DNA from: Sphingomonas cannabina
Lineage (GTDB): Bacteria > Pseudomonadota > Alphaproteobacteria > Sphingomonadales > Sphingomonadaceae
Direction: 5' to 3'
Assembly: GCF_021391395.1 (NCBI RefSeq)
Contig: NZ_CP090059.1
Coordinates: 915,001-979,000, forward strand
Length of the DNA: 64,000 bases
A program made the position numbers and the translations under genes. Within the stretch, counting starts at the first letter, position 1; the number at the start of each line of letters is the position of its first letter. This document shows positions 1-64,000 of this stretch, in pieces. The notes beneath the pieces are model-generated. The model was given only the letters and a program-made list of their open reading frames with translations. It did not search any database and had not been told where the DNA came from.

Positions 1-336
1 GACATGTAGTTCGTCAATGTTCCCTTCCGACAACGTGACCCAGCGCGCCCCTTCATGTCGGATAGCCTTGTAAATTGCCGCGATGTCCTCCTGGTCTCGA
101 CTGACTCGGTCGATCGACTCGGAAAGGACGATATCGACATCGGCGACACGGGCGAGGAGGGCATTCAGCCCAGGCCGGTTCCTACTGGCGCCCGAAAGTG
201 CGAGATCGGAGTAGACTTCGACGACCTCCCAACCTTCCCGCTTTGCGCGCTCGAGACAGAGGCGTGCCTGGTCTTCCGCAGACCGTTCAGATTGTTTGTC
301 GGTGGAATAGCGCGCGTAGATCACGACTCGCGTCAT
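1..336 (-). CDS. Serine recombinase, N-terminal part (cut by window edge)
   Basis: Only the first 112 codons lie in the window; the gene continues past base 1. The start of the protein (MTRVVIYARYSTDKQS) is the resolvase/invertase fold, with the catalytic serine in the YARYS motif at residue 10. Further on, SGASRNRPGL and ESIDRVSRDQEDI are the usual conserved stretches of the catalytic domain. Such enzymes cut and rejoin DNA through a phosphoserine intermediate, often to integrate, excise or resolve mobile elements. The ATG is chosen because the similarity begins there. Its start is overlapped by a 51-residue ORF, so the two are probably co-translated. Whether this is a large recombinase with a zinc ribbon or a short resolvase cannot be told. 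Confidence 0.85.
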   Translation of the reverse strand, partial: MTRVVIYARYSTDKQSERSAEDQARLCLERAKREGWEVVEVYSDLALSGASRNRPGLNALLARVADVDIVLSESIDRVSRDQEDIAAIYKAIRHEGARWVTLSEGNIDELHV

Positions 337-442
337 GGTCCGACCTCTCCAGCTGTTTTCGACGCGCAATTTCCTCCCGTGCCGCATCGCGCGCAAGAGC
401 ACGCGCCAGTTCGAGCAATTCTGGAGGGCTCGTGGATGTCAT
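287..442 (-). CDS. Small protein encoded ahead of the recombinase (51 aa)
   Basis: A 51-residue ORF starting MTSTSPPELLELARALARDA, rich in Ala, Arg and Glu and predicted helical. It overlaps the recombinase start by about 50 bases in another frame, and its own ATG overlaps the stop of the upstream 62-residue ORF as ATGA. The tight stacking suggests three translationally coupled genes. No function recognised; accessory role to the recombinase is inference. Confidence 0.5.
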   Translation of the reverse strand: MTSTSPPELLELARALARDAAREEIARRKQLERSDHDASRDLRALFHRQTI

Positions 443-627
443 TCGAAGACAACCTCGCACCGGAATCGCCCTTCCATCGAATCGCCATCGCGGATTCCGG
501 CAGCAAGGAGCGCGGCCGATTTGGCAGCGTTGGTCAACGTCCGCCTCCCGTCGGCCCCTTTGGTAAAAGCGGTCGCGACCGCGAAGACGATCAGAATCTG
601 TTCGACGGGCAATTGCGTGGGCGTCAC
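439..627 (-). CDS. 62-aa ORF beginning with a TraG-like leader
   Basis: The first residues (TPTQLPVEQILIVFAVATAF) match the start of the traG product of this window (TPTKLLIGQILVVFAIV), but after about residue 20 the sequence is unrelated. Translation probably begins at the GTG at 627, because the original traG ATG is lost. The ORF ends in an ATGA overlap with the following small gene. It looks like the leader of a broken traG copy fused to sequence belonging to the recombinase module. Whether a protein is made is uncertain. Confidence 0.4.
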   Translation of the reverse strand: MTPTQLPVEQILIVFAVATAFTKGADGRRTLTNAAKSAALLAAGIRDGDSMEGRFRCEVVFE

Positions 628-720
628 GTTCGGGGTTCCTACCGATCGACCTAGGGTCGACCCGGACTAACTCAGATTCGGCCTGAATCTTCGAAAACCG
701 AATGGGGCTGATCGGCCCTG
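576..720 (-). repeat. Degenerate copy of the traG 5' end and upstream region
   Basis: This stretch aligns by eye along its whole length with 26128-26290, the start of traG plus its upstream region. Shared blocks include GCGAAGAC, GGGCGTCACG, and in the upstream part GCTGATSGGCC followed by TGATRGGCCGG. The traG start codon is destroyed here. It is probably a remnant of a related element's traG, or an arm of an old recombination event that placed the recombinase genes behind a traG-type promoter. Confidence 0.75.
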
Positions 721-896
721 ATAGGCCGGAAACGGTCAGCGTCGTCGTTGCTCGAAGCCCCCGTCGGACCGTCTTTCGAGTGCTGGACGGGCGTTCGCCG
801 GCCTCGGCACCCTAATTGGCCTTCAGGAGTATTCCCAATGCATCCGCGATGGAGGCCCAGATATGCTGAGGTCGCTACTCCGTGCTGGTTCAGACG

Positions 897-1430
897 ATGC
901 GCTCAGAATTCCTGACTCCTGCCATCGCAGCGCTCCTGCTCATGGGGTGCTCGTCGACCACCCTACGCTATCAGCGCGAGACCGCAGGGGGCGGCTATGC
1001 CGAGCAGAGAATCGGGGACGATCGTTACCGTGTGACCTATACGGCACCGCCGCGGACCCACCTTGCAGTTGTTGACCGGCTTGCGTTGCGACGGGCAGCC
1101 GAGCTGGCGCTCGCAAAAGGCTTCTATGGCTTCGTCGTCGCTGACCGTGCTGTCGTCCACGATGTCTATGTGCTGCCAACCACGAAAGGCGGGAGGGTGA
1201 CTTATCGCGGCAGCTATCGCGACTGGCGCCGCTTCTGGCGTTTCTACTGCATCGGCAGGGGTTGGGATCACTGCGAGAGCGATCCACTCTGGCCATCAGG
1301 AGATGAACCCAGGCCTCATATCGAGGTCAGCTATACCGTCGCGTTCACGAACAGCCCAGGCGACGAAGTCATCGACGCGCGAACGCTTCTAGGCATGCAG
1401 GGGGCGGGGCAGGCGCACGGGCCCAAATAG
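897..1430 (+). CDS. Putative outer-membrane lipoprotein (CC0125/CC1285-like)
   Basis: A 177-residue exported protein with a short signal sequence ending in the lipobox LLLMGC, so Cys21 would be lipidated. The middle (residues about 65-90) has an alternating pattern with RRAAELALAKGFYGFVV, reminiscent of the small CC0125/CC1285 lipoprotein family of alphaproteobacteria; that assignment is tentative. The ATG at 897 is preferred over the GTG at 882 because the signal sequence starts there. The next gene is convergent with only 7 bases between stops. Function is unknown. Confidence 0.65.
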   Translation: MRSEFLTPAIAALLLMGCSSTTLRYQRETAGGGYAEQRIGDDRYRVTYTAPPRTHLAVVDRLALRRAAELALAKGFYGFVVADRAVVHDVYVLPTTKGGRVTYRGSYRDWRRFWRFYCIGRGWDHCESDPLWPSGDEPRPHIEVSYTVAFTNSPGDEVIDARTLLGMQGAGQAHGPK

Positions 1431-1437
1431 ATCTAAC

Positions 1438-2646
1438 CTATTGCGCTGTACGTACCTTCGTCCCCGATTCGACCTTGTCGCCCGGGTGCAGAATGATCTG
1501 GTCGCCTGGGACGAGCCCCGCGAGCACCTGTCCCCAATCCTCGCTCATCCGGCCAATCCGAACGTTCACCGTCTCGGCGCGACCCTCCGTGCTCACGCGG
1601 AACACCTGCCAGGCATTTCCGCTTCGGAACAGGGCACTGATCGGCACGCGCACCGTCTCCCCCACCGACCAGGTCCGGATGCGTATCGTGGCCCGGAACC
1701 CATGGCCGAGTCGTGCCCAAGCCCGGCGCGGCTCGGTGAAATCGATTACGACGTTGACGCGCTGCTCCTCGACGCCGAGCGCCGAGACCTTGAGAAAGCC
1801 ATAGGGTTCGATCAGCCGTACGCGCCCCTTGAGCGGATGATCGCCGCCCCAATCTTCGATCGACACTTCGGCGCCTGGGCTCACCTGGACGGCATCGGCC
1901 GAAAGCAGGTCCGTGACCAACTCAAGCTGGTCGGGATCGCCGATGGCGACCAAGGGGGTGCCAGCAGCGACGACGCGCGTGCTCTCCTGCGGCACGCTCA
2001 GCACATAGCCCGATATTGGCGCACGCACATCGACGACGCCGCGCCCGCGCATCCCTGCGCCTGGTGCGATCAGCGCGGCGCGTGCCGCATCGGCGCTGCG
2101 GCGTGCCGCTCGTTCGCCGTCGCGCGCGGCCCGCGCAGCGGCGCGGGCACGATCACGTTCCATGCTCGCTTCGTCGAGCGCTGCCTGAGCAACAAAGCCC
2201 TTTCCGCGAAGCGTCGACACGCGCGTACGCTGGCGCTCCGCCAGATCAAGCTGCGCAAGCGCCGCCTCCACTTCAGCGCGTGCCGCGTCGGCCTGCGATT
2301 CGAGTGCCCGGACATTGGCCGTCGCCTGCGCGAGCGTTCGCGCATCGAGTGCACCTGGTTCGGCCGGACGGATGCGGGCGAGCAGCGTCGTTCCGGCAAC
2401 GACCCGCGCTCCTGGCTTCAACGGCACGCGCACCAGTTCGCCGGTGATCGGCGCGGACACCATAAACAGATTTCGCACGCGCGTCTCGGCGAGATCGTCG
2501 ACTGTAGTCGCCATAGGGCCGCGGGTCACCTCGCCGACTTCGACCTCGGCCGACGGGGTTCGCGTCGCGACGAACGTGGCGGCAGCGAGGACGAGCACGA
2601 TCAACGCGCCGATCATGCGGGGGCCGGTCAATAGTTTGCGGGCCAT
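1438..2646 (-). CDS. HlyD/MacA-type periplasmic adaptor of an ABC exporter
   Basis: A 402-residue membrane-fusion protein. An N-terminal transmembrane anchor (residues about 10-28) is followed by a beta-barrel/lipoyl half (PITGELVRVPLKPG), a long Ala/Arg/Glu-rich coiled coil (about 100-190), the second lipoyl half (VRAPISGYVLSVPQE) and the membrane-proximal domain. It should bridge the inner-membrane ABC transporter encoded just upstream to an outer-membrane channel. The ATG lies 3 bases after the permease stop, with GAGGGAGTG as ribosome site partly inside that gene. Substrate is unknown; no TolC gene is nearby. Confidence 0.88.
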   Translation of the reverse strand: MARKLLTGPRMIGALIVLVLAAATFVATRTPSAEVEVGEVTRGPMATTVDDLAETRVRNLFMVSAPITGELVRVPLKPGARVVAGTTLLARIRPAEPGALDARTLAQATANVRALESQADAARAEVEAALAQLDLAERQRTRVSTLRGKGFVAQAALDEASMERDRARAAARAARDGERAARRSADAARAALIAPGAGMRGRGVVDVRAPISGYVLSVPQESTRVVAAGTPLVAIGDPDQLELVTDLLSADAVQVSPGAEVSIEDWGGDHPLKGRVRLIEPYGFLKVSALGVEEQRVNVVIDFTEPRRAWARLGHGFRATIRIRTWSVGETVRVPISALFRSGNAWQVFRVSTEGRAETVNVRIGRMSEDWGQVLAGLVPGDQIILHPGDKVESGTKVRTAQ

Positions 2647-2648
2647 CG

Positions 2649-5021
2649 TCACTCCCTCGTCTTGAGCGCGCGGACGAGATCGAGCCGGTCGACCCGGCGG
2701 CGGATGATGAGCGCAGTGATGCCGGCGGCGGCAGCGATGACGAGCGCGCCTTGGCCGAACACGCGCGGATCGATGAAATAGGGAATGGTGAAGAGGTCGC
2801 TGCTGAACTGCGTCACCAGGAACCGCCACAGTGCCATGCCGCCGAGGATGCCGATCGGTAGCGACAGGATCACGAGCAGCGCCTGCTCGCCGAGCAGCAC
2901 GAAAGCGACCTCGCCGCGGCGGAAGCCGAGCACTCGGAGCGACGCCAGATCACGCGCGCGTTCGGACAGACTGATTCGGGCGCTGTTGTAGGCGACACCC
3001 ATCACCACCAGCACCGACAGCCCGGTGTAGAAGATGGTCATGGTGTTGAAGTTCTCCTGGACCGTCGCTCGGATCGAATGGAGCGCCGCCGCCTTGACGG
3101 TGATGCCTGCCACCATCGGGCTGTCCTTGAGCCGCGAATAGATGCGCGGCAGCGCAGCCGTATCGACCTTGAGATAGGCGCCCGACAGCGTGTTTCCTTC
3201 GCGCATCAGCCGGTTGAGCAGCGCGCGATCGATGGTGGCAGAGCTTCCGAACGGGGCATCGAGCACATCCGTGACGACCAGGCGCAGCACCGGCCGCTCG
3301 CCCTCGGTGACACGTGCTTCGATCGCATCTCCTCGACCTACTCCGAGCTCGCTCGCCATCTGCCCGGTCAGCATCACGCCTCGCGGCGGCGGATCGAGGA
3401 CCTTGCCTTCGACATCGACGACGCGATTGAGCTCGCCGCCGGCATCGACCCCACTGATCCCCTCGCGCGTCTTGCGCGGCCCGGCGACGAGCCGGGCATC
3501 GGTCGCCCGCAGCGGCTGGACGCCAAGCACGCCCGGGATGCGCTGCAGCTCATGAAGGGCGCGCTCGTCGCGGCGCTCGGCGAACAGCACCAGCAGGTCG
3601 GAGCGGTCAGCGCTGCCGAAACCGATCTCGATCATCCGCTCGATGCTGCCCGGGCTCGCCTGTGAGACGATGTAGAGCGACAAGGCGGCGCCGAGCCCGA
3701 TCACCGAGAGCAGGCTGCGAACCGGGCGGCGGAGCAATCCGCGCAAGACGATGCGCGTCGGCTCGTCAGGACCGATGCCGGCAATCCAGCGGCCGACCCG
3801 CCCCGAATAGTCGGACGGCGCCGGCGGCCGCATCGCTTCCGCCGGCGTGAGTCGCGCTGCGCGCCATACCGCGGTTGCGGCGCCCAGCGCCACCGGCACC
3901 AGTGTTGCGGCGGCGGCGATCCAATAGACATCGGCGTCGGCGTCGAAAGCGAGGAAAGGGAAGGAATAGAAACGCTGGTAGAGGCCGGCGAGCGCCCGTC
4001 CCAGCCAGGTACCGAGGCCGATTCCGAGCGCAAGGCCGCCGAGCGACAGCAGCAGCGCGAGCTCGACGTAGTGGAGCAGGATCGCTCGCCCCGGAAAGCC
4101 GAACGCCTTCAAAAGCCCGATGATCTCGCGCTCGGTCTCGACCAGCCGGGCGAGCACGATGTTGAGCAGGAACGCGGCCACCAGCAGGAACACCGGCGGC
4201 AGCACCCCGGCCATTGTCTTCAGCTGGTCGATCTCGCTCGCAATGAAACGGTCGGAAATCTGCTGCTCGCGATCGTAGGCGCCGATGCCGCCATAGGGCG
4301 CGAGCAGCAGATCGAGGTGCCGTTCGACCTCCTCCGGCTTCGCGCCGGGCGACAGCCGAACGAGCACATCGTTGAACGCTTGGTTGAGATCGAGCGCCGC
4401 GGCGAGCGGCTCGCGGCCCATCCACAGGATAGCGAAGCGACGATTGTCGGGAAACACCTGCCCGCCGCCGATCGCATAGACATATTCGGGAGACAGCACG
4501 GTCCCGACGAGGCGAAGCGCGACCTGCTTGCCGTAGAGCACGGCGGTGATGCGATCGCCGGCCGACAGGCCGGCCGCTTGCACGAACGCTTCATTGGCGA
4601 CTACCTCCTCGGGGTGGCGCGGATCGGGGAAGCGGCCGGAGCGGAGCACTAGCTGGTTGAGCGCATCGCCTCTCGCCTCGGGAAGCGAATGGACGCGCGC
4701 CGACACGGGCTCGGCAACTTGGGCAACGTCGAGAGTCGCGCGCGTGCTCACCCGGCTGTCGGCGGCGGCAACGTCGGGCAGCGCGCGGACTCTGGCGATC
4801 ATGGGCTCGGGCGCGCGCACGAGCGGCGCGAACACATCGGCGAAGCGGTACCGATCATAATAGGCCGAACGGCTCGTCTCGAGCGAACCGATCAGCCCGA
4901 CCGCCATGACGACCGTGCCGACCCCGGCCGCGATCACCAGCGCAATCGCTACTGCCTGGCCGCGCAACCGCCAGAGGTCGCGCAGCAGCTTGATGTCGAG
5001 GGTCGAGCCCAGGCGCATCAC
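2649..5021 (-). CDS. FtsX/MacB-type ABC transporter permease (790 aa)
   Basis: A duplicated permease: an N-terminal transmembrane helix ([20 protein letters not shown]), a periplasmic MacB-like core domain, three helices near residues 270-390, then a second unit with its own periplasmic domain (about 445-640) and a final three-helix FtsX domain (about 655-780). This is the layout of LolC/E- or DevC-like exporters with two FtsX domains. The start codon overlaps the ATPase stop as ATGA, so both are co-translated. Together with the adaptor it should form a tripartite exporter driven by the ATPase at 5018-5758. Confidence 0.88.
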
Positions 5022-5758
5022 CAGCTCAGCTCCAACGGGGAAATGCGGGTCGTATTGTGGCGCATCCCGGTGATGCGGCCGTCGCCGAACAGGAATACCT
5101 GGTCGGCGATGTCGGCGATCACGGCGTTGTGGGTGATGATGAAGGTGGTGGTGCCGAGCTCACGGTTGATCTGGTCGAGCGCCGCCAGCACGCGCGTGCC
5201 GGTCTGGCTGTCGAGCGCCCCGGTGGGTTCGTCGCACAGCAGCACCTCGGGACGCTTGGCGATGGCGCGAGCGATGGCGACGCGCTGCTGTTCGCCGCCC
5301 GACAGCTCGGCGGGGAAATGGTCGAGCCTGGCGTCGAGCCCGACCAGCGCCAGTGCCTCGGCCGGATCCATCGGATCGTTCGAGATTTCGGTGATCAGCG
5401 CGACGTTCTCGCGCGCCGTCAGCGAGGCCACCAGATTGTAGAACTGGAAGACGAAGCCGACGCTGCGGCGGCGATATTCGGTGAGCGCATCATCGTCGAG
5501 CTCGGTGAGGTCGCGGTCGTGGAACCAGGCATGGCCCGCGCTCGCGTGATCCAGTCCACCGAGGATGTTGAGCAGGGTCGACTTGCCTGATCCTGACGGC
5601 CCAAGCAGCACGACCATCGTGCCCGGATCGACGGTGAAGTCGACGCCGCGCAGTGCCTGCACGGCGTTGTCGCCTTCGCCATAGACCTTGGTCAGGCCCT
5701 CGACGCGATAGACCGGATCATGCCGACTGCGCCTGTTCAGGTCTTTTGCGGCCGGCAT
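5018..5758 (-). CDS. ABC transporter ATP-binding protein (LolD/MacB-like)
   Basis: A 246-residue nucleotide-binding subunit. Walker A is GPSGSGKST (about residue 53), Q-loop FVFQFYNL, signature LSGGEQQR, Walker [13 protein letters not shown], and the H-loop lies in IITHN. These are all the residues required for ATP hydrolysis. The sequence falls in the LolD/MacB group that powers mechanotransmission exporters rather than substrate channels. It is the first gene of a three-gene exporter set with the permease and adaptor downstream; the glycosyltransferase upstream ends 9 bases before it, so all four may be one operon. Confidence 0.92.
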
Positions 5759-5766
5759 GCATCGGC

Positions 5767-7032
5767 CTAGGCGGCAAGCACCGCCGGCACCCGCTCTTCG
5801 ATGCCTTGCGTGGTTTCGGCCTCTTCGGCGAGCATATCGGCGAAAGCGTCGACCGCGCGTTCGACCATGCGAGCCCAGGTCATCGAACGTCCATGCTCGT
5901 AAGCGCGAGCGGCCATACGAGCGCGGCCTGCATCATTCGCGAGCAACGCGCCGACCGTACGGGCAAAGCCGGCGACGTCGCCGAAATCGACCAAACGGCC
6001 GCGGCCGTCGGCGAGGAGCTCGACGGCATGGACGTAGGGGGTGGAGACGATCGGCTTGCCAAGCCCGAAGGCGTAGGCGAGCGTTCCCGAGGTGATCTGC
6101 GCCGGGTTTCCGTACGGCGTGACGTAGACATCGGCCGCGGCGATGCGATCGATCAGCGCCTCTTCATCGAGGAACCGCGCCTCCCAGCGTATATGCCCGC
6201 CGACGCCGAGCTCGTGGGCAAGCGACTGCAGACGCGCGCGATACGCCTCCCCTTCGTGCGCGACGAGGTGCGGATGCGTCGCCCCGACGATCGAATAGAG
6301 CGTATCGGGGCATCGCGCGAGGATGACGGGCATCGCCCGAATCATCGTCTCAATACCCTTTCCGGGCGACAGAAGGCCGAAGGTCAGAACGGTCTTGCGG
6401 TCTTCGAGCCCCAGACGGGCGCGCGCGAGCGCAGGGGTGACATAAGGTCGATCCGGCACCCCATGCGGAATGACGGCAATCCGTTCGGAGGCGACTCCAT
6501 AGCGCTCCTCGAGGATCGTGCGGGCACGCTGCGCCATTACGATCAGCAACTGCGCATGCTTGAGAAGGCGCTCCATCACCGCGAACTGGTCCGCATTGGG
6601 GTCCTCGAGCACGGTGTGGAGCGTCACCACCACCGGGAGGGCGAGGCGATTGAGCAGTTCGAGCAGATAGATGCCGGCCGGGCCGCCGAAGATACCGAAC
6701 TCGTGCTGCACCCACAGCAGGTCGGCTCCGCTCCTGGTGATCGCGGCCGCAGCGGCGCGATAACTGCCGATGTCCTCCTGATCGACCGTGCGGACGACGT
6801 TTGGCGGGAAACGGTAGCTCTGGCCGGGATCGGCCATGGCATAATGGTCGACGCGGATGTCCGGGAAGCGCATCGTGATGGCGTCATGGACATGGCTGGT
6901 GAAGGTCGCGAGGCCGCATAGGCGCGGCAGCGAATTGCCGAGCAGCGCGATCCGCTTCGGCCGTGGCCGGGACGGAACCAGTTTCCGCGTTCCCGGGGAA
7001 TCAACCAGGCACTCGTCCGCAGTTGCTCGCAT
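5767..7032 (-). CDS. Family 4-type glycosyltransferase
   Basis: A 421-residue GT-B enzyme. The N-terminal Rossmann half starts at [15 protein letters not shown] and has [10 protein letters not shown]; the C-terminal half has [15 protein letters not shown] and the donor-binding region [19 protein letters not shown], where the acidic residue of the EX7E motif is replaced. It probably transfers a sugar from a nucleotide donor to an exported glycan or lipid; substrate not predictable. The ATG at 7032 follows a perfect GGAGGAGG at good spacing and is chosen over the ATG 15 bases upstream. It is closely followed by the exporter genes. Confidence 0.82.
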
Positions 7033-7325
7033 GCTTGCCTCCTCCATTGCGGGATGGAGGCGAGCCTATCCGTCGTGGTCCCCGGCCCGCATTAAGGGAT
7101 TGTCCGAGGTGCGGTGCACGCCTTCTCCGCCGTTTACGAGAGGGGGTTGGGACCGCGAGAAATCTCGGCGGAGATGTCGCAAGCTTCGCGACTGGTGAGG
7201 CGCCCGCTGTCGGCGGCGGATGGACGGGTTGCTGAAATCTTGCTGCCGATGCCATGCGCATTTCCGGCAGGGATCTGCGAAATAGCGCGGGGCGGCACGG
7301 GCGGCCGCTCCGCGCCGAAGTCGTT

Positions 7326-7979
7326 TCAGGCGAAAGCGATCTCGTCCTCCACCCTATTGACCCCCGGAACCGACCAGGCGGCCTGCTCGGCGACCCGACG
7401 TTCATTCCAGCCGTGGACCTCGCCGCTCAATTTTACTGTATGACCGGCCACGGAGACGCTGATCGCATTTGCATCGAGCGCGCTCTGGCGTTTGATCGCT
7501 GTCATGATCCGCTCGCGGACGTCGGCAGGTGACGGTTCGCCCTTGATCTCGACACGGTTGTTGACGCCCTTGACTCCGGTAATACGGCCGGCAGCGGTCT
7601 GAGCGGCTTTCTTCTGATAATTCCACTCGACGTCACCACTGAGCGTCACCCAGCCGTTCTCGACACGAACCTGGATGCGTTCGTCGGGGACGGTGACATC
7701 CCAGCGGAATAGCTGGAGGATTCTCTCGGCAATCTCCGTGTCGGAAGTCTTGGGATCACTCGGAAAGCGCACCTTGATCTCCTCGGCGATTGCCTTGACA
7801 CCGTTCACTCGCGCCGCCGCTCGTTCGGCGGCCATCTTCTGAGCATAATTGGGCACATGGCCGGTGAGGGTGACGACACCGTCCTTTGCCATCACGCCGA
7901 TCTGGCCGTGCTCGACCATCGGCTCGAAGGCCAGTTCGTCGAGCACGTCGCGCTGCAGTTGGCTGTCGGTCTTCATCAT
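7326..7979 (-). CDS. BON-domain protein with three BON repeats
   Basis: A 217-residue protein made of three successive BON domains (about residues 4-70, 77-143, 150-216), each with the G-V-V/K-T-L-S/T-G-x-V core (VVTLTGHV, WVTLSGDV, TVKLSGEV) and the N-x-V-x-V/E-I ending. BON domains bind membranes or ligands; proteins of this architecture are typically induced by osmotic or low-oxygen stress. There is no signal peptide, so it may be cytoplasmic. Two ATG codons are adjacent; the first has GAGGAG just upstream. It is transcribed divergently from the universal stress protein gene. Confidence 0.88.
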   Translation of the reverse strand: MMKTDSQLQRDVLDELAFEPMVEHGQIGVMAKDGVVTLTGHVPNYAQKMAAERAAARVNGVKAIAEEIKVRFPSDPKTSDTEIAERILQLFRWDVTVPDERIQVRVENGWVTLSGDVEWNYQKKAAQTAAGRITGVKGVNNRVEIKGEPSPADVRERIMTAIKRQSALDANAISVSVAGHTVKLSGEVHGWNERRVAEQAAWSVPGVNRVEDEIAFA

Positions 7980-8314
7980 ATTGCTCCTCGTCCCAAGAAT
8001 CGCCCCGACCAAGTGCGGGACGCGTGATGATTCTCCCGGCGGGTACCATCGGATATCCGGTTGATTCCGGACGGTGGCCGAAAGGCGGGGAGCGACGGCT
8101 ACTCCTGTTGTCGGCCCGCGTTCGGTATCTGGGTGCCGCACGCAACGTGTCAGCGGTGGCGAGTTGGTTGATCACCAGCTCGGACAAGCGTGGCCTCTGC
8201 CGGTCGGGTCTCCGGTCATCGCGCGGCCTGACGACCACATCATCGTAGATTCCCGCATCGCCAAGGGCGCCCGGGAGGGTTTAGCTGCCGACGACCTGCG
8301 CAGGGATGACGCCG
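7980..8314. promoter_or_regulatory. Divergent intergenic region, BON gene / universal stress gene
   Basis: These 335 bases separate two divergent stress-type genes, so both promoters should be here. I looked for FNR/Dnr-like TTGAT-N4-ATCAA palindromes and saw none that convinced me. An AGGGA ribosome site sits ahead of the ATG at 8315. No other feature is evident. Confidence 0.4.
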
Positions 8315-8752
8315 ATGGCCAGACCGACCCATATTTTGGTGGCAACCGATGGCTCGGATCCCGCTGGCCGGGCGGTGAGATTGGCCGCCGAGATCGCCGG
8401 GGCCACAGAAGCCGATATGACCATCCTGACGGTTGGGCATGAGCTTTCGCCTCACGAACTTCGCCAACTCATGTATGCCGAGGGTGATGGGGGCGCGGCC
8501 GTCGATACGCTCGCCGAGGAACTGCTTGCGGCCGCAAAGGCCGAGGCGAAGTCATCCGGTGCCGCAGAGGTCCAGACCGTCACCGTTTGGGGGGATCCGG
8601 CCGAGGTGATCCTCGATTACGCACGCACTGGCGAGGTGGACCTCCTCGTGCTCGGGCGACGCGGTCGCGGCCGGCTCACCGCGCTTCTGCTCGGCAGCGT
8701 TTCCCAGAAGCTCGTGTCGCTTGCACCATGCGCAGTGATGATCGTGCCTTGA
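8315..8752 (+). CDS. Universal stress protein (ATP-binding type)
   Basis: A 145-residue UspA-fold protein. It starts with the strand ILVATDGSDPAG and carries the nucleotide-binding signature G-x2-G-x9-G-S near the C-terminus (GRRGRGRLTALLLGS), so it belongs to the ATP-binding branch of the family. The protein ends with the usual APCAVMIVP strand. The ATG at 8315 is preferred over 8306 because AGGGA lies at proper distance. Its neighbours (BON proteins, PEP synthase, kinase, hemerythrin-like protein) suggest a low-oxygen or starvation role, by inference. Confidence 0.9.
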   Translation: MARPTHILVATDGSDPAGRAVRLAAEIAGATEADMTILTVGHELSPHELRQLMYAEGDGGAAVDTLAEELLAAAKAEAKSSGAAEVQTVTVWGDPAEVILDYARTGEVDLLVLGRRGRGRLTALLLGSVSQKLVSLAPCAVMIVP

Positions 8753-8860
8753 ATCCCAACGCAATCAGCGAGCGCGGCACGGATTCGTGAAAAGTCGTAC
8801 GTGGGATCAGGAATCGATAGGGAGGAAGCGTAGAACTCACTTATCACAAGCCGCGTTTTG

Positions 8861-8888
8861 AAAAGTGGAAGCCGATGCCGGCTTTCAC
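8861..8888 (-). terminator. Rho-independent terminator of the ppsA-pfkB-BON operon
   Basis: On the minus strand a 10-bp stem (arms 8865-8874 and 8879-8888, one G-U pair, 4-base loop) is followed directly by TTTT. The stop codon of the BON gene at 8885 lies inside the stem, so it closes the minus-strand operon. Confidence 0.7.
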
Positions 8889-9424
8889 GAACGGAGTGAG
8901 GAATTGTGAGGTGTGCCAGTTAGGGAAGGCAAGATCGCTGCGGGTGCGGTCTGTGGCGCGACGTCAATCCGGTTGGCTATCGCCACGACGCCGCCGACGC
9001 GCGCGGCAGCCCGGCGCGCTGCATGCCGTTGGTACGCGCGTTCGGCAATTCCGCTCAACGCCACACAGCCATGGACGACGGAAACCTCGAAGGCGTCCGT
9101 CGGGATGGCCGCATCAAGCGCGAACATCTTCCGGACCCGATCGGCTATTCGTTCATCCCGGCCCTTGTCGGCAGCGCTCCCGAAAATCCTGATCTCGTCC
9201 ACCACGCACCGGACGGCCCGGATGCGCCCTGCCGCCGCGACCGCCGCCTCGCGCATTGCCAGGTTGGGAGACCATCCCGAGAGCGTGACGACGCCGGAGC
9301 GCACGGCCACACCAAGAGAATCGGGATCGACCTGCCGATCGTCGGCGAATGCATCGCGTATCATGTAGGCGAGCATGTCGTCGCCTCTCGCGATCTCGGT
9401 CTGCAGTCGTGCCCGATCTGTCAT
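8885..9424 (-). CDS. BON-domain protein with two BON repeats
   Basis: A 179-residue protein with two BON domains (about residues 14-80 and 90-160): cores VVTLSGWSPN and CVALSGIAE, followed by a short unrelated tail. It is the last gene of the operon with the sugar kinase and PEP synthase, and its stop codon is inside the operon terminator. The start at 9424 (MTDRARLQTE) gives a normal N-terminus; an ATG at 9448, just past the kinase stop, is an alternative. Membrane or ligand binding under stress is the family expectation; the actual role is not known. Confidence 0.78.
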   Translation of the reverse strand: MTDRARLQTEIARGDDMLAYMIRDAFADDRQVDPDSLGVAVRSGVVTLSGWSPNLAMREAAVAAAGRIRAVRCVVDEIRIFGSAADKGRDERIADRVRKMFALDAAIPTDAFEVSVVHGCVALSGIAERAYQRHAARRAAARVGGVVAIANRIDVAPQTAPAAILPSLTGTPHNSSLRS

Positions 9425-9441
9425 GCCGTTCACCCGCCCGT

Positions 9442-10380
9442 TCAGCATACCCCGGCGCGCATTTCCGCAAACAGCCGCTCGACATCGGCTGGTCGCGCAA
9501 GCTGCGTGCCCGGTGCCAGCAACGCAGCCGCGCCAGCCGCGATTCCGCGCTGCACTGCTTCTTCGATCGAACGGCCCTCGCAAAGTGCGAGCGTGAGCGC
9601 CCCCACCATCGAATCCCCCGCGCCGATCGAGCTCACTACCGGTACCGCCACCGGCGCGAACCGGCTTGCGCGGTCACTCGTCACCAGCAGCGCTCCTTCC
9701 GATCCAAGCGAGACCAGCACGGTTCGGGCGACTTTTTCCCGGATGAGCGCGCGCGCAGCGGAAGCAAGCCGATCATCGTCGGGCAGATCGTTCCCCGCAA
9801 ACCCTTCGAGTTCGCGCCGGCTGGGTTTTACCAGCAGTGCGTCCAATCCCCCGGCAAGCTTGAGGCCGGCTGCTGAGGTGTCGAGAACGATCTGGGCGCC
9901 GAGCCTCTCCGCGACACCGCGCAGATCACTCAGGAATTGTGAGCCGATGCCGGGCGGGAGGCTTCCGCTGACGACGAGATGGTCGGGCGCCACCGGCAGA
10001 TCGAACAGCGTGCCAAGCAGCCACCCCTGCTCTGCGGGAGTGAGCGTCGGGCCGGGCAGGACGAAACGATATTGCGCGCCCGTGCTGTCCTCCGTGACAG
10101 CGAAGCTCTCGCGCGTGTCGCCAGCGATCTGAGTCTCGGCGAAGGCAACCGCCTCGGCTTCAAGCAAACGGCAGATCATCCGCCCGGCCGGGCCGCCGGC
10201 AGGGAACAGAGCGGTTACGGCGCCGCCCAGCGCGTGAATGACGCGGGCAACGTTGATCCCGCCACCGCCGGGGTGGTGCAGTGGCGGCGTACAGCGCAGC
10301 TTATGCGCCGGTACGAGCTTCGGCGTGCTCGTCGCGACGTCGAGCGCCGGGTTCAGCGTGATCGTTGCGATCGTGTTCAT
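9442..10380 (-). CDS. pfkB: PfkB-family 1-/6-phosphofructokinase
   Basis: A 312-residue ribokinase-fold sugar kinase. The N-terminal TLNPALDVAT and GGGGINVARVIHALGG form the substrate site and GAGDSMVGAL (about residue 250) the ATP-binding anion hole with the catalytic Asp. The TLNPALD start is typical of 1-phosphofructokinase, tagatose-6-phosphate kinase and 6-phosphofructokinase II; the exact substrate cannot be fixed. The ATG overlaps the PEP synthase stop by four bases (ATGA), so one mRNA encodes a glycolytic kinase and a gluconeogenic enzyme, which suggests flexible carbon flux under stress. Confidence 0.85.
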   Translation of the reverse strand: MNTIATITLNPALDVATSTPKLVPAHKLRCTPPLHHPGGGGINVARVIHALGGAVTALFPAGGPAGRMICRLLEAEAVAFAETQIAGDTRESFAVTEDSTGAQYRFVLPGPTLTPAEQGWLLGTLFDLPVAPDHLVVSGSLPPGIGSQFLSDLRGVAERLGAQIVLDTSAAGLKLAGGLDALLVKPSRRELEGFAGNDLPDDDRLASAARALIREKVARTVLVSLGSEGALLVTSDRASRFAPVAVPVVSSIGAGDSMVGALTLALCEGRSIEEAVQRGIAAGAAALLAPGTQLARPADVERLFAEMRAGVC

Positions 10381-12806
10381 TCGGCGGCCTCGGCCACGCT
10401 CGCTTCCGCCTCCGCGAGACGACGAAGCGTCGAAACGAAGCTGTCGGGATTGAGCGAGATCGAATCGATCCCGTGCTCGACGAGGAAGCGGGCGAAATCC
10501 GGATGGTCGCTCGGCGCTTGTCCGCAGATGCCGACCTTGGCCCCGCAGGCGTGCGCGCGCCGGATAAAGTCGGCGATGGTCCGGGTAACCGCCGGATCGC
10601 GCGCATCGAAGCTCGGCGCGAGCAGTTCCGAATCGCGGTCGATACCGAGGAGGAGCTGGGTGAGATCGTTCGATCCGATCGAGAAGCCGTCGAACCGGGC
10701 GGCGAACTCCTCGGCTAGCACGACATTCGAGGGAATTTCGCACATCATATAGATCTGGAGGCCGTGGTCGCCGCGTGCGAGGCCGTGACGGGACATCTCG
10801 GCGAGGACGAGATCTGCTTCCGCGATGGTGCGACAAAACGGCACCATTACGATCACGTTGTCGAGACCGATCGTCTCGCGCACGCGCCGCAATGCCCGGC
10901 ATTCGAGCGCGAAGCCTTCGCGATAGCGTTCGTGATAGTAGCGCGAGGCGCCGCGGAAGCCGAGCATGGGATTGGCCTCGTACGGTTCGAAATCGGCGCC
11001 GCCGATCAGATGGGCATATTCGTTGCTCTTGAAGTCGCTCAGCCGCACGATCACCGGCTGGGGATGATAGGCCGCCGCGATCCGGGCGATGCCCTGCGCC
11101 AGCACGTCAATGAAATAGTCGCGCTTGTCGGAATAGCCGCTGGTGCAGTCATCGATGATTCGCCGTGCGTTCAGGTCGGTGACCTGCTCGGGGTGGACCA
11201 GCGCCATCGGATGGATGCGGATGAGGTTGCTGACGATGAACTCCATGCGCGCAAGCCCCACGCCCTTGGCGGGCAAGCGCCACCAGCGGAATGCGGCAGC
11301 GGGACTGGCAAGGTTCACCATCAGCTCGGTGCGGGTCTTCGGAAGCGAGCCGAGATCGACCTCATCGCTGTGGAACGGCAGCGCGCCGGAATAGACGTGC
11401 CCCCGGTCTCCTTCGGCGCACGAGATCGTTACCTGCGTCCCATCGGCGATCTGCCGCGTGGCGTCGCCCGTGCCGACCACCGCCGGCACGCCGAGCTCGC
11501 GCGCGACGATCGCGGCGTGACTGGTCGGCCCGCCATGGTCGGTGACGATGCCGGCTGCCTTACGCATCACCGGTCCCCAATCGGGATCGGTAGTCTCCGC
11601 CACCAGGATGGCGCCTTTCGGGAAATCGGGAAGATCGGCAGCGCTCCGCACGATCCGCGCCGGGCCGCTTGCGATCGCCTCGCCGACCGCCGAGCCGGTG
11701 ACGATCGCGGCGGCTGTCGTGTCGAGCCGCCATGCCTTCAGCGTAGCGGGCGCTGCGTTCGCATGCACGGTCTCGGGGCGCGCCTGGACCAGGAAGAGTT
11801 GGCCGGTCTCGCCGTCCTTGGCCCATTCCATGTCCATCGGCACGCCGTAATGGTCCTCTATGACCGCCGCCCAGCGCGCCAACTGCAGGATCTCCTCGTC
11901 GTCGAGGACGAAGCGGCTTCGCTCGTCGCGGCTGGTGTCGACCAGCGCAGTGCGTGCGCTACCGCCCGAGGCGTAGACCAGCTTGCACGCCTTCTCGCCG
12001 ACGCGCTTCTCGAGGATCGGCCGCAGGCGCCCGTCGCACAGCAGCGGCTTGAATACCATGTAGTTGTCGGGATCGACCGTGCCCTGAACCACCGGCTCGC
12101 CGAGCCCCCAGGCCGCGCTGATTACGGCGACGCGCGGAAAGCCGCTTTCGGGGTCGAGCGAGAACATCACGCCCGAGCCGGCCAGATCGGAGCGGACCAT
12201 CAGTTGGATGCCGATCGAGAGCGCGACCTGGAGATGGTCGAAGCCCTTGGCTTCGCGATAGGCGATGGCGCGGTCAGTGAACAGCGAAGCGAAGCAGCGG
12301 CGGCACGCGTCGAGCAGGGCGCGCTCGCCGACTATGTTGAGGAATGTCTCCTGCTGGCCTGCGAAGCTCGCGTCGGGCAGGTCCTCGGCGGTCGCGCTCG
12401 AGCGGACGGCAACCGCCGCCTCGCGCTTGCCGGCCCGCCGTGAAAGCGCGCGATAGGCGGCGACCACCGACTCCGCCAGTGCCGGGGGAAGCGTCGCGTC
12501 GAGGAATAGCCGCCGGATTGCCTCGCCCGTCTCCTCGAGCGACCGGTCGCCTGAGCGGAACGCCCGAATCGCCTCGGCCAGTGGATCGCCGATGCCGCAT
12601 TCGGTGACCAGGGACCGGTAAGCGTGCGCCGTCGTCGCAAAGCCGCCGGGGACCCGTACTCCGTGGGCACCGAGCGCGTTGATCATCTCGCCGAGCGATG
12701 CGTTCTTGCCGCCGACGCGCGGAACATCGTCGCGCCCGATGGTGTCGAACCAGGCGATGAGATCGTCCGCCCGCACAGACGGTTCCAGAAGAGCTTGGTG
12801 TGTCAT
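10377..12806 (-). CDS. ppsA: Phosphoenolpyruvate synthase
   Basis: An 809-residue enzyme that makes PEP from pyruvate and ATP. Domains in order: N-terminal ATP-grasp (VGGKNASLGEM near residue 30; SSATAEDLPDASFAGQQET), the swivelling phosphohistidine domain with GGPTSHAAIVARELGVPAVV (about residue 430, His being the phosphorylated residue), and a C-terminal TIM-barrel PEP/pyruvate domain with IGSNDLTQ and the near-terminal GICGQAPSDHPDF holding the catalytic Cys. Length is normal for PpsA. The ATG at 12806 gives the usual start MTHQALLEP. It is the first gene of the operon with pfkB and a BON protein. Confidence 0.94.
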   Translation of the reverse strand: MTHQALLEPSVRADDLIAWFDTIGRDDVPRVGGKNASLGEMINALGAHGVRVPGGFATTAHAYRSLVTECGIGDPLAEAIRAFRSGDRSLEETGEAIRRLFLDATLPPALAESVVAAYRALSRRAGKREAAVAVRSSATAEDLPDASFAGQQETFLNIVGERALLDACRRCFASLFTDRAIAYREAKGFDHLQVALSIGIQLMVRSDLAGSGVMFSLDPESGFPRVAVISAAWGLGEPVVQGTVDPDNYMVFKPLLCDGRLRPILEKRVGEKACKLVYASGGSARTALVDTSRDERSRFVLDDEEILQLARWAAVIEDHYGVPMDMEWAKDGETGQLFLVQARPETVHANAAPATLKAWRLDTTAAAIVTGSAVGEAIASGPARIVRSAADLPDFPKGAILVAETTDPDWGPVMRKAAGIVTDHGGPTSHAAIVARELGVPAVVGTGDATRQIADGTQVTISCAEGDRGHVYSGALPFHSDEVDLGSLPKTRTELMVNLASPAAAFRWWRLPAKGVGLARMEFIVSNLIRIHPMALVHPEQVTDLNARRIIDDCTSGYSDKRDYFIDVLAQGIARIAAAYHPQPVIVRLSDFKSNEYAHLIGGADFEPYEANPMLGFRGASRYYHERYREGFALECRALRRVRETIGLDNVIVMVPFCRTIAEADLVLAEMSRHGLARGDHGLQIYMMCEIPSNVVLAEEFAARFDGFSIGSNDLTQLLLGIDRDSELLAPSFDARDPAVTRTIADFIRRAHACGAKVGICGQAPSDHPDFARFLVEHGIDSISLNPDSFVSTLRRLAEAEASVAEAAE

Positions 12807-13126
12807 AGGGTGAGAATGTGCAAGGCGGAGGCTGGCCGATATTGGGGAAGATACGCAGTGCCGATGCGTCAGGCGGCCACGCAAGGAAATCGGTGCGCTG
12901 GCACGCATATGCCTGATGTCGCTGAAGGATCGGGTTCGACTCGTCCGAGGGAAAGTCGATCGGTTTCCTATCGCGGCGCGTCTTCCGGGCGGCAGGTGAT
13001 GGTGTCCGCGCCGATCTGCGGCCCTACCGTGCCTCTCTAGCCCTCGTCTGACTTCACTCTTTCAGACTGGAACCGATCCAGACGCGGCTTGTTGGGTTTC
13101 GGTCATTGTCCCGGCGAGGCCGTCGG
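12807..13126. promoter_or_regulatory. Divergent intergenic region upstream of ppsA and hemerythrin-like gene
   Basis: About 320 bases between divergent genes; promoters for both are expected. No clear palindromic operator, RNA gene or additional ORF was recognised. Confidence 0.35.
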
Positions 13127-13876
13127 ATGAGAGAACCGCTCGACACAGTTAAGCAGGATCGTCGCACCGCCCTCGGCTTGATGGCTGGTACAGGCGTCAC
13201 CGCTTCCGTGCTCCTCCTCCCGGGATGCTCCCCCCTTGTTCAAAAGAGCGAGGAACACGAGAAGGATCGCAGTGGCGAAGTCGCCGCCAACGAGGATCTG
13301 ATGCGTGAGCATGGCGTGCTGCGCCGAATCCTCATCGTTTATCGCGAGATCGCGCCAAGGCTCGCCGCCGGTTCTGGCCCAATCGATGCGGGCGCGATCG
13401 CCAGCGCCGCCGCCCTGTTTCGTGAATTCGGCGAACATTATCACGAGCAACTGCTCGAGGAGCAGCATGTCTTTCCACTGGTCCGGAAAGCTGGCGGTGA
13501 AGGTGCTGGTCTGATCGATATGCTGATGACGCAGCACCAGCGCGGTCGTGCAATCACCGATTATATCCTTGACCGCACCAAAGGGGGCAAGATCGCAACG
13601 GGGCAGGGCGAAGTCCTAGCAAATGCTATGACGGCATTCTCGCGGATGTACGAGGCCCATGCTGCGCATGAGGACACGGTGATCTTTCCTGCCTTCAAGG
13701 CATCGCTCGGACAGAAAAGCTACGACGAACTCGGAGAGCAGTTCGAGGAGATTGAGCACCAACGCTTCGGCGGGGACGGCTTCGACATGGCACTCGACAA
13801 GGTGGTCGACATCGAACACGCACTTGGGATTGCCGATCTCGGCGCGTTCACCGCACCGGCGCCGCCAGCGCTATAG
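13127..13876 (+). CDS. Exported hemerythrin-like protein
   Basis: A 249-residue protein with an Arg-Arg pair and hydrophobic stretch (RRTALGLMAGTGVTASVLLLPGC), i.e. a possible Tat and/or lipoprotein signal with Cys at about residue 35. The rest is a four-helix bundle with the hemerythrin iron ligands: REHGVLRR, the HYHEQLLEEQHVFP helix, TQHQRGR and HAAHEDTVIFPAF. The family binds O2, NO or superoxide at a di-iron centre. Next to low-oxygen-type cargo this suggests oxygen sensing or NO protection outside the cytoplasm, by inference. The ATG at 13127 is taken over an upstream TTG. Confidence 0.82.
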   Translation: MREPLDTVKQDRRTALGLMAGTGVTASVLLLPGCSPLVQKSEEHEKDRSGEVAANEDLMREHGVLRRILIVYREIAPRLAAGSGPIDAGAIASAAALFREFGEHYHEQLLEEQHVFPLVRKAGGEGAGLIDMLMTQHQRGRAITDYILDRTKGGKIATGQGEVLANAMTAFSRMYEAHAAHEDTVIFPAFKASLGQKSYDELGEQFEEIEHQRFGGDGFDMALDKVVDIEHALGIADLGAFTAPAPPAL

Positions 13877-14020
13877 TCGCCAGGATCCGAGGCATTCGTC
13901 GCGCACCGCGGCAGACTCGCCTGTCCGGAAAACCATCGATTGGCTGGCACATCTCGGACGGTTGCCGCCCTCTCGGCGTCGGAAGGGGGAGCGGCGTGAT
14001 CACAGCGACTCTGTCACGCG

Positions 14021-14215
14021 TCAGTTCGGGTAGACCTTGATATCCTTCACGATCATGTCGGCCGAGCCGTCGGCATAGTCGCCATCGGTTTTCACCGCGA
14101 CGTCCATGATGGAGATACCAGTGGAAGCCGGCGTAAGGCGATCTTGAGGATCGCCTGATCCCCCGGCGCAGAACGGCGCCGACAGCGGATGGTGAAGATA
14201 GTGCGGGTGCCTCAT
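14021..14215 (-). CDS. Small hypothetical protein at the end of the trb operon (64 aa)
   Basis: A 64-residue ORF whose ATG overlaps the DUF2274 stop as ATGA, matching the coupling used throughout this operon. The C-terminal part (DVAVKTDGDYADGSADMIVK) looks like a real folded sequence, while the N-terminus (MRHPHYLHHPLSAPF) is His/Pro-rich. No family recognised. It is the last ORF of the conjugation operon, so it may be a minor transfer protein or chance ORF. Confidence 0.4.
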   Translation of the reverse strand: MRHPHYLHHPLSAPFCAGGSGDPQDRLTPASTGISIMDVAVKTDGDYADGSADMIVKDIKVYPN

Positions 14216-14442
14216 GCTGTTGGCCCTCGTCCGCTCTGGCGCGTCTTGGCGAACGCCCGGTCGCTCTCCAGGAAGGCACGCAGCATATAGGGGATCAGGT
14301 CGACGACCGCCTCGCTCTGTCCGTAGGTCTGGCGATATGCGTCGGCATAGTCGGCGAGCGCCTGGTTGAGATCGGGCGTAATGCTGATCGTCAGCTTCAT
14401 CGGTGTGCGGTCGGGAAGCTTGGGAAGCTTGAGATCGGACAT
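14212..14442 (-). CDS. DUF2274 family protein
   Basis: A 76-residue protein (MSDLKLPKLPDRTPMKLTIS start) of the DUF2274 family, a short protein regularly encoded after trbI in alphaproteobacterial conjugation clusters. It is predicted mainly helical: PDLNQALADYADAYRQTYG, then LIPYMLRAFLESDRAF. The layout resembles ribbon-helix-helix antitoxin-like DNA-binding proteins, but the function is unknown. It starts 7 bases after the trbI stop and is coupled by ATGA to a small ORF downstream. Confidence 0.85.
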   Translation of the reverse strand: MSDLKLPKLPDRTPMKLTISITPDLNQALADYADAYRQTYGQSEAVVDLIPYMLRAFLESDRAFAKTRQSGRGPTA

Positions 14443-14449
14443 GGGGCAC

Positions 14450-15649
14450 CTATTCGGCAGGAGCGAAAACCAGATCGCGGTGCACGACAAGGCGCACTGG
14501 TGCGCCGGGCCGGATGGTGATCGTCGGCTGGATCTGAAGGTTGCGGGACGTGAGCTGATCGCCGGCCCGCGCGACATTGGCTTGGGTCGACTCCCGGATC
14601 GCCTGCACGAGATCGCTTTCGCCGGTGAAGGTGAGGTTGGAGCCGATTCCCAGCAGGGTCGATAGGGCGACCCCCTTGAGGAGGGACCAGGTATGGAAGT
14701 CGACCTTGTCCTCGAGCCCGGCATATCCGGCCGGGTCGGTGGCGGACACATTGTCGATCCTGAGCGATCGTCCGTCGGGGAAGACGATCCGCTGCCAGAC
14801 GACAAGGGCACGCCGCTGGCCGAAGGCGACGACGCTGTCGTAGGCGCCGATCAGCCGCGCGCCTTGCGGAATGAGGAGGATCCGGCCCGTCGGGCTATCG
14901 AACACGGGTTCGGTCACCTGCGCGATGACCAGGCCCGGCAGATCCGATCGCAGGCCGGTGATGAGACTGGCTGCGATCACGCTGCCGGCGGAGAGCAGGT
15001 AAGGTGAGGGAGCCGCTCGAACGCCGTGCGGGTTGATGTCGCCGCCAGGGTCTCTGGCGGCAACGAAGTCCGCCTTGCGCTGCTGAGCATTGGGATCGCG
15101 GTCGGGATTGAGCGTGAGCTGGCCCTTGTCCTCCGCCTGCACATCAGACGCGCCGGCAACCGGGTTGGCGGGTGCCTCCCGGTCCCCGCCCTGCACCAGC
15201 AGGCCGGACTCGCGTGCCGCGCGCCGCTGCCCCGCGAGCCGCTCGCGCTCGGTCGCGGCCGCGTCGGCCTGCGTCGGCGGGGTCGTGGCGACACCTTCCG
15301 ACCCGAGTGCCCGTTGATGCTCGAGAATTGGCCTCCCGAGGTCTCCCGGAAGCGGCGGGCCGAGCTTCGGCAGGTCGCCGTAGCTGCGCGGGAGCGCACT
15401 CAGCGTGTCGGTCGGCGGCTTGGCAGGCTCGCTCGAATCGTCGGCCTGCGGCGTCAGAAGGAGGCTGCGCGGCTTGAGCGCCAGCCAGGTCGTCGTCGTC
15501 AAGGCGATCAGCACGGCGCCCGCTAGCACGACGATCAGGCTGCGCTTGAAGCGGATCGCCGGCGCAGGCCGCGCCCTCAGCGCCATGGCCTCCGGGTCGA
15601 CCTTGGACGTACCCGCCACGGCAGCAGGAGCAGTGGCTTCCTCGCTCAT
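14450..15649 (-). CDS. trbI: TrbI, VirB10-like type IV secretion protein
   Basis: A 399-residue inner-to-outer-membrane bridging subunit of the mating channel. One N-terminal transmembrane helix (about residues 35-57), a Pro/Ala-rich periplasmic linker (60-190) and the C-terminal VirB10 beta-barrel (about 205-395) with LLSAGSVIAASLITGLRSDL, DSPTGRILLIPQGARLIG and VDFHTWSLLKGVALSTLLG are all present. With TrbG (VirB9-like) and TrbF (VirB8-like) it forms the core complex. Its ATG overlaps the trbG stop as ATGA. Confidence 0.95.
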   Translation of the reverse strand: MSEEATAPAAVAGTSKVDPEAMALRARPAPAIRFKRSLIVVLAGAVLIALTTTTWLALKPRSLLLTPQADDSSEPAKPPTDTLSALPRSYGDLPKLGPPLPGDLGRPILEHQRALGSEGVATTPPTQADAAATERERLAGQRRAARESGLLVQGGDREAPANPVAGASDVQAEDKGQLTLNPDRDPNAQQRKADFVAARDPGGDINPHGVRAAPSPYLLSAGSVIAASLITGLRSDLPGLVIAQVTEPVFDSPTGRILLIPQGARLIGAYDSVVAFGQRRALVVWQRIVFPDGRSLRIDNVSATDPAGYAGLEDKVDFHTWSLLKGVALSTLLGIGSNLTFTGESDLVQAIRESTQANVARAGDQLTSRNLQIQPTITIRPGAPVRLVVHRDLVFAPAE

Positions 15650-16527
15650 GACGCCGCGTTCCGCTTGTCGGCGGCCTCGCCGCCAGTCCGGGTGATCCGC
15701 ACGATGTCCTGCCTCTTCAGGCCCAGCCGCAGCTCGGCCGCGCCGAACAGCCGGTCCACGACGTAGTACCGCCCCCGCAGGCGATAGTTGACCAGCTGCG
15801 CCTGTCCTTGGGCGTCGACCAGGAATAGCGGCGGCGCCTCGCCTCGTGCCAGCGACGGCGGGAACTCGATGAACGTCTGTCGTCCATCGTCGAACGCGCG
15901 CAGGGGGCGCCATGCCGGCCGGTCTCCCGAGATCGCATAGCCGAAGTTGAGGCGCTCGACGTCGAGTCCGGAAGCGACTGGCGCGGCCGCGGCCGCTGCG
16001 GCTTCGGTCCGCTTGACCGCAAGCAGCTCGCCCTGGGGATAGGACCAGGCGAGCGCGGCCATGGCCGGGCCGGCGGTGCTGGAAAGCGCGACATGATAGG
16101 TCCGGCGGTCGGTGGTGATCACCAGATTGGTGGAAAGCCCTGCCGAGAAGGGCTTCATCAGGACGTGCACCCGCTTGTCGGCGCCGGTGCCGCTGCTGGT
16201 ATCGCCGATCACCCAGCGCACGGTGTCGCCGCTCGCGACCGCCACGAGCGATTCTCCCGGTTGGAGCTCGATATCGGTGACCCGTTCCGGAGCGGTGTCG
16301 ACCCGGTAGATCGCGCCTTCGGCATACGGCAGGACCGCCATCGCATTGATGAAATCGCTGCGACGCGGTTGGACGGTGGCAGCGCTGCTTGCCGCGCCGA
16401 TTGCGTCCGGCGCTGCGGCACGGCGTTGCATCGGCGCGGGCGTGCCGGGGTTGCGCGGCCCGGCGACGGCGTCTGCCGAGGCAAGTGCCGGCGCGATGGC
16501 GGATATGGCGAGGAACGACAGTTTCAT
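15646..16527 (-). CDS. trbG: TrbG, VirB9-like outer-membrane core subunit
   Basis: A 293-residue exported protein with signal sequence MKLSFLAISAIAPALASADA. The VirB9 N-terminal domain (about 60-165; IYRVDTAPERVTDIELQPGE) and the C-terminal domain (about 195-285; FNYGYAISG-like NFGYAISGD, RAFDDGRQTFIEFP, VVDRLFGAAELRLG) are intact. It forms the outer layer of the conjugation core complex and binds TrbI. Start and stop are coupled to trbF and trbI by ATGA overlaps. Confidence 0.95.
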   Translation of the reverse strand: MKLSFLAISAIAPALASADAVAGPRNPGTPAPMQRRAAAPDAIGAASSAATVQPRRSDFINAMAVLPYAEGAIYRVDTAPERVTDIELQPGESLVAVASGDTVRWVIGDTSSGTGADKRVHVLMKPFSAGLSTNLVITTDRRTYHVALSSTAGPAMAALAWSYPQGELLAVKRTEAAAAAAAPVASGLDVERLNFGYAISGDRPAWRPLRAFDDGRQTFIEFPPSLARGEAPPLFLVDAQGQAQLVNYRLRGRYYVVDRLFGAAELRLGLKRQDIVRITRTGGEAADKRNAAS

Positions 16528-17327
16528 GGCTGGTTCTCCGGGATCAGTCGCATGGAAGCTGGAGCAGGGTCGCGATCGGCCGGTGCGGTGCCGCCGGCGC
16601 TGTCGGCACCGCCCTCCACGGCGGCGTCGCCTGGCGAGGCCGGCGGCTCGAGCTCGCGGCTCCAATCGATCGCGTCGATGTAGAGGCCGAGCGGATTGTG
16701 GCGCACCGCGTCCGCCGACGAGGGTGGGCGGCGCACGACGGTAAGGATGGCGGTCCACTTCGAGCTGCCGGTCTGCACTCCCCGCTCAAAGGCAGTCTCG
16801 GTCCATTTGACTTGGAACGAGCGCTCCGACGCGCGGACGACGCTCGTCACCTGCACCGATACCGTCTTCTCGCCGATGGCACCGAAGGGGTTGGCGGAGC
16901 GCGCGTAGTCACCGAGAAACTGTCCGCCTCGCCTGGTTACGAAGTCGTAGGCGGCGAGCCATTCCCGCCGCATCAGCACGGGATCGGTCGAGATCGACCG
17001 GACCTGTTCGATGAACCGGGCGAGATGCCAGGCGATCTGGGCATCGCTCGGTCGATAGTCTCGTTCGGCTTCGGTCACGGCACGGGCTTCGCCCAGGCGA
17101 TCGACCTCGACGACGTACGGCACGACACGGCTCTGGAGCGACTGCCAGACGAGCGCTGCGGACATCGCCGATGTGAGCGCGAGCCCGCCGAACGCCATCA
17201 GTCGCCAGTTGCGCGCTTGCACGCGGGCGGACCCGATCCGCTCGTCCCAGAGCTGTCCGGCGCGTTGATAGGGCGTCTCAGGCTCGGGCGTTCGCCCGTA
17301 GCGTTGGACGCTTCGCTTGAAGCGCAT
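16524..17327 (-). CDS. trbF: TrbF, VirB8-like type IV secretion protein
   Basis: A 267-residue bitopic inner-membrane protein. It opens with the family signature RFKRSVQRYGRTPEPETPYQ, has one transmembrane helix near residues 42-62, and a periplasmic NTF2-like domain (about 75-230) including RPSDAQIAWHLARFIEQVRS and ERSFQVKWTETAFERG. The tail is Pro/Ala-rich and probably disordered. It nucleates assembly of the mating channel. It starts 3 bases after the trbL stop and ends in an ATGA overlap with trbG. Confidence 0.95.
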   Translation of the reverse strand: MRFKRSVQRYGRTPEPETPYQRAGQLWDERIGSARVQARNWRLMAFGGLALTSAMSAALVWQSLQSRVVPYVVEVDRLGEARAVTEAERDYRPSDAQIAWHLARFIEQVRSISTDPVLMRREWLAAYDFVTRRGGQFLGDYARSANPFGAIGEKTVSVQVTSVVRASERSFQVKWTETAFERGVQTGSSKWTAILTVVRRPPSSADAVRHNPLGLYIDAIDWSRELEPPASPGDAAVEGGADSAGGTAPADRDPAPASMRLIPENQP

Positions 17328-17330
17328 GGT

Positions 17331-18629
17331 TCAGTCCTCCTTCTCTTTGATGTTGGGCGCAGCGGAGCCGCCGCCGCGGTCGCCCTCCTTCAGCGCCTGG
17401 AGCGCGACATGGCGGCGGTGACGGGCGTCCTCATGGCGGCGGAGCGAGCGGGTCCAGGCCGGCGCGGTCTCGTCGGACGCGGCGGCGGACGCGGAAGCAG
17501 CCGTATCAGCGAGCGCCGACCAGGCAGCGTCGCGCCCCTTGGTCGCGGCATCGGCGAGCCCAAGGGCGGCGCCGGCTCGTTGGCGGGCGATGCCGCCGGC
17601 AGCGTGCGCGACGCCGCCGAGCCCTGCGCCGACGCTGGCCTCAGCCGAGGTCTCCCGGCCGAGCGCGTAGGCGGTCTTCGCCGCTGCGCCCATCGTGGTG
17701 CCGGCGCGGATCGCACCTAGGGCCGCGCCGCCGGCGAGGCGGGCCGCGCCGATAGCCCCGCCGCCAGTCAATGCGACCGCACCGGCGGCGCCGATCGTGG
17801 TCCCGAGCGCCGCGCCGGCGCCGAGCTGCGGTGCGCCGGTTACCAGCCCCGAGGCGACGCCGGGGCCGAAGATGCCGAGGCCGAACAGCGTGAGGCTTGC
17901 CAGCACCAGGCTCATCGCCTGGCCGATGTCGGGCTCCTGGTCCTGCAGCGCGGCGGTGAACTCGGCGAAGAAGCTGGAACCGATACCGACGATCACTGCC
18001 AGCACCATCACCTTGATGCCGGAGGTAACGACATGGCCGAGCACGCGTTCGGCAAGGAAGCTGGTGCGGTTCCACAGGGCGAACGGCACTAGGATGAAGC
18101 CGGCGAGGCTGGTCAGCTTGAACTCGATGACAGTGACGAACAGCTGCACGGCGAGGATGAAGAAGGCGAGGATCACCAGGCCCCAGGCGAACAGCAGCAC
18201 CATGATCGTCAGGAAATTGTCGAAGAAGGTGGTGAAGCCGAGCAGCTTCGAGACTTGCTCGAGGAGCGGCCAAGCGGCCGAGAAGCCGGTTCCGGCGAGC
18301 CGGCCGGGTTTCATGAGGTCGCCGGCCGAGAGGGTGCCGCCGCCGGCGGTGAGGCCGGCTTGTGCGAACGAGCGGAAGATGATGTCGGCGAGGCTCGAGA
18401 ACCGATTGAGGATCAGCGCGAACGCGCCGATGAACAGGATCTTCCGCAGGAAACGGCCGATGACGTCCTGCTCGCCGCCCATCGCCCAGAACAGGCCGGC
18501 GAGCGCGATATCGATGCCGATCAACGTCGTTGTGAGGAACGCGACGTCCGGCCCAAGCAGGCCGAACCCGCTGTCGATGTAGCGGACGAACACGTCCATG
18601 AAGCGGTCGATGACGTTGAGGTCGTTCAC
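17331..18629 (-). CDS. trbL: TrbL, VirB6-like polytopic channel protein
   Basis: A 432-residue inner-membrane protein. The usual start (VNDLNVIDRFMDVFVRYIDS) argues for the GTG at 18629; an in-frame ATG 63 bases upstream would only add residues falling within a hairpin-rich spacer. At least five hydrophobic segments lie between residues 25 and 265 (for example LTIMVLLFAWGLVILAFFIL), followed by a very Gly/Ala-rich region (265-400) and a charged tail ending in KEKED. TrbL forms part of the inner-membrane pore. It is the only trb gene here separated from its upstream neighbour by a real gap. Confidence 0.93.
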   Translation of the reverse strand: MNDLNVIDRFMDVFVRYIDSGFGLLGPDVAFLTTTLIGIDIALAGLFWAMGGEQDVIGRFLRKILFIGAFALILNRFSSLADIIFRSFAQAGLTAGGGTLSAGDLMKPGRLAGTGFSAAWPLLEQVSKLLGFTTFFDNFLTIMVLLFAWGLVILAFFILAVQLFVTVIEFKLTSLAGFILVPFALWNRTSFLAERVLGHVVTSGIKVMVLAVIVGIGSSFFAEFTAALQDQEPDIGQAMSLVLASLTLFGLGIFGPGVASGLVTGAPQLGAGAALGTTIGAAGAVALTGGGAIGAARLAGGAALGAIRAGTTMGAAAKTAYALGRETSAEASVGAGLGGVAHAAGGIARQRAGAALGLADAATKGRDAAWSALADTAASASAAASDETAPAWTRSLRRHEDARHRRHVALQALKEGDRGGGSAAPNIKEKED

Positions 18630-18660
18630 GGCGGCGGCTTTCGGCTGACCCTGAAGGGAT

Positions 18661-18730
18661 GCCGCGGGACGTGAGCCCGGGAGCTCACCCACGCCCCGCG
18701 GCGACGGCGGCGGGAGGCGATACCGCCGCC
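18661..18730 (-). promoter_or_regulatory. Tandem stem-loops in the trbJ-trbL gap
   Basis: Two strong inverted repeats sit in the 116-base gap. The first has an outer stem (18661-18668 with 18695-18702, GCCGCGGG/CCCGCGGC) enclosing an inner stem (18671-18676 with 18683-18688, GTGAGC/GCTCAC). The second pairs 18706-18713 with 18723-18730 (GGCGGCGG/CCGCCGCC). No T-run follows on the minus strand, so these are not simple terminators; mRNA processing, attenuation or differential expression between trbJ and trbL is possible. Confidence 0.55.
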
Positions 18731-18745
18731 GCCTAGGCCCGCCCG

Positions 18746-19501
18746 CTATCGGGGCGTGTAGGCGGTGCCGCTGCCGAGGAACCGTCTGGTTGCGGCGCGC
18801 GCATCGGATTGCGCCTGCGCGCGCCGCGCGGCCTCCAGCGCCTCGGCGCGGTACTGTGCGGCCATCAGGGTCTGGATCTGGAACTGCTGCTTGGCCGAGA
18901 GCGCGAGGAGCTGATTGGTCGCCTGCGCGGCCTGCAGCGCGCCCTCGGCGCCTTGGCTCTTCGCGACGATCGCGCCGAGCGCCTGGGCATCGCCGGCGAC
19001 GTTCTCGACCACCTGCGCCTGCATCGTCATAGTCTGCCGATATGCCGCCATCGTGGCGTCGAGCCGGTCGCGCGCGGCGATCACCTGGGCGTCGGTCGAG
19101 AGCGCCTCGCCGAACCGCTGCGGGAACATCCGGCCGAACTGCTGGTCGAGCCCGGCGACGCGGAAGCGCAGACCCTGCGCCTCGCCCATCAACTGATCGA
19201 TCTGCTGGATGGCGCGCGTGATCTGCTGGAGCTCGGGGAAGTCGATGCGGCTGAGGTTCCGCGCCTGGTTGAGCAGCATCATCGCCTCGTTCTGCAGCGA
19301 CCGGATCTGATTGTTGATCTGCTGCAGCGTCCGTGCGGCGGTGAGGACGGTCTGGCTGTAGTTGGTGGGATCGAACACAGTGATCTGCGACGAAGCCGGT
19401 GCGGCGGTGAGCGCTATCGCCAGCGATGCACTCGCACCGAGGCCGAGCAGTCCGGCGGCAGCGGCCGCGAGGGGCGTGCGGCGTGCGGGCAGGCGTGTCA
19501 T
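18746..19501 (-). CDS. trbJ: TrbJ, VirB5-like conjugation protein
   Basis: A 251-residue exported protein: signal sequence with LAAAAAGLLGLGASASLAIA and cleavage near APASSQ, then the TrbJ start ITVFDPTNYSQTVLTAARTL. The rest is long helices rich in Gln (QQINNQIRSLQNEAMMLLNQ; QATNQLLALSAKQQFQIQTL), as expected for a VirB5-like minor pilus/tip or surface component. Its start overlaps the trbE stop as ATGA. A normal lipoprotein TrbK (entry exclusion) gene, often placed next, is absent. Confidence 0.93.
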   Translation of the reverse strand: MTRLPARRTPLAAAAAGLLGLGASASLAIALTAAPASSQITVFDPTNYSQTVLTAARTLQQINNQIRSLQNEAMMLLNQARNLSRIDFPELQQITRAIQQIDQLMGEAQGLRFRVAGLDQQFGRMFPQRFGEALSTDAQVIAARDRLDATMAAYRQTMTMQAQVVENVAGDAQALGAIVAKSQGAEGALQAAQATNQLLALSAKQQFQIQTLMAAQYRAEALEAARRAQAQSDARAATRRFLGSGTAYTPR

Positions 19502-21954
19502 GGCGTCATCTCCTGGTCGGGTGGGATCGAAGGTCCCGGGAATTGGGCGATGAGGTCGGCGGCCCAGTCGAGGCCGCGCTCGCGTAGGAAGCGCGCAGCG
19601 AAATCGGCCGGGCTGGCGTCCGCCAGCAGTGCGTCGATTCGCGCCTGGGTGGCGGGATCGGCCGATCCGCAAAGGCTGAGCGCGATCGGCCCCAGGCCGA
19701 GCTCGAACAGGCGGTTGCCGCGCGCCGACTGCAGATAATAATGCCGTTTGGGCGTCGCGCGGCTGATGAGCTCGATCTGCCGCTCGTTCAGCCCGAACCG
19801 CGCATAGGCCGCGCGGCTCTGGGGCTCGCCGGCGCGGTCGTTGGGCAGCAGGATGCGCTGCGGGCAGCTCTCGATGATCGCGGGGGCGATGCCGCTGTCG
19901 GCGATGTCGGCGAGGCTCTGACTCGCGAACAGGACCGCAACGTTCTTCTTGCGGAGCGTCTTCAGCCATTCCCGGATCCGGGCGGCGAACAGCGGATGGT
20001 CGAGGAACTTCCAGGCTTCGTCGAGGATGAGCAGGGTCGGCCTGCCGGTGAAGCGCTCCTCCAATCGGTGGAACAGATAGGTCAGCACCGGCGCGACCGC
20101 GCTGCCGCTTCCCATCAGCGCCTCGGTCTCGAAGCACTGGATGTCGGCCATCCGGAGGTCGTCCTCGGCGGCGTCGAGCAGCCGGCCGAACGGGCCGTCG
20201 AGCGTATAGGGTGCGAGCGCGGCACGCAGCGCCGCCGACTGGAGCAGCAGCGCGAGCCCGGTCAGCGTGCGCTCCTCGGCCGGCGCCGTGGCCAGGCTGC
20301 CTAGCGCAGTCCAGACCGTATCCTTGACGTCGGGAGTGACCGCCACCGTCTCGTGCGCGAGCAACGAGCCGATCCATTCCGCCGCCCAAGCGCGCTCATC
20401 GGGCTGGTCGATATGGCGCAGCGGCTGGAACGCGAGCGTGGCGCCGGCATCGCCGCCGAGCCCGAGACCGTGGTGCGCGCCGCCGCACGCCAGCGTCGCG
20501 GCACGCGCCGAGCGGCCCATATCGAAGATGTAGAGCTGGTTGCCGGGGTAACGGCGGAACTGGAGCGCGATCAGCGCGAGCAGCACCGACTTACCGGCGC
20601 CGGTCGGGCCGACGACGAGCATGTGGCCGACGTCGCCTACGTGGGTGGAGAGGCGGAACGGCGTCGATCCCGATGTCCGGGCGTGGAGGAGCGGCGGCCC
20701 GCCGAGATGCGGGTTGGCTGATGGGCCTGCCCAGATCGCCGACAGCGGTACGAGGTGCGCGAGATTGAGCGTGTGGACGATCGGCTGGCGGACATTGGCG
20801 TAGGCGTGGCCGGGGAGGGAGGAGAGCCAGGCCTCGACGGCGTTCATGCCTTCGCGCTTCACCGTGAAGCCGAGCCCGTTGACGATGCGCTCGACCGCAC
20901 GGACCTTCTCCTCGGCCCGGGTACGATCCTCGTCGGCGACGGTGATGGTGGTGGTGAGATAGCCGAACGCGACATGGTCGCCGCCGAGCGCCTGCAGCGC
21001 GAGGTCGGCATCCGCCACCTTGTTGTCGGCATCGCTGTCGAGGAGCTGCGTCGGCTGGTTGTAGAGCACCTCGCGCAGCAGCGCGGCCACCGACTTGCGC
21101 TTGTTGAACCATTGCCGCCGGATGCGCGTCAGCACCTTGGTGGCGTCGGTCTTATCGAGCGCGATGAAGCGGGTGGTCCAGCGGTAGGCGAAGTCGGCGG
21201 CGTTGAGCGCGTCGAGGATGCCGGGCCGGCTCATCGTGGGGAAGCCGAGCACGGTGAGCGTGCGCAGGTGGCTCTCCCCGAGCCTCGGCTCGAGCCCGCC
21301 CGTGAGTGGCGTGTCGGCGAGTACGCCGTCGAGATACATCGGCGTCTCGGGCACTCGAATCGGATGGTCGCGCGTCGAGACGGCGCGGTGGAGATAGGCG
21401 AGCGTCTCGGCGTCGTCGAGCGCGCGAACCTCGGGTATGAAGGCGCCGAACAGGTCGAGCAGGCGGTCGGTCTCGGCGACGAACTGGTGGAGCGCGGCGC
21501 GCCAGTCGCGATCGGGATTGCCGGCGGGCCGGTCAACGAGGAGCCGGCCGGTGGCGTCGGAGGCATCGGGTCCGGGCAGCCACAGGAGGGTCAGATAATA
21601 GCGGCTCTCGAAATGCCGCCCCTCCGCCTCGAAGGCGGCGCGGCGCTCCTGATCGACCAGCCATGAGGCCGCGTCGGGAAAGCGGCTGTCGGGATAGCCG
21701 AGCGCCTCGCGGCGCTCGGCCTCGAAGAACAGCGCCCAGCCCGAGCCGAAGCGCTTCAGCGCGTTGTTGGCGCGCGCTGCGGCAGACACCAGCTCGACGT
21801 CGGTCGCGCTTTCGAGGTCCGGCCCGCGGAAGGCGAGCGTGCGCTGGAAGCTGCCGTCCTTGTTGAGAACGATGCCGGGTGCGACCAGCGCCGCCCAAGG
21901 CAGATGGTCGGTGAGGCGATCGGCGCGCTGGCGGTATTCGTGCAGCGCTAGCAT
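19498..21954 (-). CDS. trbE: TrbE, VirB4-like conjugation ATPase
   Basis: An 818-residue ATPase. The N-terminal CagE/TrbE/VirB4 domain runs to about residue 410 and the RecA-like domain follows, with Walker A VGPTGAGKSVLLALIALQF (about 455) and Walker B LLILDEAWKFLDHPLFAARI (about 645), plus the downstream ASQSLADIADSG and a C-terminal GLNERQIELISRA. It powers pilus assembly and substrate movement at the inner membrane. The ATG at 21954 (MLALHEYRQRADRLTDHLPW) overlaps the trbD stop and gives the typical VirB4 start; longer ORF extensions are rejected. Confidence 0.96.
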   Translation of the reverse strand: MLALHEYRQRADRLTDHLPWAALVAPGIVLNKDGSFQRTLAFRGPDLESATDVELVSAAARANNALKRFGSGWALFFEAERREALGYPDSRFPDAASWLVDQERRAAFEAEGRHFESRYYLTLLWLPGPDASDATGRLLVDRPAGNPDRDWRAALHQFVAETDRLLDLFGAFIPEVRALDDAETLAYLHRAVSTRDHPIRVPETPMYLDGVLADTPLTGGLEPRLGESHLRTLTVLGFPTMSRPGILDALNAADFAYRWTTRFIALDKTDATKVLTRIRRQWFNKRKSVAALLREVLYNQPTQLLDSDADNKVADADLALQALGGDHVAFGYLTTTITVADEDRTRAEEKVRAVERIVNGLGFTVKREGMNAVEAWLSSLPGHAYANVRQPIVHTLNLAHLVPLSAIWAGPSANPHLGGPPLLHARTSGSTPFRLSTHVGDVGHMLVVGPTGAGKSVLLALIALQFRRYPGNQLYIFDMGRSARAATLACGGAHHGLGLGGDAGATLAFQPLRHIDQPDERAWAAEWIGSLLAHETVAVTPDVKDTVWTALGSLATAPAEERTLTGLALLLQSAALRAALAPYTLDGPFGRLLDAAEDDLRMADIQCFETEALMGSGSAVAPVLTYLFHRLEERFTGRPTLLILDEAWKFLDHPLFAARIREWLKTLRKKNVAVLFASQSLADIADSGIAPAIIESCPQRILLPNDRAGEPQSRAAYARFGLNERQIELISRATPKRHYYLQSARGNRLFELGLGPIALSLCGSADPATQARIDALLADASPADFAARFLRERGLDWAADLIAQFPGPSIPPDQEMTP

Positions 21955-22217
21955 GCCCAATGGCCCTTCTGGCGCAGGTGGCGTAGCAGGATCGGCGCGA
22001 AATCGGGGTCGCTGCGCGCGGCGAACACGGCGAGGCTGTGGCCGATCGCCCAGAGCGCGAGGCCGGCGAGCCACTGCTGGAGGCCGAGCCCCAGCGCCGC
22101 CGCCACCGTTCCGTTGACGATCGCCAGCCCGCGCGGCGCGCCGCCGAGCAGGATCGGCGATCCGAGGCTCATGTGGATCGGCACCTCGAACCCTTCGATG
22201 TGGCCGCCGGCACTCAT
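21948..22217 (-). CDS. trbD: TrbD, VirB3-like protein
   Basis: An 89-residue membrane protein with the family pattern EGFEVPIHMSLGSPILLGGA at the start, then two hydrophobic segments (about 30-48 and 50-68) and a C-terminal RSDPDFAPILLRHLRQKGH, the D-P-x-F-x-x-V/I-x-x-R-H motif typical of VirB3 proteins. It works with TrbE in pilus biogenesis. The start overlaps trbC as ATGA and its stop overlaps the trbE start by a few bases. Confidence 0.92.
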   Translation of the reverse strand: MSAGGHIEGFEVPIHMSLGSPILLGGAPRGLAIVNGTVAAALGLGLQQWLAGLALWAIGHSLAVFAARSDPDFAPILLRHLRQKGHWAC

Positions 22218-22759
22218 GCGATCAGGGCCCCGCCGCCGAAGCTGAAGAAGGATAGGAAGAAGGACGAGGCCGCGAACGCGATCGACAGGCCGAACACGAT
22301 CTGGATGAGGCGGCGGAACCCGCCCGCAGTCTCGCCGAACGCGAGGGTGAGCCCGGTGGTGATAATGATGATCACCGCCACGATTTTGGCGACGGGGCCC
22401 TGGACCGACTCGAGCACCTGCTGCAGCGGCTGCTCCCACGGCATGCCGGAGCCCGCAGCGAATGCGGTGCAGGCGTTGCCGACCGTCAGCAGCGCTAGGA
22501 TACCGATGGGAGCCGGGTGGGCGAAGCTGACCCGCGTGCCAGGGACCACGGGATGCTTGCGCAGGAACGCCAGCAGGAAGGCGAGCAGGACCAACGCGGC
22601 CGCCAGCTTGGTCGCGGGGCCGAGCAGCAGGTCGAGCGCGATGCTGCCGGTGGCCGGCGGATCGGGCCGGGCGATGAGGTTCGCCGCGAACAGCGCGAAC
22701 AGAGCATCGTGCAGGCGCGGCTGGATACGGGCGAGACGGGAGGGAGTGGGCGAGGTCAT
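22214..22759 (-). CDS. trbC: TrbC, VirB2-like pilin
   Basis: A 181-residue pilin-type protein. The conserved C-terminal half has the small-residue start GSGMPWEQPLQQVLESVQGP and two transmembrane helices (VAKIVAVIIIITTGLTLAFG; LIQIVFGLSIAFAASSFFLS) with a Gly/Ser-rich end. The N-terminal ~100 residues, with two further hydrophobic stretches, are longer than in RP4 TrbC and would be cleaved or act as an extended leader. The ATG at 22759 overlaps the trbB stop and has GGAG upstream. Confidence 0.88.
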   Translation of the reverse strand: MTSPTPSRLARIQPRLHDALFALFAANLIARPDPPATGSIALDLLLGPATKLAAALVLLAFLLAFLRKHPVVPGTRVSFAHPAPIGILALLTVGNACTAFAAGSGMPWEQPLQQVLESVQGPVAKIVAVIIIITTGLTLAFGETAGGFRRLIQIVFGLSIAFAASSFFLSFFSFGGGALIA

Positions 22760-23757
22760 GCGCAATCTCCTGAGGGCGGGAGGGGCGGATCCGGGAGGAG
22801 GTCGACGAGGCGGTAGCCGCCGTCGGGATCGAGCCCGGCGACGTGCATGACCGCCTCGACCCGTCGACCGGTCCCACGTCCGGCGATGAACACGACGATT
22901 TCGATCGCCTCGGCGATCAGGCGGCGCGGTACGGTGACCACCGCCTCCTGGATGAGTTGCTCGATGCGATTGAGCGCGGCGGGCGCGCTGTTGGCGTGGA
23001 CGGTGGCGATGCCGCCGGGATGGCCGGTGTTCCAGGCCTTGAGCATGTCGAGCGCCTCGGGGCCGCGGACCTCGCCGACGATGATGCGGTCAGGCCTGAG
23101 GCGCAGGGTCGAGCGGACGAGGTCGGCCATGGTGACGGCGCCCGGCCGGGTGCGCAGTGCAACGGTATCGGCGGCGGGCGATTGGAGCTCGCGGGTGTCC
23201 TCGATCAGGATCACGCGCTGGTGGAGGTGCGCCATCTCGGCGAGCAGCGCGTTGGCGAGGGTGGTCTTGCCCGAGCTGGTGCCGCCGGCGACGAGGATGT
23301 TGCTGCGCGCGACGACGGCGAGCGACAGCAGGCGCGCCGCCTCGGCCGACATGATGCCGTCACTCACATAGTCCATCAGCGTATAGAGGCGGGTCGCCGG
23401 TTTGCGGATGGAGAAGCAGGGACCGAGCGCGACCGGCGGCAGCAGGCCTTCGAAGCGCTCTCCGGCGCCTTGCCCATGCGGCGGCAGCTCGGCGGAGACG
23501 ATCGGCCGGTCGGCGTGGACCTCGCCGCGGGCGTGCGACGCCACGAGGCGGATGATCCGCTCGACTTGCGCGGGATCGAACCGGACCAGCGTATCGGTAA
23601 TGCCCTCGCCGAGCCGATCGAGGCGGAGCGCGCCGTCGGGATTGACCATGATCTCGAGGACCTGGCTGTCGGCGAGCGCTGCCGAAATGGTCTCACCCAT
23701 GGCGGTGCGCAGCATGGCGCGGCGCCGGTTTTCGGCGATGGAGCCGATGGCGCTCAT
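22756..23757 (-). CDS. trbB: TrbB, VirB11-like traffic ATPase
   Basis: A 333-residue hexameric ATPase of the type II/IV secretion family. Walker A is AGGTSSGKTTLANALL (about 160), the Asp box is VILIEDTRELQ, Walker B DRIIVGEVRGPEALDMLKAW, and the His box GHPGGIATVHANSA. It drives pilus assembly with TrbE at the cytoplasmic base of the channel. The start overlaps the upstream copG-like gene as ATGA. Confidence 0.96.
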   Translation of the reverse strand: MSAIGSIAENRRRAMLRTAMGETISAALADSQVLEIMVNPDGALRLDRLGEGITDTLVRFDPAQVERIIRLVASHARGEVHADRPIVSAELPPHGQGAGERFEGLLPPVALGPCFSIRKPATRLYTLMDYVSDGIMSAEAARLLSLAVVARSNILVAGGTSSGKTTLANALLAEMAHLHQRVILIEDTRELQSPAADTVALRTRPGAVTMADLVRSTLRLRPDRIIVGEVRGPEALDMLKAWNTGHPGGIATVHANSAPAALNRIEQLIQEAVVTVPRRLIAEAIEIVVFIAGRGTGRRVEAVMHVAGLDPDGGYRLVDLLPDPPLPPSGDCA

Positions 23758-24158
23758 GCCGCGCCTCCAACGCCCGGGACATGGCCGATCGTGCGCTTGC
23801 CGGCGGCGAGCTGGCGGCCGACCTGGGCTACGAATCGCTCGAAGCGGTCGCGACCGACCGCAGCGGCTGCGGCATCGGCGTCGGGCAGCGGCGCCGTCAC
23901 CATCAGCTGGTAGCGGACGAACAGCGAGAGGCTCTCGAGCAGCACCTCGATATCGCGCCGTGCATGCTCGATCTCGCGGGTGATGCGGTCGAGGCGCAGC
24001 TTCAGGAGGTCGTCGATCTCTCGGGTAGCCCGCCGTGCCAGCCAATCGGCGAGCGCGGCATTGACCAGCCGCGACTTGTTCCCGGCGGTGCCGGCCGCGA
24101 GCGCCTCCAGCGCGTCGGCGAGCTCGCGGTCGATATAGAGGTTCTGGCGGACCTTCAT
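23754..24158 (-). CDS. Ribbon-helix-helix (CopG-like) protein of the tra/trb operon
   Basis: A 134-residue protein. Residues 1-45 (VRQNLYIDRELADALEALAA, then GNKSRLVNAALADWL) follow the beta-strand, helix, helix pattern of CopG/Arc DNA-binding proteins; the rest is helical with EHARRDIEVLLESLSLFVRY. A gene of this type is regularly found between traG and trbB in alphaproteobacterial elements and may regulate the operon or act in the relaxosome. It starts 3 bases after the traG stop. Confidence 0.82.
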   Translation of the reverse strand: MKVRQNLYIDRELADALEALAAGTAGNKSRLVNAALADWLARRATREIDDLLKLRLDRITREIEHARRDIEVLLESLSLFVRYQLMVTAPLPDADAAAAAVGRDRFERFVAQVGRQLAAGKRTIGHVPGVGGAA

Positions 24159-24161
24159 GAC

Positions 24162-26204
24162 TTAGAGCCCCGGCACGAGGTCGCGATCGCTGCCCTGATT
24201 GAGGGCGTATCCGCGGGCGACGGCGCTGAAGCCGCGCGCCTGGTCCATCGCGTGGCTGTCGGCGGCGATGTCGTCGTCATCGGCGACGGCAGCCCCGGGA
24301 TTGGGCGCCGGCTCGGCAGGCTGCGCCACTGGCTCGGGCAGGCCGGGATGACGCTGCTGCTCGAGTCCGCCGTCCTCGGCTGCACCCTCGGCATCATCGG
24401 ACTCGCCGAGACGGGCGTCGGTGCCGCGGACGAGATCGCCCCAATCGTTGAGACGCGCGTCGGGACGGTCGGCATAGTCGCCATCCGCCAGCATGGGCGG
24501 CGCCGTCACGCGCCGCGTGAAGTTGCGATCGGCGAAGTAGCGCAGCTTCCTGGCACGGATCGGCGCCATGCCGGAGACGAGCACCAGCTCGTCGGTCGGC
24601 GGGAGCTGCATGATCTCGCCGGGGGTCAGCAGAGCGCGCGCGGTCTCCTGGCGGCTGACCATGACATGGGCGAGCCATGGCGCGAGGCGGTGCCCGGCAT
24701 AGTTGCGCATCGCACGCTGCTCGGTCGCGGTGCCGAGCGCGTCGGAGATGCGCCTGGCGGTGCGCTCGTCGTTGGTCGCGAAAGCGACACGGACATGGCA
24801 GTTGTCGAGGATCGAATTGTGCTCGCCGTAGGCCTTCTCGATCTGGTTGAGCGACTGCGCGATCAGGAAGGCGCGGATGCCGTAACCGGCCATAAAGGCG
24901 AGGCTGGTCTCGAAGAAGTCGAGGCGTCCCAGCGCCGGGAACTCGTCGAGCATCATGAGAAGCTTGTGCCGCCGGCCCGGTCCGGACTGGTCAAGACGCT
25001 CCGTCAGCCGCCGGCCGATCTGGTTGAGCACCAGGCGGACGAGCGGCTTGGTCCGGCTGATGTCCGATGGCGGAATGACGAGATAGAGCGAGAGCGGCCG
25101 CTCGGCGTCCACCAGGTCGGCAATCCGCCAGTCGCAGCGCGCGGTGACCTCGGCGACGGTGGGATCGCGGTACAGGCCGAGGAACGACATCGCCGTCGAC
25201 AGCACGCCCGAGCGCTCGTTCTCGCTCTTGTTGAGGAGCTCGCGCGCGGCGGAGGCCACCACCGGATGGACGCGCGGATGTGCGTCGGTGCCGAGATGGT
25301 TGGTCTCCATCATCCGCTTGAGCGTCGAGACGAACGGGCGCTGCGGATCGGAGAGGAAGGTTGCGACGCGGGCGAGGGTCTTATCCTCCTCGGCGTAGAG
25401 GATGTGGAGGATCGCGCCGACCAGCAGCGAGTGGCTGGTCTTCTCCCAGTGATTGCGCCGCTCGAGCGCGCCTTCGGGATCGACGAGGATGTCGGCGATA
25501 TTCTGGACGTCGCGGACCTCGTCGGTGCCGCGGCGGACCTCGAGCAGGGGATTGTAGCGCGCCGAGCGCGGATCGGTGGGATTGAACAACAGGCAATGCG
25601 AGAAGCGCGACCGCCAGCCGGCGGTCAGCTGCCAGTTCTCGCCCTTGATGTCGTGGATGACGGCCGAGCCGGTCCAGCTGAGCAGCGTCGGCACCACCAG
25701 GCCGACGCCCTTGCCTGAGCGGGTCGGCGCGAACGCCATGACATGCTCGGGGCCGTCATGCCGGAGATAGCGCGGACCGAACCGCCCGAGCATTATGCCT
25801 GCATCGTGCAGCAGTCCGGCGCGTTCGACCTCGCGATCGGTGGCCCAGCGGGCGGACCCGTACGTGGTGACGAAGCGCGACTGACGTGCCCGCCACAGGG
25901 AGCCGGCGATCGCAGCGCCACAGCCGACGAACCCGCTCGCGCCTGCCAACGTGCCAGCGCGGTCGAACACGTGCGGCGCATAGGCATCGAAATGGTACCA
26001 CCAGGGGAATAGCGCCCAGGGCTGGTAGATCGGCAGATTCGCGATACGGAACCACGGCGGACCGAGCTCGGGCTGGTAGGCAAGCATCGCGGCCGCCCAC
26101 TGCGTGCCGGCCCACATCCCCAGCAGCACGATCGCGAAGACAACCAGGATCTGTCCGATGAGCAATTTGGTGGGCGTCACGTCGAGGCTCCCGCCGGTCG
26201 ACAT
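24162..26204 (-). CDS. traG: TraG, VirD4-type coupling protein
   Basis: A 680-residue coupling ATPase that links the relaxosome to the mating channel. Two N-terminal transmembrane helices (about 14-36 and 78-98) precede the nucleotide-binding domain: Walker A FAPTRSGKGVGLVVPTLLSW (about 150), Walker B KLLMMLDEFPALGRLDF (about 415), and FLIAQSLNQIEKAYG. The Pro/Asp-rich C-terminus is probably disordered. The ATG at 26204 is retained because its upstream and leader sequence is conserved in the degenerate copy at 576-720. It is the first gene of the minus-strand conjugation operon. Confidence 0.96.
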   Translation of the reverse strand: MSTGGSLDVTPTKLLIGQILVVFAIVLLGMWAGTQWAAAMLAYQPELGPPWFRIANLPIYQPWALFPWWYHFDAYAPHVFDRAGTLAGASGFVGCGAAIAGSLWRARQSRFVTTYGSARWATDREVERAGLLHDAGIMLGRFGPRYLRHDGPEHVMAFAPTRSGKGVGLVVPTLLSWTGSAVIHDIKGENWQLTAGWRSRFSHCLLFNPTDPRSARYNPLLEVRRGTDEVRDVQNIADILVDPEGALERRNHWEKTSHSLLVGAILHILYAEEDKTLARVATFLSDPQRPFVSTLKRMMETNHLGTDAHPRVHPVVASAARELLNKSENERSGVLSTAMSFLGLYRDPTVAEVTARCDWRIADLVDAERPLSLYLVIPPSDISRTKPLVRLVLNQIGRRLTERLDQSGPGRRHKLLMMLDEFPALGRLDFFETSLAFMAGYGIRAFLIAQSLNQIEKAYGEHNSILDNCHVRVAFATNDERTARRISDALGTATEQRAMRNYAGHRLAPWLAHVMVSRQETARALLTPGEIMQLPPTDELVLVSGMAPIRARKLRYFADRNFTRRVTAPPMLADGDYADRPDARLNDWGDLVRGTDARLGESDDAEGAAEDGGLEQQRHPGLPEPVAQPAEPAPNPGAAVADDDDIAADSHAMDQARGFSAVARGYALNQGSDRDLVPGL

Positions 26205-26290
26205 GCGGTCGATCCGAGCGGGCTCAGACTCTGCCTAGCGGTGCGAAAACTGAATGGCGCTGATGGGCCTTGATGGGCCGGGAAGGGCTA
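26128..26290 (-). repeat. traG leader and upstream region (intact partner of the 576-720 copy)
   Basis: Covers the first codons of traG and its probable promoter region. The upstream part contains two near-direct repeats, GCTGATGGGCC and TTGATGGGCC, which are also kept in the degenerate copy at the left end of the window. Conservation of this non-coding part suggests it is a promoter or operator. Confidence 0.65.
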
Positions 26291-26321
26291 GCTTTGGCGA
26301 TCGACCAGGCACGCGCGGTGG

Positions 26322-27227
26322 TCAAAGTCCGGCAGCGATCCGCAATTCCTTGAGCCGCTCGCGTGAGACCTGCTCAACCAAATCGCGGAGCGTACGCACA
26401 CATCCGAGGATCGCGTTCAGCTCCTCGACGTCGATCTCATAGGCCGTCGAATAGCGCGCCTCGACGTAGGCGCGTTTGAGCAACTGGAAGCGCCGGCGGT
26501 CGATCCGGCGCTCGCGCGGCCACGCCTCGATCAGCCGCGGCTCGTTATCCTCGGCGAGGGAGCGCAGGAATTTGATGTTATGCGAGCGCGGGAAATAGAG
26601 CGTCCGCACGAGCAGGAAACAGATGTAGGCGCGCTCGGTTGTCTGGTGCAGCAGGAAGGCCGCATCTTTGTATTCGCTTTCCCCAATGGCAAACCGCGAT
26701 AGTTTGATCCCACTGTCGATCTTCTTGAGCCACTCTTCGAAATAGGTCTTTGCCATCTGATAGGCGTCCGCCGAGGTGAGTGGCATCGGCCTCGCCAACG
26801 GGTGACACGGCAGCTCGTAAAGGACGATCCCTTCCCGGGCGATATCGACCCAGAAATACTCGCCACGTTTGAGCGACTGATTCACCTCGTCGAGCGAATG
26901 GACGATGATGTTAACCGGCCGCCGGATCTCGGCGTCGCGCAGAATCCGGTCCTCGGCAACATACCAGTAATGGGCGATGTCGGTGAGGTCGTCGTGGCTG
27001 ACCACCACGAGCAGGTCGAAGTCAGACTGATAGCCGTTCTCAGCTTCATCGACCCAGTCGCCCCGCGCATAGGAGCCGAACAGGATGATCTTTAGTATTT
27101 TGCCGTTCCTGCGGCTGGGCGTCGTCGCTCTGGATATTGCCTCGGCGAACTCCTCCATTAGCACGCGCTGGATCCGCTCCAGCTCGCCCTGCTGTACCGC
27201 CGGCAGATGATCGACATCCCTTCGCAT
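26322..27227 (-). CDS. Nucleotidyltransferase-HEPN fusion protein
   Basis: A 301-residue protein. The N-terminal minimal nucleotidyltransferase domain (about 35-140) has LFGSYARGDW and, a little further, SDFDLLVVVS, the G-S-x(n)-D-x-D metal-binding core. The C-terminal half (about 150-285) is a helical HEPN-type domain (FLLHQTTERAYICFLLVRTL; RRRFQLLKRAYVEARYSTAY) without an obvious R-x4-6-H RNase motif. Two-gene MNT/HEPN pairs are toxin-antitoxin systems; here both are fused, and with the HEPN RNase motif unclear it may be regulatory or AMPylating. The ATG at 27227 has GGAAGG upstream. It sits between traG and the XRE/ImmA pair. Confidence 0.78.
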   Translation of the reverse strand: MRRDVDHLPAVQQGELERIQRVLMEEFAEAISRATTPSRRNGKILKIILFGSYARGDWVDEAENGYQSDFDLLVVVSHDDLTDIAHYWYVAEDRILRDAEIRRPVNIIVHSLDEVNQSLKRGEYFWVDIAREGIVLYELPCHPLARPMPLTSADAYQMAKTYFEEWLKKIDSGIKLSRFAIGESEYKDAAFLLHQTTERAYICFLLVRTLYFPRSHNIKFLRSLAEDNEPRLIEAWPRERRIDRRRFQLLKRAYVEARYSTAYEIDVEELNAILGCVRTLRDLVEQVSRERLKELRIAAGL

Positions 27228-27344
27228 TAAGGCCTTCCATGCGGTAGACACGCAAACGCGCCCGGCCGAACCTCTGCTATTAACATTTTCGATCCTGCGA
27301 GCGGCAAGTCTGCACTCGGCTCATCAGCCCACATAGACGCAGGC

Positions 27345-28226
27345 TCATCTGCCATAGGCAAATTTGGGGCGATAGCTCTCGATCAGCTTCGCTTCCTCAT
27401 CCTCTTCCTCATCCGGATCGGGCGGAAGATTCTCGCTCGTCAGTACCGTTAGCGTGAAACCATATTCTCCGAGCCCGATTACCTGTTCGTCGAGCTCGAT
27501 CTGGGATGAACTCCCGAACCAATCGTTGAGGGTCGTCAGCTCACAGGCGCGTCTCGCTGCCTCAACGTTGACCCTGTCGGCGTTGAAGCGCCGCGTCAGC
27601 GTTTGTGGAAGGGCGCAGCCCCTGCGCAGGAAGTTCAGGCGGCCGAGCTTTTTGAAACCTTCCGAAAGGAAGGCGTAGCGCACTTCATCACTCCTGCTCA
27701 TCACAATTGCCATTGGGTAGGGACTGCACTCTGCCGCGCGGATCGCCGACGCGGTGAGGGAGCATTTCGATATCTCGGCAAGCGCTTCGATGCCCTCGAG
27801 ACCGATCTGTTCTCGGTCCAGCTCAGCCTGGACCAGCCGGGTCGGCAACAACAGGCCGGAGGCGAAATGGTCGGCCTCAAGCTCGATCGCGGAATTCCCC
27901 TCGGTAAAGCCCGCTCGCGAGATATGTGCCGGAGCAACTTTGAGGATTTCTTCCGGGTGCCCATCCAGGAAATAATGCCCCAGCTCGTGGCCTATGGTGA
28001 ACCGCTGAAATCCGTCGCTTTTGATGTCGGTCGAGTAAAAGATCCCGACTTCGTCTCCAAAGATAATGCCCCCACTGACGCCAACTTGATCAGGTCGCTT
28101 TGGCACGACCAAAATGTCTTCAGCCGAAGCGATCACGAATGGATCGATCGGAAAGGTGTCGAACCCGTGCTCCTTGGCCTTTCGCTCCCCGCATTGGCGA
28201 GCCCAGGAGAGCCGGGCCTTGCTCAT
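27345..28226 (-). CDS. ImmA/IrrE-family metallopeptidase
   Basis: A 293-residue protein of the COG2856 family. The zinc site is HELGHYF (residues about 80-84) with the third ligand in ELEADHFASGLLLP. The N-terminal region (FPIDPFVIASAEDILVVPKR) is the usual lead-in; the C-terminal part is variable and ends with an acidic stretch (DPDEEEDEEAK). Such proteases cleave a partner XRE repressor to induce mobile-element or defence genes. The ATG overlaps the XRE stop as ATGA, so both are made together, which supports a repressor-antirepressor pair governing the divergent ubiquitin-like operon. Confidence 0.9.
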   Translation of the reverse strand: MSKARLSWARQCGERKAKEHGFDTFPIDPFVIASAEDILVVPKRPDQVGVSGGIIFGDEVGIFYSTDIKSDGFQRFTIGHELGHYFLDGHPEEILKVAPAHISRAGFTEGNSAIELEADHFASGLLLPTRLVQAELDREQIGLEGIEALAEISKCSLTASAIRAAECSPYPMAIVMSRSDEVRYAFLSEGFKKLGRLNFLRRGCALPQTLTRRFNADRVNVEAARRACELTTLNDWFGSSSQIELDEQVIGLGEYGFTLTVLTSENLPPDPDEEEDEEAKLIESYRPKFAYGR

Positions 28227-28576
28227 TCTTCGCCAGCCTCCCGCTTCTTGGTCATGAGGTCGATCATCATCTGGATGTGTTCCCGGTCATGATGCGAGAG
28301 CTGCTCCTCGCCGCGAAAAGCGGTGGTGGCGCCTTCCATCGTCGGCGAGCGACCAAGCAAGAAATCGGAGGACACGCTCAACGCCTTGGCGAGGGCCCGG
28401 ACATTCGCGAATGATGGCTTTCGCCGGTCCCGCTCGAAATGTCCGATCGCGGCGGCCTGCAATCCCGCCAATTTGGCGAGTTCGGCTTGGCTAAGGCCGC
28501 GCTTCTCGCGCGCCTGGACCAGCCGGTCGCCAAAATCGTCGCTACCTTCGGTCGTCATTGACTCTACGTTATCCAT
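28223..28576 (-). CDS. XRE-family helix-turn-helix repressor
   Basis: A 117-residue regulator. The HTH_3 domain (about residues 12-68) reads DRLVQAREKRGLSQAELAKL, then AAIGHFERDRRKPSFANVRA with the recognition helix, followed by a C-terminal helix (HHDREHIQMMIDLMTKKREA). The ATG at 28576 is 11 bases from a perfect palindrome it probably binds. It is transcribed divergently from the ubiquitin-like operon and coupled to the ImmA/IrrE peptidase gene. Autorepression plus repression of the divergent operon is the natural model. Confidence 0.88.
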   Translation of the reverse strand: MDNVESMTTEGSDDFGDRLVQAREKRGLSQAELAKLAGLQAAAIGHFERDRRKPSFANVRALAKALSVSSDFLLGRSPTMEGATTAFRGEEQLSHHDREHIQMMIDLMTKKREAGEE

Positions 28577-28586
28577 TCCTGTATAG

Positions 28587-28600
28587 CTACGATATCGTAG
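28587..28600. promoter_or_regulatory. XRE operator 1 (CTACGATATCGTAG)
   Basis: A perfect 14-bp palindrome just upstream of the XRE start codon. The same CTACG-N4-CGTAG arms recur at 28646-28659, and a half site (CTACG) lies at 28564-28568. Position suggests control of the XRE/ImmA promoter. Confidence 0.75.
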
Positions 28601-28645
28601 GTAGATCGATTGGCCCCCTCGGGGCATTTTTTTGATCGTATCTAT

Positions 28646-28659
28646 CTACGAAAACGTAG
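28646..28659. promoter_or_regulatory. XRE operator 2 (CTACGAAAACGTAG)
   Basis: Second site with identical CTACG/CGTAG arms and an AAAA centre, 59 bp centre to centre from operator 1, placed toward the ubiquitin-like operon. AT-rich sequence follows directly (TTTTTATATG), suitable for a promoter melting region. Confidence 0.75.
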
Positions 28660-28668
28660 GTTTTTATA

Positions 28669-28690
28669 TGACGACTCGGTGGGGTCGTCA
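28669..28690 (+). promoter_or_regulatory. Inverted repeat in the leader of the ubiquitin-like operon
   Basis: TGACGAC (28669-28675) pairs with GTCGTCA (28684-28690) around an 8-base loop, ending 20 bases before the first start codon. It may be a leader hairpin or a third protein-binding site. Confidence 0.45.
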
Positions 28691-28710
28691 AGCAGCGTGA
28701 GGACGGGAAC

Positions 28711-28848
28711 ATGACGAAGAAGCCTGAAGTGACGAGCAAGCGGGCGGCTACTGCCGCTTCGAAGGTGTTGCGCGACCCCAAGTCGAGCAAGGCAGCGAAG
28801 ACTGCAGCCGCCTCGGCGCTGACGCAGCGCCCCAACCGCAAAAAGTAG
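28711..28848 (+). CDS. Small basic protein, first gene of the ubiquitin-like operon (45 aa)
   Basis: A 45-residue Lys/Ala-rich protein (MTKKPEVTSKRAATAASKVL, ending RPNRKK). It is preceded by GAGG and followed immediately by the ribosome site of the Ub-like gene, which overlaps its TAG stop. Basic, probably helical, with no recognised domain. Being first in the operon behind the XRE operator and so short, it may be a nucleic-acid-binding or target-recruiting accessory. It was too short for routine gene calling but the spacing strongly supports it. Confidence 0.68.
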   Translation: MTKKPEVTSKRAATAASKVLRDPKSSKAAKTAAASALTQRPNRKK

Positions 28849-28857
28849 GAGGCCAAG

Positions 28858-29115
28858 TTGGCGAACGACAAGCCCAAGAAGACCGTAACGATCGTCGTCG
28901 AAGGCACGGAGCATGAGTGGCCGAAGGATGAGATCAGCTACGCCGAGGTCGTGACCCTGGAGGTGCCGGACTACGCGCAGCATCCCGAGATCACATATTC
29001 GGTCACCTACAAACGCGGCCACGGCAACAAGCCCGAGGGCACGCTGGTGCCGGGCGCCTCGATCAAGGTGAAGAACGGGATGAAGTTCAATGTTTCGGAA
29101 ACTGGTCAGTCATAA
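28858..29115 (+). CDS. Single-domain ubiquitin-like protein (multiubiquitin family)
   Basis: An 85-residue protein starting at TTG with a perfect AGGAGG five bases upstream. It matches the multiubiquitin domain family: KTVTIVVEGTEHEWPKDEIS, the acidic VVTLEVPDYAQHPEITYSVT strand region, then YKRGHGNKPEGTLVPG and KNGMKFNVSET. Relatives usually carry several tandem domains; here there is one. It ends in TGQS with no C-terminal Gly-Gly, so conjugation would need either an atypical terminus or processing. Its end overlaps the E1-like gene by 26 bases. It is expected to be the modifier of the conjugation system encoded downstream. Confidence 0.88.
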   Translation: MANDKPKKTVTIVVEGTEHEWPKDEISYAEVVTLEVPDYAQHPEITYSVTYKRGHGNKPEGTLVPGASIKVKNGMKFNVSETGQS

Positions 29116-30283
29116 TCCGGATCTCGGGCGCTTGGTCGAGCGCGGCTACGCGGTCGCGTTCGACAGCAATTGCCTGATCGTTCGCGACATCCCGTATCTG
29201 GACCGGGAAGGCGATCTACAGTGGGGCGCAATAGTCGCTAAGCTCGTCTTCGTCGATCACGAACGGGTTCAGCAGGATGACCACCAAGTCTATTTTGCCG
29301 GCACGCATCCGCATCAGCTGGACGGCACACCGATTCGCAACCTGGGCGGTGGCGCAACGACGATCCAGTTGACCGCAGCTTGCGCCGATGTGGTTGTGCA
29401 ACGCTCTTTCTCGAACAAGCCGAAGGCGACGGGAAAATTTGAGGACTTTTTCGAGAAGATAGAAAGCTACGTCTCGGTCATCGCCGGCCCGGCGATGGCA
29501 AAGTTCGACGCAAACCCATACACCTTCAGATGCAGGGAGGAGATTGCGCCGGACACGATCTTCAAGTTCCAAGACACGCTCACCTCGCGCGCTCAGATCG
29601 GAGATCTCAATGAAGGTTTTGCCGAGGAGGTGGTGGCCGTCATCGGGCTTGGGGGGACGGGAGCCTATCTGCTCGACCTGCTGGTCAAGACACCGGTGCC
29701 CGAGATACGCGGCTTCGACGGTGACGGCTTTCATGTCCACAATGCGTTTCGCTCGCCTGGGCGGCTCGACGGAACCGAACTCGGCCTGAAGAAGGTCGAA
29801 GTCTATGAGGGGCGCTACGAGAATTTCCGGCACGGCTTGCGACTTGAGGCGACTTATATCGACGAGGGCTCCGCAGATGCGTTCGCCGGTGTGACTTTCG
29901 CATTCGTGTGCGTGGACAAGGGATCGGCGCGCGCTGCGATTTTTGAGCTGCTGGTCTCACTCGGCATTCCGTTCATCGATGTCGGCATGGGCCTCAAACG
30001 GAAGGACGGGCCGCTCAACGGCATGCTCCGGGTGACCTATTACTCGGCGGAAGACGCCGCGCAGATGTGCGAGCGTCAGCTCGCCGAACTGTCAGACGTG
30101 CCTGACAATCTCTATCGTGCCAACATCCAGATTGGAGAACTCAACGCGCTCAATGCGTGTCTGGCACTCATCAGGTATAAGCAGCTTCGGGGCTTTTATC
30201 GCGAAGAAGAGGCGCTCAAGCATTTGTTGTTCGGCGTTGGCGACCTTCGCATCACCGGAGAGTCCAGCTTTGACGACGTTTAG
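29090..30283 (+). CDS. ThiF/E1-like adenylyltransferase with N-terminal E2-like region
   Basis: A 397-residue enzyme. Residues about 180-370 are the ThiF/E1 fold: ATP loop GLGGTGAYLLDLLVK (186-200), D210 in GFDGDGFHVHN, then N219 and R221 in the adenylation motif, and Cys candidates at 274 (AFVCVDKG) and 327 (AQMCERQ) for thioester formation. Residues 1-170 (SNCLIVRDIPYLDR; VYFAGTHPHQLDGTPI) resemble the domain found N-terminal to ThiF in multiubiquitin operons, possibly an E2-like fold (DUF6791). It should adenylate the Ub-like protein and perhaps also transfer it. ATG at 29090 is inside the Ub-like gene. Confidence 0.85.
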   Translation: MFRKLVSHNPDLGRLVERGYAVAFDSNCLIVRDIPYLDREGDLQWGAIVAKLVFVDHERVQQDDHQVYFAGTHPHQLDGTPIRNLGGGATTIQLTAACADVVVQRSFSNKPKATGKFEDFFEKIESYVSVIAGPAMAKFDANPYTFRCREEIAPDTIFKFQDTLTSRAQIGDLNEGFAEEVVAVIGLGGTGAYLLDLLVKTPVPEIRGFDGDGFHVHNAFRSPGRLDGTELGLKKVEVYEGRYENFRHGLRLEATYIDEGSADAFAGVTFAFVCVDKGSARAAIFELLVSLGIPFIDVGMGLKRKDGPLNGMLRVTYYSAEDAAQMCERQLAELSDVPDNLYRANIQIGELNALNACLALIRYKQLRGFYREEEALKHLLFGVGDLRITGESSFDDV

Positions 30284-30668
30284 GCTTGCGCGTGTGCGCA
30301 CAATGCCAGCTCAGATCGAGCCGGGCATCCTCTACGTGTCGGAAGAGTTTGAAACCGCTGCGCACCTGTGCGCGTGTGGTTGCGGATCGAAGGTCAGAAC
30401 CCCCCTTGGGCCAACTGAATGGTCGTTCTGGGAGGATGCCACCGGTCCGACCCTATCTCCCTCGATCGGAAATTGGCAGCGGCCATGCCAATCGCATTAT
30501 TGGATCAGGGGCGGCCAGGTCGAGTGGTCGACGCAGTGGTCCGCGGAGCAGATTGCCGCTGGCAGGCGGCGCGAGCAGATGCGTCGAGAAAGCTACTACG
30601 CCAAGCAGTATCCGAACGGACTCCTGGCGCGTTTCTGGCGCTGGCTGAAAGATTTGTTCGGAGGCTAA
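30270..30668 (+). CDS. DUF6527 family protein (probable zinc-binding partner)
   Basis: A 132-residue protein. The core LEPGVLYVSEEF-like segment (IEPGILYVSEEFETAAHLCA) runs into CACGCGSKVRTPLGPTEWSF and later RPCQSHYWIRGG; these Cys/His groups probably bind zinc. Family members sit next to multiubiquitin and E1-like genes and may act as an E2/E3-like factor or isopeptidase partner; biochemical role is not settled here. The TTG at 30270, overlapping the E1 stop, keeps the conserved N-terminus (FRLARVRTMPAQ); the ATG at 30303 is the alternative. The C-terminus is basic and amphipathic (RFWRWLKDLFGG). Confidence 0.8.
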   Translation: MTTFRLARVRTMPAQIEPGILYVSEEFETAAHLCACGCGSKVRTPLGPTEWSFWEDATGPTLSPSIGNWQRPCQSHYWIRGGQVEWSTQWSAEQIAAGRRREQMRRESYYAKQYPNGLLARFWRWLKDLFGG

Positions 30669-30697
30669 CGAACGTTTTCGAGAGGCAGGAGGGGGTG

Positions 30698-31168
30698 ATG
30701 GAAACCCACAATTTCGAGCGGCTAAAAGCGCACATTCTGCCGCTGTCGGAAGCTTCGACATTCGATATCGCACGTCGAGAATGGGATCTTGTTGGCGTCG
30801 AGATCAGCGAAGAATTCGATCACTGCCCGTGCGGTCAAGATATCAAGGAACATTGCTATATTCGGAACAGGTTGAATGGCAATTCGACCTATGTTGGGAA
30901 CGTCTGCATCAACCGCTTCATCCAGATCGACACCGGCAATCTCTTCGAAGGCCTGAAGCGCATCGCAAAGGACATTTCCGCCAACGCGAACAATGACCTC
31001 ATCGAACACGCCTATCGAATGGGCTATCTGTTTGGCGAGAAGGAATATCGGTTCCTGAAACAGACGGCGCTCAAGCGTAACCTCTCGTCCGCGCAGATAG
31101 CGTGGAAGCAGAAAATCAATCGACGAATACTGAGCAAGACAATCGTCCAGCGTCGAAGTGCGATCTGA
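30698..31168 (+). CDS. Cys-rich hypothetical protein, last gene of the ubiquitin-like operon
   Basis: A 156-residue protein starting METHNFERLKAHILPL with GGAGGGGG upstream, 29 bases after DUF6527. A probable treble-clef/zinc-ribbon module occupies about residues 40-75: CPCGQDIKEHCYIRNRLNG and YVGNVCINRFI. The remainder is helical and basic (LKQTALKRNLSSAQIAWKQ). I do not recognise a named family, although similar CxCG...GNVCxxRF modules occur in small mobile-element proteins. Its position suggests a role as target adaptor or effector in the same system. Confidence 0.65.
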   Translation: METHNFERLKAHILPLSEASTFDIARREWDLVGVEISEEFDHCPCGQDIKEHCYIRNRLNGNSTYVGNVCINRFIQIDTGNLFEGLKRIAKDISANANNDLIEHAYRMGYLFGEKEYRFLKQTALKRNLSSAQIAWKQKINRRILSKTIVQRRSAI

Positions 31169-31362
31169 TGCCGATGCCCACTCGCGGGCACGGCTACAAA
31201 CACCCGATCCACATACGGTGAATTACCAGCTGCATCCTCGACCAACCGCAGCGATGCCTGCTTTCGTGACTAGGCGATCCGATAGCTGCCGGTCTGCTAT
31301 CGGCCCAGTTCCGGTCACGCCAGCGCACCGGTATCTCCGAATCCGGTTAGTTCACTGCCCTG

Positions 31363-32475
31363 TTATGCCGCTTCGATCATGGCTTCGCTGATCTCGGCCT
31401 TGACCCAATTCAGCAGCACCAAGTTGCGGATGGCTCCGGCCACGGCTTCGCGCTTTTCTTCGGACCGCCAAGACGGTTTCCAGTCCAGCACATAGTCCAA
31501 TATGTTCTGTTCGCTGACGGTCGAGCCCGGTCTGCGCGCCTTGATCCACCGGCAGGCATAGATGATGGTTGCGACTTCCTCGGCCTGTTCGGTGCTTTTG
31601 ATGCGGCTGAACAGGTCGGCCGTCTTGTCGATCTTCTTGCGGTGGAGCTCGATCTCCGGGCCCAGCTTGCGCCGGTCCTTTTCATATTGGGGGCTGACCC
31701 GGAAGGCGATCATCTTGCCGAGCTGCGCTTCCTGAAGCCAATTGCGGTTGGCGAAATCGTGAAGTGCGGCCTTCATGTCCCCCGAGAACGGGCCATAGCT
31801 TCCCTTGCCGAACTCAAAGCCGGTCGGCACTCTCATTTCGGTGAGGACATAGGCGATCTTCTGAAAAATCGTCCGCCCCACCGGGTTCGCATAGGGCTGC
31901 GCCTGAAGCTCGCGCAGCACTTCAACCAGGGCGATCCAACTCGGGTTAGGCTTCTCGGCCCTGATTCCCCGACCTGTCAGGCTGAGCTGCGACGGCGCAG
32001 CGAGGAACTCGGCCGTCAGCTCGCTCTTGGGCGTGCCGTACGGCGCATAGACCTCGACGTCGATCGGCAGCTCGTGGAGCTTGGCGTGGATCAGCGGCCC
32101 CACCTCCGACCAGGCCAAGCCACCGTTACCGCAGCCGAGCGGCGGCAAGGCCAGGCTGGTGATTCCCCATTCGGCGGCATGGGCGGCGAGGTAGTCGAGT
32201 CCGCGATCGATATCCGCCAACCGCGAGGACGAGCGCCAATGACCCTTGGTTGGGAAGTTGACGATCCGCGCACCCGTTTCATCGGTATAGAGATAGGGCT
32301 CACCCAGGCGCACCTCGCCGCGTGCGCAACGATCCGCATAGTCCCGCGCCATGCGAGGAAAGCGCTTCTTGAACTCCAGCGCCACGCCCTTGCCCATCAC
32401 GCCGACGCAATTGACGGTATTGACCAGCGTCTGCGCCTGGCTGGCGAACAGGTCTCCGATCAGGGCTTTGAACAT
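31363..32475 (-). CDS. darG: DarG, macrodomain antitoxin
   Basis: A 370-residue protein. The N-terminal macrodomain (about 1-155) has IGDLFASQAQTLVNTVNCVG, the phosphate loop VMGKGVALEFKKRFP and LALPPLGCGNGGLAW, the ADP-ribose binding site that removes ADP-ribose from DNA. The C-terminal half (about 180-370; VGRTIFQKIAYVLTEMRVPT, FGKGSYGPFSGDMKAALH) is the toxin-binding domain of full-length DarG. It directly follows darT with a gap of 8 bases. Because the toxin gene is frameshifted, this antitoxin may now be orphaned. Confidence 0.9.
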   Translation of the reverse strand: MFKALIGDLFASQAQTLVNTVNCVGVMGKGVALEFKKRFPRMARDYADRCARGEVRLGEPYLYTDETGARIVNFPTKGHWRSSSRLADIDRGLDYLAAHAAEWGITSLALPPLGCGNGGLAWSEVGPLIHAKLHELPIDVEVYAPYGTPKSELTAEFLAAPSQLSLTGRGIRAEKPNPSWIALVEVLRELQAQPYANPVGRTIFQKIAYVLTEMRVPTGFEFGKGSYGPFSGDMKAALHDFANRNWLQEAQLGKMIAFRVSPQYEKDRRKLGPEIELHRKKIDKTADLFSRIKSTEQAEEVATIIYACRWIKARRPGSTVSEQNILDYVLDWKPSWRSEEKREAVAGAIRNLVLLNWVKAEISEAMIEAA

Positions 32476-32483
32476 AGGATTCG

Positions 32484-33082
32484 TTACCACGGATTTGGCC
32501 GAAAGAACAGAACGGGATCAATGGTGGCTGTCATATGCGGTGCCTGAGCCGTCAGCCGGTCGTGGGCGACGGCATCGATCACGTAGGCGCCGGTCAGCAA
32601 TTCCTGGGGAACGCGGTGCGGCACCAGCACTTCCGCGCATTTGCGGGACTTGTGCTGAAAATATCGTCTTGGATCGTCGGGGTGGGTCCAACTCTCGGCA
32701 AGCACGTCGTCGAAATTGATCAGCGCCCATTGGAGGGATGCAGGAAACGGGCATAGTCACTGGCGGCATTGCTGTCGGTGATGACGGCGCCCGGCATCGC
32801 CAGAACGTCGAGCGACACGCGGAGCACGCACAACGATCCGGCTTCGCCTAAACGTTTGTAAAGCATCGGGTTGCGGGCGTGGAAGTATAGGTTGGCATAT
32901 TGGTGGAGTCGCAGGCCTTGGGGCACGCGCCGCTGATCGCGCCGGTCCTGCACAGGCTGCATGGCGACCGACGCATGCTGAAGCTGGGCGGCTCTTTCAT
33001 AAGATAGGATGCCATGCGCCAACACCGACGGGAGGTTCGCGATCGGCATTATGCAATGCAGTTCGGCGACGCGCGGATCCAT
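32484..33082 (-). pseudogene. darT: darT, DNA ADP-ribosyltransferase toxin, frameshifted
   Basis: The first 120 codons (stop at 32720) give the DarT N-terminus: IANLPSVLAHGILSYERAAQ, RRDQRRVPQGLRLHQYANLY, FHARNPMLYKRLG, and ITDSNAASDYARFLHPS. The remainder, LINFDDVLAESWTHPDDPRR and the catalytic-Glu region KCAEVLVPHRVPQELL, is in another frame. Restoring one base near 32732 (CCTCC read as CCTCCC on the minus strand) rejoins the frames into a full-length protein of about 200 residues. As written, the toxin lacks its catalytic glutamate. A sequencing error at this C-run is the main alternative. Confidence 0.82.
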
Positions 33083-33236
33083 AGCGTCACGGCTTCGGCG
33101 ACGAAGCTATCGGCGTCAAGGACGGGGGGCAACCGAGTACGAACATTTGGCGGCGATCGATCCAAATGCAACTAATCCAATAATAAACTATACATCACCA
33201 AAGCGCCGGCGGAGCCCCGGGCGAAAGGAGAGGTCG

Positions 33237-33482
33237 ATGGCTGACGACAAGCTGCGCAGTTTCCACCTGACGAAGAAGGGGGATGCATGGCGCCTCGAAC
33301 AAGCTGGCAGCGATCGCGCGGTCCGCACCTTTGGCCGGAAGAGTGACGCGCTGAAAGGGGGCGTGCTGAAAAGCGCGTTGGGAACGCAGGGCGGCTCCGT
33401 GAAAATCCATGACGAGAAAGGACGCATCCAGCAGGAGCGGACCTATCCACGGGCTAAGGATCCGCGGAAATCGAAGGGCTGA
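33237..33482 (+). CDS. DUF2188 family protein
   Basis: An 81-residue basic protein of the DUF2188 type: FHLTKKGDAWRLEQAGSDRA, then GGSVKIHDEKGRIQQERTYP. This small fold occurs widely in soil bacteria, with a beta-rich core and charged linker; function unknown. AAAGGAGAGG precedes the ATG. It is divergent from the darTG pair and followed by another small gene. Confidence 0.82.
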   Translation: MADDKLRSFHLTKKGDAWRLEQAGSDRAVRTFGRKSDALKGGVLKSALGTQGGSVKIHDEKGRIQQERTYPRAKDPRKSKG

Positions 33483-33593
33483 CAGCCGAGGAAGCTTCGC
33501 CTCGTCATTGAGCGGGGCTTGCCCAATGTTCCTATAATGTTCTAAATTCCGCTCCAGCGCCCTCGTGGTGATTCGATCAGTCCTGGAGCCGTC

Positions 33594-33791
33594 ATGCAGC
33601 ACGATGCCTGCCTGCGCGCCGCCGCGCGCGCGATCTACGATGCCTGTTTTCCGACCGAGGAACTTGCGCCGGTCGGTTTCGACGAAGCCGAGAAATACGG
33701 AACGATTCATTACCGCCGGGCGGTCGAAGCGGCGCAGAATGCGCGGTTGCATCTGCTGTATGGACGGGAGGCGCAGCCGAGCCTGCTTTAG
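33594..33791 (+). CDS. Hypothetical protein (65 aa)
   Basis: A small soluble protein (MQHDACLRAAARAIYDACFP, then FDEAEKYGTIHYRRAVEAAQ) predicted all-helical. The composition and absence of a competing frame make it a credible gene; GGAG lies 9 bases upstream of the ATG. No family recognised and no strong tie to neighbours. Confidence 0.55.
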   Translation: MQHDACLRAAARAIYDACFPTEELAPVGFDEAEKYGTIHYRRAVEAAQNARLHLLYGREAQPSLL

Positions 33792-33903
33792 CGTACCGGA
33801 GCAGCAGGACAGCGACGTTGCCATCATGCATCTGCCCGCTTGTAGAGCACCAACGTCTGCAAGCAGTCGTCTAGACCGACCGAAGCAAACAGGAGGGGCA
33901 GGT

Positions 33904-33922
33904 GTATTGACATTGTCAATAC
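33904..33922. promoter_or_regulatory. Operator/promoter of the TacAT-type toxin-antitoxin operon
   Basis: A 19-bp palindrome with perfect 9-base arms (GTATTGACA / TGTCAATAC) around one central T, 48 bases before the antitoxin ATG. It contains a consensus -35 hexamer TTGACA (33907-33912) with ATATCC about 17 bases on as a weak -10. A RHH antitoxin bound here would block transcription. Confidence 0.7.
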
Positions 33923-33969
33923 AATCTCCATATCCAGCTCCTCATGAGTTTGCGTACGGAGGGTTGAAC

Positions 33970-34254
33970 ATGGCGGACGTACTGGAGCGGCCGAAGGCCG
34001 ATACGACGATCACGATGCGCCTGCCCGTGCAGACTCGTGAGCTGATCGATCGCGCCGCGGCGACGATCGACAAGTCGCGTACCGAGTTCGTGCTCGAGAG
34101 CGCCCGGCAGCGCGCCATCGATGTGCTGCTCGATCAGCGGGTGTTCCACCTCGATGCCGCAGCGAGCGAAGCCTTTGCGGACATCCTGGAGAAGCCGCCG
34201 GCACCGGTCGAGGCGCTGCGCACGCTGGTGGCGAGCAAGTCGCCTTGGGAGTAG
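33970..34254 (+). CDS. DUF1778 (TacA-like) antitoxin
   Basis: A 94-residue ribbon-helix-helix antitoxin: DTTITMRLPVQTRELIDRAA, then KSRTEFVLESARQRAIDVLL, the DNA-binding half, and a C-terminal tail (FADILEKPPAPVEALRTLVA) that would wrap the toxin. It overlaps or abuts the acetyltransferase gene and has a palindromic operator upstream, so it should neutralise the GNAT toxin and autorepress the operon with it. Confidence 0.9.
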   Translation: MADVLERPKADTTITMRLPVQTRELIDRAAATIDKSRTEFVLESARQRAIDVLLDQRVFHLDAAASEAFADILEKPPAPVEALRTLVASKSPWE

Positions 34255-34268
34255 TCGAGCCGCTCGGC

Positions 34269-34787
34269 ATGTCCCGGCGCCCCTATGCCGCGCCGACGCC
34301 CATCACCGCTGATCACCGGCTGGACGGATTCGCCTGCGGCAAGTCGCCGCTGGACGATTGGTTGAGAGCGCACGCGCTCGAGAACGAAGGCAAGGCGTCG
34401 CGCACCTATGTCGTCACGGCGCAAGCCGGCGAGGACGCCGGTAACGTGGTCGCCTACTATACGCTCGCCTACGGCAGCGTCACACGGGAGGAGGTGCCGA
34501 AAAAGATCCGGCAAGGCCTGCCCAATCCGGTTCCGGTGATGGTTCTGGGGCGTCTGGCTGTCCACCGGAACCACGGCGGCAAGGGCATCGGCGCGGGACT
34601 GCTCCGGGAGGCGATGCAACGCACCCTGGACGCGTCGCTGGTCGCCGGCTTGCGGGCACTGATCGTCCATGCGCTCGATGACGAAGCAGTGGGTTTCTAT
34701 GCCCGATATGGTTTTCAGGTGTTTCCCGCCGGGACCAGAACGCTGTTCCTGCCGGTCGAGACGTTGCGTCAGGCCGTTGCCGGCTGA
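34269..34787 (+). CDS. GNAT acetyltransferase toxin (TacT-like)
   Basis: A 172-residue N-acetyltransferase. FACGKSPLDDWLRAHALENE is the usual TacT N-terminus, VVAYYTLAYGSVTR the core strand, and LGRLAVHRNHGGKGIGAGLL the acetyl-CoA pyrophosphate loop (about residue 100); VGFYARYGFQ closes the fold. TacT toxins acetylate the amino group of charged tRNAs and stop translation. The ATG at 34269 is preferred; a TTG at 34245 overlapping the antitoxin end is the alternative. The downstream 236 bases to the relaxase stop hold nothing recognisable. Confidence 0.88.
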   Translation: MSRRPYAAPTPITADHRLDGFACGKSPLDDWLRAHALENEGKASRTYVVTAQAGEDAGNVVAYYTLAYGSVTREEVPKKIRQGLPNPVPVMVLGRLAVHRNHGGKGIGAGLLREAMQRTLDASLVAGLRALIVHALDDEAVGFYARYGFQVFPAGTRTLFLPVETLRQAVAG

Positions 34788-35023
34788 AGCCGGGCGGAAC
34801 ACGGCAAAACAGCCGTCAGCCATAATGCCCAAGCCGTCGCCAGCGACAGGCGAACGCGCACGTCAATCAACCCGTGGTGACGCGTGGCCATGGCTTCGGG
34901 CTCGGCGGACCCGGTATCCCGCGACAGACTGTGCGCATGCTGCCCTCCACCAGCTGCGTGCCAGGTGTGACCGGCGGCGGTCCGCTCGCGCGATGATAGG
35001 CAACGCCACCATCGGTGATGCAG

Positions 35024-37000
35024 TCAGCTGATGGACGGTCCGTTCCTGCCGCGTCCGATCGACCAGCTGATGCCGTCACTCCGCATCAGTCCCGACACCG
35101 CCTTGCCGACATGGCGGTCGAGCACAGGCCGCCACGGCACCAGCGTGAACTCGCGGGATTTCTCGATCAGCGCGAACCGGCCGCCGGCGAGATCGACCGC
35201 CCGCCGGTAGATGCCCTCGACCCGCGCGCCGGCCGGTGTTTCCACGAACGGCCTGCCGAGCTCGTCCGAGAGCCGCGCAGCGGCGCGCAGTAGCTCGCGG
35301 CGCTGGAGGGTGGCGAGCAGCCCGGGGCGGTAGGTCGTCCTGCCCAGCGTTTCCTCGGCGAGCTCCTGGGCGACCAGCCATTGCCGGCGCTGCCGCTGCG
35401 CATCGCGCACCGCCTGCCCGAACCCGGCATCGCGCAGCGGCTCGAGTACGGCTGCGACGAGCTCGCGGTCGAGCCAGGTCGCCGCCTCGGCATCGATCAG
35501 CCTGTCGAGCGGTTGAGCCGAGAGCGTCTCGACCCGCACCGGAGCCTCTCTGGCGCGGGTCGCCTCATAGGCCTGGGCACGGTCGAGATGGTCGGGCGCG
35601 ATGATCCAGCTGCCATCTGCTGCGCGTTCGACGGCGCCGCCTTTCCGTCGCATCGCTTCGAGCCGGCGGACATGGGTTTGGGCGAACGCCTCCGTCGCGC
35701 CGGGATCGTGGCGCAGATGCGCGTCGACGTCGTAGCGCCCGCCATTGGCCGCGGCGACCGCGGCGATCGTGCGGTCGACCGCGCGGACCGCCGGCGGCGC
35801 GGGCGTGATCCGGACGATCGCGCCGGCCGGCAGCGGCGCCAGCGTCTCGCCCTTGCCGATATCGACATAATGGGTGCGGCCGTCGGTCGCTTCGACCAGC
35901 AGATAATGGCGGTCGCGATGCTCGTCGGAGAGACCGCGTTCGAGGACGCGTCCGGTGATTGGTCGCGCGTCCGGCGCCATAGGCTCATAGATGGCGAGAT
36001 CGGCCGCGGCAGGCGCGATGCCGCGCGCCGTGAACGCGCGCTGCATGGTGCGGATGATGTCGCCGCGCTCGCCCATCCGGCGCAGCGTGTCTTCGATACC
36101 CTCCGCCAGCTGCCAGCGGCCGTCGTTCAAACGTTCGGCAAGGCCGAGCCGCGCGAGTGTTTGGAGGCGGCCGGTGCGCAGGCTGTGCTGGAAGGGATCG
36201 CGTCCCAGCGCCGCGACGGTGCGCTCGTCGTCCATCTCGCGAAAGAGCTGGCGATCGATGCTGGTCAGCCGCTCCTGATCGATCTCGGCGCGGACCCGCG
36301 CCTCGATGTTGCGGTCGTTGCGAGGTCCAAGATCGAGATCGACGAGCTCGGCCGCGCGCTCGCGGATGCCGCGGGTCAGATAGTCGGGCGCGATGACGAG
36401 ATCGCGCCCGGATATGTCCTTGCCGCGCACGATGACATGGGTATGCGGATGGCCGGTGTTGAAGTGATCGACCGCCACCCAATCGAGCCTGGTGTCGAGG
36501 TCCTGCTCGACGCGCGCCATAAGCCGGCGGGTCAAGTCCTTGAGGTCGGCATATTGGTCGCCGTCCTCGGGCGAGACGATGAAGCGGAACTGATGGCGAT
36601 CGCCGGCGTGGCCGTCGAGCCAGCGCTTGCCGTCGACCTTGTCGGCGTCCGGACCATAGAGCTCGCCCGGCCGGCCGTCGCGGGTGACGCCGTCGCGCTG
36701 GATGTATCTGAGGTGGGCGCGGGCACCGTCCATTCCCTTGCCGGCGAGTTTAGCGATCCGCGTTTTGACGATGACGCGGCGCTGCCGATAGGCAGCATAG
36801 CGGTCGCGCTGGGCGAGCAGCCGGCCGACGCCCGCGCCGCGTCCGATCCGGGCGCCGGCGAAGGCGCCGCGCCGACCGCCGCTCCCGCCGCGGGCGAGAT
36901 TGGCGGCGGCAAGCACGCGCGAGAGATAGCTGCGGGCGCGTTTGCCGCCGCGATCGCCGATGCGGCCGAGCTTGGGCTCGAACATGTCGTCTGTGGCCAT
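35024..37000 (-). CDS. Relaxase (VirD2-like, DUF3363 type)
   Basis: A 658-residue relaxase. A basic N-terminus (residues 1-70, Gly/Arg-rich) leads into the catalytic domain: AHLRYIQRDGVTRDG (about 100, with the probable active Tyr), LDWVAVDHFNTGHPHTHVIV (about 185) which is the three-His metal motif, and GKDISGRDLVIAPDYLTRGI. The DUF3363 region fills the C-terminal half (residues about 260-640). It nicks oriT and stays linked to the transferred strand. ATG at 37000 is favoured (MATDDMFEPKLGRIGDRG). A candidate oriT lies directly upstream. Confidence 0.93.
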   Translation of the reverse strand: MATDDMFEPKLGRIGDRGGKRARSYLSRVLAAANLARGGSGGRRGAFAGARIGRGAGVGRLLAQRDRYAAYRQRRVIVKTRIAKLAGKGMDGARAHLRYIQRDGVTRDGRPGELYGPDADKVDGKRWLDGHAGDRHQFRFIVSPEDGDQYADLKDLTRRLMARVEQDLDTRLDWVAVDHFNTGHPHTHVIVRGKDISGRDLVIAPDYLTRGIRERAAELVDLDLGPRNDRNIEARVRAEIDQERLTSIDRQLFREMDDERTVAALGRDPFQHSLRTGRLQTLARLGLAERLNDGRWQLAEGIEDTLRRMGERGDIIRTMQRAFTARGIAPAAADLAIYEPMAPDARPITGRVLERGLSDEHRDRHYLLVEATDGRTHYVDIGKGETLAPLPAGAIVRITPAPPAVRAVDRTIAAVAAANGGRYDVDAHLRHDPGATEAFAQTHVRRLEAMRRKGGAVERAADGSWIIAPDHLDRAQAYEATRAREAPVRVETLSAQPLDRLIDAEAATWLDRELVAAVLEPLRDAGFGQAVRDAQRQRRQWLVAQELAEETLGRTTYRPGLLATLQRRELLRAAARLSDELGRPFVETPAGARVEGIYRRAVDLAGGRFALIEKSREFTLVPWRPVLDRHVGKAVSGLMRSDGISWSIGRGRNGPSIS

Positions 37001-37059
37001 GGCCTGATCCGGTCCGCGCGCCCCGGGGAAGAACATGGCGCGCTTGGCCGGCGCTGAAA

Positions 37060-37203
37060 ACCGGTGCCGCCGAAAGCCGCAGAAATCCGCTAATTCTTCA
37101 GCAGGTGGCACCGGTGCGCGAGCGGCAGTGCCGGTGCAATCGCTGGAAAAGGATGTGCAGACAATCGCTTGCGGCACCGACGGTGCCGGCGCTTTATCTT
37201 GCC
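37060..37203. other. Candidate origin of transfer (oriT)
   Basis: Immediately upstream of the relaxase gene, the motif CCGGTGC/GCACCGG recurs in both orientations: arms ACCGGTGCC (37060-37068) and GGCACCGGT (37107-37115), a further GTGCCGGTGC near 37129, and a compact hairpin GGCACCG-A-CGGTGCC (37173-37187). Eight bases after the hairpin is TATCTTGCC (37195-37203), one base different from the RP4-type nic core TATCCTGCC. Hairpin plus nic core next to a relaxase is the standard oriT layout. Confidence 0.6.
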
Positions 37204-37348
37204 TTCGGCGGCCTCCTGGGCCGAGATGCCTTGGGAACGCAGCTCGTCACGCTCGGAGCAGACGGGGTGGTGTCTCCGGCCCGTTGCAGCAGTCGGCCGG
37301 GTAGGGCAGCGTCCGTCCCTGCATGGGCTTGTCGAGGAGTTGGTGGGC

Positions 37349-37669
37349 TTGAGCGGCGACACCGTCACCTTCATTGCGCCGCTGCTGGTATGGCGCACCG
37401 AAAAATACGGCGACATCGGCTATGTCCGGATCACCGGCGAGGCTGCCGAGGCGATCAGCGCGCACGAGCTGATGCGACGGCTCGAGCGCGGGCGGCGGCG
37501 CGGGTTCGGCTCGGTCAGGGTCGATGTCGAGATCGGCGACAGCCGCTGGTCGACGTCGGTGTTTCCGCCGAAGGAAGGCGGCTGGTTCCTGCCGGTCAAG
37601 AAGGCGATCTGCCGCGCCGAGGGCCTGCAGGCTGGCGATGAGGTCGCCGTGCGGCTCGACCTGCTGTAG
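37349..37669 (+). CDS. DUF1905 family protein
   Basis: A 106-residue beta-barrel type protein: DTVTFIAPLLVWRTEKYGDI, GYVRITGEAAEAISAHELMR, RGFGSVRVDVEIGDSRWSTS, then GGWFLPVKKAICRAEGLQAG. This is the DUF1905 pattern with the usual W-R/K and FP-K/P-x-x-x-Y/W-x-L-P-V-K/R motif. Role unknown. TTG at 37349 has AGGAG 9 bases upstream; GTG at 37343 is possible, and the long in-frame N-terminal extension is rejected. The gene is convergent with the one at 37770. Confidence 0.78.
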   Translation: MSGDTVTFIAPLLVWRTEKYGDIGYVRITGEAAEAISAHELMRRLERGRRRGFGSVRVDVEIGDSRWSTSVFPPKEGGWFLPVKKAICRAEGLQAGDEVAVRLDLL

Positions 37670-37717
37670 GCGCGCCCCGGGCGATCCGGCGTTCTCCGCG
37701 CCAAGGGCCAAAAGAGC

Positions 37718-37750
37718 GCGGGAGCGACGCCAGTCTGACGCCGCTCCCGC
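37718..37750 (-). terminator. Terminator between convergent genes
   Basis: GCGGGAGCG (37718-37726) pairs perfectly with CGCTCCCGC (37742-37750). On the minus strand the stem is followed by CTCTTTTGG, giving a short T-run, so it best serves the gene at 37770-38129. Confidence 0.6.
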
Positions 37751-37769
37751 TGGGACGGGCGATCTCCCG

Positions 37770-38129
37770 TCAGCGCAGGTGCTCGAATGCCGCGCGCGCT
37801 TGCCCTTCGCTTTCCAGGAGCCTGAGATCGCGGATATCGTGCACCACGCCGTCGCCATCGACGATGCATATGGCCACGAACCAGGTGTCCCTGAGCGTGC
37901 CGGCGATCGCGACCCGTTCCAGCTCCCCGCCATCGTCATCGAGGCTTTCGTAGGCGCCGAGATGGCGTTCCATCGTGCGGCTTTCCCAGTGGCAATCCGC
38001 CGCTTCCGCTTCGAGAAACCGCGTCGCGATCTCGACCGCGCCGTCGCGTCCGAATTCGTGCTGGAGCCCCGCGAGAAGCGCCGGATAAGCGTCGCGAGAC
38101 GCCGTTCTGATGATCGAAATCATGGTCAT
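37770..38129 (-). CDS. Conserved-looking hypothetical protein (119 aa)
   Basis: A soluble protein starting MTMISIIRTASRDAYPALLA with GGAGG upstream. The second half (VAIAGTLRDTWFVAICIVDG, then VHDIRDLRLLESEGQARAAF) looks like an alpha/beta fold. No domain recognised. It is followed by a hairpin terminator and is flanked by the exonuclease III gene upstream on the same strand. Confidence 0.6.
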   Translation of the reverse strand: MTMISIIRTASRDAYPALLAGLQHEFGRDGAVEIATRFLEAEAADCHWESRTMERHLGAYESLDDDGGELERVAIAGTLRDTWFVAICIVDGDGVVHDIRDLRLLESEGQARAAFEHLR

Positions 38130-38319
38130 GACGAACCTCCGAACCGAACGTCCTCTCGATTGAGGACAGACCGTCGAAGACGGGCGGTGGGGCGGCTGTC
38201 AGGGCCGCGCAGGCGCAGCCGGAGCGCCGCGCCAGCGGCGGCGGAGGAACCGATTTTGTCGCGTGCGAACGAACAAAAACTGCGCGCGAAGCGCGCTCAT
38301 TTGGCGGCAAAATTGGAGG

Positions 38320-38351
38320 GGCCGCCGGCCTTGAGAGCCGGTCCGGCGGCC
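38320..38351 (-). terminator. Terminator downstream of exonuclease III gene
   Basis: GGCCGCCGG (38320-38328) and CCGGCGGCC (38343-38351) form a 9-bp stem; on the minus strand CCTCCAATTTTGCC follows. It lies 29 bases past the exonuclease stop. Confidence 0.55.
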
Positions 38352-38380
38352 GTCATGCTGGGCCTTGCCGAGACGAGCCT

Positions 38381-39184
38381 TTACTCCTGTTTGCGGCGTC
38401 TCGCTGGCTTGTCCGCGGACAACTCGATCCAGACCGGGGCATGGTCGCTGGACTTCTCCCAGCTGCGCACCTCGCGCTCGACGCCGGCGGCGTTCAGCCG
38501 TTTGGCGAGCGTCGGATTCAGCAGGATGTGATCGATCCTGAGACCGGCGTCGCGGGCAAAGGCATTCCGGAAATAATGCCAGAAAGTATAGATGCGCGTG
38601 TCCGGGTTGAGGCTGCGCAGCGCGTCGGTCCAGCCTTGGTCGAGCAGGCGGTGGTAGGCGGCGCGCACCTCCGGCGCGAACAGCGCGTCGTCGAGCCAGC
38701 GCTCCGGCTTGTAGACGTCGAGCTCGGTCGGCATCACGTTGAAGTCGCCGACGAGGGCCACCGGCATGTCGGCTCCGGTCAGCGCGGCGGCATGGCCGAT
38801 CAGCCGCTCGAACCAGGTGAGTTTGTAGTCGAACTTGGGGCCGGCGCGCGGATTGCCGTTGGGCAGGTAGAGGTTGCCGATCAGGACGCCGCCGACCGCT
38901 GCCTCGATATAGCGGCTGTGACTGTCGTCGGGATCGCCGGGCAGGCCGCGGCGGGTCTCGACCGGCGGGCCGATCCGGCTCAGGATCGCGACGCCGTTCC
39001 AGCTCTTCTGCCCGTGCCAGATCGCCTCGTAGCCGAGGTCGGCGAGCGCTTTTGCAGGAAAGCGCTCATCCGGCGCCTTGAGCTCCTGGAGGCAGGCGAT
39101 GTCGGGTGCGGATCGCTCCAGCCAGTGCAGCAGCACGGGCAGGCGCCCGTTGATGCCGTTCACATTGTAGGTCGCGATCCTCAT
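38381..39184 (-). CDS. xth: Exonuclease III / AP endonuclease
   Basis: A 267-residue Xth-type enzyme of the endonuclease/exonuclease/phosphatase fold. It opens MRIATYNVNGINGRLPVLLH with the active Asn, then CLQELKAPDERFP (metal-binding Glu), IGNLYLPNGNP, VALVGDFNVMPTELDVY (catalytic Asp/Asn), LRIDHILLNP and the terminal SSDHAPVWIEL Asp-His pair. All catalytic residues are present. It repairs abasic sites. The ATG at 39184 fits the family start. It is divergent from the AlkB-like gene 47 bases away, so the two DNA repair genes may share a control region. Confidence 0.94.
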   Translation of the reverse strand: MRIATYNVNGINGRLPVLLHWLERSAPDIACLQELKAPDERFPAKALADLGYEAIWHGQKSWNGVAILSRIGPPVETRRGLPGDPDDSHSRYIEAAVGGVLIGNLYLPNGNPRAGPKFDYKLTWFERLIGHAAALTGADMPVALVGDFNVMPTELDVYKPERWLDDALFAPEVRAAYHRLLDQGWTDALRSLNPDTRIYTFWHYFRNAFARDAGLRIDHILLNPTLAKRLNAAGVEREVRSWEKSSDHAPVWIELSADKPARRRKQE

Positions 39185-39230
39185 ATCGGAGCCGTGCCCG
39201 CTCAAATCCGCGCGGGCGCACACGCGTTCC

Positions 39231-39821
39231 ATGGCCGACCTCTTTGACCTTCCTGCCGTTCCGGGCCTTGCCTATGCCGAGGACTTCCTTACGGCCGAGG
39301 ACGAGCGCGCTCTGATCGCGGGAATCGACGGCGCGGCGCTGTCGCCGTTCCGTTTCCAGGGCTGGACCGGCAAACGGCTGACCGCCTCGTTCGGCTGGCA
39401 GTATGATTTCGACAAAGCCACATTTGCGCCGACGACGCCGATCCCGGAATTCCTGCTGCCGATCCGCACGCGGGCGGCGGCGTTCGCCGGGCTCGATCCC
39501 GACGCGCTCGTCCAGGCGTTGCTGATCCGCTACGACCCTGGCGCCGGCATCGGCTGGCACCGCGATCGGCCGGTGTTCGAGCATGTCGTCGGCCTGTCGC
39601 TCGGCGCCGAGGCGGTGCTGCGCCTGAGGCGTCGCAAGCCGGACGGCGGCTTCGCGCGGGCGGCACAGAACCTTGCGCCGCGCTCGATCTATCATCTCGC
39701 CGGCGAGGTCCGCCACGGCTGGGAGCACAGCATCGCGCCGATGGACGTGACGCGCTGGTCGGTCACATTCCGTAGCCTGTCGGAGCGCGGCAAGGCTGTC
39801 TCGCACGAACGCGAGGGATGA
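39231..39821 (+). CDS. AlkB-like 2-oxoglutarate dioxygenase
   Basis: A 196-residue Fe(II)/2-oxoglutarate dioxygenase of the AlkB group. GIGWHRDRPVFEHVVGLSLG (about 105) supplies the His-x-Asp iron ligands, VRHGWEHSIAPM the second His, and TRWSVTFRSL the Arg that holds 2-oxoglutarate. YDPGAGIGWH is the usual lead-in. It probably demethylates alkylated bases in DNA or RNA. The gene is divergent from xth and convergent with the acetyltransferase. Confidence 0.93.
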   Translation: MADLFDLPAVPGLAYAEDFLTAEDERALIAGIDGAALSPFRFQGWTGKRLTASFGWQYDFDKATFAPTTPIPEFLLPIRTRAAAFAGLDPDALVQALLIRYDPGAGIGWHRDRPVFEHVVGLSLGAEAVLRLRRRKPDGGFARAAQNLAPRSIYHLAGEVRHGWEHSIAPMDVTRWSVTFRSLSERGKAVSHEREG

Positions 39822-39848
39822 CCTTGCCCCGGCGCGAGGCAGCCCGGA

Positions 39849-40301
39849 TCAGCTGCCGAGCTGCTTGCGGAAATAGACGACCCGCTCGGTTTCCTCGAAG
39901 CCGATCGCGCCATGGAAACGGTGGCTGGCCGTATTCTCGAGCAGCGCATCCGAGGCGAGCTCGGTGCAGCCGGTGGCACGCGCCCACTGCTCGACCGCGG
40001 CGCTGAGCGCTTGCCCGAGGCCCGTTCGCCGATGCCGGGGCCGGACGTAAATGCCTTCGAGGAACGCCACCGGCGAGGTCTCGCAGCCGTTGACATAGTC
40101 GGTTCGCAGCGAGGCTTCGGCGAACGCCAGGATGGCGCCGGCCGCGTCGACGGCGAGGAAGCAGACGGCGCGGTCGTCATCGTCAAAGGAGGTCTCAGCG
40201 AGCTCTTGCCGATGCTCGTCTGCGCTCGCTTCAGGCCAAAGCTCGGCGCGCAGCGCGGCCCAATCATCGATGTCGGCAGCTGCAGCTTTTCGGATCAGCA
40301 T
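39849..40301 (-). CDS. Aminoglycoside 6'-N-acetyltransferase-like GNAT enzyme
   Basis: A 150-residue GNAT protein resembling AAC(6')-I enzymes throughout: MLIRKAAAADIDDWAALRAE, LWPEASADEHRQEL, FAEASLRTDYVNGCETSPVA, FLEGIYVRPRHRRTGLGQAL (acetyl-CoA loop) and FHGAIGFEETERVVYFRK at the end. These blocks are the hallmark of the chromosomal/plasmid AAC(6')-I family that acetylates amikacin- and kanamycin-like drugs. Activity on drugs is inferred, not shown. It is carried as cargo between DNA repair genes and small genes in the transfer element. Confidence 0.85.
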   Translation of the reverse strand: MLIRKAAAADIDDWAALRAELWPEASADEHRQELAETSFDDDDRAVCFLAVDAAGAILAFAEASLRTDYVNGCETSPVAFLEGIYVRPRHRRTGLGQALSAAVEQWARATGCTELASDALLENTASHRFHGAIGFEETERVVYFRKQLGS

Positions 40302-40426
40302 CGGAGCTCGCTAGGCGGCGGACTGGGTTCCCGCAATCCAATGTGGGCGTGTCCGGCGTCACCCAAGCGCCTGGCTAGACGCGAAATCCCCTTTCCTACA
40401 TGGATTTGTTCTGCTTTCGTTCGTCG

Positions 40427-40651
40427 ATGGCCGATCACCGTGTGCGGGTCGTGTACGAGTTTCAGAGCAAGAGGCAGCATGCGGAAATCCGTTGCGCATG
40501 CGGCCGAACGGTCGTCATCTCGCCAAAAGTGATCGTCGAAATGTTCCCGCCGGTTTTGCCGCTCGATCAGGCGGCAAAGCGCCTGCGCTGCACCCGGTGC
40601 GGCAAGCGCCAGGCGACGATGGCGGGAGTTCATCGGGAGCATCGCGGATGA
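40427..40651 (+). CDS. Small zinc-ribbon protein (74 aa)
   Basis: A 74-residue protein with two Cys pairs, CACG near residue 23 and CTRCGKRQ near 57, as in a four-Cys zinc ribbon. The N-terminus (MADHRVRVVYEFQSKRQHAE) and helix between the pairs (LPLDQAAKRLRCTRC) look folded. An ATG at 40400 would add nine residues. Its TGA overlaps the next ATG as ATGA, so it is coupled with a 38-residue membrane peptide. Function unknown. Confidence 0.62.
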   Translation: MADHRVRVVYEFQSKRQHAEIRCACGRTVVISPKVIVEMFPPVLPLDQAAKRLRCTRCGKRQATMAGVHREHRG

Positions 40652-40764
40652 AGCGCCGCCCGACTGTTGCGGATGTCGAATATCTGATCCTAGCCGTGCT
40701 GGTCGGCAGCTCGCTCGCCTATGGGATCTGGTGCGGCATAATGTCGCTGCTGTTCGCAGGCTAG
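40648..40764 (+). CDS. Membrane peptide coupled to the zinc-ribbon gene (38 aa)
   Basis: A 38-residue ORF starting MKRRPTVADVEYLILAVLVG with one transmembrane helix (LILAVLVGSSLAYGIWCGIM) and a basic N-terminus. It starts in an ATGA overlap with the preceding gene. Too short for routine calling, but the coupling and clear membrane segment support it. Confidence 0.5.
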   Translation: MKRRPTVADVEYLILAVLVGSSLAYGIWCGIMSLLFAG

Positions 40765-40925
40765 CTGGCGTCGTCGCTCGCGCTTGAAAAGCAGCCGCGG
40801 CTCCGCGTCACGCCGTTCGCCGAACAAAGGGGCTGCGCCGCCATGGGCCGAAATCCATTGCCCTGGAATGCGAAAGGCCGCCCCTTACGGAGCTGCCTTT
40901 CCATTGTCAGCCGAACGCGGCCGGA

Positions 40926-41000
40926 TCAGGCGTGCCGGACCCCCGCGGTGGCGGTCTTGCTCATCCGAACTGCCGCGATCGGCATATGACAATGAGACAT
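40926..41000 (-). CDS. Possible 24-aa peptide with a perfect ribosome site
   Basis: MSHCHMPIAAVRMSKTATAG plus four residues, preceded by AAAGGAGGTGG six bases before the ATG, a perfect anti-SD match rarely seen by chance. Sequence alone gives no function; a leader peptide or small toxin-like peptide is possible. The rest of 40765-41136 shows no other gene. Confidence 0.35.
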   Translation of the reverse strand: MSHCHMPIAAVRMSKTATAGVRHA

Positions 41001-41136
41001 CTGACCACCTCCTTTCCGTTGTTGAACGATGCGCATGAGGTGGGAAGTGGCCGGCGAAAAACAATAGCTTAGCGAACATCTTGTTCGTCGAGGTCCGGTG
41101 CTGCGCCAAAAGGTCGGCCAGCAGTCGACCCGCGCC

Positions 41137-41526
41137 ACAAGCTGGCGGGCGTCGCCTCGGATGCGAGCCGCGCGGCGCAGAGCGGTGCGGTGCGGCTCGT
41201 GACCTCGGACCTCGCCGGCAATCTCGCCACATCGACTATCGATGTCGCCGAGCTCGAAGGGCTTGGCGGCGGGTTAGCACGCTGGAGAGCACGGTCGGGC
41301 GCGGCCTGCGCCAGGCCGAGGGCGGCATCGCCGCGGCGGAACCGTGATGCCGCCCGACAGCCGCCTCGCCCTGTCCTTCAATCTCGCCACCTATCGCGGA
41401 GAGCAGGGCTTCTCCGGTGCCGCGATTGCCCGCGTCACCGACCATGTCTGGGTGAGCGGCGGCATCGCCCGGTCGAGCGTGAAGGGCTCCACCGGCGGCC
41501 GGATGGGAATGACCTTCGGCTGGTAG
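41137..41526 (+). pseudogene. Remnant of a YadA-type trimeric autotransporter adhesin
   Basis: The 3' end (41344-41526) is a clean YadA membrane anchor: LALSFNLATYRGEQGFSGAA, then VWVSGGIARSSVKGSTGGRM and MGMTFGW with the aromatic last residue typical of outer-membrane barrels. Upstream, pieces of the stalk/neck appear in two other frames: KLAGVASDASRAAQSGA with TSDLAGNLATSTIDVAELEG, then LESTVGRGLRQAEGGIAA. At least two indels and loss of the 5' part make it non-functional. Confidence 0.75.
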
Positions 41527-41596
41527 AGGCGCAAGCGATCGGGCAACGGAGAAGCTGCCCGGTCGCGACCTGCAACCTCGCTCGGCAGTCGCCTGC

Positions 41597-42250
41597 TCAA
41601 TCGCGATCGAGGACGGGCGCCGCCTCCCTCGATAGGACGGCGAACAGGCGTGAGCGCGAGGGCCGGGACGTCGGCGCGACCGATGGTGGCACGCTGGCCT
41701 GGATAGCGAACAACGTCGCCTGATCGGCGTGGGCTTCGACCGTCGGCGACGATGTCGAGCCGCCGCCGACCTCGGCGAGATACGCGCGGGTCTCGGCGGG
41801 AAGCCGGCGCGCACCCGCAAGCCAGGCGGCATAGCGTGCCGGCCCGGCATTATAGGCGCCGAACAGCCCAGGATAGCCGAACCGGTCGTACATGCGCCGC
41901 AGGTAGCAGGTGCCGGCGAGGATATTGTCGCGGGGATCATGAGGATCGTCGCCGAGGCCGAGTTCGGCGCGCAGTTCGGTCCAGGTCGCCGGCATGATCT
42001 GCATGAGCCCCATCGCGCCGGCGTGGCTGGTGATCGGCCGTCCGTCGAGGTGTGTGCGGCCGCCACTCTCGGCGCGCATGACGCGTTCGATCCATTCGAG
42101 CGGGATGCCGAAGCGCTGCGACGCCTCGCGCATGTAGGATCGCCAGCGCATCACCGGATCGACGAGTGACGCGACCGGTTGCGGCCCGGCATGGGGCGCG
42201 TCGGGTGCGCCGAGCGCGGCGAGCAGCAGGGCGGCGAGCGCGCTAGGCAT
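41597..42250 (-). CDS. Lytic transglycosylase of the conjugation system
   Basis: A 217-residue SLT-domain protein with a short signal sequence (MPSALAALLLAALGAPDAPH). The catalytic Glu is in RVMRAESGGRTHL (about residue 60), followed by SHAGAMGLMQIMPATWTEL, GDDPHDPRDNILAGTCYLRR and LFGAYNAGPARYAAW. It opens peptidoglycan for channel assembly, like VirB1/TrbN. It starts inside the end of the TraF peptidase gene (8-base overlap). The C-terminal 60 residues are low-complexity. Confidence 0.9.
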   Translation of the reverse strand: MPSALAALLLAALGAPDAPHAGPQPVASLVDPVMRWRSYMREASQRFGIPLEWIERVMRAESGGRTHLDGRPITSHAGAMGLMQIMPATWTELRAELGLGDDPHDPRDNILAGTCYLRRMYDRFGYPGLFGAYNAGPARYAAWLAGARRLPAETRAYLAEVGGGSTSSPTVEAHADQATLFAIQASVPPSVAPTSRPSRSRLFAVLSREAAPVLDRD

Positions 42251-42839
42251 CGGCGGCCTTCTGCTGTGTGTAAGTCCAGAGCGAACGGACCGTGCCGATC
42301 ACATCGCCGGTCCGGCTCACCCCGAAATAGCGCCCGTCGAACGAGTCGGGGCTCCGGGCATTGAGCAGGAGAAGCTCGCCGGGACCGAGCGTCCGGCAGC
42401 CTTGCCAGCGCGGCAACGGCCGGCCGAAACGGTCGGCGGCGAGGCGGTGCGCGGCGACCTGGCCGTCGATGGTGACGAGACCCCTATGCCCGCACACGCG
42501 CGCGCCGGCGGTCGCGGCGACGCGCTTGATCGCCGGCACGTTCCTCGGGAGGTAGCGCCGCTTGGCGGCAAGCGTGCGGGCCGGCTCAGGCAGCCAGGCG
42601 AGCACGAGATCGCCGCGCGCGATCGGCGCGCGCAGACCGACGCCGTACAGACCAAGCGGGACGCTTGCGCTGGCGTTCCAGACGAGACGCGGGCGCGGCG
42701 GGAACGCGATGGTGAGTGCGAGCGCAGCGAAACCGAGCGTGCCGAATGCGCTTCGGCGCAGCAGCGCCCGGCGGCGCCGCCGCGCCCGGCGGAGCGCCTC
42801 GCCGAACGCGAACAGCGGGAGGTCGCGGGTCTCAACCAT
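42243..42839 (-). CDS. traF: TraF-type S26 signal peptidase
   Basis: A 198-residue membrane peptidase. An N-terminal transmembrane helix (about 32-50) is followed by NASASVPLGLYGV, the S26 motif with the catalytic Ser in SVPLGLY, then RGDLVLAWLP, PAIKRVAATAGARVCGHRG with the catalytic Lys in IKRV, and a C-terminal LLLNARSPDSFDGRYFG. In RP4 the equivalent protease cyclises the TrbC pilin. It is coupled to the transglycosylase by an 8-base overlap and to the HTH gene upstream by a similar overlap. Confidence 0.9.
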   Translation of the reverse strand: MVETRDLPLFAFGEALRRARRRRRALLRRSAFGTLGFAALALTIAFPPRPRLVWNASASVPLGLYGVGLRAPIARGDLVLAWLPEPARTLAAKRRYLPRNVPAIKRVAATAGARVCGHRGLVTIDGQVAAHRLAADRFGRPLPRWQGCRTLGPGELLLLNARSPDSFDGRYFGVSRTGDVIGTVRSLWTYTQQKAADA

Positions 42840-43059
42840 GATTGCCACCCCTGGCGCTCGCTGCCGACCAGGCTTCGATATCGTCGATGTGATAGCGCCA
42901 GGTGCGGCCGTGCATCCGGCACCGCGGACCCTTGCCGGCCAAGCGCATCGCCTTGAGCGTCGAGGGCGCGATGCCGAGGTGGAACGCGGTCTGCTTGGCG
43001 GTAAGGAACGGGCAGGTCTGGCGCGCGGACTTGGCGCGCGCGTCGGCATCGTCGTCCAT
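42832..43059 (-). CDS. Excisionase-like helix-turn-helix protein
   Basis: A 75-residue MerR/AlpA-type winged HTH: FLTAKQTAFHLGIAPSTLKA, then GPRCRMHGRTWRYHIDDIEA, the usual excisionase layout in which a wing follows the HTH. Such proteins control traF-linked genes or element excision. It overlaps the traF start by 8 bases and is the first gene of the HTH-traF-transglycosylase set. Confidence 0.82.
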   Translation of the reverse strand: MDDDADARAKSARQTCPFLTAKQTAFHLGIAPSTLKAMRLAGKGPRCRMHGRTWRYHIDDIEAWSAASARGGNHG

Positions 43060-43224
43060 GGGTTTGGCTCCGGCGGTATCGGGCTGCGAACATGTCGCCG
43101 CGATTGGCCCAAGCTCGCTGAAGTGCGCCCGTCCGGGCAGGGTCGAATTCGCGCGCAGGCGTTTTCGACCCCCATTCCCACGAAGGTGCGCTCCCGCGCC
43201 GACAGCGCGGAAGCGCTTGGCCGC

Positions 43225-43545
43225 TCAGTCGGCCGGGTTCCAGATGATCGCGAAGGCGTCCTCATCGTCTTGGCCGGCGGCGCGGCCGAGGTTGGCGTAG
43301 AGCCGGCGCGGCCCGAACTCGGGCGCGGCGAGGCTCAGCGACACATAGTCCCGGCCCGACATCTCGCCGCGCCGGATCCAGCCGGCGCCGACCTCGACCC
43401 CGCCAGCCGAGACGCGATAGTCAGGCTGAGTGTCCGCGCTCTTCGCGCGGTTGGGCACGATCTCGATCTCGGTGCGGATCGACAGCGTCTTGATCTGGCC
43501 CTTGAAGCCGTCGCCGTCGCGGGTGACATAACCGATAGCGGGCAT
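43225..43545 (-). CDS. DUF736 family protein
   Basis: A 106-residue DUF736 protein: DGDGFKGQIKTLSIRTEIEI, DYRVSAGGVEVGAGWIRRGE, SGRDYVSLSLAAPEFGPRRL and YANLGRAAGQDDEDAFAIIW. It is a hallmark of alphaproteobacterial conjugative elements, usually placed near traF or relaxase genes; function unknown. The 165 bases to the HTH gene below hold nothing recognised. Confidence 0.9.
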   Translation of the reverse strand: MPAIGYVTRDGDGFKGQIKTLSIRTEIEIVPNRAKSADTQPDYRVSAGGVEVGAGWIRRGEMSGRDYVSLSLAAPEFGPRRLYANLGRAAGQDDEDAFAIIWNPAD

Positions 43546-43665
43546 TGTTCGTCTCCTTGGTTGCTCGCCCGGACCGTTCCGGGCGATGGGCGGACCGAAG
43601 GAACGGCGCGAGCCGGACATGCGAACCCGTAAGGGCCGCAGCGCGAGCGGAGGACCGGAGCGGCG

Positions 43666-43723
43666 GGCTTATTTGGAGCGAAGCGGCCGCGAGGAGCTGG
43701 CGAAGCCGGCGGGGAAATAAGCC
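43666..43723. other. Inverted repeat with 40-base spacer upstream of the DUF736 gene
   Basis: GGCTTATTT (43666-43674) and AAATAAGCC (43715-43723) are perfect 9-base arms, AT-containing in a very GC-rich region. The spacer holds GCGGCCGCGAGGAG and GAAGCCGGC, which can pair further. It may be an RNA hairpin in the DUF736 leader or a protein-binding site. The rest of 43546-43968 shows no gene. Confidence 0.5.
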
Positions 43724-43968
43724 GTTCGCGATGGTTTTGCGGGGCCGGCGACCGTTCCAGGTCGAGCCAAGGCGCCGGGAACGGCGGGTCGAGGCAGCGA
43801 AGGAGAGTGGAACCCTGCTCGTGCGGAGGAACCACCCGCGCGCCTGATCGTCTCGGCCATTACCAGCGCGCGAGCCGCATCGCGCCGCGATTGTGCATGT
43901 GCGACCGAGCCGATAGCGGACGATCCATGGCATGGCATCAAGGGCGCACGCGAGCCACGGCGCACGGC

Positions 43969-44394
43969 ATGGGCAAGGCGGCGAGAGGGGACGGACGGGG
44001 TCTGCGTCGCGCCGCGGGATTGGCCGCGCTGCTGCTGACCGGTGCAGCGCCGGATCGAGGACGGATCGCTTATGTGATCGACGGCGATACCTTTCGGCTG
44101 ACGAGCGGCGAGCGCATCCGCATCGCCGGAATCGATGCGCCGGAGACCCAGCAAGGCCAGGCGAAATGCGCGCGCGAGATTGCCGCAGGGCTCACCGCGA
44201 CGGCAACGGTCCGCAAACTGCTGACCGGGCAGACGGTGCAGATTGAGCGGGTCGGGCGGAGCTATCGGCGTACGGTCGCGCGAGTCAGTTGGAACGGCCG
44301 CGACCTTGGCGACGAGCTAGTTCGCAGCGGTATCGCGCGATGGTGGCGAAACCATAGCCCCAAGCCGGATTGGTGCGGAACGCGTCGCCGCTGA
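43969..44394 (+). CDS. Exported thermonuclease-like nuclease (SNase family)
   Basis: A 141-residue staphylococcal-nuclease fold protein. A hydrophobic signal (LRRAAGLAALLLTGAAPDRG) precedes AYVIDGDTFRL with the calcium Asp, RIAGIDAPETQQGQAKCARE (catalytic Arg/Glu region) and RRTVARVSWNGRDLGDELVR plus SGIARWW. Such small exported nucleases are common in conjugative elements of this group. The ATG at 43969 begins at the signal; an ATG at 43927 would lengthen it. The following 220 bases to 44613 show nothing. Confidence 0.85.
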   Translation: MGKAARGDGRGLRRAAGLAALLLTGAAPDRGRIAYVIDGDTFRLTSGERIRIAGIDAPETQQGQAKCAREIAAGLTATATVRKLLTGQTVQIERVGRSYRRTVARVSWNGRDLGDELVRSGIARWWRNHSPKPDWCGTRRR

Positions 44395-44613
44395 TTGGGC
44401 AAAATCGAGATCGAGCGCTGTTTTGGCGATCACGGTTATGACCGCTGTGCACCCTAATTACGGTCGTTCGGTCGTGCTTCGACCGGCCCCAGAAGCAGTC
44501 GTTCTTGCAAGATCGCCAACTATCGTCAGTTGCAGGCGAAATGCCTGCCAGCTTATTGACGAACTTCACGATTGCTGGGTGCGATCCGTATTGCTCGGTA
44601 GACGTTGCCCGCA

Positions 44614-46098
44614 TCAAGGCTGCTTCTGCAACTCTGCCAAAGCCGCTCTGGCACTGTCATTGCCGGGATTGAGTTCGAGTGAGCGCCGATACTCCACGAT
44701 TGCACCGGCTTTGTCTCCGACACCCGCCAGCGCTTCGGCAAGACTGTCGTGCGTGTTCCAACTTTCGCTATACATCGCCGCATTCCAAGTGAAGACGCCT
44801 AAGGCGGCGCGCTCGCGCGAGTTGCGCAGGAGGCGATAGCCCCATGCGTTCATGAAGTCCTCGTTGAGGTGCAACTCAGGGAAGCGCGTCTTCACCTCGG
44901 CAATAGTGCCGGCGACATCGGCATAGCCGCTGCTCTCCAGCGCAGCCTCCAGCGCCATCAGCCCCTTGGGTTGCCCAAACAGCGCCGCATGGATCGCGTC
45001 GCCAAGGCCCTGAGTGCGGCTTTCGGCGCCACCGCGGTTGGCGAGCACGACCAATCCGCAGCGTCTCTCGGGATAGAATGCACAATAACTCGAACAGCCG
45101 AACGATCCACCGGAGTGGCGCAGATAAGGTTCGCTCTCAGCGGTCTTCCCGATAACCCAATGGAATCCGACTTGATTTGTCTCAGGCGAACCGAACAGAG
45201 GCTGATGGGTAAAGGCGATAACGGGATTGGACGCGACGACTTGCTCGGAGATATACCGCGCCATGTCCGCCGCCGAATAGCGCAGCCCGCCTGCGGCGCG
45301 GATGACTGGTATGTCCAAGGGAGGTTTCTCGGCGCCGTCGTCCCCGTAGCCAATTGCCAACAGCGTAGATGGCACCGCGCCTCCGCCAGCGCGCATGCCG
45401 AAGGGTTTCTCGATAAAGCGGGCGAGGAGCGCATCGTAAGACGCCCGGTAGATGCGCTCAACAATGACCCCCTGGAGCTGCGAGGCGACATTACTATGTC
45501 GCGGTAGGTGACCTGGCGTATCGACCAGCCGCGCACCCTTGAGATCCGCAAGGAACTGCTGCGGGCCCTGGCCAGCAAGCATCTTCGTAATGGCGAACGG
45601 GGCTTCAGCAGGCGATAGCTTGCCAAATCGTTCCATCCAGTCGGGAATATTGTCGGGCAGCCCGGAGGTGGTGGTGACCAGATCGATCAAGCGTACGGGG
45701 CGATCATTTCGTACCAGATTGTCATAACCCGTAGGGAGGTATTTTCGAACGTCGTCGTCGAGCTTGGCATGACCCTCGATGATGGCACGAGCGAGGATCA
45801 GACCGGTGAAGGTCTTGGAAATCGAGCCGATCTCGTACACCACATGCTCACTCGCTGGCTTGTTGGTCGCACGGTTCGCGACGCCCGCGCTGTGAAAAGT
45901 CGTCCACCCGCCGCGAATCACCGCAACCGAAACTGCGGCCGACTTGCCGCTCTTTACAAAGTCATCGACCAGCGACTGTACCGGATCGACCGCGATGGCT
46001 CGAGCCAGCTCCGGCAACAGCGCGAGTCCCACGCCGACCGGCATCAGCCCGAAGAAGTGGCGACGGCTAAGTTCGGATCGGTGAGTATTTTGCTGCAT
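44614..46098 (-). CDS. Tat-exported serine hydrolase (beta-lactamase/esterase fold) with TPR-like tail
   Basis: A 494-residue protein. The Tat signal is ELSRRHFFGLMPVGVGLALL. The class C beta-lactamase-like domain (about 40-385) has the catalytic EIGSISKTFTGL S-x-x-K motif, HSNVASQL in place of Y-x-N, and LRHSGGSFGCSSY in place of K-T-G. The C-terminal ~100 residues contain a tetratricopeptide-like unit (WNTHDSLAEALAGVGDKAGA, IVEYRRSLELNPGNDSARAA). Related enzymes are D-aminopeptidases or esterases rather than drug-hydrolysing enzymes; no motif proves a beta-lactamase. A strong palindrome lies 54 bases upstream of the ATG. Confidence 0.83.
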   Translation of the reverse strand: MQQNTHRSELSRRHFFGLMPVGVGLALLPELARAIAVDPVQSLVDDFVKSGKSAAVSVAVIRGGWTTFHSAGVANRATNKPASEHVVYEIGSISKTFTGLILARAIIEGHAKLDDDVRKYLPTGYDNLVRNDRPVRLIDLVTTTSGLPDNIPDWMERFGKLSPAEAPFAITKMLAGQGPQQFLADLKGARLVDTPGHLPRHSNVASQLQGVIVERIYRASYDALLARFIEKPFGMRAGGGAVPSTLLAIGYGDDGAEKPPLDIPVIRAAGGLRYSAADMARYISEQVVASNPVIAFTHQPLFGSPETNQVGFHWVIGKTAESEPYLRHSGGSFGCSSYCAFYPERRCGLVVLANRGGAESRTQGLGDAIHAALFGQPKGLMALEAALESSGYADVAGTIAEVKTRFPELHLNEDFMNAWGYRLLRNSRERAALGVFTWNAAMYSESWNTHDSLAEALAGVGDKAGAIVEYRRSLELNPGNDSARAALAELQKQP

Positions 46099-46151
46099 GA
46101 CGTCACCCCATTCACCGCCACGCGATCTGCGTCGCTTAGAATAAGTTAGTA

Positions 46152-46173
46152 GTGTATTAGCGCAATAATACAC
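46152..46173. promoter_or_regulatory. Palindromic operator upstream of the serine hydrolase gene
   Basis: GTGTATTA (46152-46159) and TAATACAC (46166-46173) are perfect 8-base arms around GCGCAA. The site is AT-rich, unlike its surroundings, and lies at promoter distance from the minus-strand ATG at 46098. Confidence 0.6.
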
Positions 46174-46689
46174 AACGTCGGATGCCTTAGGCAAGGATAA
46201 CATTTCCTGCCTCTCGGCTTCCCAAGCAGCGAATGGGTCATGTTGTGCACCTTGCCAATGGTCCGTCCATGCGTTCTCCTAAAAGGCGCGCAGGCCGGGA
46301 GCGGAGGTGGCGACTCCCACATCGACGGTAAGATCTCAGCCAATCTCGGGTCGATGACTTGGCTGCAACGGCATTTCGAGGCGTCCGCTTTGCGCCCTTC
46401 TGTCGCCGTTTGGGCGCGATTGAGCCGATCTTGAAAGCCGCCATTCGTTCAGGCTACGCCGCTAGAGGCTGCCGGAACGGAGCCAGAGAGCGGATCGTCA
46501 CCCAACTCATCTGCGCGCGCATCTGCTGCCGAGCGCAATGAGTCCGCGCCCGAATGCTGGCTCCCGCCATCATGGAGAGTCGGATCTTGGCGACGTTGAG
46601 AATGTCCTGGCCTGCAACGGCCTTAAGTATGGATCGACCTTGCCGACGAACCCGCCGGTAGTCGGGTTAGCTGAATTGGAGGAGTGACG
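46174..46689. other. Intergenic stretch with no recognised gene
   Basis: About 515 bases with only short, low-quality ORFs on both strands. A GGAGGAG ribosome site at its right end belongs to the gene at 46690. I see no repeats, RNA genes or IS ends here. Confidence 0.4.
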
Positions 46690-46965
46690 ATGGTATCAGA
46701 CGATGCGCGTACTCGCCTAATCAACCATCTCGATGGCGTTGCCGGATATAATGACAAGGGCTACTATTGGAGCGGACACACCCCCGATGAGGTGCGCGCA
46801 AACCAGGAAGAGGCGCAGGCCGTAATCATGCGACTCGTGGCGGAAATTGGCGAAGACGCTTTCAGTCTGGATCTCCTGCAAAAGCTTAAATCCGGTGCGG
46901 CCTCAACAGACGACAGCGGCGATATCGTTCTTCAGGCCAAAGGAGAGCTTCCAAGGGCCTGGTAG
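46690..46965 (+). CDS. Hypothetical protein (91 aa)
   Basis: A small acidic protein (MVSDDARTRLINHLDGVAGY, then YYWSGHTPDEVRANQEEAQA and LVAEIGEDAFSLDLLQKLKS), predicted helical with no signal peptide. GGAGGAG ends five bases before the ATG. No family recognised; could be an immunity-type or regulatory protein, but nothing in the sequence decides this. Confidence 0.6.
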   Translation: MVSDDARTRLINHLDGVAGYNDKGYYWSGHTPDEVRANQEEAQAVIMRLVAEIGEDAFSLDLLQKLKSGAASTDDSGDIVLQAKGELPRAW

Positions 46966-46995
46966 AAGCAGATCCGGAAGTGGATCTAACATTGA

Positions 46996-47817
46996 TCATT
47001 GCTGACCGCTCTCAACATAGCGGCGACTGATTTCGCGTGCCTTCGCCTCATACCAATCGGCCGCTTTGGCGCCACCCTCGCGCCTGACGCGCTCGAGATA
47101 TTCAGATCCGAGCGCTCCCGTCTGCCGTCCCACCTCACGCTGCCGCATTCATCCACCGGTCCGCATTCGCCCTGCCATAGGATGAAACGCGGCGATTATA
47201 CTCACCCTGCAGATACGCGAAGGCATTGGCCTACGTGCGATTGAGGACGGAATCGGGAATGGCTTGTGACGCCGCAGTTCCCGCCCTGTTCATCGTCGAC
47301 GCGGGTATCGCACCGGACGTTGTTCTTCCAACATTCGTCCCAGCATTTACATAGCCGCTGGCAATCTGACGTGTCCGGAACACGAGCCAGCTATCGGCCG
47401 CCCTTTGTCCGCTGGAACGCACGCGGCGATGATATTCCGGTGTCAGTGACCCAACCTGTCCGCCGACACTCTTCAAAGTAGTGCTTACCCAATTCTGTGA
47501 ATGCGTCGGTCCATAGGCTGCCAAACGGCGCCATATTCCGGATCCAGAACGTCGATGACGGCGCTCTTGAGTTGCTCCATCGTCGCTGCGGGAATGGGGG
47601 CATTAGGAGACTGCGTCGATTGCTGGCGTCCGTTCCGCCGCGAATCGGCATCACGCTCGCTATTGATACGGTCTATTTGCGTACTGTAAGTGTTAATGGC
47701 GCCAATGTTCTGGTTCAGAATCATCGCGCCAAAGTCCGTATCAAATATCTGCGCACTTGCAGAGCTAGAAAGAGTTACGGCAATGGCCATGGATGTCGCC
47801 AGCAATCGAACGCGCAT
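46996..47817 (-). pseudogene. Decayed two-domain member of the repeat-built exported family
   Basis: Signal sequence at the start (LLATSMAIAVTLSSSASAQI), then domain 1 (ending QVGSLTPEYHRRVRSSGQRA and SWLVFRTRQIASGYV), a linker, and domain 2 (LQGEYNRRVSSYGRANADRW; REVGRQTGALGSEYLERVRR; AADWYEAKAREISRRYV). Three lesions: one missing base near 47518, an in-frame TAG at 47231, and a missing CG near 47139. Joining the frames gives about 270 residues homologous to the genes at 50277 and 50836. Not likely to give a working product. Confidence 0.75.
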
Positions 47818-47948
47818 GTCATCCCTCACTCTACAGAAATCTTCTCATTGTTCAACGTTCAGATCAACCGTCGGAATCCAGCGCTGTCATTAATATAGGC
47901 TGACCATCTCGGGCAGAAGCCTCATATTCCATGTGTTCACCCTATTCA

Positions 47949-48695
47949 CTACGTGCTTACGAACCGGAAATGCGCTTCAGGAGCATCGAGCAATCGCACT
48001 ATCGTCCCACTCTCGAAAGCGCTTCTGGGCAGTGTCAGCGGGATGACATCGATAACCGGATCATCGGCGAGCTGGCCGCATGCCTGGTCAAAGGCGATGC
48101 GGAGTTGCGCGAAATCTCCATCCATCCCGCCAACATAGAATGCCGAGGACGATTCGGCTGTCAGGCGCCGATCACATCGCGTGGCGGTGGCTGCGTCGAG
48201 ACGCCCAAGGAGTTCCGCGAGCGATGCGACCGACGACGCCTTTGCTCCAAGCAAATCGGCGATTTCGCGCCTCGCCCGCAGCTCCTCGAAAAGTAATTTT
48301 GGGGATATGACTTCTTCGATCCGCGCGGGACGCCCGGTATCCAGCTGCACGGCGCGGATTACGTGATAGCCTCCGTTGCGCAAAGGCGATTCGCAACTGC
48401 CGGGAAGGCGGCGATAGGTAAGCGAAAAGCTCAACGCGTCGCCAAGCAGCGAAAGCGGTCTCAAGCTGATTTCGACTGCGCAGGCGTCGTTTTCGCCTTC
48501 AACCGGTCGGTAGCCCCGAGGAACGAGCGCTTGAGCATAGGCCTTAGCTGAAAAGGCAAGCGACGTACCATCCATGCTCTTCACGACAAGGTCGCCGCTT
48601 CTGGATTCGACGAGCCAGTCCTTTCCGGCGGCGCTGGCGGCGACGTTCGACAGAGCCAGGAGCATGGCCGCTGCAAAGGCGAGCTTGGCGATCAT
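47949..48695 (-). CDS. Exported protein of unknown function (248 aa)
   Basis: Signal peptide MIAKLAFAAAMLLALSNVAA with cleavage near SAAGKDW, then a beta-rich mature part (WLVESRSGDLVVKSMDGTSL; ALSFSLTYRRLPGSCESPLR; DVIPLTLPRSAFESGTIVRL) with three Cys. No family recognised. The frame stays open upstream into a beta-propeller fragment, so a longer fused product is possible, but a signal peptide starting at 48695 makes an independent gene more likely. No good ribosome site is seen for it. Confidence 0.55.
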   Translation of the reverse strand: MIAKLAFAAAMLLALSNVAASAAGKDWLVESRSGDLVVKSMDGTSLAFSAKAYAQALVPRGYRPVEGENDACAVEISLRPLSLLGDALSFSLTYRRLPGSCESPLRNGGYHVIRAVQLDTGRPARIEEVISPKLLFEELRARREIADLLGAKASSVASLAELLGRLDAATATRCDRRLTAESSSAFYVGGMDGDFAQLRIAFDQACGQLADDPVIDVIPLTLPRSAFESGTIVRLLDAPEAHFRFVST

Positions 48696-49073
48696 ATCGA
48701 TATGGAGCTTGCGGCGGCTAGGTCGGACGACCGGAACAACCGCCATGCCAATATTGTGGTTGCCAAGTTTTGTCTTCCACCGCGTACGGCCATCGGCGCC
48801 AAGCGCATAGACCGCCCCCTTGAAACTGCTGAGATAAACGGTGCCGTCAGGACCGACGATCGGTTTATTGACGACATGGGCTATAGTGGCCCGCCACCGC
48901 TCAGCACCGGTCTCAAGGTCGAGGGCAAGCAGGCTGCTCTCGTAGAAGCCGCTCTTGTCGTAATGAAAAAGCTGAAATGCCGAATCCCCTATGATAACGG
49001 GCGACCGTGCCTTGACCCTATGCTCCTTCTTGAGGGTGGTTGTCCAATGCGGTTCAGGCGCCATAGTGTGCAC
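48696..49073 (-). pseudogene. Fragment of a PQQ-like beta-propeller protein
   Basis: About 120 codons with two propeller blades: SSLLALDLETGAERWRATIA and VNKPIVGPDGTVYLSSFKGA followed by VYALGADGRTRWKTKLG. Each has the A-x-D-x-x-T-G-x-x-x-W repeat of PQQ/BamB-type propellers. A complete propeller needs seven or eight blades, so this is a remnant whose open frame runs into the exported-protein gene at 48695. Confidence 0.65.
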
Positions 49074-49121
49074 AATCTGTCAGCATAGACCGCACCGTAG
49101 CCACCCGGCTACGCTGAAAGC

Positions 49122-49886
49122 ATGAGGTCTGATTCCTTGCAATCAGGAATGATCCTGTCCACGGCCGTGGCCCTTCTGCTCTTGGTCATGGGTGCCGCCG
49201 GATGCCATCCTGGTGGCGCGCGATCAGAAACGGATTCGGTTCAGATTTTTGCCAACCCCACGACGGCGGCATTGGCGCGAGCCATCGCCGCAGGGCAGTC
49301 AGAGCAAGTGCGCATACTGGTTAGGCAGGGAGCGAACCTTGCCGATAAAGGTCAGCACAACGTCACTTTGCTTCAGTGGGCAATGCTCAAGGATGAACCG
49401 CAAATGCTCAAACTGCTGCTCGAATTGGGCGCCGACCCCTCGCAGCAGGGGCTGGAAGGGCAGACCGCCTTGCATATGGCCGCAATGACAAGACGCAAGG
49501 CCTATCTCAAAATCTTGCTGGACAATGGCGCAAGCCCGGACATCACGAGCGGACGAACCGAGGCGCCCGTGCTCGCTGAAGCGCTGATGAGCGGCAATCG
49601 CGAGGCCGTCGCTCTTCTCCTGGCCCATCGGGCCAACCCGAATCTTGCCGATCGCCAGGGCGACACCCCCCTTCATGTTGCTGCGCAGATCAACGACTAT
49701 GAGAATATACTGGCTCTGCTGAAGGCTGGAGCCGACCCTGCCATGCGCAACAGGTCCGGTCAGACGTTCGCCGCATATTTTGCGATACGTCCCAAGGAAA
49801 GCGTCATGAGCTGGGAAGCGAAAGCGGCCCGCAAAGCGGTTCAAGACTGGCTCGTCAGCCATGGCTTCGCGGATTTGGCCAAGTGA
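49122..49886 (+). CDS. Ankyrin-repeat lipoprotein
   Basis: A 254-residue protein with a lipoprotein signal (LSTAVALLLLVMGAAGCHPG; Cys about 28) and five ankyrin-type units: ALARAIAAGQSEQVRILVRQ, LLQWAMLKDEPQMLKLLLEL, TALHMAAMTRRKAYLKILLD, VLAEALMSGNREAVALLLAH and TPLHVAAQINDYENILALLK. Such periplasmic ankyrin lipoproteins often pair with toxins, catalases or act as immunity-like chaperones; here the partner is not evident. Confidence 0.85.
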   Translation: MRSDSLQSGMILSTAVALLLLVMGAAGCHPGGARSETDSVQIFANPTTAALARAIAAGQSEQVRILVRQGANLADKGQHNVTLLQWAMLKDEPQMLKLLLELGADPSQQGLEGQTALHMAAMTRRKAYLKILLDNGASPDITSGRTEAPVLAEALMSGNREAVALLLAHRANPNLADRQGDTPLHVAAQINDYENILALLKAGADPAMRNRSGQTFAAYFAIRPKESVMSWEAKAARKAVQDWLVSHGFADLAK

Positions 49887-50276
49887 GAACAGCCCTGATC
49901 CTTTGGTTCTGACCTGCGCCTCCGCTGGGACGGCGGCTCCATTTGCCCAGTGTCGGCCTGCACGATTGCGTTGATTGCACCGGGAGCACAGAACAGCTTT
50001 TGCCGCGGAACGTCGAGGCATAAGCTAGAGACGCAACGCGCCTGCGAGGGGCGGCAGCACTCAATGGCTTGGTTGATGCTACAGCAATAAGGATCAGATG
50101 CCTATCAAATGCAATGGCATCGATATCGACCCGACTTCAATCAGTACGATAGCGTCTCATCGGATGCGTTCCGAGGCGGTAAAGATCGGTGCTTTTTCGG
50201 GGGAATGTTCAGTTTGCACTAATTTTTGATTTCACATTCTCAGCCACGGAAACGTCGGGGTAGGAGGAGCAAGGCT
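49887..50276. other. Intergenic region before the repeat-built exported genes
   Basis: About 390 bases without a convincing ORF. The last 100 bases are AT-richer (CTAATTTTTGATTTCAC) and probably hold the promoter of the gene at 50277, whose GGAGGAG lies at the end. Confidence 0.4.
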
Positions 50277-50762
50277 ATGAAACGCCATCTAATTGTGAAT
50301 GCTATAATGCTTGCGCCTGCTGTCTTCGCATTCGTTCCGGCACAGGCGCAATATGTCATGGACTGGAATGCCGGCAATGCGCTGGTCATGTCATCGATCC
50401 AGAATGACAGCCTCAATCGCGAGCGCGCTCGTGCGGATCGAGCGAGACAACAGAACGGGCAGCCGAACAGGCGGTCGACCGCTACGCCGACATCCACACG
50501 GTCTATTATCGATCGGACGTACGACGCTGCGATCGCCGCGATCGCCCCTGAGTTCCAGCGGCGCACGACGGCCTATGGCAAACCTGCCGCGGCACGATGG
50601 CTCAACATCGCAGCAAGAGAACTGGGAAGGCAGATGGGCGCGATGGCGCCGGAATATCAACGCCGGTTGCGAACGAATGGCACTTGGAACGCCGACCAAT
50701 GGTTCCTCGATCAGGCTCGCCTGGCCGGACAGCAATATGTGAGGAATGGGGCAAGCCGCTAA
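50277..50762 (+). CDS. Exported protein built from ~35-residue repeats, paralog A
   Basis: A 161-residue protein with signal sequence (IVNAIMLAPAVFAFVPAQAQ), a Ser/Arg/Gln-rich linker, and a C-terminal domain made of two similar units: AIAPEFQRRTTAYGKPAAAR with WLNIAARELGRQM, and AMAPEYQRRLRTNGTWNADQ with WFLDQARLAGQQY. Shared positions are A-P-E-F/Y-Q-R-R, G, A, W, A-R and G-x-Q. TAGGAGGAG precedes the ATG. Paralog B is 73 bases downstream and a decayed relative lies at 46996-47817. No known family; export suggests an envelope or extracellular role. Confidence 0.72.
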   Translation: MKRHLIVNAIMLAPAVFAFVPAQAQYVMDWNAGNALVMSSIQNDSLNRERARADRARQQNGQPNRRSTATPTSTRSIIDRTYDAAIAAIAPEFQRRTTAYGKPAAARWLNIAARELGRQMGAMAPEYQRRLRTNGTWNADQWFLDQARLAGQQYVRNGASR

Positions 50763-50835
50763 CGGCAGAATTTCATGGCCGCAATTTTGATTTCACTCGT
50801 CGTTGCCGAAGATGTCAGCAGCAGCAGGAGAAGCT

Positions 50836-51294
50836 ATGATGATGAAACTCTATCTCGTTACGGTAGCTGCATTTTTCGCGACGGCGGCGTCTCCAAGTCA
50901 TGCACAATTTTACGACCCGGGAATGGTCAACAACCAAGCCAATATTTTCCTGAACGCAGAAATCAATCGAGTCACGATCAATACCGGCCCGGCGCGGTCA
51001 TCCGGCTCGTCCAACCGTTCCGGGCGAGCTTCGAGCAGGAACGATATCGCAGATCGCGTACAAGTGGCGGCACTGGAGGCGCTTCGTCCCGGCCTCCAGC
51101 GCCATTGGCGTGAAGACGGCGAGACGAAAGCGAAGCAATGGTATATGCGATCCGCCAGCAGGATAGGCACCCAGATGGGTAGCCTCCTTGCCGAGTATAA
51201 TCGACGGTTCCGCGCCCAGGGTCGAGGAGCGGCCGACGCATGGTACATCCGGTCGGCTCAGGAAGCCGGCGCTCGCATTTCGGCCGAGGATTGA
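50836..51294 (+). CDS. Exported protein built from ~35-residue repeats, paralog B
   Basis: A 152-residue protein: signal sequence (LYLVTVAAFFATAASPSHAQ), a Ser/Asn-rich linker, then the two-unit domain (LRPGLQRHWREDGETKAKQW with YMRSASRIGTQMG, and LLAEYNRRFRAQGRGAADAW with YIRSAQEAGARI). Same plan as paralog A but divergent in sequence, so this is an old duplication. GGAG lies five bases before the first of three adjacent ATG codons. Likely co-transcribed with paralog A. Confidence 0.72.
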   Translation: MMMKLYLVTVAAFFATAASPSHAQFYDPGMVNNQANIFLNAEINRVTINTGPARSSGSSNRSGRASSRNDIADRVQVAALEALRPGLQRHWREDGETKAKQWYMRSASRIGTQMGSLLAEYNRRFRAQGRGAADAWYIRSAQEAGARISAED

Positions 51295-51586
51295 TCGGCC
51301 GCTGTGCGTACACCGGGAAAGCCTATTCTCTCTTCGGCTCTATCTGCACCGCATCGCTATCGGCGGCTTCAGGCGGCAGCGGAATTTGACTTCAGCTCCG
51401 CTGAAGTTCGCGCCGAATGTATGACGCTGACTTTTGCACGAACGGCGGCTATTCCAAGATTGCAGCCAAAACCCGTCAGACCGCTTTCGGCCCCGATACG
51501 GTCGCGCCACTTGACGGCTGACCGCGGTTAGGTTTCATCTGAAACTATGATCGGCTGCGGGGGCGGCCGAGTCGAAGGGGGCTCTT

Positions 51587-52009
51587 GTGAAGACGATCGC
51601 GATCGCGCTCGCCGTTGCGGCATGCGCCGCGCCGGCCATGGCGCAACGGACCGAGAAGAACGACGCGCTGACGCACGGCATGGTGCAGATGACCGTCAAG
51701 GTCGGGACGACCACTCAGGCGGAAGTGCTGGAGACGTTCGGCGCGCCCAATATTACGACCATCGACGGCAACGGCCGCGAGATGTGGGTCTATGATCGTC
51801 ACGCCACTGTGACCTACGACAAGTCGTCGGGTTTCTCGATCGGGATGCTGCTCGGCGGGGGTGGCGGGGGTGTCGGCGGCGGAGGCGGGCTTGGCTTCGG
51901 GTCGCGCAAGTCGCGGAGCGAGCAGACCCAGCGCACGATGACGCTGATCATCAAGTTCGGTCCCGACAAAGTCGTGAGCGATTTCCAGAGCCGCAGCAGC
52001 TCATTCTGA
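51587..52009 (+). CDS. Exported BamE/SmpA-like small protein
   Basis: A 140-residue protein starting at GTG (MKTIAIALAVAACAAPAMAQ signal). The mature part TVKVGTTTQAEVLETFGAPN followed by GREMWVYDRHATVTY has the G-x-T-T-x-x-E-V-L-x-x-F-G-x-P pattern of BamE/OmlA-type proteins. A Gly-rich loop (GGGGGGVGGGGGLGFG) separates it from a final strand (TMTLIIKFGPDKVVSDFQSR). It is followed within 10 bases by the next exported-protein gene, so they form an operon. Confidence 0.7.
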   Translation: MKTIAIALAVAACAAPAMAQRTEKNDALTHGMVQMTVKVGTTTQAEVLETFGAPNITTIDGNGREMWVYDRHATVTYDKSSGFSIGMLLGGGGGGVGGGGGLGFGSRKSRSEQTQRTMTLIIKFGPDKVVSDFQSRSSSF

Positions 52010-52018
52010 AGGGGGGAA

Positions 52019-52558
52019 ATGATGAGGGGGATGTTGTTCGCGGGAGCGGTGGCTCTCGCCTGCGCCGGCGGTGTCGCCGAGGCGGCAAAGAAGGTGGAGC
52101 GCAGCGCGCTCGAGATCCAGCAGATGCAGTCGCGCGACATCGAAGGCGACAAGGCGCTAGTGTTCGGCGCAGTAATGACCGTACTGCAGGATGCGGGCTA
52201 TCGCATCCAGGCAGCCGACAAGGACACGGGCCTCATCACCGGCGTCTCTTCGACCAAATCGAAGCTGACCTACAGCTTGTGGAGCGGCTTCGGAAAGTCG
52301 AAGAAATCGCCGGTTGTCTCGGCGTTCATCGAGGAGCGGGCGCCCGGTGTCACCAACGTGCGCCTGAGCTTCGTGATGGCGAAGGTCAGGTCGACCCTCT
52401 ACGGCTCGGGCGCGCAGGACGAGGAGCCGATCTACGATCCGGCCGTCTATTCGGACGCGTTCGAGAAGATCAACCAGTCGGTGTTCGTCCGCAAGAACAT
52501 GGCGGCATCGCCCGCGGCGCCCGTCACGACTCCAGCCGCGGTGACGACGCCGCAGTGA
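52019..52558 (+). CDS. Exported protein, conserved-looking (179 aa)
   Basis: Signal sequence MLFAGAVALACAGGVAEAAK, then QSRDIEGDKALVFGAVMTVL with QDAGYRIQAADKDTGLITGV, and ending in EEPIYDPAVYSDAFEKINQS plus a Pro/Ala/Thr-rich tail. The mature part looks like a periplasmic alpha/beta fold that follows BamE-like genes in some alphaproteobacteria; I do not know its role. GGGGGGAA precedes two adjacent ATG codons. It is coupled to the next gene by a GTGA overlap. Confidence 0.65.
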   Translation: MMRGMLFAGAVALACAGGVAEAAKKVERSALEIQQMQSRDIEGDKALVFGAVMTVLQDAGYRIQAADKDTGLITGVSSTKSKLTYSLWSGFGKSKKSPVVSAFIEERAPGVTNVRLSFVMAKVRSTLYGSGAQDEEPIYDPAVYSDAFEKINQSVFVRKNMAASPAAPVTTPAAVTTPQ

Positions 52559-52893
52559 TCGCGCGCCTCGCGCTGTGCATCGCCTGCGCCGCCATGATCG
52601 CGGCGCCGACTGATGCGCGGCGCCACCGTCGCGCTGCGCCGCACGCGAGGGTCGACAAGCCGCACCGCCCGCTCGTGCGCACGATCCGGCGGCCGCTATC
52701 GCGCGTATTCGACGGATCGTTGTTCGGCGGTGCCTATTATCGTTCCACGGACGGGCATGTCGTGCACAGGCCCGTCTTCGAGAACCGTCGCCCGCCGGGT
52801 GCGACCGCGCGATGCCGTGATGGATCGTGGAGCTTCAGCCATAGCCGCCGGGGCACCTGCTCGCACCACGGCGGGGTCGGGATTTGGCTGTGA
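52555..52893 (+). CDS. Exported DUF3761 protein
   Basis: A 112-residue protein starting at a GTG that overlaps the preceding stop (GTGA). Signal sequence MIARLALCIACAAMIAAPTD, a basic Arg/His-rich linker, and the C-terminal DUF3761 motif ATARCRDGSWSFSHSRRGTC followed by SHHGGVGIWL. DUF3761 is a short Cys-paired exported domain of unknown function. It is the third gene of the exported set and overlaps a truncated fourth gene as GTGA. Confidence 0.8.
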   Translation: MIARLALCIACAAMIAAPTDARRHRRAAPHARVDKPHRPLVRTIRRPLSRVFDGSLFGGAYYRSTDGHVVHRPVFENRRPPGATARCRDGSWSFSHSRRGTCSHHGGVGIWL

Positions 52894-52982
52894 AGCGGCG
52901 CTTGCGGGATATGGCGCTTCTGATCCTGGGATGTACTTACGCCGGTGTCCTGCTCGGATGGCCGTTGCTGCGCTGGCTGGGT
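52890..52982 (+). pseudogene. 5' end of a small membrane protein gene cut by IS630
   Basis: Starts in a GTGA overlap with the DUF3761 stop: MKRRLRDMALLILGCTYAGV followed by LLGWPLLRWLG, one transmembrane helix. After about codon 31 the sequence becomes the complement of an IS630 transposase gene, so the rest is lost. Confidence 0.6.
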
Positions 52983-53745
52983 ACCCGCGACCTTGTGAGC
53001 TGGCAGGTTGTCGAGCACCACGACGTCCCCAGGCCTGAGCGTTGGCGCGAGGACGTGCTCGGCGTAGGCGCGGAAAGCATCCCCATCCATCGGGCCATCA
53101 AGCACCCAGGGCGCCGTCCTGCCAGTGAGGCGCAGGCCGGCGACGAAGGTCATCGTCTTCCAGTGACCGAATGGCGCGCTGTCGCGACAGCGCTCGCCGA
53201 CGGGCGCCCATCCATAGCGCCGGGCCATCTTGGTGCTCATCCCGGTCTCATCGAGGCAACCCAGGCTATTGGGGTCGATGAACGGCTGTGCCGCCCTCCA
53301 CAATCTGCGTCGTGCGGCAATGTCGGGTCGATCCTGCTCGGCCGCGCGCAGGGCTTTTTTTGAACGACAACCCCAGTCGCTGAGCTGTATTCCAAACCGC
53401 GCCGGTGCTCAGATCGATACCATGCTCGGCCTGTAGCCAGGCTTGCGCCTGGGCAGCGTGATGCCGGGACGCGAGCGGATGTGCGCCCACAGTGCCACCT
53501 CCTGCTCGTTCGAGAGCTTTCGCGGTGGGCGGCCGCGCCCCGGATTGATCCCTGCGTCTCCCGTCAGCCTGCGCCGGATCAACGCTTTGTAGATATAGGT
53601 GACGCTCACCTTGTAGATTGTCGCCGCTTCGCGGGCAGCCATGCCGCCGTCCACCGCACCGAGCACCCGATCTCGCAAGTCCTGCGAGTAGCTTTGACCC
53701 GATCGCCAACCTATCGCCGTCTCCTTCGTGATGGCGCCCTATGAA
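52983..53745 (-). mobile_element. Truncated IS630-family element
   Basis: Minus-strand transposase in fragments: HTH part (SYSQDLRDRVLGAVDGGMAA; VSVTYIYKALIRRRLTGDAG), a middle part (AWLQAEHGIDLSTGAVWNTA) in a second frame, and the catalytic core (FIDPNSLGCLDETGMSTKMA with the first Asp; VLDNLPAHKV with the second) in a third. The final Glu-containing C-terminus and that IS end are missing. A usable start codon is not evident. The remnant interrupts a small membrane gene on one side; the far end lies near 53745 but I cannot fix the terminal repeat. Confidence 0.82.
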
Positions 53746-53869
53746 TCACACGATCAATCCAATGGGAATCCCCCAAGCGATTCCGCTCATCCTAGAAACG
53801 CTCTAGGAAGCCGAATCATAGACCTGAGCACGCAAACTTTTGGGAGGCTTCTGACGTGGGATTGGAAGT

Positions 53870-54190
53870 ATGACGGCGGGCAGAAAACTCAAAGTTTGGC
53901 TATTCACCGGTCTGCTTATCGGGCTCACCTATATTGCATATCGGTCATTGCTTACGTTGGCGCCGATACTAGTCACCTCCGGCTGCGGCCAGGCAGAGTT
54001 CGAAGCCCGCGTTAGACGGGATCTTGCCGCCGGTGAGGCATGGGCGCCCGGGGAAATGCCATCGGTTGACGAACAACGAGTCTTGATTGCGCGCCTACGA
54101 AAGCAGGCGCGGCAAACTGGGGATTATGTCCCTGCCTGCCGAGCGCTGGAGGACTGGGACGAAGACCACGCTGAACGTGGAAGTCATTGA
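53870..54190 (+). CDS. Small membrane-anchored hypothetical protein (106 aa)
   Basis: Basic start (MTAGRKLKVWLFTGLLIGLT) with one transmembrane helix (LFTGLLIGLTYIAYRSLLTL), then a soluble acidic part (DLAAGEAWAPGEMPSVDEQR; DYVPACRALEDWDEDHAERG). No family recognised. It lies just beyond the IS630 remnant and could be the cut-off companion of the exported gene set to its left. Confidence 0.55.
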   Translation: MTAGRKLKVWLFTGLLIGLTYIAYRSLLTLAPILVTSGCGQAEFEARVRRDLAAGEAWAPGEMPSVDEQRVLIARLRKQARQTGDYVPACRALEDWDEDHAERGSH

Positions 54191-54340
54191 GCCTAATTCC
54201 TATCCCGCACCCTACAATTCGCTGAATTGAGACACGATCAGCGTCAACGCGGCGTGAACATCTGTCAGCACCTCGATCCGCGCAGCATAAGTAGAACTCA
54301 AGCTTGCAATCCAGGGATGCCCGGAGCGGATTCAGCGATC

Positions 54341-54799
54341 TCAACCCTCGCCTTCCGGGTCGATGGAGACATCCTCCACCTCGAAGTCCTCACCCAATTG
54401 CACGCGGATACAACTGTCAGGAAACTGCATCGGGGCCGCAAAGGATAGGAGAGTGGCATCCGCAAAAACGACCACGGAGCGAACGGCCAAATCGTCACGC
54501 AAATCCGTGGCCTCAATCACCTCTTCGCCACCCACGGCACCCTCGATCTCCTCGGCAATGTCATCGATAATCCGCCGCCAGACTTGGGGGCTCATCTCAA
54601 GAACCCGTTCGATGGCACCGACGAGCTCTCCGGCATCTATTCCAGACCCATCTTCCGATTCAGGATCCACGTTGACATTGACGTGAGCGCCAGCCACCGG
54701 AAGGCGCGCCGTACCAAAGACAAAACCGTCGCCAATTTGCGGATCGAGCATAACTTTGCTCGCAGCGATTGCATCTCGAAGTTGCTCGATCGGTCCCAT
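54341..54799 (-). CDS. Acidic hypothetical protein (152 aa)
   Basis: Starts MGPIEQLRDAIAASKVMLDP with GAGG five bases upstream; then GFVFGTARLPVAGAHVNVNV, ERVLEMSPQVWRRIIDDIAE, EEVIEATDLRDDLAVRSVVV and an acidic end (QLGEDFEVEDVSIDPEGEG). No signal peptide. The fold looks like a cytoplasmic alpha/beta protein, possibly immunity-like in this setting, but no family is recognised. The frame stays open upstream to 55069 without further evidence of coding. Confidence 0.6.
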   Translation of the reverse strand: MGPIEQLRDAIAASKVMLDPQIGDGFVFGTARLPVAGAHVNVNVDPESEDGSGIDAGELVGAIERVLEMSPQVWRRIIDDIAEEIEGAVGGEEVIEATDLRDDLAVRSVVVFADATLLSFAAPMQFPDSCIRVQLGEDFEVEDVSIDPEGEG

Positions 54800-55147
54800 G
54801 GTCACCTCATCCTCATTGACTCTGCCGAGTGCCTCGGCAGCATGCTTCTTTATGGGAGCTGTTGGATATGATCGAGTCGCAGATTGGACGCCAAGTTTGG
54901 CACTGGGTGCCGACGATGAGGCGGCCCTAGCTCGCCTGTTGATCAGAGTGTACCGGCCTTGTCTTTGCTGACCTGTTATCAATCGGGCGTTTGCCGACAC
55001 TATCTCTATGCCCAAGGGCGCCAGCCGCCTCTCCACCCGTTGGCTCATTTCCTGAAACCAGCCATACAAAGAGCGATAGCGCTGGAGACCTCAAGGCCAT
55101 GACTCCGGCGGCGGACGATCAGACCGTGCCATCATCAGGGAGAAAAA
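54800..55147. other. Intergenic region, divergent promoters expected
   Basis: About 350 bases between divergent genes. No convincing ORF, repeat or operator. AGGGAG ahead of 55148 is the ribosome site of the Sel1-like gene. Confidence 0.35.
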
Positions 55148-55987
55148 ATGAAATCGTTGCTGCTTGCCTTGGTGATAGCGATGACCTCGCCGATCGTGTC
55201 CGGTGGCGGGGCCGCCCAAGCGGGATCCCTTTCCCAACCGGCACAGCAGGTGATGAAGGACCCGTCCCCGCCGGCCTGCGTCAAGGACAGCAACGTCGAC
55301 AGCTGCTGGAGCGCCGGCGTCGCGGCCGAGAAACGGAACGATGCCGCCGCGGCGCTGGCGAATTATGAGCGGTCCTGCGCGGCCGGTTTCCAGGTGGGCG
55401 GTTGTTACGAAGCCGGCAAGATCTATTTCCTCGATCCGGCCCATCGGAGCTACGGCATCGCCAAGGATCGGATGGCTCGGGTCTGCGATTCCGACGATGC
55501 CGGGATAGGCCCCTATGCCTGCAAATATCTGGGCATCATCTATCGCAATGGCCTGACGGCGAAACCCCGGATCGACCTGGCGTTCCGGCCACTGTCGCGC
55601 TCCTGCTTCCTGCATAATGCCGAGCCGTTCATCGATGGAAACGGCTGCGAGATCCTGGCCGAAAGCCTCCCCTCCGCCGACGACATGGGGCTTTCGGACG
55701 CGGCATGGCAGCGCGATTATATCGCATATCTGGCCTATGCGATGGGCTGCACCGACGACATGCCCGCGCTGTGCACCAAAGCGCGCGATACATATCGCCG
55801 CGCGGTCGCGGCATCGGCGCGCTGGCCCACCCGCTGCGTGGAAGAGCTGGAGCGCAGCCCGTTCCCCGAAACCTGCGATGCCGTGGCGGACCCGGCCATG
55901 AGCGCCGAGTTCGAGCAGCGGCAGAAGCTGCGCCGCACGCTGGTGCGCCTGTTCCGCACCGCCACGGAGAATCCGCCGTCCGGCTGA
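55148..55987 (+). CDS. Exported Sel1/TPR-like Cys-rich protein
   Basis: A 279-residue exported protein (signal MKSLLLALVIAMTSPIVSGG). The mature part has 12 or so Cys in helical-repeat spacing: CWSAGVAAEKRNDAAAALAN with YERSCAAGFQVGGCYEAGKI, CKYLGIIYRNGLTAKPRIDL and FRPLSRSCFLHNAEPFIDGN, like Sel1/Hcp-type repeats cross-linked by disulfides. Such proteins are periplasmic adaptors or, in some species, beta-lactamase-like HcpA proteins. The ribosome site AGGGAGAAAAA is good. Confidence 0.72.
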   Translation: MKSLLLALVIAMTSPIVSGGGAAQAGSLSQPAQQVMKDPSPPACVKDSNVDSCWSAGVAAEKRNDAAAALANYERSCAAGFQVGGCYEAGKIYFLDPAHRSYGIAKDRMARVCDSDDAGIGPYACKYLGIIYRNGLTAKPRIDLAFRPLSRSCFLHNAEPFIDGNGCEILAESLPSADDMGLSDAAWQRDYIAYLAYAMGCTDDMPALCTKARDTYRRAVAASARWPTRCVEELERSPFPETCDAVADPAMSAEFEQRQKLRRTLVRLFRTATENPPSG

Positions 55988-56089
55988 GGACGCCGACGCG
56001 CAGCCGGATGCAAGTCCGGATTGATGCCATTGCCGCGTGCGACGGATTGGCTAAGCCTCGCCGCTCCTGCTCGCTGATCGAGGAGTCGA

Positions 56090-56713
56090 CAGATCAAGAA
56101 GGTCCATCATTCGGAGGCGTTCCGGCGGCAGCTTGTCGACGAGGCGCTGAACCGCACGCCATCCGGCGGCTTCCCTGAGCTGGAGAAGCGTCACGGTCTG
56201 CGTCCGGGCACGCTGTTCAACTGGGTCGAGCAATATGGCCCGTCGCTCCTCGAACCCGCGCCCTTTTCGGCGCTGCACTTCTGGATCGGCACGACCGCGC
56301 TGGATGAAGCACGGTTCGGGGCATATTTCGACCATGCCGCGAACTATTGGGAGCTCGATGTCGAGGACATCGAAGCCGCCGACCATGACCTAACGGGCTG
56401 CGGCTTTTGCCAGGATCTTGGCGAGAAGTTCCTGTACGACGAGGATCTGCTGCTGGTGATCTGGCTGGAAGCGCCGGTCCCGGTCGAGCAGATCGTGGCG
56501 ATGAGCGCCTTGCGGTCGGAGGATGCCGCGCAGGCCATCCTCGCCGCATGCGCCGAGCGGGGCATTCCCCAGGCCAACGCCATGTTCGTGTACGCGGACC
56601 CGGCACAGAAGATCCCGAACCCCGCCGGGCTGTTCAACGGACTGCCCTATATTGGGCTCTTTGCCGAGAAAGCCCAGAAGAAGTTGCGGCGGTCGTCCTC
56701 CAGAAAAGGCTGA
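56090..56713 (+). pseudogene. Imm22-like immunity protein fused to a transposase-type HTH (no start codon)
   Basis: One continuous frame of about 208 codons. The first 50 resemble a transposase HTH (KKVHHSEAFRRQLVDEALNR; FPELEKRHGLRPGTLFNWVE), then comes an Imm22-type domain: ALHFWIGTTALDEARFGAYF, DVEDIEAADHDLTGCGFCQD, LGEKFLYDEDLLLVIWLEAP and ANAMFVYADPAQKIPNPAGL. Just upstream is a TGA and no usual start codon precedes the HTH; an original ATG may have become ATC. A short product from the GTG at 56456 is possible. It reads like an orphan immunity gene captured next to an IS end. Confidence 0.6.
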
Positions 56714-56858
56714 GCCAAAGCAGTGAAGCGACGTAAATGGGCCGCAAGGCGGTATCGCAACACCGAGATTAGCAAATCTAGCTAAATGTCGATCCAGCCT
56801 AGGCTGCACGCGGCGTACCCGCGTCGATGAAATCGCGCGCGGGTTGAGCGGCGGGGTG

Positions 56859-57620
56859 ATGGCTCGTTACGTCGAGGCGGGTGCCTTGCGCGATCTCATG
56901 CGAAAGATGGATCCGTTGGGCACCGCGCTCGCCGACAGCGGCCTCGGCCGAATTGGAAAGCTGACGCGGCCCTATGAAGAACTCCTGCGCGAGATCAGCG
57001 GGCTAGCCGATGCAATCGCGAGGACGCGCGGCGCGCTCGCCAGTTCCCTGTCGGGGATCGAGCTGCCCCGCTGGGCGCTGATCGACGATCGCCCGGGCGC
57101 AGAGCATGTGCTGCGCGCGCAGCGTTGGGCGGAGCAGATCAATACCGGCTCCCTTGCGCAGCTGGCGGAACGCTACGCAGCGCGGAACCGGGTCGGAATC
57201 GAGTTCGAATCGATTGCGCGGAACGCGGTGGCCCTGCGCGGGCTGGAAGAGCTGCGCGGAAGCATCACGCCGAATCTGGACAAGCTGATCGCGCGCAATG
57301 CCGCGTTCGAGCAGACCCTGCTCAAGATGTCGGCGCTCGCAGGCGCGATCGATACGGTCGGGCCGCTAAGCCCGGCGACCGACGCGACCTTCGACTCGCT
57401 GCTCGGGAAATGGCGGACACGACCCGATCTGCCGGCCGAGTTCTGGCGGCGTCCCTCGGTCCGCGAGCGCTATTATCGCGACGCCGATGTCGATCCGTGG
57501 CTGGTCGACGCTGACAATGCCGAAGTGATCGAGGTGTTCGTCGAGAGCGGCGTCGTCGAGGGTGAGGTCGAGGCACCACCGTATCGGCGGTGGTCGAGGC
57601 GGGACGCAGCCCGTCATTGA
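56859..57620 (+). CDS. Hypothetical helical protein (253 aa), 3' end possibly altered
   Basis: Starts MARYVEAGALRDLMRKMDPL; mostly amphipathic helices (YEELLREISGLADAIARTRG; EFESIARNAVALRGLEELRG) and a motif region AEFWRRPSVRERYYRDADVD. No membrane segment or signal. The last ~20 codons (EAPPYRRWSRRDAARH) overlap the point where a truncated glycosyltransferase begins on the other strand, so the original C-terminus may be missing. No family recognised. Confidence 0.55.
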   Translation: MARYVEAGALRDLMRKMDPLGTALADSGLGRIGKLTRPYEELLREISGLADAIARTRGALASSLSGIELPRWALIDDRPGAEHVLRAQRWAEQINTGSLAQLAERYAARNRVGIEFESIARNAVALRGLEELRGSITPNLDKLIARNAAFEQTLLKMSALAGAIDTVGPLSPATDATFDSLLGKWRTRPDLPAEFWRRPSVRERYYRDADVDPWLVDADNAEVIEVFVESGVVEGEVEAPPYRRWSRRDAARH

Positions 57621-58212
57621 GGACGGCCGACTTGCCCCGGTTGATCCCGAAATCGTGCAGCCTGAACGTGACGTTCGCCGGCAGCGGCAGGTTTTTGAGC
57701 ATCTGCCGCACGATCGCAGCCGTGTCGTCGGTCGAGCCGTCGTTCAGGACGAGAACCTCGAACGCCCCGGCATAATCCTGCCGCGCGAGACTGGTCAGGG
57801 TATCGCGGATGCCCGCAGCCTCGTTGTAGGCGGCGACCAGCACTGTCACGCCAGGATAGTGCGTAATCGCCTTGAGCCGCGGTTTGCGGTCAAGCAGGAG
57901 CGTCGCGATGAGGAAGGCGTTCATGAAGCCCGGCACGTAGGCGATGAAGCCGATCGCAATCAGCGCGAACACCCAACCGGTCACCGATGCCAGATCATCG
58001 AGCCACCGCAGCGATAGCCAGATGCTGAGCGCTGTCCACGCAACCGCGATGAACAGCGCCAATGCGAACTTGCCATGAAGCGGCAGATAGAATGGTCGAC
58101 GTCCGGCATTCTGGCGATCGGACGCCCGATCGCGCGATGACGGTCCAGTTGAGGCCAGCGTCGACGGCGCCGAGGTCAGCCCCTCGGCGGAAGGAACAAT
58201 TCTCTGAAGCAT
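57590..58212 (-). pseudogene. Truncated membrane glycosyltransferase (family 2)
   Basis: Start intact at 58212. Two or three transmembrane helices (ALALFIAVAWTALSIWLSLR; GWVFALIAIGFIAYVPGFMN) precede the GT2 start VTVLVAAYNEAAGIRDTLTS, LARQDYAGAFEVLVLNDGST and NRGKSAVLNDGL. Similarity then stops near 57610, before the DxD donor site, and the remaining open frame looks like antisense of the neighbouring gene. An enzyme of the BcsA/PgaC type would need another 250 residues or more. The AT-rich region 58240-58380 is its probable promoter. Confidence 0.72.
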
Positions 58213-58502
58213 AGTAATATGTGGATACCTCTATCGGCTCACCCGACAGGTTCTGACTTAAAATATGGCGCCACGGTCTATAGTCACGTAAATTGTTGTA
58301 ACCACTTGGCGCGCTATTAATCACGATTGATTTGTAACTTCAGATAATATTACAAATACTAATTCCGAATTGCATTGATCGCATCCGCTTTCCCGCGGAA
58401 TCGGATGCGCGCACAACCGCCGTGACCTGCTGCCCGTTTCTTGGACCGTTCTGAGCTGGAAAATTCCAGTTATGGAGGAGGGCCAGAGAAGCGGAGTGGA
58501 CG

Positions 58503-58570
58503 ATGAAGAGGTCGAAGTTTTCGGAGGCGCAGATCGCCTTCGTGCTGAAGCAGGCGGAGGACGGCACGAG
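58503..58570 (+). mobile_element. IS3-type orfA fragment (first element)
   Basis: Starts MKRSKFSEAQIAFVLKQAED and stops matching after Gly-Thr, where a second IS end begins. GGAG precedes the ATG. This is the beginning of an IS3-family orfA HTH protein; the remainder is absent from the window. Confidence 0.75.
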
Positions 58571-58790
58571 TGAACCGCCCCCGGGTTTGCCGGAGCCTCC
58601 AACTCCTGAGAGAGTGGAGCCGATATGAGCAAGACGACGAACAAGTTTTCACCTGAGGTCCGCGAGCGTGCGGTGCGGATGGTGCTGGATCATGAGCGGG
58701 ATCATCCGTCTCGCTGGGCGGCGGTGGTTTCGATCTCGGAGAAGATCGGTTGCGTGCCGCAGACGCTGCATGAGTGGGTGAAGAAGCCAG
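58571..58790 (+). mobile_element. Second IS3-family fragment inserted in the first
   Basis: Begins with TGAACCGCCCCCGGGTTTGC, a typical IS3-group left terminal repeat, then orfA at 58625: [20 protein letters not shown], then [20 protein letters not shown] and HEWVKK. Similarity ends near 58790. It therefore lies nested in the first orfA and is itself cut off, leaving two left ends in tandem. Confidence 0.75.
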
Positions 58791-59110
58791 AGCGTTCCGT
58801 ACATGTGAAGGCTAGTGCCCGTGCAAACACTCCCGCAAAGAGTGGCCGGTCAGGAGACGGCCCAAATCCGGTCGCGCGTCCGTTCTCCGAATCGTTCCAA
58901 CAGAGCGGCGCAATGGGTTCCGAGGGACTCGAACCACTGCGGAATTTGATGGCTCATGGTATCGATCATGGTGCGATGCCGGTGCCTACGAGAAAACACA
59001 TGTATTTCAGCATACTAAGCGGTGATTTCGAGTCCTCTTCTGGACCGATATCGGTTCGTGACCCCCAAAGGATCAAGTTCGAGGAGAGCGAGGAAAGGCC
59101 GTTCTGACAG
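58791..59110. other. Sequence between IS remnant and exported-protein cluster
   Basis: About 320 bases. A minus-strand frame (58856-58957: [20 protein letters not shown], continuing to a stop at WAVS) looks protein-like but is short and without context. Nothing else recognised; the right part probably holds the promoter of the next gene. Confidence 0.3.
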
Positions 59111-59725
59111 ATGAGACTTCGATATCACATCGCGCTGGCCTGGGCGTTGTCTGGATGGGCGGCGCCGGCGGCAGCGTCCTATGCGGCGTATACGGGAACC
59201 ATCGGTACCGAGCGCGTGACGCTGTTTCTGGATGATGGGAATGCCATCGTGCGCGGGGTCTATTTCTACGACCGCTACCGCACGCCGATCCGGCTCAAGC
59301 CTGCCGCCACGCATTCACTGGAGGGCGGCATCGACGAGCTGGACGCCGACGGCATTCCCGCCGCCCGCCTCAGGATCACGTTCGACGCCGTGGCGTTCAA
59401 CGGGAGCTGGACCAGTTATCGGACCGGCCGAATGCTGCCGATCCATCTCATACGGACTGCCTATAGCAGCTATGGCGCCGAACCGGTTCCCATCCTGCAG
59501 GCGGCATCCACGGATCGCTATTATTTCGTCATTCCATCGGTCGCGACCGGCGACGTCCGCGCGATCGAGGTTCATGACAAGAGCGATGGCCAGCTCGTTC
59601 GGACACTGGTGCCGGCGTCCCCGGCCTGTGACAGGGGCATCGATACGGTGGTCGTGAAGAAGACGCATTTGCGCCTGTCGCCGGGGCCGGGGTGCGCCGG
59701 CGCGACCTTCACCCTCGAACCATAG
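59111..59725 (+). CDS. Exported hypothetical protein (204 aa)
   Basis: Signal sequence LAWALSGWAAPAAASYAAYT, then a beta-rich mature part (GTIGTERVTLFLDDGNAIVR; GVYFYDRYRTPIRLK; YYFVIPSVATGDVRAIEVHD). Only late Cys residues (ACDRGIDTV; GCAGATF) could form a disulfide. No family recognised. First of four consecutive plus-strand genes for exported proteins. Confidence 0.65.
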   Translation: MRLRYHIALAWALSGWAAPAAASYAAYTGTIGTERVTLFLDDGNAIVRGVYFYDRYRTPIRLKPAATHSLEGGIDELDADGIPAARLRITFDAVAFNGSWTSYRTGRMLPIHLIRTAYSSYGAEPVPILQAASTDRYYFVIPSVATGDVRAIEVHDKSDGQLVRTLVPASPACDRGIDTVVVKKTHLRLSPGPGCAGATFTLEP

Positions 59726-59739
59726 CGGGGATTCAATCC

Positions 59740-60204
59740 ATGAAGTACGATCGTCACCTTGTCCTGCTGGCGTCATGGCTCTGCGCCGCTTCCGCCTCTG
59801 CGCAACGGCCAAGCGATTTTCGGGCGATCCGCGGCGGCGATAAGCCAGGCGTCATCGACGTCGGAACGATGGTGACGGACGGCGACGTCAGGACCTTCGA
59901 CATGTACATGCGCGAAGGCGAGGATATGCCGGGCAACAACGTTCGTGCCCGCACGAGCATCAACTGCCGCGACCACACGGAAAGCATCACGTCGGTGGCG
60001 AAGCAGAGTGGCCCCGACACCGGCTTCGACATAACCCACAGCGTGAGCGAGCCCTGGGCCAAGGCCGATGGCGATCCAACGGGTGCGCGCATCGTCGATC
60101 TGGTCTGCGCGCAAGCGGCGGATCGTGACCGCTATGCAAGGCCTCTGTCCACACAGGACTGGCATTCCGCCCTGGCGGCGGCGATGAGCGAGAAGAGTGA
60201 ATAA
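59740..60204 (+). CDS. Exported protein, possibly surface-adhesin-E-like (154 aa)
   Basis: Signal sequence YDRHLVLLASWLCAASASAQ. The mature part has VIDVGTMVTDGDVRTFDMYM and RARTSINCRDHTESITSV, the pattern of small surface-adhesin-E-type domains (paired strands around a conserved Cys), then a second Cys in IVDLVCAQAADR. The assignment is tentative. The ATG at 59740 is 14 bases after the previous stop, so both are probably one transcript. Confidence 0.6.
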   Translation: MKYDRHLVLLASWLCAASASAQRPSDFRAIRGGDKPGVIDVGTMVTDGDVRTFDMYMREGEDMPGNNVRARTSINCRDHTESITSVAKQSGPDTGFDITHSVSEPWAKADGDPTGARIVDLVCAQAADRDRYARPLSTQDWHSALAAAMSEKSE

Positions 60205-60208
60205 TCCC

Positions 60209-60592
60209 ATGGGTCGTGCCGGCGTGACATGTGCGCTTCTGGTCGCGACCTGCTGTTTGTCGACATCCCTGGCAGCGACCGGCCCCATAGATGTCTATGC
60301 TCAGGAAGCTGCCAATCGCGTGGGTTTGCTGGAACATTGCCAGGCGTTGGGCTTCGCCAGGGCGGGAGATGTTGAGAACGCACGCAAGATCTTGATGAAT
60401 CGTCCTGCAATGCCGCCCGATGCTATCCTTCGGGCAGCGGAGGGCGACGGCAAGAAAGGCAAACTCCTTGCCGCAGGGCAATATATGTCGCTGGAACAGC
60501 TCGCCGACCGTTCCCATATGACTGTCGGTCAGATATGCGACGGATTCGTCGAGAACGCCTCCGTTGCTGCCGGCATGATCGATCACCCCTGA
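60209..60592 (+). CDS. Exported hypothetical protein (127 aa)
   Basis: Signal MGRAGVTCALLVATCCLSTS followed by a helical mature part (AQEAANRVGLLEHCQALGFA; LLAAGQYMSLEQLADRSHMT) with two Cys (EHCQALG, GQICDGF) likely paired. The ATG at 60209 is four bases after the preceding stop; a GTG at 60197 would overlap it. Function unknown, but the gene order suggests joint action with the two genes before it. Confidence 0.62.
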   Translation: MGRAGVTCALLVATCCLSTSLAATGPIDVYAQEAANRVGLLEHCQALGFARAGDVENARKILMNRPAMPPDAILRAAEGDGKKGKLLAAGQYMSLEQLADRSHMTVGQICDGFVENASVAAGMIDHP

Positions 60593-60646
60593 ACACGAAG
60601 GACAAGCCAGGAACATGGGCCGATCCAGCTCAATGAGTCGCTGGCA

Positions 60647-61306
60647 ATGAGGGCCGGCCGGCCCATTATCGCTTTCGGGATCGGCCTTCTGCCGCTCGTC
60701 TTATGTAGTGTTTCCGGAGGCTGCGCTTCCGTGGCGGCGTCATCCGATCTCGCGGCGGACTCGACCACCCCGAGAGAGCTTCGAAACGGCAACATGGTTT
60801 CCGAGATTCGGGTCAGAAATCACGGCGACTTTACGCTGGTCTATGACCGGCGTGACCGGACCATCGAGCTCCGCCACGAGGATCATGCGACATCTATCCT
60901 CAGGATACCGACGGGATATGACCCCGCTCTGGTGGGCGCGGAAGGCGATATCCGCTTCCTTCCGGCCCGCCTGCAGCCTTACATCGCGCAGGGGAAGCTT
61001 CTGCTGACCCTGACGCTCCGAACGACCGGGGGCGATGGTAACGGTCAATGTGGCGCCGGCGTGGAAGAATATCTCAAGGTCGTCGACGTCAGTTCGACCC
61101 GCCCCCAGGTCATCGCCTCTCATCTGATCGGCAGCTGCGCTGAAGCGATCGAACTCGACCATGATGGGGGACGCGAGGACATGCTCCTGCCGTTTCGCGT
61201 TACACGTAGCGAGCTCCAAATCCGGTTGCTCTCCTACAGGAACCGGGACGGCGGACCGTTCGTCGCCCACCTGTCGCCGGATTTCAGGCGGCTGCAACTG
61301 GAATGA
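60647..61306 (+). CDS. Putative lipoprotein (219 aa)
   Basis: Lipoprotein signal (IGLLPLVLCSVSGGCASVAA; Cys about 26), then a beta-rich part (VSEIRVRNHGDFTLVYDRRD; LLTLTLRTTGGDGNGQCGAG; VTRSELQIRLLSYRNRDGGP). No family recognised. Last of the four exported-protein genes between two IS remnants. Confidence 0.65.
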   Translation: MRAGRPIIAFGIGLLPLVLCSVSGGCASVAASSDLAADSTTPRELRNGNMVSEIRVRNHGDFTLVYDRRDRTIELRHEDHATSILRIPTGYDPALVGAEGDIRFLPARLQPYIAQGKLLLTLTLRTTGGDGNGQCGAGVEEYLKVVDVSSTRPQVIASHLIGSCAEAIELDHDGGREDMLLPFRVTRSELQIRLLSYRNRDGGPFVAHLSPDFRRLQLE

Positions 61307-61364
61307 CATCACGACGCTGACTGCCCGCGTGACCGCTGCATGGGCTCAGGACCCATTGATATGA

Positions 61365-61470
61365 GAGGCGCGATCTGATTCAGGCTCCGTGAGGAGACTG
61401 GATGTGAGCGACCTCTACAGGCTGACCGACGAGCAAATGGCGCAGCTGGCTGCCGACGAAGCTCGCTAAC
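61365..61470 (+). mobile_element. IS5-family left-end remnant
   Basis: GATTCAGGCTCCGTGAGGAG leads into the first codons of an IS5-type transposase (GTG at 61402: MSDLYRLTDEQMAQLAADEA, then stop). IS5 transposases of this group start with the same MSDLYxLTDxQMxxL words. The rest of the element is absent. The following 61471-61878 (about 400 bases) shows no gene. Confidence 0.6.
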
Positions 61471-61878
61471 GATCACGCCGGCGAAAATTGAACAGTGCGC
61501 CGAGCAGAGCGAGCGGAGGGAGCCGCGCCCGATTTCGTCCCACACTGGCTCACCGGCGCCTTGGTCCCCGGTAGCTGTCAAACTTGTGAGTGGCGGGTTC
61601 TGGCGTGAAGCGATTTTCCCGGCACCGCTACGGAACGACATATGTTGGTCGGAAGCTGTAGCACCGCAGCTGTGAGGCCAAGCTGAGGCACCGCGTTCAC
61701 TCATCCTGCTCGCCCTGTCAGCCCTTTCCTCTCCGCTTGCGCTCACGGTCTGGCTCCCTAGGCATGCGACAATCTCGACGGAATTGAAGCCTTGGGCCGC
61801 CCATGACCTGCCTGCCGCGGCAGAAGAATGTTTCGCGATATGCGCCACGAACAGGCAATCGACGGATCGTCGTCGGGA

Positions 61879-62814
61879 TCAGGCGGTGCGCGAGATCCGG
61901 GCGACGTGCAATTCCGTGCCGTCGGCGTCGCGATAGCCGATGCGGATGGCCTCGCGATTGAGCGCGCAGGCAACGAAGCCAGGCTTCAGCGCGCAGAAAT
62001 CGCCGCCATTGTCGCTGCATGGGTCGTCGTTCTGCGAGCCGGCGCCGGCGCAGACATGGTCGGTCAGGCCTTGCTGCACATGCTGCAGGTTGTGGTTGTG
62101 GCCGTGCAGGTAGAGTGGCACCTGATAGCGCTGCAGAAGGGGATTGACGCGGTCGATCAGGTCGGGACCGGCAGCCTTGTCCGCAGCGCCGTAGCGCACG
62201 ACCGGATGGTGGCCGATCGCGATCTTCCAGTCGGCCCGTGACGCCGCCAGCGCGTGGTCGAGCCAGCGGAGCTGCGCCTCGACATCCTGGCCGGAGACCA
62301 TGGTCTTGCGATCGTTATAATAGCCGGAGATCATGGGCGTGGTGTCGATCACGAAGAATTCCACCGTCGTCCGGTCGGGCGCCTGCTTGCGGAACGAATA
62401 CCAGCGCCCCGGCATGGTCCAGCGGCCCTTGCGCGCGCCATAGTCGATCTGCGCCTGCTCGTTGCCGCGATAGTCGTGGTTGCCGAGCGAGGCGTACCAC
62501 GGCACCTGGAGCGAGGTGGCGTGGTAGATGTCCTCGAACGACCCCTGCCAATGGGGATCGTCGACCCCGGTCACGCCGTTCTCGTAGAAATTATCGCCGA
62601 CCGTCAGCACGAATTCGGCACCGATCTCCATCGCGGTCTCGGCCATGCGATCGGCCACTACCCGTTGGTTGCCTCGTCCGAACCGGCCCCAGTCGCCGAG
62701 GACGAGGAACGTCATCGACGGTCCGCCGGCACGCGCCCATGCCGAGGACAGCGGCATGAACGACACGGCAAGTCCGCCCAGTACATGGCGGCGGGTAAGG
62801 CTGGGAGTGGACAT
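61879..62814 (-). CDS. Tat-exported metallophosphatase (purple acid phosphatase-like)
   Basis: A 311-residue calcineurin-like phosphoesterase. Tat signal TRRHVLGGLAVSFMPLSSAW; metal-binding motifs in order are FLVLGDWGRFGRGNQ, LTVGDNFYENGV, ASLGNHDYRGN, KIAIGHHPVVRYG and LYLHGHNHNLQH. All five blocks of a two-metal phosphatase are there, and the arrangement matches tartrate-resistant acid phosphatases. It lies 50 bases downstream of a TonB receptor gene, so both probably serve uptake and hydrolysis of a phosphorylated nutrient. Confidence 0.9.
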   Translation of the reverse strand: MSTPSLTRRHVLGGLAVSFMPLSSAWARAGGPSMTFLVLGDWGRFGRGNQRVVADRMAETAMEIGAEFVLTVGDNFYENGVTGVDDPHWQGSFEDIYHATSLQVPWYASLGNHDYRGNEQAQIDYGARKGRWTMPGRWYSFRKQAPDRTTVEFFVIDTTPMISGYYNDRKTMVSGQDVEAQLRWLDHALAASRADWKIAIGHHPVVRYGAADKAAGPDLIDRVNPLLQRYQVPLYLHGHNHNLQHVQQGLTDHVCAGAGSQNDDPCSDNGGDFCALKPGFVACALNREAIRIGYRDADGTELHVARISRTA

Positions 62815-62864
62815 GGCGGATTTCCTCAGGTGCGGCGCGGACGGGGTAGCGGGCGGCGGAGACG

Positions 62865-64000
62865 TCAGTATTTCAGGCGCAGGCCGAGGCCGGCGGCGGT
62901 GCCGAACGATTCCCAGCTGACAATGCGGCTGCGGTCGCCGGCATAGGTGATGGCGGTGCTGTTGGTGATGTTGCGCCATTCGGCGAACAGCTGGAGCCGC
63001 TTGCTGAGATTGTAGCTGGCGCTGAGATCGAGCGTGGTGCGGCCGGCGATGACTTCGTCGAAGTCGGGGCCGTCGTCGGACATGCCGCCATCGTCGATGC
63101 TGTCACCGGTATAGGCCAGGCTGAGCCGCAGGAAGGCCGGCCCCTTGGCATAGACGAGCGCGGCGTTGAGGATGTCTTTCGGCTGCTCCGACAGCGGCGG
63201 CCGATCGGGGCGCGGGGCATAGATCAGCGTCGATTCGATGTGCGCATAATTGATTTCGACGCCCAGGCCCGAGAGCAATCCCGGCAGCTTGTCGAACTGC
63301 TGGCGATAGGCGGCCTCGAACCCCTTGATCTTGCCGCTGGCGCCGGTCTGGGTGGTGAACTGCTGATAGATGACGCCGTCGATGGTGACCGGCTGCTGCG
63401 TGACCAGCGGATAATTGTCGATATTCTTCTTGAACGCACCGATGGTCAGATAGTTGAGCGGCCCGAAATACCAGTCGACCGACGCATCGAAATTCTCCGA
63501 TTCGAGCGGCTTCAGGCCCGGGTTGGGGATGGAGATCGTCCGCGCCTCGTCGTCGCGCGAGGCATTGGCGTAGACGTTCTCGGGATCGGGCCGCGCGGTG
63601 GTGTTCGACCAGCTCGCGCGCGCGACCAGATTGGGCGTGATATCGTAGCGCAGGTGCACCGACGGCAGGAGATGCGACGACGTGCCCTCGAAGCGCTGAA
63701 GGCCGGTGCCGGCGGTCTCGCCCAGCCGCTCGAAGCTGGTGTCCGCGGTCTCGAACCGACCGCCGCCGATGATCGTGAACGGGCCATGGCGATAGGTCGC
63801 CATGCCGTAATAGGCCTGGATGGTGACGTTGGCCTTGAAGTCGGCCGCGACGTCGACGCCGCGGGTGTAGAACACCTGCGCCGGGCCGAACTTGCCCGGG
63901 TTGGCGTCGAGCAGCCCGTGCGCCTTGTCGAAGTCGGACAGCGAGCCGAAGTAGATGTCGTCGCGCACCATCGCCGGGCTGGTCGACATGAAGTCGCCGA
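62865..64000 (-). CDS. TonB-dependent receptor, C-terminal part (cut by window edge)
   Basis: About 378 codons of the outer-membrane barrel. Blocks typical of TonB receptors: MATYRHGPFTIIGGGRFETA, LPSVHLRYDITPNLVARASW, PNPGLKPLESENFDASVDWY, LTIGAFKKNIDNYPLV, GFEAAYRQQF, NLSKRLQLFAEWRNITNSTA, and a final aromatic Tyr after GLRLK. The plug and TonB box lie outside the window. Next to the phosphatase it may import a phosphate ester or its product. Confidence 0.9.
   Translation of the reverse strand, partial: GDFMSTSPAMVRDDIYFGSLSDFDKAHGLLDANPGKFGPAQVFYTRGVDVAADFKANVTIQAYYGMATYRHGPFTIIGGGRFETADTSFERLGETAGTGLQRFEGTSSHLLPSVHLRYDITPNLVARASWSNTTARPDPENVYANASRDDEARTISIPNPGLKPLESENFDASVDWYFGPLNYLTIGAFKKNIDNYPLVTQQPVTIDGVIYQQFTTQTGASGKIKGFEAAYRQQFDKLPGLLSGLGVEINYAHIESTLIYAPRPDRPPLSEQPKDILNAALVYAKGPAFLRLSLAYTGDSIDDGGMSDDGPDFDEVIAGRTTLDLSASYNLSKRLQLFAEWRNITNSTAITYAGDRSRIVSWESFGTAAGLGLRLKY

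Follow-up and report, generated by a model that had tools for sequence, protein, structure and literature searches.

Related systems

The closest characterised relatives of the locus described here are the Bub (bacterial ubiquitination-like) operons of Citrobacter and Enterobacter, which consist of BubA-BubB, BubCD and a DUF6527 gene, in the same gene order as found here. Besides a JAB domain, the characterised operon, used as a yardstick locus, encodes a protein that resembles an E2. The biochemistry of Bub, beyond what the titles of the PDB entries state, is taken as general background. The ThiF/E1 module is also common to type II CBASS, Bil and 6A-MBL systems, in line with weak PADLOC E1-E2 and NCBIfam 6A-MBL matches of our locus; in contrast to these systems, no nucleotidyltransferase effector, metallo-beta-lactamase or recognised cysteine E2 is found among its five genes.

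The operon type, along with E1s that bear an uncharacterised N-terminal domain in the place of JAB, was described in 2006 (Iyer et al., Genome Biology, row 6e; PMC1779556). The JAB-less subset of this type has the architecture seen here, with one to three Ubl repeats of ~70-75 aa and a small zinc-finger-type gene (PMC1779556), so the arrangement is already known and not new. From the description in the relevant section, DUF6791 would be their uncharacterised domain (PMC1779556). The passage on type 6e makes no mention of CapH/CapP control, of the genes here called gene 1 and gene 5, of operators or of the loss of the E2-like gene (PMC1779556). The details added here are gene 1 as a real protein, a palindrome pair and gene 5 as an optional accessory. 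Background is cited from portions of PMC13373217, PMC12687455 and PMC1779556.

The operon and its setting

The window analysed is a stretch of 64,000 nucleotides of Sphingomonas cannabina. The following features are discussed:

27345..28226, minus strand: capP, ImmA/IrrE (M78) metallopeptidase (PADLOC capP 3.2e-62; Pfam Peptidase_M78 5.1e-10)
28223..28576, minus strand: capH, HTH repressor (PADLOC capH 1.3e-29; HTH_3 1.9e-14)
28587..28600, unstranded: operator-like palindrome 1, CTACGATATCGTAG, CTACGN4CGTAG, between capH and the operon
28646..28659, unstranded: operator-like palindrome 2, CTACGAAAACGTAG, CTACGN4CGTAG, 59 bp from palindrome 1
28711..28848, plus strand: gene 1, basic microprotein of 45 aa, no family match
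28858..29115, plus strand: Ubl, one beta-grasp domain (Multi_ubiq PF14452, E 1.3e-16), TTG start, C-terminus ...SETGQS-stop
29090..30283, plus strand: DUF6791-ThiF/E1 (DUF6791 PF20590, residues 10-163, 1e-41; ThiF, residues ~167-397, 1.4e-7)
30303..30668, plus strand: DUF6527 gene, small protein (PF20137, 1.1e-24)
30698..31168, plus strand: gene 5, Cys-rich accessory protein with a C-x-CG ... VGNxC pattern, no Pfam match

Taking the explanation as a whole, we consider it probable that the locus is a ubiquitin-like conjugation operon inducible by DNA damage. It would be a sister type of the Bub pathways that lacks JAB and E2_E, and it would travel as cargo of a conjugative element, inserted between the T4SS genes and the relaxase gene. 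Conjugation and phage defence would be its functions. An earlier note, made from the letters of the DNA, had described a ubiquitin-like conjugation operon behind an XRE/ImmA-IrrE pair inside a conjugative element, and much of this holds. The Multi_ubiq, ThiF and DUF6527 matches and the CapH/CapP models agree with the operon type; the five plus-strand genes are all present, with the regulator pair divergent from them; and the ubiquitin-like protein has a single domain, as proposed. The core trio of Ubl, DUF6791-E1 and DUF6527 (28858-30668, in that order) is flanked by conjugation genes, with T4SS genes at 14.4-26.2 kb of the window and a DUF3363-bearing protein, which we take to be of the relaxase type, at 35.0-37.2 kb, so that the conjugative setting is seen on either side. 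The tight packing with overlaps was confirmed in part: Ubl and E1 overlap by 26 nt, whereas the overlaps of DUF6527 and gene 5 lack support. Longer, overlapping frames from 30117 (DUF6527) and 30419 (gene 5) were dropped because homology begins later, at the ATG at 30303, 19 nt past the E1 stop, and at 30698, respectively.

Distribution and gene order

A Ubl gene lies directly upstream of the DUF6791-E1 gene in all 34 loci surveyed, and DUF6527 lies downstream in 28 of the 34, one of the six loci without it (L036) stopping at a contig edge; the gene order is therefore beyond chance. Of the five-gene order for which the earlier note advised a neighbourhood search, these parts recur, whereas gene 5 is found in 2/34 loci. 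Within the order, 28 genomes out of 396 carry the operon type, counting the own genome. The E1 has homologues in 115 plasmid records, and in 108 of these the match spans at least 80% of the protein. L058 and L059 both count within the 34 loci; L059 was omitted from the alignments A1-A3 because its match scores equal those of L058 (probably one element in two genomes).

Ubl, E1 and DUF6527 compared with Bub

The Multi_ubiq match of the Ubl is shared with the Ubl of the yardstick locus L079, and the Ubl profile also matches the multi-ubiquitin protein of PDB entry 9cd2 (E 2.2e-20). Many relatives carry longer Ubl ORFs. In the window there is one domain with a native C-terminus, within the one to three repeats of the 6e subset, and the N-terminal domain of the E1 is, as in that subset, unrelated to JAB. 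Of 33 aligned homologues, 32 end in Ser. Judging from these sequences, the Ubl would be made with its final C-terminus, and a maturation protease would therefore be unnecessary.

The E1 module is of the BubD type, as in the Citrobacter-type Bub operon. The E1 half aligns slightly better with the solved BubCD than with ThiF (a near tie), with a slightly better sequence score for TcdA. The residues of the ATP site are invariant. The N-terminus is formed by DUF6791, which replaces JAB in position. In agreement with the earlier note, which had seen no separate E2 and no JAB-type isopeptidase, the HMMs for Prok-E2_E (the BubB type) and for JAB (which in BubC is fused to the E1) gave no match in the fetched neighbourhoods of any of the 34 DUF6791-type loci (window region 20001-40000 and 33 relatives). 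Since the yardstick loci themselves supplied the sequences for these HMMs, the matches there hold by construction. Three of them (L080-L082) were selected by an E2_E match; for the remaining eight, a fragment of the BubD part was the sole basis of selection. In L082 the E2_E match covers only the C-terminal part and a JAB match is lacking.

The DUF6527 protein, which we take to be BubE, has its counterpart in the yardstick Bub locus (PF20137 at 7.4e-22). It contains invariant C22, C24, C26, C61 and H64 (numbered from the Pro at 30306), a set that suggests a zinc site. The spacing C22-x3-C26-x34-C61-x2-H64 comes near, without matching exactly, the zinc-finger signature C-x(3)-C-x(35-38)-H-x(2)-C given by Iyer et al. 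(2006; PMC1779556). A literature search found no paper on DUF6527 together with ubiquitin-like proteins, nor one on DUF6791.

The role of DUF6791

The proposal of an E2-like N-terminal region (residues 1-170) found no support at the sequence level. A possible resemblance of DUF6791 to a diverged Prok-E2_E was seen by eye, but the hhalign probability of its profile against the Bub E2 domain is 0.3%, i.e. no link, and no conserved Cys exists in residues 1-172 among 33 DUF6791-type sequences (the best column, position 75, reaches 14/33, and the window's own residue there is His). The predicted model shows a helix - strands - helix order, suggestive of a topology compatible with the E2/RWD fold; the single structural comparison covers essentially residues 152-397, and residues 1-151 barely.

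DUF6791 could alternatively be a deconjugating or processing module analogous to JAB; the E1 itself, or else some E2-like host protein, would then carry out the transfer. We hold this to be rather unlikely, even though the domain occupies the place of JAB at the N-terminus of the E1 and contains the invariant H65 and further conserved polar positions; Iyer et al. (2006) suggested such a JAB analogue from conserved charged residues (in the section cited; PMC1779556). There is no match to the JAB profile (hhalign probability 0.1%, no link), and maturation should be unneeded for a Ubl that already ends at its own C-terminus. Moreover, E2_E is missing along with JAB from the neighbourhoods searched, so that one domain would need to make both dispensable, and a PF14462 (Prok-E2_E) search of 289 genomes, which included the own genome, gave no match there.

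The CapH/CapP switch

The XRE/ImmA-IrrE pair recognised in the earlier note could be identified as CapH and CapP by the PADLOC models. The HTH repressor and the M78 peptidase, which contains the HELGH zinc motif, lie upstream of the operon and divergent from it; capH probably starts at the internal ATG 28576, which gives a 4-nt overlap with capP. Elsewhere, immune operons with CapH/CapP are reportedly turned on after DNA damage. The two proteins match the models of the CBASS regulators, but here they stand beside a ubiquitin-like operon, and Bub has CapK/CapS instead. In L036 a CapH match and an M78 fusion are encoded on the operon's own strand, and this locus was left out of the count of CapH+CapP pairs.

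The motif CTACGN4CGTAG occurs three times in the 4.39-Mb genome, twice of them at this locus, and a Rhizobium relative, R. leguminosarum (L067), has the pair as well, again 59 bp apart. The palindrome pair is likely to be the CapH operator. An operator motif common to the whole family was rejected, as it was seen in only 3 loci and is absent from 14 of the 17 regions scanned.

Genes 1 and 5

Genes 1 and 5 are extra in comparison with Bub. Homologues of gene 1 occur in four other loci (L048, L049, L067 and L068), and in all five loci where it is found the gene has capH on one side and the Ubl gene on the other. Three of the five came from neighbourhoods fetched for the operon; the plasmid search, the only one independent of the operon, gave two records, both adjoining the operon. 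Because the codon differences from the L049 homologue are mostly synonymous (20 synonymous, 3 non-synonymous), gene 1 can be regarded as a real protein under purifying selection.

Gene 5 is no core part, given its presence in only the two loci mentioned and its detection in 3/385 genomes of the class (own included). It has homologues in 91 plasmid records, and a capH-capP pair lies within the fetched 4-kb flanks in seven of the ten plasmid neighbourhoods viewed, which were hand-picked, for the most part among the first entries listed. These seven are not independent, since the same gene order (nucleotidyltransferase, hypothetical, HNH) recurs in five. An optional accessory here, gene 5 is in other places often located just after capH-capP, next to CBASS-like operons.

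Function of the operon

In the mechanism that we favour, single-stranded DNA arising from phage infection, damage or transfer would activate CapP, which, by analogy with other CapH/CapP pairs, would cut CapH and free the two putative palindromic operators. The ThiF module would then adenylate the C-terminus of the Ubl, as expected for its family. The fused DUF6791 may carry out the transfer in cis without a catalytic Cys, a task that in Bub falls to the E2-like BubB; this is the weakest step of the scheme. DUF6527 may process or support the conjugates by a zinc-site mechanism, and genes 1 and 5 would be accessory proteins.

An addiction or element-maintenance module resembling toxin-antitoxin systems, in which the Ubl system kills or arrests cells that lose the element, seems improbable to us. 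The conjugative element itself and the NT-HEPN and DarTG-type genes that adjoin the operon would suit it, as would the DUF4433 and macro-domain pair (presumably of the DarT/DarG type, DUF4433 being taken as DarT) that also flanks the operon in Sagittula. The toxin-antitoxin surroundings, which the earlier note read as a hint of defence or maintenance, are thus present, but their weight is small, as the adjoining gene for the DarT toxin is broken into two frames. Against such a module, none of the five genes was recognised as toxin-like, and CapH/CapP control fits a damage-induced system. A sulfur-carrier or metabolic pathway of the ThiF/ThiS kind is very improbable, as the Ubl ends in Ser rather than Gly-Gly, no metabolic or rhodanese gene was recognised beside the operon, the regulators are of a defence type, and relatives have neighbours of a DNA-repair type.

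Implications

More speculatively, and in our view doubtful as a whole, DUF6791 might be a Cys-free E2-type transfer domain within the E1 that forms a minimal conjugation pathway with a pre-matured, Ser-ending Ubl, while CapH/CapP and the accessory genes 1 and 5 might belong to a larger damage-sensing control module common to CBASS-like, ThiF/MBL-like and Bub-type systems. Since this sister type of Bub shows neither an E2-like protein nor JAB nearby, DUF6791 marks a place to test minimal ubiquitin-like conjugation chemistry with two or three small proteins, and the palindrome pair, together with the gene 1 microprotein, makes the proposed damage-induced control directly testable.

Gene content and prior description

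The operon is real, conserved, regulated and of a known kind, corresponding to row 6e of Iyer et al. 2006 (PMC1779556). All five plus-strand genes proposed in an earlier note were recovered, together with the upstream minus-strand regulators, and the pair read there as XRE/ImmA-IrrE matches CapH and CapP.

Genes of the operon and its divergent regulators, with domain matches
27345-28226, minus strand: capP (PADLOC capP, 3.2e-62)
28223-28576, minus strand: capH (PADLOC capH, 1.3e-29)
28711-28848, plus strand: gene 1
28858-29115, plus strand: ubiquitin-like protein, Ubl (Pfam Multi_ubiq, 1.3e-16)
29090-30283, plus strand: E1 (Pfam DUF6791, 1e-41, and ThiF, 1.4e-7)
30303-30668, plus strand: DUF6527 gene (Pfam DUF6527, 1.1e-24)
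30698-31168, plus strand: gene 5

The NCBIfam family PRK06153.1-2, titled 'hypothetical protein', covers the whole E1 (4.9e-186). The genes had been described as packed with overlaps, which holds for Ubl and E1 (26 nt, the sole supported overlap). Longer, overlapping frames of DUF6527 and gene 5 lack support, since homology in relatives begins later, at 30306 and about 30698, respectively.

Distribution and neighbourhoods

Of 72,556 plasmid records, 115 contain an E1 homologue, and in 108 of these the match spans at least 80% of the protein. Within the same order, 28 of 396 genomes (the window's own among them) have DUF6791, against none of 14 control genomes. The comparison set comprised 34 loci, namely the window itself, 28 loci in 27 further genomes and five plasmid loci (L030-L034). 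The gene order does recur: Ubl lies 5' of E1 in all 34, and DUF6527 follows 3' of E1 in 28. Among the remaining six, L036 runs into a contig edge; DUF6527 was not seen in the neighbourhoods of L041, L052, L053, L054 and L062. Viral contigs yielded nine relatives. One of these (L089) has the complete capP-capH / Ubl-E1-DUF6527 order, and several of the rest are either fragmentary or distant E1s.

Divergent CapH and CapP homologues adjoin 13 of the 34 loci, and a WYL protein is close by in three. PMC13373217 lists 544 bacterial ubiquitination-like (Bub) operons, 219 of them with CapW or CapH plus CapP; the 544 may or may not include the DUF6791 type. According to the same text, phage protection has not been demonstrated.

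The operon's neighbours in the plasmid loci L030 and L031 are a WYL regulator and a TM0106 RecB-like nuclease/helicase, with rmuC coming after. A large protein is encoded beside the Ubl gene in four loci (L035, L036, L037 and L039); in the two that were scanned, L036 and L037, it combines an ImmA/IrrE-type (M78) peptidase, a UvrD helicase and a PD-(D/E)XK nuclease, a fusion that is possibly a one-piece damage sensor.

Control region and gene 1

The interval between capH and gene 1 contains the palindromes CTACGATATCGTAG (28587) and CTACGAAAACGTAG (28646), spaced 59 bp and the only occurrences of the motif in the window. The whole genome holds three sites, versus nine for a reversed control pattern, so chance would be expected to produce single sites but not, we infer, a pair as close as 59 bp. 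The motif also occurs twice in R. leguminosarum (L067), again spaced 59 bp, with differing centres, and once in Ensifer (L068), and in none of the other 14 of the 17 scanned regions, including L048 and L049, which carry gene 1.

Homologues of gene 1 (L048, L049, L067, L068) always lie between capH and Ubl. Three of the five gene 1 loci came from neighbourhoods fetched for the operon, and the plasmid search serves as the independent test: it returned two of 72,556 records, both with the match adjoining the operon. Neither match carries an annotated feature, and one record is practically unannotated. Gene 1 is under selection as a protein; over 36 codons, synonymous/non-synonymous differences from the window are 20/3 (L049), 19/6 (L048), 17/3 (L067) and 16/3 (L068).

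Gene 5

Gene 5 homologues occur in 91 plasmid records and in no phage records. Ten neighbourhoods were viewed, and seven have capH-capP inside the fetched flanks. In six of these gene 5 lies 3' of capP on the same strand; five represent a single CBASS-like gene order (nucleotidyltransferase, hypothetical protein, HNH endonuclease), and in the sixth a ThiF and metallohydrolase operon adjoins. The seventh, from Croceicoccus, resembles the window, with gene 5 3' of DUF6527 in a DUF6791 operon and capH-capP at the opposite end. The three neighbourhoods lacking capH-capP are a helicase/Shedu neighbourhood, an IncT plasmid and Synechococcus. The most fitting view of gene 5 is that of an accessory associated with defence and frequently linked to CapH/CapP; it may also be a third member of the CapHP module. 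Homologues with 79-83% identity to that of the window lie in L063, L064, L072, L073 and L074 (at about 4001-4480), directly 3' of capH-capP with a CBASS-like operon adjoining.

Conjugative element and other cargo

TrbI, VirB8, TrbL, a VirB4-type protein, TrbC, a T2SSE-type ATPase and the coupling protein are encoded at 14.4-26.2 kb of the window, and a DUF3363-bearing protein, which we take to be of the relaxase type, at 35.0-37.2 kb. Cargo between this protein and the T4SS-side genes includes an NT-HEPN protein, the operon, a macro-domain gene accompanied by a split DarT, and a DUF2188 gene. The two longest plasmid DNA matches of the region, in its TraG part, are to Sphingobium and Sphingomonas plasmids (78-79%), a weak hint that the element's host may be a sphingomonad.

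The NT-HEPN gene (26322-27251, minus strand) adjoins traG. It may be a repeated cargo gene, as suggested by seven match rows in its own genome (three of which are stop-bearing or partial and lie near one another) and by matches in 20 of 61 genomes, its own included. The DarT (PF14487) toxin gene (32484-33082, minus strand) is apparently split into two frames, one matching the model with its N-terminal part (5.9e-25) and the other with its C-terminal part (4.7e-7); the adjoining DarG-type macro-domain antitoxin ORF (31363-32490) is open. A DUF2188 protein is encoded at 33237-33482 (plus strand, start set by eye). In Sulfitobacter and Sagittula annotated DUF2188 genes lie immediately 5' of the Ubl gene, and L042, L055 and L060 have a small ORF similar to DUF2188 by appearance. 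DUF2188 may have a link to YegP. YegP-like genes are reported to follow capK-capS (PMC13373217).

Absence of E2_E and JAB matches, and a possible E1-E2 protein

The absence of a separate E2 and of a JAB peptidase, as claimed in the earlier note, was borne out: neither the E2_E nor the JAB HMM matched (at E <= 10) any of the 34 DUF6791 neighbourhoods or the three further DUF6791 loci, L065, L067 and L068. Conversely, both are present in 10 of 11 Bub loci used as yardsticks, and none of the 11 matches DUF6791. Eight of these (L078, L079, L083-L088) had been retrieved through the E1 part alone, and all eight have E2_E and JAB together. In the window's own genome Prok-E2_E has no match and Prok-JAB three, all far from the window and two above the cut-off. 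Among the JAB-type Bub yardsticks, L083 (R. gallicum) has a gene annotated as Clp protease proteolytic subunit 3' of DUF6527, and in L087 (Bradyrhizobium) a phosphotransferase gene sits between E1 and DUF6527.

The architecture lacking JAB was already published in 2006: PMC1779556 describes E1s in which an uncharacterised N-terminal domain replaces JAB, with a suggested JAB-like role. The last Ubl residue is Ser in 32 of 33 sequences, and in the window the stop comes right after it, so that, judging from sequence, JAB-type maturation should not be needed.

In the E1, GxGGxG, D210, D212, R221, K235 and D276 are invariant in all 33 aligned sequences, and no cysteine is universal (the best, C274, is present in 23). 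DUF6791 has no conserved cysteine in this alignment; its invariant residues are L15, P35, G46, H65, G71, P74 and G79. DUF6527 has invariant C22, C24, C26, C61 and H64, and showed no recognisable fold in the structural comparison made.

In the AlphaFold2 model of the E1 (pLDDT 87.7, pTM 0.65), DUF6791 consists of two N-terminal helices, then strands (21-25, 28-37, 43-54, 60-62, 66-70, 89-92 and 103-108) and a helix at 120-139. The order and spacing of these predicted elements appear similar to those of an E2/RWD domain, and an extra hairpin of the model would fall at the position of the E2 active-site loop. A single-polypeptide E1-E2 is a possible and testable reading of the operon in which, if true, the two would be fused in one protein.
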